From a virus: DNA of 24,822 bases. Both the position numbers and the translations under genes were made by a program. Each line of letters begins with the position of its first letter. Within the stretch, counting starts at the first letter, position 1. Of the stretch, positions 1 through 24,822 are shown in pieces. Under the pieces are notes generated by a model. It was given only the letters and a program-made list of their open reading frames with translations. It was not told the origin of the DNA and did no database searches. Location of the stretch: positions 1 through 24,822 of IMG/VR virus record IMGVR_UViG_3300044631_000443; one strand, written 5' to 3'.

Positions 1-1
1 A

Positions 2-292
2 CTCGCGGAGTACCAGCCGTTCGCCGACCGCGATGGACACGGCGACACATGGCGAGCCATGTGCGAGGAGCGCACGTCGTGCGCGGCGGATACGGCGCGA
101 ACTGTGGCGCGGCGTGTGGCTCGGGCTGCGACGGCTGGAATAGGTCGGGAAGCGACGCGGGAGGTCGCTGCGGCATGCGCGGCGGATACGGCGTTTGATG
201 CGTCTTGGGATGCGAAGCGGGCTGCGGCGTGGGCTGCGAACGCCATCGCCTTGATCCGCCAAGCGAAGGAGTATAACCATGACAGCACCTAA
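2..292 (+). CDS. C-terminal part of an Ala-rich phage hypothetical protein (truncated by window edge)
   Basis: The frame is open from base 2, with no stop before the TAA at 290-292, so this is probably the tail of a longer protein. An ATG at 59 exists, but codons upstream of it read through sensibly (Leu-Ala-Glu-Tyr-Gln-Pro-Phe), so I treat the gene as partial. The protein is very rich in Ala and Arg with scattered Trp and has no Gly or Pro clusters, which suggests long helices. Phage genomes often carry Ala/Trp-rich proteins of this style with repeated Ala-Ala-Trp patterns, and their function is unknown. Its end overlaps the next gene by 14 nt, which suggests translational coupling. No function is assigned. 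Confidence 0.55.
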   Translation, partial: LAEYQPFADRDGHGDTWRAMCEERTSCAADTARTVARRVARAATAGIGREATREVAAACAADTAFDASWDAKRAAAWAANAIALIRQAKEYNHDST

Positions 293-761
293 AGACACAC
301 TGGAAATCCTGCGCGACATAATGCCGAAATTGACTCCGTTTCAACCAGAGGTCACAAGAGCCGCTGTCGAGATAGTCAGACTTCGTTCCGAGATTGCCCG
401 TGTCAAGGGTGAGCGGGATGGACTGAAGAATACCTGCAAGACGCTCATGGAGCAGCGAGATGCGGCATTCAAGAAATGCGATGAGCATCGGGCAGAAGTG
501 CGAAAGTTGCACAGGCTGAACCCGCTGACGGATCCATCGATGGAGGGAGCGTTCTCCCACCTCAATGCCGAGATCGAACGGCTGACTGCCGAGAGGGATG
601 CGATAGCGATTTCCTGCGGGTGGTTCACGATGCGTCATGACGGATCGACGGAAGCCATCATTCCCGATGTGGGACAGGTGAAACAGGTAGTCGATCAACT
701 GTCTGATCCGGATCACCTCCCGTTCAAGATCGCCAAGGACGAACAGAAGGATCAGCCGTGA
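279..761 (+). CDS. Hypothetical coiled-coil protein
   Basis: A 160-residue protein starting at ATG 279, with AAGGAG at 266-271 placed 7 nt upstream. Residues about 30-75 and 95-110 show heptad-like spacing of Leu, Ile and Val among Arg, Glu and Lys (for example RLRSEIARVKGERDGL and LNAEIERLTAERDAI), consistent with a coiled coil. The C-terminal third is acidic and has no recognisable motif. It overlaps both neighbours and lies directly upstream of gp62. In T4 that place is occupied by gene 44, the large clamp-loader subunit, but this protein has no Walker A or B motif and is not gp44. I do not recognise a family. Confidence 0.7.
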   Translation: MTAPKDTLEILRDIMPKLTPFQPEVTRAAVEIVRLRSEIARVKGERDGLKNTCKTLMEQRDAAFKKCDEHRAEVRKLHRLNPLTDPSMEGAFSHLNAEIERLTAERDAIAISCGWFTMRHDGSTEAIIPDVGQVKQVVDQLSDPDHLPFKIAKDEQKDQP

Positions 762-1159
762 ATGACTCCCCATTCGACTTCATGAACAGCGTAACCCACA
801 CCAAGGTGAACCTGATGCGGGACGAGGGAAGATCGGTCTCCGACTATGCTCCCTACCTGACGAACAGGGGTCTGTCTCAGTTCGCAGACACGGTCATTCA
901 GGCTAACATGATGAACACCCGATGGCATCTGGACAAGCAGATGCAGTACGAGTACCATCTCCACTCCATCCGTCCACGGAAGAGGATGGGTAAGTGGGCA
1001 AAGAAGCCCGATACCGAACTGGTTCAGACCATAGTCGATCTCTTCGGATGCTCCGTGAAGAAGGCAGAGGAGATCAAGGATGTCCTTGGCAGCAGGACGA
1101 TATCGCAGATACTGAAGCGCGGGGATGGCATTCGTGGAGGTGTCCAAAACACTAAATAA
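758..1159 (+). CDS. 62: Clamp-loader small subunit, T4 gp62-like
   Basis: In T4, gp62 combines with four gp44 ATPase subunits to load the gp45 sliding clamp for gp43. The key similarity is the segment RPRKRMGKWAKK followed by a helix starting DTELVQTIVDLFG. This parallels T4 gp62, where an Arg-Gly-Lys-Arg-Tyr-Gly-Lys-Trp-Ala-Lys stretch precedes its C-terminal domain. The protein has 133 residues, shorter than T4 gp62 (187); shorter forms are usual in distant T4 relatives. The start is GTG at 758, overlapping the upstream stop in GTGA, with AAGGA at 747-751. Immediate linkage to regA, as in T4 (44-62-regA-43), supports the call. Confidence 0.75.
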   Translation: MNDSPFDFMNSVTHTKVNLMRDEGRSVSDYAPYLTNRGLSQFADTVIQANMMNTRWHLDKQMQYEYHLHSIRPRKRMGKWAKKPDTELVQTIVDLFGCSVKKAEEIKDVLGSRTISQILKRGDGIRGGVQNTK

Positions 1160-1178
1160 CAGAATGAAAGACATTCTG
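1160..1178 (+). promoter_or_regulatory. Perfect 7-bp stem-loop in the gp62-regA gap
   Basis: CAGAATG (1160-1166) and CATTCTG (1172-1178) are perfect inverted complements around a 5-nt loop AAAGA. The hairpin begins directly after the gp62 TAA (1157-1159) and ends about 20 nt before the regA ATG (1198), leaving the AGG ribosome-binding site free. No U-tract follows, so it is not a classical terminator. Possible roles are mRNA 3'-end protection or processing, or a structure affecting regA translation. RegA is known in T4 to repress its own translation, but I see no direct RegA site here. Confidence 0.5.
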
Positions 1179-1197
1179 ACTATTTGGTGAGGACACA

Positions 1198-1614
1198 ATG
1201 GACAAACGAACGCTGAAACTGGAGGTCGAAGACCTCCTGGAAATCTTCCTGAAGGCTGACGAGGACTTCCTCAAGGTGAAGGAGACACTGACCCGAATAG
1301 GAGTCTCGTCGAGGCAGGAGAAGAAACTCTATCAGAGTTGCCACATACTGCACAAGAGAGGCAAGTACTACATCGTCCACTTCAAGGAACTCTTTGCATT
1401 GGACGGGCTTCCCACGGACATAGACGACACTGACATCGGACGAAGGAACACGATTGCGAACCTCATGGACGAGTGGGGGCTTCTCACCATCGTCGATCAG
1501 AAGAAGGCATCCGATCCCATCGTCTCGCTGGCGCAGATCAAGATAATCCCCCACAGGGATAAGGCTGAATGGGAACTCATACCCAAGTACCACATCGGCA
1601 AGAGAAAGAACTGA
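1198..1614 (+). CDS. regA: Translational repressor RegA
   Basis: RegA is an RNA-binding protein that blocks ribosome binding on many T4 early mRNAs, including its own. The core matches T4 RegA almost word for word: EDFLKVKETLTRIG, LYQSCHILHKRGKYYIVHFKE, then a DEWGLLTIV segment and the C-terminal EWELIPKYHIG. The protein has 138 residues against 122 in T4; much of the difference is an N-terminal extension before EDFLKVKE (about residues 1-20). The start is ATG 1198 with GAGG at 1189-1192. In T4, regA is followed directly by gene 43. Here about 4.7 kb of other genes separates them. Confidence 0.95.
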   Translation: MDKRTLKLEVEDLLEIFLKADEDFLKVKETLTRIGVSSRQEKKLYQSCHILHKRGKYYIVHFKELFALDGLPTDIDDTDIGRRNTIANLMDEWGLLTIVDQKKASDPIVSLAQIKIIPHRDKAEWELIPKYHIGKRKN

Positions 1615-1653
1615 GACAACCGATACATAGATGAACAACAGGAGATCTTTGCT

Positions 1654-2973
1654 ATGCGCCCGACCGTGACCTTGTGCATGATCGTCAAGAACGAATCGCA
1701 CATCATCCTTGAATGCCTCAACTCTGTCTACAAGTACATCGACCATTGGGTCATCTGTGACACGGGTTCCACCGACAACACCAAGCAGATAATCACCGAC
1801 TTCTTCAAGGAGAAGGGGATACCAGGTGAACTCCACGACCATGAGTGGAAGGACTTCGGTCACAACCGAACCCTTGCCTTCAAGGCTGCTGAAGGCAAGG
1901 CTGACTATGCGTGGGTGATCGACGCGGACGACTACCTCGAGGGAGAACTCATACTTCCCGATGGAACGGACATGGATAGTTTCGCACTGCGCATCAAGCG
2001 CGGTTCCTTCTTCTGGTGGAGGAACCAGGTCTTCAAACTCGATGCCAAGTGGGAGTACAAGGGAGTCCTGCACGAATACGCGATATGCGAGAAAGCCAAT
2101 CCCAAGATCGGCAAACTCGAAGGCAACTACAACATCTGCGCAAGGACGATGGGTGGAGCCAGGAATGTAGGCATCGATCCCGTGGAGAAGTACAGCAGGG
2201 ATGCAGTCGTGCTGGAGGAAGCCATGAAGGCTGATCCGACCAACACCCGCAACCAGTTCTACCTCGCGCAGTCCTACTTCGACTCACAGCAATGGGAAAA
2301 GTCCGCAGAGGCTTACATGAAGCGCGTGGAGATGGGTGGTTGGGAAGAGGAGGTTTTCTACTCACTGTACCGCATTGCCATGATCGCAGCCATACAGAAC
2401 AAGCCGTTCGGGGAGATAAAGGAGAAGTTCCTCCTTGCATGGCGGTTCCGTCCCATCCGCGCAGAACCGATCTACCAGATCGCCAGGATGTACATGATGG
2501 TGCAGGAGCCAAGGCTTGCCTGGCTCCATGCCAAGATGGCAGCGGAGATGCCATATCCGCACTTCGACATCCTGTTCATCGACAACGACATCTACAGGTG
2601 GCAGATGGACGACATACTGGCTTCCACATCGTTCTATCTGCACCGATATGAGGAAGGGCTTGGTGTGGCAAAACGCCTTCTCAACAACCCCTTCTATCCC
2701 GACCCGGAGAAGCAGAGGATGGCTCAGAACATACAGGCATACGAGCAGAAGTTGGTTGAGTATGCTCCGATGCTTGCAGCGATGAAGCAGAAGGATGAGG
2801 AATACAGGCAGAACCCGTTCGGAACCGACTCCGTGACGATGAGCGTTACGGCACATCCTCCTGTGCCGCCGACTCCTGTCAAGGCAGAGGTTGCCGAGAC
2901 GGACGATCAGCGCAGGGAACGTCTCAAGAAGTTGCTGAACCGCAGCAAGGACAGGAAGAAGGCTAGCCGATGA
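1654..2973 (+). CDS. Family 2 glycosyltransferase with helical-repeat (TPR-like) C-terminus
   Basis: The N-terminal GT-A domain (residues about 1-130) has the family 2 signature: TLCMIVKNES at the nucleotide-binding strand, CDTGSTDNT, and the metal-binding DADD motif in WVIDADDYLEG. Residues about 180-380 form pairs of amphipathic helices resembling tetratricopeptide repeats (for example NQFYLAQSYFDSQQWEKSAE). The last 50 residues are Pro-rich then strongly basic. Family 2 enzymes move sugar from a nucleotide-sugar to an acceptor; the acceptor here is unknown. GT2-TPR fusions are frequent in T4-like phages. The start is ATG 1654 with AGGAG at 1640-1644. It overlaps the dUTPase by ATGA, so the two are probably co-translated. 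Confidence 0.9.
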   Translation: MRPTVTLCMIVKNESHIILECLNSVYKYIDHWVICDTGSTDNTKQIITDFFKEKGIPGELHDHEWKDFGHNRTLAFKAAEGKADYAWVIDADDYLEGELILPDGTDMDSFALRIKRGSFFWWRNQVFKLDAKWEYKGVLHEYAICEKANPKIGKLEGNYNICARTMGGARNVGIDPVEKYSRDAVVLEEAMKADPTNTRNQFYLAQSYFDSQQWEKSAEAYMKRVEMGGWEEEVFYSLYRIAMIAAIQNKPFGEIKEKFLLAWRFRPIRAEPIYQIARMYMMVQEPRLAWLHAKMAAEMPYPHFDILFIDNDIYRWQMDDILASTSFYLHRYEEGLGVAKRLLNNPFYPDPEKQRMAQNIQAYEQKLVEYAPMLAAMKQKDEEYRQNPFGTDSVTMSVTAHPPVPPTPVKAEVAETDDQRRERLKKLLNRSKDRKKASR

Positions 2974-3479
2974 GCGTACAGATACTTTCTGTCTTCAAGG
3001 TCAGACCAGAGGCAAGCATCCCCACCTTTGCCACGGACGGGTCTTCCTGTTTCGACCTCCATGCTTGCATCATGGGACTTGAGAAGGTCAAGGCATACAC
3101 CAGGATGAACGAGCCTGTCGAACTCTACTGCAACCACGACCATCTCAAGGTTCCAGCGGAGTTCCGCGTCCTGATACCCACGGGTTTGATCTTCGACATC
3201 CCCAAGGGACATTCGATGAGAATCCATCCCCGTTCTGGTCTTTCCTTCAGGAATGGGATTGTAATGCAGAACGCAGAGGGCATAGTGGACTCAGACTATG
3301 TGGAGGAGTGCTTCATCCTTCTGAAGAACGATTCCCTTGTCCGGCAGAACATCACGCATGGAATGCGCATCGCTCAGGGAGAACTGGTGAGGAACGAAGA
3401 GTATGTCCTGATGGAGTCAGCCGACCGACCATCCGTCAAGACCGACAGGAACGGCGGGTTCGGCAGCACTGGTGTGTAA
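2970..3479 (+). CDS. dut: Trimeric-type dUTP diphosphatase
   Basis: Hydrolyses dUTP to dUMP and pyrophosphate, keeping uracil out of DNA and feeding dTMP synthesis by ThyX, encoded downstream. The five family motifs appear in order: motif 1 around SSCFDLHA, motif 2 HPRSGLSFRNG, motif 3 GIVDSDYVEE with the catalytic Asp and the Tyr that reads the base, motif 4 GMRIAQGEL, and the Gly-rich C-terminal arm RNGGFGSTG. The 169 residues slightly exceed the usual ~150, because of an insertion after motif 1 (about residues 33-65). The start ATG overlaps the upstream stop in ATGA. T4 itself uses an unrelated dUTPase (gp56). Confidence 0.95.
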   Translation: MSVQILSVFKVRPEASIPTFATDGSSCFDLHACIMGLEKVKAYTRMNEPVELYCNHDHLKVPAEFRVLIPTGLIFDIPKGHSMRIHPRSGLSFRNGIVMQNAEGIVDSDYVEECFILLKNDSLVRQNITHGMRIAQGELVRNEEYVLMESADRPSVKTDRNGGFGSTGV

Positions 3480-3499
3480 ATCATCAACATGGAGAATAC

Positions 3500-3832
3500 A
3501 TGACACGCGACGAACTTCTGAAGTGCCACGGAGAACTCTGTGGCAAGGCATTTGAACTGATGAAGGTGAAGAACGCGGACTATGCGGGTAGGTCTGGCAA
3601 GGAGCCGTTTGCCAACTTCACCCGATGCGAGTCCATGGGAATCTGCACCACGGAGGCAGGGATGCTGGTCAGGATGACGGACAAGTTGTCCCGCCTCTCG
3701 TCCTTCGTTGAGGCAGGGGAGTTCAAGGTCAAGGACGAGAGCCTTGAGGACACCTGCGTTGACATCATCAACTATGCGATCCTCTTCCATTCATACCTCA
3801 AGGAAAAGAAGGCTAACAATGCCAAGCGGTGA
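3500..3832 (+). CDS. Nmad1 / DUF1599-family protein
   Basis: A 110-residue helical protein. It matches what I know of the nucleotide modification associated domain 1 family: KNADYAGRSGKEPFANF, a Gly-rich turn, then MLVRMTDKLSRLSSFVE and DESLEDTCVDIINYA. The family is found in phages and is linked by gene neighbourhood to modified DNA bases; its biochemical activity is not firmly known. The helical fold and the conserved Glu/Asp at the helix ends recall all-alpha NTP pyrophosphatases, but that is inference. The start is ATG 3500 with GGAG at 3491-3494. A longer in-frame reading from 3308 would run inside the dUTPase and is unlikely. It overlaps the GroES-like gene by 14 nt. Confidence 0.8.
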   Translation: MTRDELLKCHGELCGKAFELMKVKNADYAGRSGKEPFANFTRCESMGICTTEAGMLVRMTDKLSRLSSFVEAGEFKVKDESLEDTCVDIINYAILFHSYLKEKKANNAKR

Positions 3833-4091
3833 ATTCAGACCAGTTGGAAAGAACCTTTTGCTGCTCAGGGACTTCGGGGGTCAGAAGACCACCGAGGCTG
3901 GAATCATTTACGAGGAGAAGGTCACTTGCCGCCTCGTATGGTCAAAGGTGATCGCGGTCGGAGATCAGGTGACCGAAGACATCAAGGTGGGCGACAGGGT
4001 TCTCTGGGACATCACCAAGGTCAAGGGAAACCACTACAAGGAATACGATGTCGTCCATCAGGATCATGCCTACATGGTCGAGCGAGTCTGA
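3819..4091 (+). CDS. GroES-like co-chaperonin
   Basis: A 90-residue Cpn10-fold protein. Typical features are the N-terminal strand VGKNLLLLRD, a short mobile-loop-like stretch (GGQKTTEAGIIY), VIAVGDQ, the KVGDRVLWD strand turn, and the C-terminal EYDVVHQDHAYMVERV. It would cap the host GroEL ring, as T4 gp31 does for folding of the major capsid protein. It is closer to bacterial GroES in length and motif spacing than to T4 gp31 (about 111 residues). The start is ATG 3819, preceded by AGGAAAAGAAGG within the previous gene. A longer reading from 3708 lies inside Nmad1 and looks spurious. Confidence 0.88.
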   Translation: MPSGEFRPVGKNLLLLRDFGGQKTTEAGIIYEEKVTCRLVWSKVIAVGDQVTEDIKVGDRVLWDITKVKGNHYKEYDVVHQDHAYMVERV

Positions 4092-4127
4092 TTCTTTGCT
4101 GCGATAAGAATCCCGACACCATACCCA

Positions 4128-4155
4128 TTGCATCTCGTCTCATCCGTGCTATCAT
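4128..4155 (+). promoter_or_regulatory. Candidate sigma70-type promoter before the methyltransferase gene
   Basis: TTGCAT at 4128-4133 and TATCAT at 4150-4155 are separated by 16 bases. The second hexamer is preceded by TG plus one base (extended -10). It lies in the 115-nt gap 4092-4206, one of the largest non-coding gaps in the window, which otherwise holds no ORF. The -35 box is poor (3 of 6). Two other gaps show the same 16-nt spacing. This is an inference from sequence match only. Confidence 0.35.
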
Positions 4156-4206
4156 TCCCTTGTGCGAATGAGCGTTGCTTCACCACATCCCTGAGGAGAC
4201 AGGCTA

Positions 4207-6351
4207 GTGAACAAATACAGGATCATCGAAGGCGATTGCCGCGAGGGACTCAAGCAGATCGCGGACAACTCCGTCCACACATGCATCACCTCACCCCCCT
4301 ACTTCGGCTTGCGTTCGTACAACGGAGGTCAGAGTGAGATCGGATGCGAGAACGAAGTGCAGCAGTATGTCGATGCAATGGTTGATGTGTTTCGTGAAGT
4401 TCGCCGTGCTCTTCGTCCTGATGGCACTCTGTGGCTGAACCTTGGCGACTCCTACATGGCTCAGTACAATGTCCCTCCTCCTCCACAGACAATCGGGGGA
4501 CAGAGGGACATGCCAACCACCATTCCTGGAAACCGCAAGAAGCAGAAGGGTCTGAAGCACAAGGATCTGATCGGCATCCCTTGGCGTGTAGCCTTTGCGC
4601 TACAGGCAGACGGGTGGTGGCTGCGTCAGGAATGCATCTGGTGTCTTAGTGGTGGAACCTGTGTTTATGTTCGCACCAAGAATAGCGGAGAGTGCGTGAT
4701 GATGATTCGCGATCTCTACCGCCTTGATCCATCTACGGTACAACTTTGGAATGGAACCAGTTGGACGAATCTTCTTGGCATGAGCAAAAGTAAGAGGAGG
4801 GGGGATGAACTTGAAATAGTCCTTCGTTCGGGGGAACGCATCTCATGCACACCCACACACAAGTTTCCGACTAGTGACGGCTTGAAGGACGCAAGTGAAC
4901 TGGTAATCGGTGATACTCTTCTCTCATGTACACTACCACCACCCGAAAATCCGAGAGATTGCTTCATAGACGAGGACGCGGCGTGGTTTGCTGGACTCTA
5001 TCTCGCAGAAGGCTCCCGTAGCGGAGACACCATTCAGATATCTGGTCACTCAAAGGAAAACCACCGATGGTCGGAGATTCAGAGGATAGCGAAGAAGTTT
5101 GGAGGAACTGCTACCATCTCGGTTGACGGAAACAACCAAGCCATCCGCGTCTATGGTAAGGTGCTCAACGCAATATTGGATGAGATGATCGTTGGAACCA
5201 CCGCATACGACAAGGGTTTCAGTCCCGTGGTGTGGAGATACTCGAACAGATTCTTGGAACGAATGATGGATGGGTATCTTTCTGGCGATGGATGCCAGAC
5301 GGGCAATCGGTGGAGACTTGGGTTTTGTAGAAACTACAGGCTTGAGCAAAACATCAGAACTGCATGTGCTAGGTTGGGGTATACCCTCACGCTGAATCTC
5401 AGCCACGCCAGTTGTGGAGAAAAGTCGTTTCCTTCTTTCCGTGGAGAACTACGCAAGGAGAGAAGCGGTCATTGCAACGAAAAGAGTCGAAATGAGATCG
5501 TGAAGATCAACAAAGCCCGCTGTAGGGAAGTCTACGATCTCGGTGTGGAGGACGAACCACATCTCTTTGCATTGGCATCTGGTATATTGACGCACAACTC
5601 CAAGCCCAATCCCATGCCCGAGTCGGTCATGGATCGATGCACCCGAGCGCATGAATACATCTTCATGCTCACCAAGAAGTCGCACTACTACTATGACCAT
5701 GAGGCAATCAAGGAGCAAGCCGTAGGCGCACCTCATGCGCCAGGAAACAAGAACAGGACTCAGCCCGAGGAAAAGGGATCGCGTGATCCTGCCCTTGAGC
5801 CTGACAGGGTGTGGGCTTCCGATGGAAGGAAGAACAAGCGTTCCGTGTGGACGGTCAATACCAAGGGTTACAAGGGAGCGCACTTCGCGGTCTATCCCAA
5901 GAACCTCATCCTTCCATGCGTCCTTGCGGGAACCAGCGCACATGGCTGCTGCTCCAAGTGCGGTGCGCCTTGGGAGATGGATGTCAATGTCGGCATGAGC
6001 GACTACGAGAAGCACGGGAAGCATTGGGGTGGGGATTTCGGCAGGAACGACTCCGTCCCACCCGAACGGATCTCGGGAAGGCAGACGCGGACTGCCAAGG
6101 GGACGGTTCCCTCCCTCAAGGCAGCGGAGAGGACACCCAAGGGGTGGAAGCCAACCTGCAAGTGCAAGGATGCCTCCGTGGTTCCATGCACCGTCCTGGA
6201 TCCGTTCACGGGATCGGGTACGACTGCTGTCGTGGCAATGGAGAACGGACGGGACTTCGTGGGTTGCGAACTGAACCCTGAGTACATCAAGTTGGCTGAG
6301 GCAAGGATCGCTGAGGAGGTTCCAAGCGATCTAGACGACCTCATGGAATGA
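4207..6351 (+). CDS. Beta-class (N4-cytosine or N6-adenine) DNA methyltransferase interrupted by an intein
   Basis: Transfers methyl from SAM to an exocyclic amino group in DNA. Motif IV (TSPPYF, residues 28-33) precedes motif I (DPFTGSGTT, about 665-673), the beta-class order. Conserved KPNPMPESV and CTRAHEYIFMLTKK follow the intein. Cys581/582, Cys585, Cys651 and Cys653 form a possible zinc knuckle in the C-terminal half. Precursor 714 residues; mature enzyme 395 after removal of residues 146-464. The start is GTG 4207, with GAGGAGA at 4193-4199. It could protect phage DNA from host restriction or act alone; no restriction enzyme gene is adjacent. Recognition sequence and exact base cannot be read from the sequence. 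Confidence 0.93.
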   Translation: MNKYRIIEGDCREGLKQIADNSVHTCITSPPYFGLRSYNGGQSEIGCENEVQQYVDAMVDVFREVRRALRPDGTLWLNLGDSYMAQYNVPPPPQTIGGQRDMPTTIPGNRKKQKGLKHKDLIGIPWRVAFALQADGWWLRQECIWCLSGGTCVYVRTKNSGECVMMIRDLYRLDPSTVQLWNGTSWTNLLGMSKSKRRGDELEIVLRSGERISCTPTHKFPTSDGLKDASELVIGDTLLSCTLPPPENPRDCFIDEDAAWFAGLYLAEGSRSGDTIQISGHSKENHRWSEIQRIAKKFGGTATISVDGNNQAIRVYGKVLNAILDEMIVGTTAYDKGFSPVVWRYSNRFLERMMDGYLSGDGCQTGNRWRLGFCRNYRLEQNIRTACARLGYTLTLNLSHASCGEKSFPSFRGELRKERSGHCNEKSRNEIVKINKARCREVYDLGVEDEPHLFALASGILTHNSKPNPMPESVMDRCTRAHEYIFMLTKKSHYYYDHEAIKEQAVGAPHAPGNKNRTQPEEKGSRDPALEPDRVWASDGRKNKRSVWTVNTKGYKGAHFAVYPKNLILPCVLAGTSAHGCCSKCGAPWEMDVNVGMSDYEKHGKHWGGDFGRNDSVPPERISGRQTRTAKGTVPSLKAAERTPKGWKPTCKCKDASVVPCTVLDPFTGSGTTAVVAMENGRDFVGCELNPEYIKLAEARIAEEVPSDLDDLME
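4642..5598 (+). mobile_element. Intein with LAGLIDADG homing endonuclease domain, in the DNA methyltransferase
   Basis: 319 residues, in frame (precursor residues 146-464). Block A starts with Cys1 in CLSGGTCVYV. Block B is SCTPTHKF with the conserved Thr and His. The C-terminal blocks end VYDLGVEDEPHLFALASG then ILTHN, with Ser as the +1 extein residue. Joining the exteins gives QECIW-SKPNPMPES, a continuous conserved methylase segment. Two LAGLIDADG helices are visible: FAGLYLAEGS (Glu268) and MMDGYLSGDG (Asp361), so the endonuclease looks intact. Base and codon use is more AT-rich than in the flanking extein. All residues needed for protein splicing are present. Confidence 0.94.
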
Positions 6352-6358
6352 AAGACAA

Positions 6359-7843
6359 ATGCCCAAGTTCTACACCAATGTCGCCATCCGTGGCAACAGG
6401 ATACTCCATCGCGGCTACGAGAACGGCAAGCCGTTCGCCGAGGAGGATGTGTACAAGCCCACCCTCTTCATCCTCAGCAAGAGGAAGAGCGAGTGGAAGT
6501 CCCTCGACGGCAGACCCGTCGAACCTATGGTGTTCGACTCCATCGATTCCTCCCGCGAGTTCATGGAGAAGTACTCGGATGTCTCCTCGTTCCCCATCTT
6601 CGGGAACACGGACTATGTCTATCAGTTCATAGGCGACGAGTACAAGGGAGAGGTTGACTACGACTTCAACCAGTTGCGCATCGCCTACATCGACATAGAG
6701 ACCGAGTCCGAGGCAGGATTCCCCGACATCGACACGGCAAACGAGCGGATCAATGTCATCACCATCATCTGCGGTTCCAAGAAGTACACATTTGCCCTTG
6801 GCAAGGTGGACAAGTCCAGGATGCCGCCCGATGTCCTCGTCAACCTCTACGACAACGAGGAGCAGATGCTGAGTGACTTCCTGCTGACATGGCAGAGCCT
6901 TGGGATCGACATCGTGACGGGGTGGAATGTCGAGTTCTTCGACATCCCGTACATCGTCCACAGGATCGGAAATCTCCTCGGGGAGCAGTATGCGCGGAAA
7001 CTCTCCCCTTGGGGGAAGTTGCGCAAGAGAAAGGTCGAGTTCCACGGCAAGGAGAGCGTCACCTACGAGATGGTCGGCATCAACACCATCGACTACTATC
7101 AACTCTACCGAAAGTTCACATTCGTCACGCGGGAGTCATACAAACTAGGAGACATCGCGCAGATCGAACTCGGGGAGACCAAGTTGGATCACTCCGAGCA
7201 CGACAACTTCTCGGAGTTCTATCGGAACGACTTCACCAAGTTCGTGGAGTACAACATACGGGACACCGTCCTTGTGCAGAAACTTGAGGCAAAGAAGCGG
7301 CTGCTTGAGCAAGCGGTAGCCCTTGCCTATTCAGCCAAGGTCAACATGCAGGATGTCTTCTCGCAGGTCAGGACATGGGAGCAGATCATCTACCATCACC
7401 TCAGCGAGAAGAGGATCGCGATCCCACAGAAGCGGAGGAACCGAAAGGACAAAGCGTTCAAGGGGGCATATGTCAAGCCACCTCAGGTCGGAATGCACAG
7501 ATGGGTGGTGTCCTTCGACCTTGATGCCCTCTATCCGATGCTCATCTGCCACTACAACCTGAGTCCCGACACCAAGACTTCCGATGGACTCAGGAGATCG
7601 ATCACGGCATCGTCCGTGATGAAGCAGTCAAACACCTACATGGTGGAAATCGAAAAGGCACGGCACAAGAACCTTTCCCTTGCTGCCAACGGAACGACAT
7701 ACCGCAAGGACAAGCAGGGATTCCTTCCCGAACTCATGGAGAAGATGTACAAGCAGCGCAAGGAGTACAAGAGGCTGATGCTTGAGACCAAGGCTAGCCT
7801 TCGTGATGTAGAAAATGAACTAAAAAAACGAGGTTTGATGTGA
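6359..7843 (+). CDS. 43: DNA polymerase gp43, N-terminal fragment (exonuclease, palm motif A, start of fingers)
   Basis: The replicative family B polymerase. Exo I is YIDIETE (Asp112, Glu114), Exo II GWNVEFFDIPY (Asn190-Asp195), Exo III YNIRD (Asp302). Palm motif A is SFDLDALYP (Asp387). The fingers begin at MYKQRKEYKRL, and the reading ends at residue 494 with a TGA (7841-7843), before motif B. Start ATG 6359, 7 nt after the methyltransferase stop, with only a weak ribosome-binding site. Codons from about 7801 change to an AT-richer style. The rest of the polymerase is downstream in two other frames (8569-8706 and 8703-9680). Such division is known for gp43 of some Aeromonas T4-like phages, whose two parts form one enzyme. 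Confidence 0.93.
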   Translation: MPKFYTNVAIRGNRILHRGYENGKPFAEEDVYKPTLFILSKRKSEWKSLDGRPVEPMVFDSIDSSREFMEKYSDVSSFPIFGNTDYVYQFIGDEYKGEVDYDFNQLRIAYIDIETESEAGFPDIDTANERINVITIICGSKKYTFALGKVDKSRMPPDVLVNLYDNEEQMLSDFLLTWQSLGIDIVTGWNVEFFDIPYIVHRIGNLLGEQYARKLSPWGKLRKRKVEFHGKESVTYEMVGINTIDYYQLYRKFTFVTRESYKLGDIAQIELGETKLDHSEHDNFSEFYRNDFTKFVEYNIRDTVLVQKLEAKKRLLEQAVALAYSAKVNMQDVFSQVRTWEQIIYHHLSEKRIAIPQKRRNRKDKAFKGAYVKPPQVGMHRWVVSFDLDALYPMLICHYNLSPDTKTSDGLRRSITASSVMKQSNTYMVEIEKARHKNLSLAANGTTYRKDKQGFLPELMEKMYKQRKEYKRLMLETKASLRDVENELKKRGLM

Positions 7844-8571
7844 TTTGAGTGCGATTGGTAATAGATATTTTCGGAAAGGGAGAACCCGAAAATGCATTAC
7901 CTCGTCTACAAGACCACCAACACGAAAACATTTAGGTATTACATAGGCGCACATAGAACGGACAACCTGAACGATTCCTATCTCGGTAGTGGAGTTGAGT
8001 TGGATAGGGACATTGAGGCTTATGGTGTTGATGCCTTTAGCCGAGAGATTCTAGAAGAATGCTCTACTGCGCATGAGATGTATGAACGGGAAAGAATCTT
8101 GATTGGAGACTTGTGGTCATCCGATCCTCTCTGCTACAATCTGAGACCTGGTGGAAAGGGCGGGTGGGATCATGTTGATAACTCTGGAGACAGGAATCCA
8201 ATGAGAAACCCAAGCAGTCTCGCTAAATGCGTAGCAGCGGGTAATAAAACTAGAGCCGCTAATCCAGAGAAATATGCTAGAGTTGCCATAGAAAATGCAA
8301 AACTGGCGACAGCCGCCATCAGAGGGAAGAAACGACCATCGCACTCGGAAGCCATGAAACAGATATCTCGGGATATATGGTCAATCCATAGAGATAAGAT
8401 GTTAGACTCACTCAACCAAAGTTACCTGGTAGTAAAGGAGGATGGAACATCTTTTGAGACAAATCGGCTGAATCAGTGGTGCAAGATACAGGGATTACCA
8501 TTCACTACTCTTTGGAAATCTGCTGTTTCGGGAAAGGTCATAAAGAAAGGCAAACTGAAAGGTTGGTCATG
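7841..8571 (+). mobile_element. 731-bp homing-endonuclease insertion splitting gene 43
   Basis: Gene 43 coding reads up to ATG 7838-7840 (Arg-Gly-Leu-Met) and resumes at 8572 (Ser-Asn-Tyr-Glu-Gln-Met). Both junctions carry ATGT (7838-7841 and 8569-8572). Removing 7841-8571 joins the two polymerase frames as RGLM-SNYEQMSNEDLL with no gap. The element consists of a 51-nt leader with a hairpin plus nearly the whole GIY-YIG gene. I see no group I intron core: there is no Q/R/S-like sequence, and the endonuclease gene fills the element and even reads 19 nt into the polymerase. An intron-less insertion is therefore the better reading. Exact ends could shift by a few bases because of the ATGT repeat. 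Confidence 0.7.
7867..7893 (+). promoter_or_regulatory. Hairpin masking the homing endonuclease ribosome-binding site and start codon
   Basis: ATTTTCGG (7867-7874) is perfectly complementary to CCGAAAAT (7886-7893). The 11-nt loop AAAGGGAGAAC carries the Shine-Dalgarno sequence AGGGAG, and the 3' arm includes the first two bases of the ATG at 7892. In RNA this would hide the start. T4 intron endonucleases such as I-TevI are known to be held back on long early transcripts by similar hairpins and expressed from a late promoter inside the hairpin. I find no exact TATAAATA late promoter here. Confidence 0.7.
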
Positions 8572-8590
8572 TCGAATTACGAGCAAATGA
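7892..8590 (+). CDS. GIY-YIG homing endonuclease
   Basis: Makes a site-specific break in uninterrupted gene 43 so that repair copies the element (homing). The nuclease domain (residues 1-90) has HYLVYKTTN then YYIGAHR (family GIY...YIG with Arg22), the conserved Glu at about 66 in the helix HEMYERERILIG, and CYNLRPGGKGG. A NUMOD3-like DNA-binding stretch follows (GKKRPSHSEAMK). The C-terminal module LNQWCKIQGLPFTTLW ... GKLKGWSC is typical of phage GIY-YIG enzymes. Its last residues (about Cys-Arg-Ile-Thr-Ser-Lys) come from polymerase DNA read out of frame. It is more AT-rich than the neighbours. No frame damage is seen, so it is probably active. Confidence 0.9.
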   Translation: MHYLVYKTTNTKTFRYYIGAHRTDNLNDSYLGSGVELDRDIEAYGVDAFSREILEECSTAHEMYERERILIGDLWSSDPLCYNLRPGGKGGWDHVDNSGDRNPMRNPSSLAKCVAAGNKTRAANPEKYARVAIENAKLATAAIRGKKRPSHSEAMKQISRDIWSIHRDKMLDSLNQSYLVVKEDGTSFETNRLNQWCKIQGLPFTTLWKSAVSGKVIKKGKLKGWSCRITSK

Positions 8591-8706
8591 GCAATGAGGA
8601 CTTGCTACTGCTCCGTAAGCGGTTGATTGATGATGCATCTTTGTATCACAATCGACAACTGGTTCGTAAGATCCAGTTGAACTCCGCTTACGGCGCAGTA
8701 GGTTAG
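8569..8706 (+). CDS. 43: gp43 middle fragment carrying polymerase motif B
   Basis: A 45-residue reading starting at ATG 8569, inside the end of the endonuclease gene, with its own AAAGG 6 nt upstream. It encodes the end of the fingers and motif B: NRQLVRKIQLNSAYGAVG, equivalent to T4 gp43 NRKLLINSLYGALG. It then stops at TAG (8704-8706), exactly where the family continues Gly-Asn-x-x-Phe-Arg-Tyr-Tyr. That continuation is present in the next frame from 8703. Base use is AT-richer than in the polymerase segments either side. As written the fragment ends too early to make a normal polymerase half. Either the genome has a true lesion, the ribosome changes frame, or the assembly has an error. Confidence 0.75.
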   Translation: MSNYEQMSNEDLLLLRKRLIDDASLYHNRQLVRKIQLNSAYGAVG

Positions 8707-8708
8707 GA
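8699..8708 (+). other. 5-nt frame scar in gene 43 (TAGG repeat)
   Basis: TAGG occurs at 8699-8702 and again at 8704-8707 with one base between. Deleting 8703-8707 (TTAGG) restores GCA-GTA-GGA-AAC-GAA, that is Ala-Val-Gly-Asn-Glu, the expected sequence after motif B. The extra five bases introduce a TAG stop and shift the frame. The site also coincides with the point where base use returns to the style of the rest of the polymerase. TAG closes only one other gene in the window (22404-22406). Confidence 0.65.
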
Positions 8709-9680
8709 AACGAATACTTCCGCTACTACGACGAGGAGATTGCCGAAGCCATCACTCTGTCGGGGCAACTTGCCGTGCAATGGGTCGAGCGCGACATCAA
8801 CAGGTTCATCAACAAGGCAATCGGGACGGACGGAGAGGACTATGTCATCGCAATCGACACCGACTCCGTCTACCTAGACATGGAGAAGGTCGTGGGGAAG
8901 ACCCTTCCCGGCTGCAAGGACGAGCGCAAGATAGCCTTGTTCCTAGACAAGTTGTCCAAGGAAGCCATACAGAATGTCATACGGAAGTCCTACGAGCGTC
9001 TGTCGGAGACGATGAACTCCTACGCCAACCACATGAGGATGAAGCGGGAGTGCATCGCATCCAAGGGGATATGGACGGGGAAGAAGCGGTACATGCTCAA
9101 TGTCAGGATAGGCGAGGAGGATGTCTACCTGCCGAAGCCAGACCTGAAGATCACGGGCATAGAGACGGTCAGGTCATCCACTCCAGAGGTCGTCAGGAAT
9201 GCCCTGAAAACAGCCATAACCATCGTGATGGACAAGGACGAGGAGGACATCCATCGGTTCGTGAAGACCTTCCGCGAGGAGTTTGCGGGGCTTCCTGCCA
9301 ACAAGGTGGCTTTCCCCCGAAGTTGCAACGGCATGAAGGACTACTTGGATGCTTCCAGCATCTATTCCAAGGGGACTCCAATCGCGACCAAGGCATCGCT
9401 CGTCTACAACTGGCATCTGCGCAAGATGCGCCTGAACACCATGTATCAGGAGATCCGCGAGGGAGACAAGATCAAGTTCGTCTACCTCAAGGAACCCAAT
9501 CCGCTTGGAGAGAAGGTGGTCGCATTCGTCGGAAGGATGCCCGTGGAGTTCGGACTCGACGGCTACATAGACCGCGACATGCAGTTCGTGAAGGCATTCG
9601 TGGAGCCTCTCAGGACGATCCTTGCCGTGATCGGATGGAACGAGGAGAAGAAGAGCAGCCTCGACGGATTGTTTGCATGA
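8703..9680 (+). CDS. 43: DNA polymerase gp43, C-terminal fragment (palm motif C and thumb)
   Basis: Homologous reading begins at 8703 (GNEYFRYYDEE), but there is no ATG there; the first usual start in frame is GTG 8775. It contains motif C AIDTDSVYLD with the catalytic aspartates, the WTGKKRYMLNV strand, KITGIETVRSSTP of the palm-thumb junction, and the thumb ending KKSSLDGLFA, comparable to the T4 gp43 C-terminus EKKASLFDMFDF. A start at 8775 would lose the YYDEE segment but keep motif C. Codon use is like that of 43A, not like the AT-rich middle. It needs motif B from the preceding fragment to be an active polymerase, either by assembly of separate chains or by a repaired frame. Confidence 0.88.
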   Translation, partial: LGNEYFRYYDEEIAEAITLSGQLAVQWVERDINRFINKAIGTDGEDYVIAIDTDSVYLDMEKVVGKTLPGCKDERKIALFLDKLSKEAIQNVIRKSYERLSETMNSYANHMRMKRECIASKGIWTGKKRYMLNVRIGEEDVYLPKPDLKITGIETVRSSTPEVVRNALKTAITIVMDKDEEDIHRFVKTFREEFAGLPANKVAFPRSCNGMKDYLDASSIYSKGTPIATKASLVYNWHLRKMRLNTMYQEIREGDKIKFVYLKEPNPLGEKVVAFVGRMPVEFGLDGYIDRDMQFVKAFVEPLRTILAVIGWNEEKKSSLDGLFA

Positions 9681-9704
9681 TCGCACAGAATGAAAACAGT
9701 TGGG

Positions 9705-9732
9705 TTGACGGTCAGCCTAACTATGGTAGAGT
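9705..9732 (+). promoter_or_regulatory. Candidate sigma70-type promoter before the Sm-like gene and uvsX
   Basis: TTGACG (9705-9710, 5 of 6) and TAGAGT (9727-9732, 4 of 6) are 16 bases apart, with TG plus one base before the second hexamer (extended -10). It lies in the 76-nt gap after gene 43. Transcription would begin near 9739, followed by AAAGGAG and the ATG at 9757. It would drive the Sm-like gene, uvsX and perhaps the sugar island. Confidence 0.5.
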
Positions 9733-9756
9733 GTGCAACAACAAAGGAGATACAGC

Positions 9757-10059
9757 ATGAATGTGAAACTGGTCAGACTGATGACGGGCGAGATGATCCT
9801 CGCGGACACGACTGAGAAGGGCGATTCGATCACCCTGAAGAAGCCAGCATGGATCGCACAGGTCAAGCCAGGCGAGTTTGCCCTCGTCCCGTGGCTTCCC
9901 CTTGCCAAGGATGATTCGGTGACCATCGACCGCAGCAAGTTCATCTACTGCGTCGATCCTGAGACGGGCATCCTGAACGAATACAGCACGGCATTCGGAT
10001 CGGGTCTCGTCGTTCCTAACGGAGTCAAGCCTGTCAGCCTCAAGTTGAGCGGAGAGTGA
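9757..10059 (+). CDS. Small conserved phage protein with probable Sm-like (LSm) fold
   Basis: A 100-residue protein with alternating short strands: [45 protein letters not shown]. Many T4-like phages of aquatic bacteria carry a protein of this length and pattern between gp43 and uvsX, and the first two strands with the Gly-Glu turn resemble an LSm beta-barrel. RNA binding is a guess from the fold, not shown here. The start is ATG 9757 behind AAAGGAGA (9744-9751). A longer reading from 9733 would bypass that site and is unlikely. Its stop lies just before the uvsX start. Confidence 0.7.
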
Positions 10060-10064
10060 ACAAC

Positions 10065-11084
10065 ATGAACTTCCTGAAGCAGATCGTGAAGGAGTCTGGC
10101 AACAAGTTTGCCAGCGTTGTTGAGGATGGAATCGACGGAGCCGATGTCGCGGGATTCGTGGACACTGGTTCCTATGCTTTCAATGCGCTACTTTCAGGAT
10201 CCCTTTATGGAGGAGTGGCAGACAACAAGATCATTGCCCTTGCGGGCGAGTCTGCCACGGGAAAGACCTACTTCACCCTAGGGATCGTCGCGCAGTTCCT
10301 CAAGGACAATCCCGAGGGAATGGTACTCTACTTCGACTCTGAGCAAGCGGTGACATCCGACATGTTCAAGGGAAGGGGAGTGGACTCGCAGAGGGTGGCT
10401 GTGTTCCCCGTTGCCACCATTGAGGAGTTCAAGACGCAGTGCGTGAACATCGTTGACAAGGTTCTTGAGATGGACGAGAGCGACAGGAAGCCGATGATGA
10501 TCGTCCTCGACTCGCTAGGGATGTTGTCCACCGAGAAGGAAGTCAACGACTCAGCCGAAGGCAAGAATGTCCGCGACATGACTAGGGCGCAGGGGGTCAA
10601 GGCTACATTCCGCGTCCTGACAATGAAGTTGGGCAAGGCAAGGATCCCCCTTGTGATGACCAACCACACCTACGATGTCGTGGGTGCGTATGTCCCCACC
10701 AAGGAGATGGGTGGCGGAAGCGGTCTGAAGTATGCCGCATCCACCATCGTCTACCTCTCCAAGAAGAAGGAGAAGAACGCGGACGGGGATGTGATCGGCA
10801 GCATCATCCATTGCAAGTTGTACAAGTCTAGGCTCACCAAGGAGAACCAGCAGGTCGATGTGCAGTTGAACTACGAGACTGGTCTGAACCGCTACTACGG
10901 GCTGACCGACATCGCGATCAACCACGGCATCTTCAAGAAGGTCTCAACAAGGATCGAACTTCCCGATGGCAAGACTGCCTTTGAGAAGAACATCAACGAG
11001 AACCCAGAGAAGTACTTCACCGAGGATGTGATGATGCGGCTTGAGGAAGCAGTTGCCAAGGAGTTCAAGTATGGAACGGCATAA
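10065..11084 (+). CDS. uvsX: UvsX RecA-like recombinase
   Basis: Forms filaments on single-stranded DNA and carries out strand exchange for recombination-dependent replication and repair. Walker A is GESATGKT (residues 61-68), followed by LYFDSEQAV with the catalytic Glu93. Walker B is MMIVLDSLG (Asp149). DNA-loop regions lie around the Met-Gly-Gly-Gly-Ser-Gly stretch. 339 residues, near T4 UvsX (391) with a shorter N-terminus. I choose ATG 10065 because GGAGAG (10051-10056) sits 8 nt upstream. A GTG at 10056 is possible but would lack a ribosome-binding site. It overlaps the next gene by 14 nt. Confidence 0.95.
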
Positions 11085-11748
11085 GTTGTGCATCATCGTT
11101 CCTTTCAGGGACAGGGATGCGCACCTGAAGGAGTTCGTTCCTGCCATCAGGCAGTACCTTGCCGACAGCGGCATCGACCATGAGATCCTTGTGGTGGAGC
11201 AGACGCACGGAAAGCCGTTCAACCGCGCCAAGTTGCTCAACATCGGGTTCCTGGAGGCATCCAAGGATTGCGACTACTTCGTCATGCACGATGTGGACAT
11301 GATTCCCTTCAGGAACCTGGTCAACAACGGTCCCGACTACTCCTACAGGGATGAACCGACCCACCTTGCAAGCGCGGCAAGTCAGTTCAACTTCACCCTG
11401 CCTTATGGGGGATACTTCGGTGGAGTCACCTTGTTCCCGCGCAAGGCATTCGATCAGGTGAACGGCTACAGCAACGAGTACTGGGGATGGGGAGCCGAGG
11501 ACGACGACATGCTCTACCGCTGCCACTATGCGGGACTGAAGGCAGCGAGGATTGAGAACGGGTTCTTTCAGTCCCTCAACCACGACAGGAAGATAGACGA
11601 GCAGGACTACAGGAAGAACATAGACCGCGTCAAGGAGATGTGGGATCGGAAACTCGACTGGAAGAGCGAGGGTCTGAACTCCTGCAAGTACGAGGTGAAG
11701 GAACGAGCCGACATGGAAGGCTACAGGAAGGTCGTGGTGGAGATTTGA
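11071..11748 (+). CDS. Family 7 glycosyltransferase (beta-1,4-galactosyltransferase type)
   Basis: A GT-A enzyme that would use UDP-sugar and a metal ion. Hallmarks of the GT7 family are [11 protein letters not shown] (residues 50-60), the metal site MHDVDMIP (Asp74, Asp76), [21 protein letters not shown], and [10 protein letters not shown] (138-147), the last being the strongest signature. Donor and acceptor sugars cannot be read from the sequence; animal members transfer galactose or GalNAc. 225 residues from ATG 11071, with AAGGAG at 11058-11063. It is the first gene of the sugar island and is coupled to uvsX upstream and GT10 downstream. Confidence 0.9.
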
Positions 11749-12653
11749 GCCTGAAGGTTCTGTATGTCAACCCATGGGGTGGCTTCGATGCCGACTTCGC
11801 TAGGAACAGGTTCTTCCTGACCCATGCGCTCAAGGACATCGACCCCGACTGCGAGATATCCGTCCTTCCGCACGGATCGGTTCAGGACATAACGAGGTAC
11901 GACCTTGCCATATCCATCTACCATCCGTCTGTTTCGATGAAGTCCGTCAATGCCGCCAGGAAGATCGCCTTCACGGGAGAGAGTTACGATGTGGTCGCAA
12001 ACACTCCCGACTGCGATGCCTACATCGGGTTCGACCTCGAGGAAGACCATGACGGCAGGAACTACAGGTACTTCCGCTTCCCTCTCTATGCGGGATACCA
12101 CATGGACTACTGCGTGAGGCATGGCATCTCATCCTTTCAGGGTCTGCGGGAGAAGTACTCGAGGGACAAGATCGCGAAGGTGTCCGCAGTCGTGTCCAAC
12201 CCATCCAATGCCATCCGCAACCAGGTTCTGAACTGGTTGATTCAGAACTCCCATTGCGATTCTGGCGGGCGTGTGCTCAACACGGTCGGCAGCGTGGATG
12301 ACAAGTTGGACTTCACGGCAAACTATGCCGTGGGCATGGCATTCGAGAACCTACCAAAGAGGGCTTACATCACGGAGAAGATCTACGAGGTGTATGCGGC
12401 TGACTCCGTCCCATTCTACTTCGGCGCACCCGACATAGCCGAGGAGTTCAATCCCGACACATTCCTCTCGCTCGACATCTCGGGAGATCCTATGCCTTCC
12501 GTGGAGAGAGTCCTATCCGTCATGCGGGATCCCACGGAGCAGAAGAGGATGAAGTCCATCGACCCATGCGAGGGGTACAGGTCTGAGCGATACATACGGG
12601 GCGGCAGGAAGATTCTGTCTGACATCATTCGCAATGTTCTGGAGACCAAGTGA
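11745..12653 (+). CDS. Family 10 glycosyltransferase (alpha-fucosyltransferase type)
   Basis: A GT-B enzyme of the GT10 family, which normally moves fucose from GDP-fucose. The C-terminal signature is clear: KVSAVVSNPSNAIR, then YAVGMAFENL, RAYITEKIYEVYAADSVPFYFGAPDIAEEFNP. The N-terminal half (VNPWGGF...) is divergent, as usual. The likely start is TTG 11745, overlapping the preceding TGA in TTGA and giving 302 residues; no ATG or GTG lies near. The protein start is therefore uncertain by a few residues. No GDP-fucose synthesis genes are seen in the window, so the donor would come from the host or be another sugar. Confidence 0.9.
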   Translation: MSLKVLYVNPWGGFDADFARNRFFLTHALKDIDPDCEISVLPHGSVQDITRYDLAISIYHPSVSMKSVNAARKIAFTGESYDVVANTPDCDAYIGFDLEEDHDGRNYRYFRFPLYAGYHMDYCVRHGISSFQGLREKYSRDKIAKVSAVVSNPSNAIRNQVLNWLIQNSHCDSGGRVLNTVGSVDDKLDFTANYAVGMAFENLPKRAYITEKIYEVYAADSVPFYFGAPDIAEEFNPDTFLSLDISGDPMPSVERVLSVMRDPTEQKRMKSIDPCEGYRSERYIRGGRKILSDIIRNVLETK

Positions 12654-13447
12654 AGAACCTCATATTGTCCACATCGTCGGGATACAACTGGGAGCAGATC
12701 AAGAAGTGGAATCTGTCCGCTGCCGCAACGGGGAACGAGGTATGCAACATACTGGTGAACCCCAGCGACGAACTGTGCAAAGACATCGACCAGAATGTTC
12801 CTGAGCATGGGTGGAGGGTATTGAGGTTCGATCCCCGTTCCCTGAACAAGCCTCCCCACAACCTACGGTTCCTGTTTCAGTACAAGTACCTGATGGAAAT
12901 CAAGGGCAAGCATCCATATGTCGTGGTCACCGACAGCAGGGATGTCTACTTCCACTCCGATCCCTTCCCCCGCATCAAGGAGATACTGGATGCAATGGGC
13001 AAGGACATCGTCTGTGGCAGCGAATGCATCGCATACAAGGACGAGCACTGGGGAAACGGGAACCTCATGGAGGGGTTCGGCTATGTCTACGACGATTTCT
13101 GCGGGAACGAGATCTGCAATGTCGGAGTCCTGTGCGGCAAGACGGAGGCTGTCGCGGAACTCTGCCTGATGATCTTCACCATGTGCCACCACAATCCCGC
13201 AAGCGTCTCCGACCAGTCATCCTTCAACATCCTCATGGGAACCGATTTCGGCAGGAAGCGCATAGCGGTTACCCGCCCTTCTGATGGCGTGATGGTGCAT
13301 CTCGGCACGGTAGGCGTGGACAAGTTCAGGGACAAGTTGACGGAGAAGCCTTCATGGAAGGACGGGGAGATCCCTTCGGTCGGAGGCAAGGTCATTCCGA
13401 TCATCCATCAGTACGACAGGGTGGACACAAGCAAGTGGGGGATTTGA
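12650..13447 (+). CDS. Putative GT-A-fold glycosyltransferase
   Basis: 265 residues from GTG 12650, overlapping the GT10 stop in GTGA. The sequence FLFQYKYL...YVVVTDSRDVYFHSDPF has the layout of a GT-A metal site (DxRD in a strand, followed by Phe, Asp and Pro). Later GNEICNVGVLCGK and SDQSSFNILM resemble the acceptor-side loops of nucleotide-diphospho-sugar transferases. I know similar phage and bacterial proteins annotated only as glycosyltransferase-like. Family, donor and acceptor are unassigned. Confidence 0.7.
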   Translation: MKNLILSTSSGYNWEQIKKWNLSAAATGNEVCNILVNPSDELCKDIDQNVPEHGWRVLRFDPRSLNKPPHNLRFLFQYKYLMEIKGKHPYVVVTDSRDVYFHSDPFPRIKEILDAMGKDIVCGSECIAYKDEHWGNGNLMEGFGYVYDDFCGNEICNVGVLCGKTEAVAELCLMIFTMCHHNPASVSDQSSFNILMGTDFGRKRIAVTRPSDGVMVHLGTVGVDKFRDKLTEKPSWKDGEIPSVGGKVIPIIHQYDRVDTSKWGI

Positions 13448-14265
13448 TGAGTGCTACCATAGTGACTGCGTTCTATGACATCGGTCGATCCGAGTGGGAG
13501 TCACCCATGTTCCGTAGATCGGTGAATGAATACATGGAAGCCTTCTCCAATCTTCTTCGCTTCGACTATCCGATGATAGTGTTCATCGATGCCCGTCATC
13601 ACGACCGTGTCATGTCGATGGTGGAATCTTCGGAGTTCAAGCACAACAAGACTATCATACCAATCGACGAGGATTGGATGAACCAAAACATATGGGTCTG
13701 GAGCAGACTTGGTCGAGAGCGTGAGATCATGCAATCCCAAGAATACCGATCTCTCATACCAAGAAGGATGGAGTTGCGCTATCCCGAGAATGTGAATCCC
13801 ATGTACACCATACTTACCCACTCAAAGGTGGATTTTCTCTGCCATGCCATAGAGAATGATGTGTCGGATTCGCGATTCTTCATGTGGGTTGACTTTGGTT
13901 ATCTCAGCAAAAAGGCGATGGCGGGGTTCGTTCCCCATCGACACATCGATTGTTCCAAGATGATTGACGGCAAAGTCATCCTATGCTGCCTGAACGGTGG
14001 ATTGAGCAGTCGGGATTTCGATGTTCTCTACACACTACAGGCAGCGCCGGAGAAAATGGCTGGTGGTGTGTTCGTCGGAGACAGGGACAGCCTGATCAAG
14101 TTCAGAGACATCAGCCACCGTTGTCTTCTCAGATACCAAGAACTGAATCTAGCAGATGACGAACAAGCAGTATGGCTGCAATGCCTGTTGCAGGATCCGT
14201 CTCTGTTCTCCGTGCATGTGTTTGATGGGTGGCATTGCAGTCTCAAGTACTTTACCAAGGAGTGA
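13447..14265 (+). CDS. HtrL/YibB-family protein
   Basis: The N-terminus MSATIVTAFYDIGRSEWESP...RSVNEYMEAFSNLLRFDYPMIVFID is the characteristic start of the HtrL/YibB family, whose bacterial members sit in lipopolysaccharide or surface-glycan loci and are thought to be glycosyltransferase-like. Further family-style segments are MYTILTHSKVDFL and MWVDFGY. 272 residues. The start ATG 13447 is in the TGATG overlap with the previous gene; a reading from 13354 is inside that gene and rejected. Base use (more A and T in third positions) differs from GT7 and GT10, suggesting a later arrival. Confidence 0.82.
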   Translation: MSATIVTAFYDIGRSEWESPMFRRSVNEYMEAFSNLLRFDYPMIVFIDARHHDRVMSMVESSEFKHNKTIIPIDEDWMNQNIWVWSRLGREREIMQSQEYRSLIPRRMELRYPENVNPMYTILTHSKVDFLCHAIENDVSDSRFFMWVDFGYLSKKAMAGFVPHRHIDCSKMIDGKVILCCLNGGLSSRDFDVLYTLQAAPEKMAGGVFVGDRDSLIKFRDISHRCLLRYQELNLADDEQAVWLQCLLQDPSLFSVHVFDGWHCSLKYFTKE

Positions 14266-14267
14266 AT

Positions 14268-14951
14268 GTGAAAACAGCCATATTGCTGGTGGGAAACCTT
14301 CGCACATGGGACATGTGCAGAGACAACTTCATCTCCGTCTTTGGTGAACATCGACCAGATGTCTTCGTCACCACCTACGACATGCAGTATGCGTACCATC
14401 CGTACATCAAGCAGTCTCTGAACTTCTATGAGGATCAAATGCTGACCAACGACTCTATCATGTCGAAGTTCGCAGGACTGAACCTAGTCGGGGTTAGGAT
14501 CGACGAGATATCGACTTATGTGGAAAGGAATGTCAAGCCGTTCATCTCCAATAGGTTTCCAAAGGATGCATTCCTAAGCCTTTCACAGTACTTCAAACTG
14601 CACGACGGTCTGAAGATGGTGCAGGATCACGAACAGGCGATTGGAGAGAAGTACGATGTCATAGTCAAGACACGCTTCGATGTCTTGCATGACAGGTATT
14701 CCGTCCCTCCCGTCGATAAAATACACATCGACGGTTCTGGGGCTGGTGTGTTCCCATGTGACTGGATCTTCGCTTGCAGCAGGGAAAATGCACTGAAGAT
14801 GGACTCCTTCATCGTCGAAGAGATGAAGGACATGAAGAACGAAACGAGCCTCGTGGATCTTCCGCACAAGTTGTTCCTGAATGGAATCGTGTCAACCAAG
14901 GCAGAACTTGTACCGATGCCTCTCATCAAGGGGATCGTGAGGGCTAGATGA
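14268..14951 (+). CDS. Putative glycosyltransferase (WavE-like)
   Basis: 227 residues from GTG 14268 with AAGGAG at 14257-14262; the earlier in-frame ATG at 14229 lies inside the upstream gene. The N-terminus AILLVGNLRTWDMC, then PDVFVTTYDMQ, and YDVIVKTRFDVLHD match the general pattern of surface-glycan transferases of the WavE type (His/Asn-Leu-Arg-Thr loop, Thr-Arg-x-Asp strand). The assignment is by motif layout only and the catalytic role is uncertain. Base use resembles the HtrL gene before it, so the two may have been acquired together. It ends overlapping the HAD gene by ATGA. Confidence 0.6.
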   Translation: MKTAILLVGNLRTWDMCRDNFISVFGEHRPDVFVTTYDMQYAYHPYIKQSLNFYEDQMLTNDSIMSKFAGLNLVGVRIDEISTYVERNVKPFISNRFPKDAFLSLSQYFKLHDGLKMVQDHEQAIGEKYDVIVKTRFDVLHDRYSVPPVDKIHIDGSGAGVFPCDWIFACSRENALKMDSFIVEEMKDMKNETSLVDLPHKLFLNGIVSTKAELVPMPLIKGIVRAR

Positions 14952-15562
14952 CCATAGAAGCGGTTCTCTTTGATCTGGACGGAGTGCTTGTCGATGCCTG
15001 TGATTGGCACTACGATGCCCTGAACGGGGCATTGGTCGAGGCAGGATACACGGCAATCGACCGCGAGTCTCATCTCTCCACATACAACGGACTTCCCACT
15101 CGGGTAAAGTTGCAGATGCTTGGCATTCCCGACGATGCAGCGTCCAGGATCAACGAGCAAAAGCAGAAGCACACCCTTGACATCATACGGAAGTCGGCTA
15201 AGATCATGCCTGAGAAGATCGAACTCCACAGGTATCTCAGGGAGCGGGGAATCAAGATAGCCTGTGTGACCAACTCCATAGAGGAGACGGCTAGGGAAAT
15301 GCTCACGGCAACGGGACAGATGGAACACATCGACCTGCTTGTGACCAACGAGATGGTGAAGAGGAACAAGCCTCATCCCGATTGCTACAACCTGGCGATT
15401 GCCGAACTTGGAGTGAATCCGATCTCGTGTCTCTGCGTGGAAGACTCCCCGAAGGGAATCATGGCAGCGGTCAACAGCATGGCAGGGCATCTTTGGGCTG
15501 TGACCGATCACACGAAGGTGACCCTTGATGTATACTTGAGGTTCATGGAGAACGAACTATGA
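14948..15562 (+). CDS. HAD-superfamily phosphatase or mutase (beta-phosphoglucomutase-like)
   Basis: Four HAD motifs are in order: VLFDLDGVLVD with the nucleophile Asp9 and Asp11, ACVTNS, the Lys in RNKPHPD, and CVEDSPKG. The helical cap domain lies at about residues 16-80, as in the beta-phosphoglucomutase and phosphoglycolate phosphatase subfamily. It would act on a small sugar phosphate; the substrate is unknown. 204 residues, a normal length. Its position next to a sugar-phosphate nucleotidyltransferase suggests both act on the same activated sugar. The start ATG overlaps the preceding TGA. Confidence 0.88.
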   Translation: MTIEAVLFDLDGVLVDACDWHYDALNGALVEAGYTAIDRESHLSTYNGLPTRVKLQMLGIPDDAASRINEQKQKHTLDIIRKSAKIMPEKIELHRYLRERGIKIACVTNSIEETAREMLTATGQMEHIDLLVTNEMVKRNKPHPDCYNLAIAELGVNPISCLCVEDSPKGIMAAVNSMAGHLWAVTDHTKVTLDVYLRFMENEL

Positions 15563-16290
15563 AGATTCTGATACCGATGGCAGGAGAGGGAAGCAGGTTC
15601 GCCAGCGCGGGATACACATTCCCCAAGCCCTTGATCGATGTCGAGGGCAAGCCGATGATCGAACGGGTGGTCGAGAACTTCTCCGACTATGCATCCGAGT
15701 TCATCTTCCTTGTCCGCAAGGAGCACCTGGAGAAGTATCCAGGCATGAGATCGACCCTCCACAGGATAACCAAGGGACGATTCCGAATCGTGGAGGTCGA
15801 TAGGCTCACGGAAGGTGCTGCTTGCACCGCGCTGCTTGCCGAGGAGTACATTGACCGAGACGAAGACCTGCTCATAGCCAACTCCGATCAGATACTGGAA
15901 TGCTCCATGGAGAACTTCGGCTACCTCAAGACACACTCTCCTGTGGATGGAATCGTCTTCTGCTTCAATGCCACCCACCCCAAGTGGTCTTTCGTGGAGA
16001 TTGGTGATTTTCCCGCAAGGTATGGGAGTGTGATTCGCGTGGCAGAGAAGGAACCCATCTCAGACATTGCCACCTGCGGTGTCTACTGGTATCGCAAGGG
16101 GTCGGACTTCGTGAAGGCAGCGAAGCAGATGGTCGGCAAGAACATCCGCGTCAACAACGAGTTCTACATCGCACCTGTCTACAACGAGTTGATCGGTGTC
16201 GGTGGAACGGTGATTCCCTTCTTCGTTGACGAGATGCATGGGATCGGCACACCTGAAGACCTGAATGCATACCTGAACAGGAACAGATGA
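15559..16290 (+). CDS. Sugar-phosphate nucleotidyltransferase
   Basis: Makes an NDP-sugar from NTP and sugar phosphate. The N-terminal signature is complete: ILIPMAGEGSRFASAGY, KPLIDVEGKPMIERVV. It is followed by the metal-site strand LLIANSDQIL, and later GVYWYRKGSDF and NNEFYIAPVYNELI. 243 residues correspond to the catalytic domain only; no left-handed beta-helix acyltransferase domain follows. It resembles the short nucleotidyltransferases of capsule and LPS loci. It overlaps HAD and GDPD-like genes by ATGA on both sides, so the three appear to be one translational unit. Confidence 0.9.
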   Translation: MKILIPMAGEGSRFASAGYTFPKPLIDVEGKPMIERVVENFSDYASEFIFLVRKEHLEKYPGMRSTLHRITKGRFRIVEVDRLTEGAACTALLAEEYIDRDEDLLIANSDQILECSMENFGYLKTHSPVDGIVFCFNATHPKWSFVEIGDFPARYGSVIRVAEKEPISDIATCGVYWYRKGSDFVKAAKQMVGKNIRVNNEFYIAPVYNELIGVGGTVIPFFVDEMHGIGTPEDLNAYLNRNR

Positions 16291-16736
16291 AGATCATATC
16301 CCACAGAGGCAACCTGACTGGCGCAAAGCCAGAGTGCGAGAACAATCCGACATACATCGATGCCGCCATCGCGGCAGGTTTCGATGTAGAGGTCGATGTG
16401 TGGTATGTCGATGGGCAGTTCTTCCTAGGACACGATGCACCGACCTACCTGGTGGAATCCACATGGATAGGCGACAGGACGAAGCGTCTTTGGTTCCACG
16501 CAAAGAACCACGATGCGCTCGTCGCCCTGAACTTCAGGTTTCACTCCACCAGGGTCTTCTGGCACGAAACCGACAGGATGACCTTTGTCAGCGACGGAAC
16601 GCTGTGGATGTATCCTGGCAACTACAGCCCGTATGGAATAACGGTGGAACTTGGCTCGGCTAGGGATATTCCTCCCGTTGCTGGAGTATGCACCGATCAC
16701 CCCGTGTCTTGGTCAATGAGTTTGAGAAAAGGATAA
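16287..16736 (+). CDS. Short GDPD/PI-PLC-like phosphodiesterase-family protein
   Basis: 149 residues. The N-terminus IISHRGNLTG...ENNPTYIDAAIAAGFDVEVDVW and LGHDAP carry the His-Arg, Glu-Asn, Glu/Asp and second His motifs of glycerophosphodiester phosphodiesterases. WFHAKNHDAL and FWHETDRMTFVSDG complete the barrel strands. It is much shorter than typical enzymes (230-300), but this compact form is known in phages and capsule loci beside nucleotidyltransferases. In this context it may handle a glycerol- or sugar-phosphodiester, which is inference. Starts in ATGA overlap with the nucleotidyltransferase. Confidence 0.75.
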   Translation: MKIISHRGNLTGAKPECENNPTYIDAAIAAGFDVEVDVWYVDGQFFLGHDAPTYLVESTWIGDRTKRLWFHAKNHDALVALNFRFHSTRVFWHETDRMTFVSDGTLWMYPGNYSPYGITVELGSARDIPPVAGVCTDHPVSWSMSLRKG

Positions 16737-16740
16737 CACC

Positions 16741-17295
16741 ATGTCAACGCTTTTGCCGCATGTATTGAAGAAGTACAAGAGAAACGATGTGTTCGTGGAG
16801 ACTGGCTCCTACAAAGGAAGCGGAATACAGGTAGCACTCGATGCTGGATACAAGAAGGTCATCAGCATAGAGATTCATTCTGGATACCACGAAATCTGCA
16901 AGCAGCGGTTTTCTTCCGAGATAGAGGCGGGAATCGTGGAACTGCATCTTGGGGACTGCCTGAACAAGTTGGAGGAGATAGTCCCGTTATTGCCGACACC
17001 AGCAACATTCTGGCTGGACGCCCATATAGATTGGGAGTGTGGTGTTTCTGGAAAGACTCCATCGCCTCTGATCTATGAACTAGGCATACTGCGCAATCTT
17101 TCGTCTGTACGAAACCACACCATCTTGATAGATGACATGCGGGTGTTCAGAACCAAGATCGGATGGGGAGTATACAATCCCGTTGGACAGAAGGAGATAG
17201 AGGATGCGATCAGAGAGATAAACTCCTCGTACATCATCTCATACGAACCAAATGCGGTTCAGGAAGATGATGTGCTTGCTGCGTATATCCCTTGA
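16741..17295 (+). CDS. SAM-dependent methyltransferase (class I-like)
   Basis: 184 residues. VFVETGSYKGSGIQVAL is the Gly-rich SAM loop and VISIEIHSGY the acidic end of strand 2. VELHLGDCLNKL corresponds to strand 4, TFWLDAHIDWE and HTILIDDMRVF to the later strands. Similar proteins occur beside glycosyltransferases in phages and bacterial surface-glycan clusters, so O-methylation of a sugar is a reasonable guess. The start is ATG 16741 with AAAAGGA at 16727-16733. Base use is AT-richer than in gene 41 that follows. Its TGA stop (17293-17295) lies within the -35 box of the next promoter. Confidence 0.75.
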   Translation: MSTLLPHVLKKYKRNDVFVETGSYKGSGIQVALDAGYKKVISIEIHSGYHEICKQRFSSEIEAGIVELHLGDCLNKLEEIVPLLPTPATFWLDAHIDWECGVSGKTPSPLIYELGILRNLSSVRNHTILIDDMRVFRTKIGWGVYNPVGQKEIEDAIREINSSYIISYEPNAVQEDDVLAAYIP

Positions 17296-17319
17296 CTTCC
17301 CTTGACCGTGCGGTATACT
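17292..17319 (+). promoter_or_regulatory. Sigma70-type promoter before gene 41
   Basis: TTGACT (17292-17297, 5 of 6) and TATACT (17314-17319, 5 of 6) are separated by 16 bases. It is the best promoter match I see in the window. The expected start of transcription is about 17325-17327, on top of the gene 41 ATG at 17327. No Shine-Dalgarno sequence stands before that ATG, so a transcript from here would be leaderless or nearly so. Confidence 0.6.
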
Positions 17320-17326
17320 CAACATC

Positions 17327-18724
17327 ATGCTCGAACACACCATCCTCCGCGAACTGACCCGCGACGAAGGGTACTACAGGAAAGTCCTTCCGTTCCTCAA
17401 GGAGGAGTACTTCGGGGACAAGGACACCAAGATCGTCTTCGGCATGATCTCGGAGTACCTTCAGAAGTACGACTCCAAGCCCACCAAGGGGGCGATGGAG
17501 ATCGTCCTAGACTCCAGGAAGAACATCGATCCTGAGACGATCAGGCAATGCAAGGAGACACTTGCATTGGTCTTCTCCGACGAGAAGCCTCCAGCGATGG
17601 ACTGGCTCGTCGAGCAGACGGAGAAGTTCTGCAAGGACAAGGCACTCTACAACGCCATCCTTGAGTCGATCCACATCATCGACGGGAAGTCCAAGGACAA
17701 GGATGTCGGCTCCCTTCCCAAGATGCTGTCGGACGCACTCGCGGTCTCCTTCGACACGAACATCGGTCACGACTACATCGAGGACTGCGGGAAGCGGTAC
17801 GAGTTCTACCACAGGACGGAGAACCGCATACCGTTCGACATAGAGCAGTTCAACACCATCACGGGGGGAGGGGTTCCACGGAAGAGCCTCAACATCCTGA
17901 TGGCAGGTCCAGGCGTGGGCAAGTCGATGTTCCTGTGCCACTTCGCGGCATCCTGCATGACGCAGAACCTCAATGTCCTCTACATCACATGCGAGATGTC
18001 GGAGGAGAGGATCGCGGAGAGGATCGATGCCAACCTCATGGACATCCCGATGGAGGATCTGAGGAAACTTCCAGCGGACATCTATGCCAAGAAGATGGGC
18101 AAGATCCGCAAGCAGTACACGGGAAGGCTGATCGTCAAGGAGTATCCGACATCGACTGCCAATGCCAACCACTTCAGGGCATTGCTGAACGACCTCAAGA
18201 CCAAGAAGGGGTTCGTTCCCGATGTGATATTCGTGGACTACCTCAACATCTGCGCCTCAGCCAGGATCAAGATGAGCGCATCCGTGAACTCCTACACCTA
18301 TGTCAAGGCAATAGCGGAGGAGATCCGCGCACTTGCGATGGAGTTCGATGTCCCGATCTTCTCTGCCACTCAGGTCAACCGCATCGGCTTCAACAGCACC
18401 GATGTCGGTCTTGAGAACACATCGGAGTCCTTCGGTCTTCCCGCGACTGCCGACCTGATGCTTGCCCTGATTGCCACGGAGCAACTTGAGGAGCAGGGGC
18501 AGATCATGGTCAAGCAGTTGAAGAACCGCTACAACGACATCTCCCGCAACAGGAAGTTCACGGTCGGCATCGACAGGTCGCGCATGAAGATACTTGATGT
18601 CGGCAGCGCGGTAGTGGGGGACGAGGGGTTCGGAAAGAAGGGTGAAGATCCCGTGAAGCCCAAGTTCTCCAAGAAGCAGGACATGGATGGAGAGGATAGA
18701 TACTCGGACTGGAGTTTCGACTGA
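17327..18724 (+). CDS. 41: Replicative DNA helicase gp41 (DnaB family)
   Basis: A hexameric 5'-3' helicase unwinding DNA ahead of gp43 and partnering with primase gp61. Alignment with T4 gp41 is visible along its length: EEYFGDKDTK at the N-terminus, SFDTNIGHDYIED, Walker A GPGVGKS (residues 194-200), YITCEMSEERIAERIDANLMDI, Walker B IFVDYLNIC (Asp304), NSYTYVKAIAEEIRALA and the SFGLPATADLMLA segment. 465 residues (T4: 475). ATG 17327 is the first start after the promoter, and the protein beginning MLEHTIL matches T4 MVEIIL, so the start is secure despite no ribosome-binding site. It ends overlapping the primase ATG by one base. Confidence 0.96.
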   Translation: MLEHTILRELTRDEGYYRKVLPFLKEEYFGDKDTKIVFGMISEYLQKYDSKPTKGAMEIVLDSRKNIDPETIRQCKETLALVFSDEKPPAMDWLVEQTEKFCKDKALYNAILESIHIIDGKSKDKDVGSLPKMLSDALAVSFDTNIGHDYIEDCGKRYEFYHRTENRIPFDIEQFNTITGGGVPRKSLNILMAGPGVGKSMFLCHFAASCMTQNLNVLYITCEMSEERIAERIDANLMDIPMEDLRKLPADIYAKKMGKIRKQYTGRLIVKEYPTSTANANHFRALLNDLKTKKGFVPDVIFVDYLNICASARIKMSASVNSYTYVKAIAEEIRALAMEFDVPIFSATQVNRIGFNSTDVGLENTSESFGLPATADLMLALIATEQLEEQGQIMVKQLKNRYNDISRNRKFTVGIDRSRMKILDVGSAVVGDEGFGKKGEDPVKPKFSKKQDMDGEDRYSDWSFD

Positions 18725-19785
18725 TGTCGCTCTTCATCGACAAGAAGTACATCAACCTCGTTTCCCCGAGCCTCAATCGGTTCGTGTGGAAGAGCGCAAA
18801 CCTTGCGAACATGCGGTGTCCCCTCTGCGGGGATTCCAAGAAGAACAAGCACAAGGCTAGGGGATATTTCTATCAGCGGGACAACGACATGTTCTTCCGC
18901 TGCCATAACTGTGGCGCAAGCCACACGATGTACAAGTTCCTGGAACTGGTGTCTCCTGCCATGTGCAAGGAGTACTCCCTTGAGCGGTGGAGGAACGGAG
19001 AGACGGGACACTCCAACTACACCAAGCCCAAGGAGGAGGAAAGAGTGCTGGGAAGCCTGTTCAAGCCGAAGTTCAAGGTGAGCGATGATTCTCCGCTGAA
19101 CGAACTCACGAAGGTCTCGGATCTTCCTGAGAACCATGTCTGCCGTTCGTTCGTGGAGACGAGGATGATTCCCAGCAAGTTCTGGAACATCCTCTACTAT
19201 GCGCCCAAGTTCGGGAAGTGGGCGAAGTGCATCGATCCCACGGTGGTCGTGGAGCAGGATCCACGGCTCGTCATCCCCATCTTCGATCCCCACGGGAACA
19301 TGGTGGCTGCGCAGGGAAGGACTCTGTCAATTGCCGAGGACAGGAACGCAAGGAAGACTGCCCGCTACATCACCCTCAAGGGGGACAAGACCATTGAGAA
19401 ACTGTGGTACGGGATGGAGAGGCTCGACAAGGACGGGATCGTCCATGTCTTCGAGGGTCCGCTCGACTCCCTGTTCATCCCCAACTCCGTGGCAATGATC
19501 GGCATCAACGACGGAACGAACATCCCCAAGCCGTTGCAGGGACGGAAACTGGTGTTTGCCCTTGACAACGAGCCTAGGAACCCTGCGGTGGTCAGGCAGT
19601 TGAAGAAGCACATAGACCTTGGTCATGATGTCGTGGTCTGGGACGAGTCCATCGTCCTCAAGGACATCAACGACATGGTCATGGCAGGAAGGGATCCTGC
19701 CGACATCAGGAAGACGATGGTCTCATCGACATGCCGTGGTGCTGAAGCCCTCCTGCGATTCCAGAGATGGAAGAAGGTGGACTGA
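18724..19785 (+). CDS. 61: DNA primase gp61 (DnaG family)
   Basis: Makes RNA primers for the lagging strand together with gp41. An N-terminal zinc ribbon is formed by Cys32-x-x-Cys35 (RCPLCGD) and Cys60-x-x-Cys63 (FRCHNCGA). The Toprim catalytic core has VHVFEGPLDSL (Glu244, Asp248), LVFALDNEP (Asp281) and KDINDMVMAG (Asp314, Asp317). 353 residues, close to T4 gp61 (342). Its start overlaps the gene 41 stop (TGATG), and its stop overlaps the next start in the same way. Confidence 0.95.
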   Translation: MSLFIDKKYINLVSPSLNRFVWKSANLANMRCPLCGDSKKNKHKARGYFYQRDNDMFFRCHNCGASHTMYKFLELVSPAMCKEYSLERWRNGETGHSNYTKPKEEERVLGSLFKPKFKVSDDSPLNELTKVSDLPENHVCRSFVETRMIPSKFWNILYYAPKFGKWAKCIDPTVVVEQDPRLVIPIFDPHGNMVAAQGRTLSIAEDRNARKTARYITLKGDKTIEKLWYGMERLDKDGIVHVFEGPLDSLFIPNSVAMIGINDGTNIPKPLQGRKLVFALDNEPRNPAVVRQLKKHIDLGHDVVVWDESIVLKDINDMVMAGRDPADIRKTMVSSTCRGAEALLRFQRWKKVD

Positions 19786-20003
19786 TGGGCAAGCGGAGAC
19801 GAGACGATGACAGACGGGTTTTGGAAGCCTTCCTAGCCTTCCATGATGCCTTCCAATCCTATGTGAAGGAGATGGACGAGCAACTCTGGAAGAGGGCTTT
19901 GGACTATGCGGTGACATTTACAGAAGGAGTAGAGTATGTTGATGGCGACAAGCGGCAAGCGAGTGGAAGCACAGGCAGCACCGAAGACCATACAGGTTCT
20001 TGA
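19785..20003 (+). CDS. Small hypothetical protein
   Basis: 72 residues from ATG 19785 (TGATG overlap with primase). The first 50 residues are charged and helical (RRRDDDRRVLEAFLAFHDAFQ) with no family I recognise. The last 20 or so residues are low-complexity Ser/Gly/Thr and are encoded in 68 nt shared with the thyX start in another frame, so they may be an accident of the overlap. The coupled start supports a real gene, but the function is unknown. Confidence 0.55.
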   Translation: MGKRRRDDDRRVLEAFLAFHDAFQSYVKEMDEQLWKRALDYAVTFTEGVEYVDGDKRQASGSTGSTEDHTGS

Positions 20004-20643
20004 CAAGGGGTTCGTGACCTACAAAGCCCACATGGGAGACGACCTGATGGTGGTCAATGCAGCCCGTGTTTCCTTCAACAAGGAGGTCAAGGAGTTCACC
20101 GACAAGGACGCGAAACTCATAGACTACCTTGCCAGGCACAACCATTGGACACCATTTGCCCATCCGCAGGTGAGCATCCACATCAAGGCTCCGATTGCCA
20201 TCCGAACCCAACTCTTCAAGCACAAGGTCGGTCTGGTGGAGAACGAGGTGTCCCGCCGCTATGTCAAGGATGCCCCCGAGGTCTACAACCCAAGGTGGAG
20301 GTCTGCACCGACCGATGGAGCCAAGCAGGGTAGTTCCGGATTCATGGCTGGGTCAACCTATGCGACACAGGCATACGACGAGTCGGTGGACGATGCCCTA
20401 GAGGCATACAAGGAACTACTGAGCGATGGAGTAGCCCCCGAGCAAGCGAGGTTTGTCCTGCCGCAGGGAACATACACCGAATGGTGGTGGACGGGATCCC
20501 TGTCCGCGTTCGCCAGGGTCTGTAAGTTGCGGAAGGATCCCCATGCCCAATGGGAGTCTCAGGAGTATGCAAAGGCTATCGAGGCGATCATACAGCCTTT
20601 GTTCCCTGTGTCCTGGAAAGCCCTCATGGCTGATTCCAACTGA
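19936..20643 (+). CDS. thyX: Flavin-dependent thymidylate synthase ThyX
   Basis: Converts dUMP to dTMP using methylenetetrahydrofolate, FAD and NADPH; it pairs with the dUTPase upstream. 235 residues. The ThyX motif is present in variant form: RTQLFKHKVGLVENEVSRRYV in place of the usual RHRxxSxNExSxR, a form I associate with marine T4-like phages. HNHWTPFAHPQVSIHIKAP and the flavin-binding C-terminal ARFVLPQGTYTEWWWTGSL are also typical. ATG 19936 has AAGGAG at 19924-19929, 6 nt upstream. Confidence 0.94.
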   Translation: MLMATSGKRVEAQAAPKTIQVLDKGFVTYKAHMGDDLMVVNAARVSFNKEVKEFTDKDAKLIDYLARHNHWTPFAHPQVSIHIKAPIAIRTQLFKHKVGLVENEVSRRYVKDAPEVYNPRWRSAPTDGAKQGSSGFMAGSTYATQAYDESVDDALEAYKELLSDGVAPEQARFVLPQGTYTEWWWTGSLSAFARVCKLRKDPHAQWESQEYAKAIEAIIQPLFPVSWKALMADSN

Positions 20644-20657
20644 ACATAGATAGAGGG

Positions 20658-22406
20658 ATGTCTGGTCACAACTTTTCTCGTTTCATTGGAGACGGATCCC
20701 TTTCTCGTTCGCGAAAAGGTGACACCTATTCACTTGTAACCACCATCAAGGACATCCCCAGGGGAACCAAGTTCCTCAGGGTGGACGAATCCGAAGCCGT
20801 CTACCCCCTCCTGTATCGCAGGGGAGAGGGAAACCACCGCATCTGCCTCTTCAACGAAGAACACGGACATGTCGTCATCACGGGTGACCCCCTGAAGATC
20901 GACACGATGTTCTCGTTGGTGGAGAAGGCTCCAGAACCCAAGCCCAAGCCATCCGAACCCAAGCAGCCCCTGACGGAGGCTGCTGCCCCGAACCCCAACC
21001 AGCCCTTCACCGTCATCTCCGTCAAGGGAGAGAGAGGCGACAAGGGAGACAAGGGAGACCGTGGTCCAATCGGGTATCAGGGTGAGCGTGGTCCCGTTGG
21101 TCCAAAGGGAGACAAGGGAGATCAGGGAGAGAAGGGCGACTTCGGCGGTCCTCCAGGTCCAAGAGGAGAGAAGGGAGACCCTGGAGAGCGCGGTCCCTAC
21201 GGTCCAAAGGGAGACAAGGGAGACCGTGGCGAGAAGGGTGATCTCGGAGAGGTAGGATCGAGAGGTCCAAAGGGAGAGAAGGGCGACAAGGGAGACAAGG
21301 GAGACCAGGGCGAACGCGGCATCAAGGGTCTTCGTGGAGAACGGGGTCCGCAGGGAATACAGGGACCAAAGGGCGACCAAGGCGAACGCGGCTACATGGG
21401 ACCGATTGGTGCTCAGGGCATCCAAGGTGAGCAGGGTGAGCCTGGACAGAGGGGAGCGAAGGGCGACAAGGGTGACAAGGGAGATTCCGCCATCGTCTCC
21501 GCTCAGTATCCGCTCATCCTGAGCGAAGACAATGTCATCAGCCTGGACAGCAAGAACCTTCTTGAGCGTCTTCAGAAGGTCTTCACGCCGCTCTCCAACC
21601 CAAACCTAGACCTATCCAAGTTCGACTGGCTTGCCGCATCGGGTGGTGGCGTGGGAGTCAAGTGGAACGGCAACTATGTCCGCTCCACGATCAACGACAT
21701 AGACTTCCGTGGCAACGGCATTTCCGTCAAACAGGCGGGTGGTGGTGTCATCGTAGACCTTTCGGGTCTCGTTGCCGCTGGGGGCGCGGGAGGTGGTGGT
21801 GTGACTGCCGATGTCGGCGTGTTGTACCTCAAGGGAAACACCGCTGCCACTCCCATCGGAGTCATCAACGGAAGGTCGGTGGTGGAGGGAACCTATCAGA
21901 CGGGAATGCTCCATGGCTTCACCAAGGACGCGGGAACCAACTCGCTGAAGTACATCGGTGAGGGTGGACGATTCCATGTCGTGGTCTCCTTCAACTTCTA
22001 CGAGGGAAATCAGAATACATGTGGATTCTACATCGGCTGCAACCGCGACATCTCCAGCGGTCTCAGCGCGAATGGAGACAGGATCTCCGAGTCGGAGGTC
22101 TATGCCAACTCCTCCAATCCATCCGCGCAGCCCATAGCGGCAACCATACAGACCGTCATTGACCTGAACAAGGACGACCGTCTGTTCATGATCGCGCAGA
22201 ACAAGGATGCGACCACAAGCATCACCGTCGAGTTCATGAAGATGGTTGCTGCTCCCATCACCAGGATCACGGGTGGATATGTCGATTCCATCAACGGACT
22301 GAGCGGAGCGATTGGAATCACCGCAGGGCAGTTCATAGAGATAACGCAGAGCGGAAACACCCTGACGATATCGGGCTTGTCCGTGATACATGGAGGGGTC
22401 TTCTAG
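20658..22406 (+). CDS. Collagen-like tail fibre or virion adhesin with C1q-like C-terminus
   Basis: 582 residues. An N-terminal globular part (1-90) is followed by a Pro/Lys linker (91-123) and about 50 Gly-X-Y triplets (124-276), mostly GDK, GEK, GER and GPK, giving a triple helix. Then a Gly-rich hinge precedes a beta-rich domain: GRFHVVVSFNFYEG, GFYIGCNRDISS, DLNKDDRLFMIAQNKDATTSITV, resembling the C1q/TNF jelly-roll heads of phage fibres. It closes with SINGLSGAIGITAGQFIEI, a tail-fibre module. It is presumably trimeric and used in host binding. The ATG at 20658 directly follows GAGGG with no proper spacing, so the exact start is uncertain. No attachment domain identifies its place on the virion. 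Confidence 0.85.
   Translation: MSGHNFSRFIGDGSLSRSRKGDTYSLVTTIKDIPRGTKFLRVDESEAVYPLLYRRGEGNHRICLFNEEHGHVVITGDPLKIDTMFSLVEKAPEPKPKPSEPKQPLTEAAAPNPNQPFTVISVKGERGDKGDKGDRGPIGYQGERGPVGPKGDKGDQGEKGDFGGPPGPRGEKGDPGERGPYGPKGDKGDRGEKGDLGEVGSRGPKGEKGDKGDKGDQGERGIKGLRGERGPQGIQGPKGDQGERGYMGPIGAQGIQGEQGEPGQRGAKGDKGDKGDSAIVSAQYPLILSEDNVISLDSKNLLERLQKVFTPLSNPNLDLSKFDWLAASGGGVGVKWNGNYVRSTINDIDFRGNGISVKQAGGGVIVDLSGLVAAGGAGGGGVTADVGVLYLKGNTAATPIGVINGRSVVEGTYQTGMLHGFTKDAGTNSLKYIGEGGRFHVVVSFNFYEGNQNTCGFYIGCNRDISSGLSANGDRISESEVYANSSNPSAQPIAATIQTVIDLNKDDRLFMIAQNKDATTSITVEFMKMVAAPITRITGGYVDSINGLSGAIGITAGQFIEITQSGNTLTISGLSVIHGGVF
21027..21485 (+). repeat. Collagen-like Gly-X-Y coding repeat (charged type)
   Basis: About 153 codons of nearly uninterrupted Gly-X-Y, dominated by nine-base units encoding GDK, GEK, GDR and GPK with GGAGA-rich DNA. 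One phase slip occurs near residues 163-164 (GDF-G-GPP), where an extra Gly shifts the register by one residue. The opposite strand therefore shows long Leu/Ser-rich open frames, which are artefacts of this repeat. Confidence 0.9.
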
Positions 22407-22415
22407 TCAACTAGA
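22402..22415 (+). repeat. Perfect CTAG-containing inverted repeat between fibre genes
   Basis: TCTAGT (22402-22407) and ACTAGA (22410-22415) flank two bases. The left arm contains the TAG stop of the collagen-like gene. The 20-nt gap that follows (22407-22426) leads to a gene with no clear ribosome-binding site. The repeat could be a protein site or a small hairpin; it is too short and lacks a U-tract for a usual terminator. Confidence 0.45.
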
Positions 22416-22426
22416 TACATTGCACC

Positions 22427-23704
22427 ATGACTGACTATCAGATCATCAAGACGAAATACGGCATCACCGCAGGTGTTGTCCCACCAGGACTGACCACGGG
22501 AGAACTGGCTGTCAACATTGCCGATGCCATCCTCTTCGTCGGAGGAACGGCAGGAAATGCCATTCCAATCGTCAGCGGTGGAACCGGCGGCGGTGGTGGA
22601 AGCGGTGTGGGTGGATTCACCTATTCATCGACTCCACCCGTTTCCCCGACCGTGGGATACAGATGGATCGACGCAGACACGGGCAAGGAATATGTCTGGG
22701 TATCCGATGGAACCAGTGACCAATGGATTCAGCCGATGGTGGATTCTGTTGTTGGAGCCACTGGAGCCACGGGTCCACTTCCCACCAACTTCGTTCAATC
22801 GTTCAATGGAGCGACTGGTGTAGTTTCGTTCGTGAACTTCGTGTCTAGTGTGAATGGGGAAACCGGTTCTGTCACGAACGTGGCAAGAACCAACCAAGGA
22901 AACACCTTCAGCGTCAGACAGGTCATGAATGCTGGCATCACCGCATCCGACCTGTTCGTCTCTGGTGGTGCTACATTCAACGGTGTGGTGGGATTCGCAG
23001 ATGGATCTACGCAAAACACGGCATATCTTCCGTCAAACTACGGTCCAAAGATAACCGACTGGGTTGGTGGGATTACGCAGAACATCATCATCAATCCACA
23101 TGGAACAGTAGCCACAGGAACATCGAATACGGTGAATTTGGGAACCACCGGCGGATATCGTATGTTCCTGCATCCATTCTTCTTCGGTAGCGGGGCAACC
23201 ATTTCGCGAATAGTAACCATGCAGGGTGGAGCCGCCTCTACTTCTGGTCATACTGGTGCTCTCAAGTTTGTCGTCTACGGAACCAACCTAAACTCAGGTC
23301 TTCCTTTCAGAAAGATCTACGAGAGTTCTTCGCTCAACCTCACATCTACCGATTTTCAAAGATTTGAAGCAGTGCCCAGCGTTAGGATCAATCCCGGAAC
23401 ATACTGGATCGGGTTCATAATGGACATGACCCCAAAGGTCGGTCTGACGTATTCCTGGTCCGTCATAACAAACAGTGCCGCTGTCTGGGAAGACTATCAA
23501 AACAGATTCTTCAGCAACAACAACCTGAGTCACCTAAGATACACGTTCTCGTCCATGACGCTGGGCAATACTCTGGAGCACGGATTCACCGCAGCACTTG
23601 CCCATAGTGCCACCGTGTCGGCATCGCCAGCGGTTGGATTTGGAACTTCTGAGATGCATTCATCTTCCAGGTCACCTTGGGTGGGAGTGGCGATACAGCA
23701 ATGA
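22427..23704 (+). CDS. Tail fibre / structural protein
   Basis: 425 residues, rich in Gly, Ser, Thr and Val, with few charged residues. The N-terminus (KYGITAGVVPPGLTTGELAVNIADAILFVG) is the pattern by which many phage fibre proteins begin (Gly-Glu-Leu-Ala-x-Asn ... Leu-Phe-x-Gly). A Gly-rich linker follows, then YRWIDADTGKEYVWV, and [24 protein letters not shown], a module repeated in the next fibre gene. The remainder (residues about 200-425) is beta-rich and probably the variable receptor-facing part. It lacks a good ribosome-binding site; ATG 22427 is the first start in frame. Ends in ATGA overlap with the next gene. Confidence 0.82.
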   Translation: MTDYQIIKTKYGITAGVVPPGLTTGELAVNIADAILFVGGTAGNAIPIVSGGTGGGGGSGVGGFTYSSTPPVSPTVGYRWIDADTGKEYVWVSDGTSDQWIQPMVDSVVGATGATGPLPTNFVQSFNGATGVVSFVNFVSSVNGETGSVTNVARTNQGNTFSVRQVMNAGITASDLFVSGGATFNGVVGFADGSTQNTAYLPSNYGPKITDWVGGITQNIIINPHGTVATGTSNTVNLGTTGGYRMFLHPFFFGSGATISRIVTMQGGAASTSGHTGALKFVVYGTNLNSGLPFRKIYESSSLNLTSTDFQRFEAVPSVRINPGTYWIGFIMDMTPKVGLTYSWSVITNSAAVWEDYQNRFFSNNNLSHLRYTFSSMTLGNTLEHGFTAALAHSATVSASPAVGFGTSEMHSSSRSPWVGVAIQQ

Positions 23705-24291
23705 CGATCAGCAAAGTCCTCATTTGCGACGAAAATGGAAATGTCTTTTCCGAAGACAACAGGGTGTTTTCTCATCTCAAGGAGTTCACACTGGCTTCAA
23801 TCAAGCAAGCCGCCAAGGAGGAGATTCTCTCCCGCTATCCTGAGTTCAAGCAGAGGAACCTGTCCATGGGAATCCTCACCGCCGAAGAGGAGAGGGAGAT
23901 CCGAAACGGGATAGAGAGCATACGGCTGTATGCCCACTCGCTTGAGGATAGAGTCCTAGCAGTCCAATGGAACGGTCAGGAATCCACCCGTGTAGCAGCC
24001 TGTGATGAGATATCGTCCATATCGTGGAACTATGCCGTGGAAGCACCTCCTGCTCCCGTCAGATACACCTCCTACGAGTTCCTGTTGCGGTTCACCCCGC
24101 AGGAGAGGGCTGCTTTCCGTGCTGCCGCGATGACCGATCCACTGGTCGCTGACTTTCAGCAACTGGCTACAGCCGCACAGCAGGTCATCTCCAACGACCC
24201 CAACACTGTTGCAGGAATGAACTACCTCGTCTCGGTCGGACTCCTCGCGCAGCAGAGGGCAAACGAGATACTGGGCGTATCAGAGAAATAA
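23701..24291 (+). CDS. Fibre-associated hypothetical protein, possible assembly factor
   Basis: 196 residues from ATG 23701 (ATGA overlap); a reading from 23677 is inside the fibre gene. Two helical parts are visible. The first contains IKQAAKEEILSRYPEFKQRNLSMGI, a form seen in proteins encoded next to tail fibres. The second contains EFLLRFTPQERAAFRAAAMTDPLVADF and VAGMNYLVSVGLLAQQRANEIL, a small helical module I associate with phage fibre neighbourhoods. A role in fibre trimer assembly is plausible from context only. Confidence 0.6.
   Translation: MTISKVLICDENGNVFSEDNRVFSHLKEFTLASIKQAAKEEILSRYPEFKQRNLSMGILTAEEEREIRNGIESIRLYAHSLEDRVLAVQWNGQESTRVAACDEISSISWNYAVEAPPAPVRYTSYEFLLRFTPQERAAFRAAAMTDPLVADFQQLATAAQQVISNDPNTVAGMNYLVSVGLLAQQRANEILGVSEK

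Positions 24292-24822
<531 letters not shown>

Follow-up and report, generated by a model that had tools for sequence, protein, structure and literature searches.

Gene organization of the island

The window analysed here is the complete 24,822-nt stretch of IMG/VR record IMGVR_UViG_3300044631_000443. According to the ORF calls it carries a sugar island of nine + strand genes (positions 11071–17295) between uvsX and gp41 that split the replication block, as an earlier note on this DNA had stated. The tight packing described there is borne out by the ORF coordinates. Nearly all genes overlap, successively by 4, 4, 1, 4, 4 and 4 nt, with gaps of 2 and 4 nt, and all nine reading frames are intact. 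The first island gene overlaps the 3' end of the uvsX recombinase gene (10056–11084, +) by 14 nt, and 31 nt separate the last one from the gp41 helicase gene (17327–18724, +). A second IMG/VR contig (3300044621_000408) is identical to the window at 21024 of 21026 compared bases and a third (L003) at 4015 of 4015 bases from uvsX onward; the arrangement is therefore not an accident of one record.

The UvsX protein shares 91–95% amino acid identity with most relatives of its clade, 84% with L028 and 62% with a RecA-like protein of HTVC008M noted as UvsX. In relatives without the island gp41 lies close behind uvsX; the HTVC008M gene at this place is annotated as a DNA primase-helicase.

The right boundary is marked by a sigma70-type promoter-like site (17292–17319, +; TTGACT-N16-TATACT), whose -10 element ends 7 nt upstream of the ATG of gp41. 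The pattern matches only once on both strands of the window, and the site was also returned by a consensus scan. Overall, promoter and terminator scans of the window did not rise above shuffled sequences, and it is conservation that supports this site and no other: 6 of 7 loci that have an island between uvsX and gp41 contain it, against none of 13 that lack one. An Rfam scan of the window (E 0.5) gave no match and hence no recognised intron in the split polymerase gene. GC3 is 0.56 in ORF9, 0.60 in the HtrL gene, 0.65 in ORF5 and ORF8 and 0.76–0.82 in uvsX, GT7 and gp41. The flanking thyX gene is also low (0.69).

Predicted sugar-transferring enzymes of the left block

The first gene (11071–11748, +) encodes a GT7 beta-1,4-galactosyltransferase homologue. 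The N- and C-domain Pfam models (PF02709/PF13733) score 84.1 and 77.3 bits against cut-offs of 23 and 27 (E 5e-24 and 1e-21). Mammalian B4GALT1 is matched in the PDB with E 4e-43, and the alignment retains an 11-residue stretch as well as the DVD and WGWGxEDDD motifs, which are characteristic of GT7. The second gene (11745–12653, +; start codon assumed to be TTG) encodes a GT10 alpha-1,3-fucosyltransferase homologue. Its C-terminal domain passes PF00852 (34.5 against 23.9 bits, E 2e-8), its N-terminal part stays below the FucT_N cut-off (20 against 27.2 bits), and it matches the H. pylori FucT structure 2nzw with E 2e-16. By homology, the protein is predicted to transfer fucose.

ORF3 (12650–13447, +) belongs to no sequence family, and a profile search of PDB sequences gave no match at E 1. 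Its AlphaFold2 model (pLDDT 91, pTM 0.91) superposes on GT-A enzymes. Foldseek matched alpha-1,3-GalT (1g8o, E 6e-10), and VIA-align, applied to the rows that Foldseek itself returned and thus leaving room for families outside them, ranked the LH3 collagen glucosyltransferase domain (6wfv, Z 17.9) before mimivirus R699 (16.9) and GT6 (2jck, 16.8). We are confident in predicting a GT-A glycosyltransferase fold for ORF3 from this model. The galactose-type, fucose-type and GT-A-like enzymes proposed in the earlier note thus all have counterparts here.

Middle and variant genes

The fourth gene (13447–14265, +) encodes an HtrL/YibB family protein, as had been proposed (PF09612, E 1e-32; 113.9 against a cut-off of 24.1 bits). 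It is not a true YibB orthologue by the NCBIfam equivalog TIGR02192 (121.1 against 264.9 bits), and in L107 and L116 it is fused to an ORF3-like domain.

ORF5 (14268–14951, +) had been called WavE-like. This name is unsupported, since the only sequence matches in Pfam and PHROGs are DUF7796, below its cut-off, and phrog_13607; PF07507 does not match, although the same model detects L207. A profile search of PDB sequences gave no match at E 1. The AlphaFold2 model (pLDDT 86, pTM 0.87) is predicted to have a GT-A glycosyltransferase fold: Foldseek returned GT6 chains (E 1.5e-5, TM below 0.5), and the best VIA-align Z of 12.0, weaker than that of ORF3, was shared among several GT-A families.

ORF9 (16741–17295, +) is a probable SAM-dependent methyltransferase. 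Its closest phage relative, a protein of S-SCSM1 with 45% identity, is annotated as a methyltransferase, in agreement with the earlier assignment; Pfam, PHROGs and NCBIfam add no match to it.

The right block and its cellular relatives

The sixth gene (14948–15562, +) encodes a HAD hydrolase of a beta-phosphoglucomutase-like subfamily. It passes HAD_2 (E 3e-30) and remains below the subfamily cut-off TIGR02009 (99.7 against 153.35 bits, E 2e-28). In many relatives it is fused to the product of the next gene, a sugar-phosphate nucleotidyltransferase (NTP; 15559–16290, +), which passes the cut-off of NTP_transf_3 (E 2e-7) and matches phrog_3980 (8e-62) and PDB entry 4evw (E 5e-25). Both had been named correctly from the sequence.

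ORF8 (16287–16736, +) is a small GDPD-like phosphodiesterase, as the earlier reading had it. HRG, EN, ExD and GHD are invariant in 26 aligned sequences including that of the window; they contain the HR, E, ExD and HD residues that serve catalysis in GDPD phosphodiesterases. The ORF8 profile matches GDPD 7e0v with E 8e-4 over 52 positions. None of the 26 members matches Pfam GDPD (PF03009) at E 0.1, and the rest of Pfam gave nothing useful. Among 21 records selected by uvsX, ORF8 occurs in exactly the five that have a strong NTP match.

The same enzymes are found together in cells. In 49 of 61 cellular loci NTP has a HAD relative no more than 2 kb away. The fetched flanks contain a member of one of three GDPD-like families, which exclude one another, in 44 of 61, and a WavE family (checked with Pfam on one representative) is near the same NTP in 18 of 61. 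HAD and NTP, usually with a GDPD-like enzyme, are a common cellular module too. With the phosphodiesterase, the module occurs both in phages and in genomes that carry the labels SAR11 (Pelagibacter), SAR86, Methylophilaceae and archaea.

Cassette exchange among relatives

Glycan-type genes follow uvsX in all 28 fetched relatives with uvsX identity of at least 84% and sequence beyond it. Counting near copies, 14 of these loci carry a GT7-type cassette and 14 an unrelated B-type cassette; in all 12 that reach gp41 the distance from uvsX is 6.2–13.1 kb. Phages with 97–98% identical uvsX DNA can differ in their cassettes, and similarity then breaks off at the 3' end of uvsX. L018 and L020 share 96.4% of their DNA up to this point and no match beyond it; L024 and L017 are 91% identical up to uvsX, unmatched throughout the island and identical again over 34 bp before gp41. 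The uvsX tree requires at least five changes of cassette type, three of them forced by strongly supported branches. T4-like phages here offer a clear natural example of glycan genes exchanged as whole cassettes with sharp boundaries. What the glycosyltransferase islands of aquatic phages modify (host coat, virion or DNA) becomes directly testable, because the cassette differs between phages whose uvsX is almost identical.

Only two sub-blocks recur, and we therefore rejected a fixed nine-gene unit. GT7-GT10-ORF3 is present in 10 of 14 GT7-type relatives (window copies counted) and HAD-NTP-ORF8 in 6 of 12 islands reaching gp41. The other genes, especially the middle ones, differ between relatives, while block order is kept over wide divergence. 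Independent scatter of the genes, which the earlier note had named as evidence against its island, thus holds in part: order is preserved inside the two blocks and the remaining genes are exchanged. None of the B-type cassettes examined showed ORF3. HAD-NTP-ORF8 gave no match anywhere in the records of L007 and L025, so that no single pathway is common to all cassettes; since the records are mostly fragments, such absences carry little weight. A scan of 40 genes of alternative cassettes, 13 of them without a match, named as sugar genes RmlD, C- and FkbM methyltransferases, UDP-galactopyranose mutase, GMD, GT15, DegT and a nucleotidyltransferase. The labels GMER-like and RmlA-like are presumptive, given by eye to genes for which Pfam reports only Epimerase and NTP_transferase.

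The nine genes are one version of a hypervariable glycan cassette. The exact set was met only in the near-identical contig of the window, consistent with the earlier remark that no T4-like phage was known to have it. A search of 50,697 phage records with seven island proteins (GT7, GT10, ORF3, HtrL, NTP, ORF8 and ORF9) found no match to GT7 or ORF3 at E 1e-5; the remaining five have matches in 4 to 20 records.

A second island site

In related phages the island adjoins a GT2 glycosyltransferase with TPR-like repeats (GT2-TPR; 1654–2973, +) instead of lying between uvsX and gp41. The protein matches PF00535 (E 4e-14), TPR models below cut-off, phrog_13126 (beta-1,4-glycosyltransferase, 1e-21) and, partially and far below its cut-off, the SunS-type model TIGR04195 (2e-11). 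GT2-TPR forms the right edge of this site; the left edge is a conserved ORF (1198–1614, +) with a homologue in 17 of 20 records. Between the two genes lie 10–14 kb in nine records (G006, G007, G008, G015, G020, G021, G022, G023 and G050) and about 20–40 bp in four (G001, the same virus as the window, G004, G005 and G017). Exactly one of the two sites is occupied in 9 of 9 records that could be scored. GT2-TPR, found also in records without the uvsX-gp41 island, is not a marker of that island and marks the second site; it is possibly a companion enzyme of the island.

Comparison with known systems

Aquatic T4-like phages are already known to have variable glycosyltransferase islands. One study (PMC7029224) describes a hypervariable 'host recognition cluster' of pelagimyophages and cyanomyophages with glycosyltransferases and tail fibres between VrlC and gp14, for which host O-chain modification against coinfection was proposed. 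Like that cluster, the window island is large, non-syntenic, rich in LPS-type glycosyltransferases and variable between close relatives; unlike that cluster, it lies between uvsX and gp41, has no recognisable fibre gene within it and alternates as a whole cassette with sharp boundaries. In Synechococcus phages S-CAM9, DSL-LC03, B23, Bellamy and S-SM2, relatives of NTP and ORF8 are found together with HAD and ORF5-family genes in the midst of glycosyltransferases. Their clusters, however, lie elsewhere in the genome (near tRNA, high-light or other genes) with other glycosyltransferase sets, and gave no tblastn match to GT7 or ORF3 at E 1e-5 and one weak GT7 profile match (S-SM2, E 1e-4).

Bacterial O-antigen and capsule loci have fixed flanks and swappable genes for glycosyltransferases and sugar synthesis. 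The island resembles them in this respect and in its HAD-NTP-phosphodiesterase module; it differs in residing in a phage and in the absence of the initiating transferase PF02397, the one such family searched, from 16 records. No flippase or polymerase family was named among the island genes scanned. The island alone probably cannot start a lipid-linked chain. No description of a glycan island between uvsX and gp41, of its swapping or of its two-site placement was found in the open-access PMC literature, which does not prove absence.

Proposed function

We read the locus as a T4-like phage's glycan cassette that is hypervariable, can be exchanged and resembles a bacterial O-antigen or capsule locus in its build; its product would most likely extend a host surface glycan. 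We give this reading an even chance. Among acceptors, we infer that the host surface glycan is the most likely, followed by the virion and lastly DNA. The link to the host surface draws on the HAD, GDPD-like and WavE genes at the cellular NTP loci (49, 44 and 18 of 61).

A tentative, less probable alternative is that the cassette decorates a structural protein, such as those of the collagen-like genes at 20658–22406 and 24295–24822, with GT2-TPR or ORF3 adding the sugar to protein. Fibre-like genes near the island and the resemblance of GT2-TPR and ORF3 to protein glycosyltransferases fit this equally well: GT2-TPR has its partial SunS-type match, ORF3 is structurally closest to LH3 and then R699, and collagen-like genes follow GT2-TPR at the island end in L083, L088, L090 and L093. 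Phage glycosyltransferases reportedly glycosylate mycobacteriophage capsid and tail-tube proteins (Freeman 2023, as cited in PMC12619734 and PMC12363180). The examples from Che8, Corndog and Myrna (PMC12363180) are single transferases that are used during infection and act on a capsid or tail-tube protein, which sets them apart from a swappable cassette of several genes. Against the virion, LH3 leads GT6 by only about one Z unit, and ORF3 is missing from the B-type cassettes examined. Collagen threonine was rejected as acceptor, the GXT content of collagen-like tracts being similar with the island (184 of 609 units) and without it (192 of 714). Hydroxylysine-type glycosylation was rejected as well: the 2OG-Fe(II) oxygenase family PF13640 is found in none of 21 records and yields no lysyl-hydroxylase candidate, and as its model detects only 2 of 14 control genomes, it is to be taken as one family among several.

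A bolder version, which we consider unlikely, is a 'glycotype' locus: near-identical phages would swap whole glycan programmes via their own uvsX, each genome having a single programme at either of two fixed sites, and in the GT7/GT10/ORF3 type the product would be a Lewis-X-like Gal-beta-1,4-(Fuc-alpha-1,3) cap, put on phage collagen-like fibres by collagen-type glycosyltransferases. Phage populations would then carry interchangeable virion surface antigens.

That the region is passive hypervariable storage, where genes are gained at a point that tolerates insertions and only some of them matter to each phage, is decidedly unlikely. The differing middle genes and the uneven GC3 within the island (0.56–0.65 in ORF9, HtrL, ORF5 and ORF8 against 0.76–0.82 in uvsX, GT7 and gp41, though thyX is low too) would suit it; the conserved block order, the intact and nearly all overlapping frames and the co-occurrence of ORF8 with NTP argue against it. 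Phage DNA was suggested earlier as an acceptor. Its glycosylation as a protection from host restriction, on the model of T4, which glucosylates its own DNA, suits an island among replication genes, but is hardly credible and was rejected: the thymidylate synthase/dCMP hydroxymethylase family PF00303 is found in none of 21 records (mostly fragments), the enzymes that were recognised match glycosyltransferases that act on proteins, lipids or oligosaccharides, and neither Pfam nor PHROGs reports T4-type DNA glucosyltransferases.

For the extension of a host surface glycan we propose the following scheme. The right block (HAD, NTP and the GDPD-like enzyme) would produce an activated sugar. The left block would add sugars: galactose by GT7, a fucose-type branch by GT10 and a further hexose by ORF3. 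ORF5 may act as a fast-diverging glycosyltransferase, with HtrL and the methyltransferase as variant-specific decorators. The product would extend a surface glycan already made by the infected host and thereby alter binding by competing phages. The island genes would be transcribed by read-through from uvsX and gp41 from its own promoter, so that the block could be exchanged without harm to the replication genes. Exchange could proceed by homologous recombination in which uvsX and the promoter region of gp41 provide the shared arms. As a separate observation, synonymous divergence of uvsX is low, for which codon constraint is a possible reason in place of recombination.

Organization of the island

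The window is a virus record of 24.8 kb, and a 41.6 kb IMG/VR contig is identical to it at 21024 of 21026 compared bases. The island comprises nine genes (11071–17295), all on the plus strand, between uvsX (10056–11084) on the left and gp41 (17327–18724) on the right. The junctions are overlaps of 1–14 nt or gaps of 2 or 4 nt, and the tight nine-gene layout described in an earlier note matches the ORF coordinates, overlaps and gaps.

Five of the nine genes passed Pfam cut-offs (GT7, GT10, HtrL_YibB, HAD_2 and NTP_transf_3). GT7 can be aligned almost end to end with mammalian β-1,4-galactosyltransferase 1 (E = 4e-43) and retains in this alignment a stretch of 11 motif residues (not shown) and WGWGxEDDD. 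The match of GT10 to H. pylori FucT (E = 2e-16) covers part of the GT10 C-terminal domain. ORF3 and ORF5 are without a clear sequence family, and good models were predicted for both (pLDDT 91 and 86, respectively). The best superposition of the ORF3 model was with the collagen glucosyltransferase domain of LH3 (Z = 17.9, r.m.s.d. 3.1, 201 residues), followed by mimivirus R699 (Z = 16.9) and GT6 enzymes (Z = 16.8). For ORF5 several GT-A families were tied at Z ~12; its earlier description as WavE-like found no support in the Pfam scan. ORF8, a small GDPD-like protein, did not match the Pfam GDPD model; its profile matches a solved GDPD structure (E = 8e-4), and the GDPD-type residues are kept in 26 of 26 aligned sequences. 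ORF9 is 45% identical to a cyanophage protein annotated as a methyltransferase. In two relatives a single ORF (L107:12494–14074 and L116:14030–15610) matches both the ORF3-like and the HtrL-like families; these genes, adjacent in the window, are apparently fused there.

Cassettes between uvsX and gp41

Relatives were collected via uvsX (80 loci kept out of 85 confirmed) and via NTP, the sugar-phosphate nucleotidyltransferase (80 kept out of 125). Glycan-type genes lie beyond uvsX in all 28 kept loci with uvsX at 84% or more and downstream sequence (L002–L029); L075 (96%) was set aside, its contig ending inside uvsX. These 28 counts are not independent, because they include the window's own virus (L002 and L003) and near copies in uvsX (L004/L005/L029 and L023/L024). 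Judged by the first 2.2 kb after uvsX, or less where the contig ends earlier, 14 loci are type A, in which GT7 comes first or is preceded by an RmlD or RmlA-like gene; the other 14 are type B, with a first gene unrelated to GT7. GMER-like and/or GMD genes come next in 12 of the 14 type B loci; in L011 the sugar genes are different ones, and L021 is too short to judge. The twelve islands that reach gp41 measure 6.2 (window), 7.1, 9.1, 10.0, 10.4, 10.5, 10.7, 11.0, 12.0, 12.2, 12.7 and 13.1 kb. No gp41 was found in five further records of this group (L012, L019, L020, L026 and L028).

In most relatives with uvsX at 66–81% (plus one at 53%) gp41 follows within 0–1.5 kb. One exception is L096 (uvsX 74%), with a 10.4 kb island containing GT7, HAD, NTP and ORF8. 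The other is a set with uvsX at ~69% (L058–L064, L066 and L072), in which 12–17 kb separate the two genes in eight of nine records searched; gp41 was not found in the ninth. Members of this set that were inspected (G014 in full; L058, L062 and L072 partly, by eye) carry genes of sugar type; G014 has among them a relative of the type B first gene.

Ten of the 14 type A loci show the order GT7-GT10-ORF3; in L025, ORF3 is just 27% identical. In L007 and L026 GT7 is followed by other genes, and L005 and L013 stop too soon to judge. Relatives of HAD-NTP-ORF8 occur in 6 of the 12 complete islands (window, L004, L011, L015 with a diverged NTP, L017 and L029), and NTP and ORF8 without a HAD match in L009 and L024. 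Searches of the complete L007 and L025 records gave neither NTP nor ORF8, and the first 10 kb of L016 and L027 contain none of the three. A Pfam scan of 40 further island genes gave some match for 27 (part of them below cut-off) and none for 13. The named genes comprise RmlD, C- and FkbM-type methyltransferases, NAD epimerases, UDP-galactopyranose mutase, GMD, GT15, GT2, DegT, nucleotidyltransferases, kinase-aldolase, PfkB and cytidylyltransferase; GT1, GT11, GT25 and GT47 were matched only weakly.

Replacement of whole cassettes

L018 (type A) and L020 (type B) share 96.4% DNA identity over 4051 bp ending at the 3' end of uvsX, and no similarity was detected in the 2.5 kb of L018 past uvsX. 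Likewise, the uvsX DNA of L015, L017 and L007 (type A) is 97–98% identical to that of L024 (type B), with 0% (rounded) of the downstream DNA shared. Between L017 and L024 similarity returns as 34 identical bases directly before gp41. For L007 and L026, with uvsX 83% identical, 97% of the 4 kb island stretch of L026 is common to both, at 70% identity.

A uvsX tree built for the 28 loci requires at least five changes of type, three of them forced by strongly supported branches; L021 (type B) and L025 (type A) are sisters with support of 100/97. Shuffled labels required 9.4 changes on average and as few as observed in 1–2 of 500 shuffles. The types are therefore clustered, yet repeatedly replaced. 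Four-fold-site identity between the window and three relatives is 0.53–0.60 in uvsX and 0.16–0.46 in the other genes compared. This elevation fits recombination through uvsX, but codon constraint could also explain it.

Two alternative sites

A sugar island of 11–14 kb was observed in the records G006, G008 and G020 between a conserved ORF (homologue of window 1198–1614) and GT2-TPR, a GT2 glycosyltransferase with TPR-like repeats (homologue of 1654–2973). In the window this spot is empty. Exactly one site was filled in 9 of 9 scorable records, and both or neither in none: uvsX-gp41 in G001 (the window's virus), G004 and G005, and the GT2-TPR site in G006, G007, G008, G015, G020 and G021. G007 and G021 were scored as filled by distance and an epimerase adjoining GT2-TPR, and G015 by distance, an epimerase by GT2-TPR, and NTP and ORF8 inside. 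G021 is a near copy of G020, and relatedness among the records lowers the number of independent events below nine. In both, the 1.5 kb uvsX-gp41 gap holds, by eye, homing- or intein-like genes and not sugar genes. The score excluded G002, G003 and G016 (second site not found), G017 (second site empty, uvsX at the contig end), G009, G010, G013 and G014 (without an adjoining GT2-TPR), and G022, G023 and G050 (second site of 10–11 kb, uvsX-gp41 not seen).

Island transcription is likely to proceed by read-through from uvsX, since the first gene overlaps the end of uvsX by 14 nt and almost every later gene overlaps its neighbour. A promoter-like site (TTGA-type/TATA(C/A)T; window 17292–17327) precedes gp41, its -10 element ending 6–7 nt upstream of the ATG. 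Scanning both strands of the window gave this single match to the pattern. Of the loci with an island between uvsX and gp41, 6 of 7 have it, compared with 0 of 13 loci lacking one there; the seventh island locus, L239, has a similar sequence that the pattern does not match, and a match in L080 that overlaps the start codon was not counted. Such a site would insulate gp41 from whatever precedes it, and its position suggests a transcription start at or beside the ATG and a leaderless mRNA. In L091 an epimerase gene (at 11761) is also preceded by a promoter-like site with similar spacing.

Aquatic T4-like phages are already known to carry glycosyltransferase islands (PMC7029224), and annotated cyanophage genomes likewise contain them. 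In the open-access literature we found no description of the uvsX-gp41 location, the sharp-ended alternation of whole cassettes, the gp41 promoter-like site or the one-of-two-sites placement.

Putative activation block and possible acceptor

Among 21 uvsX-selected records, five gave a strong NTP match and exactly those five contain ORF8; a sixth, G016, gave a weak NTP match only. Over the 50 records searched, NTP occurs in 35 and ORF8 in 30, always together with NTP. HAD and NTP are fused as a single protein in many relatives.

NTP led to 61 bacterial and archaeal loci (L175–L235). In 49 of them a HAD relative is located no more than 2 kb from NTP, a weak distant match in L230 being left out. 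One of three GDPD-like families is present within the fetched flanks in 44 (21, 16 and 7), and no locus has two. Of the family representatives, only that of the 7-member family was confirmed as GDPD by Pfam; the 16-member family is without a Pfam match and was assigned by an HR-ExD-HD pattern, in strict form in 11 of 16. A WavE family is near NTP in 18 of the 61 loci, and 5 loci have a flippase-like family nearby whose Pfam match falls below cut-off. The phages thus carry a module that in cells sits in apparent surface-polysaccharide regions. HAD-NTP with one of the three GDPD-like families is a widespread cellular module.

The cassette probably extends a pre-existing acceptor, because the initiating transferase PF02397 was found in 0 of 16 records, mostly fragments. 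We favour a host surface glycan, based on the module's cellular company and on the modification of host surface glycans already proposed for pelagimyophages (PMC7029224). A virion protein is a serious rival: virion glycosylation has a reported precedent in mycobacteriophages, the window contains GT2-TPR, the predicted ORF3 fold resembles a collagen transferase, and collagen-like genes lie nearby. However, the GXT content of collagen-like units is alike with an island (184/609) and without (192/714), and the oxygenase PF13640 was found in 0 of 21 records, mostly fragments. Phage DNA is an unlikely acceptor, PF00303 having been found in 0 of 21 records, again mostly fragments.

Other genes of the window

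The collagen-like tracts of the window (20658–22406 and 24295–24822) are of two kinds, one Lys-rich at Y (GDK/GEK, by eye) and one almost purely GXT. The DNA polymerase gene (6359–9680) is split into an N-terminal part (6359–7843) and the remainder (~8638–9674), separated by an ORF (7892–8590) that is GIY-YIG-like by eye. The frame changes near 8700, and no Rfam intron was detected in the split gene; in L007 the polymerase is a single ORF of 845 residues. A DNA methyltransferase-like ORF of 714 residues (4207–6351) is apparently interrupted by an intein-like insert, as seen by eye in the translation.
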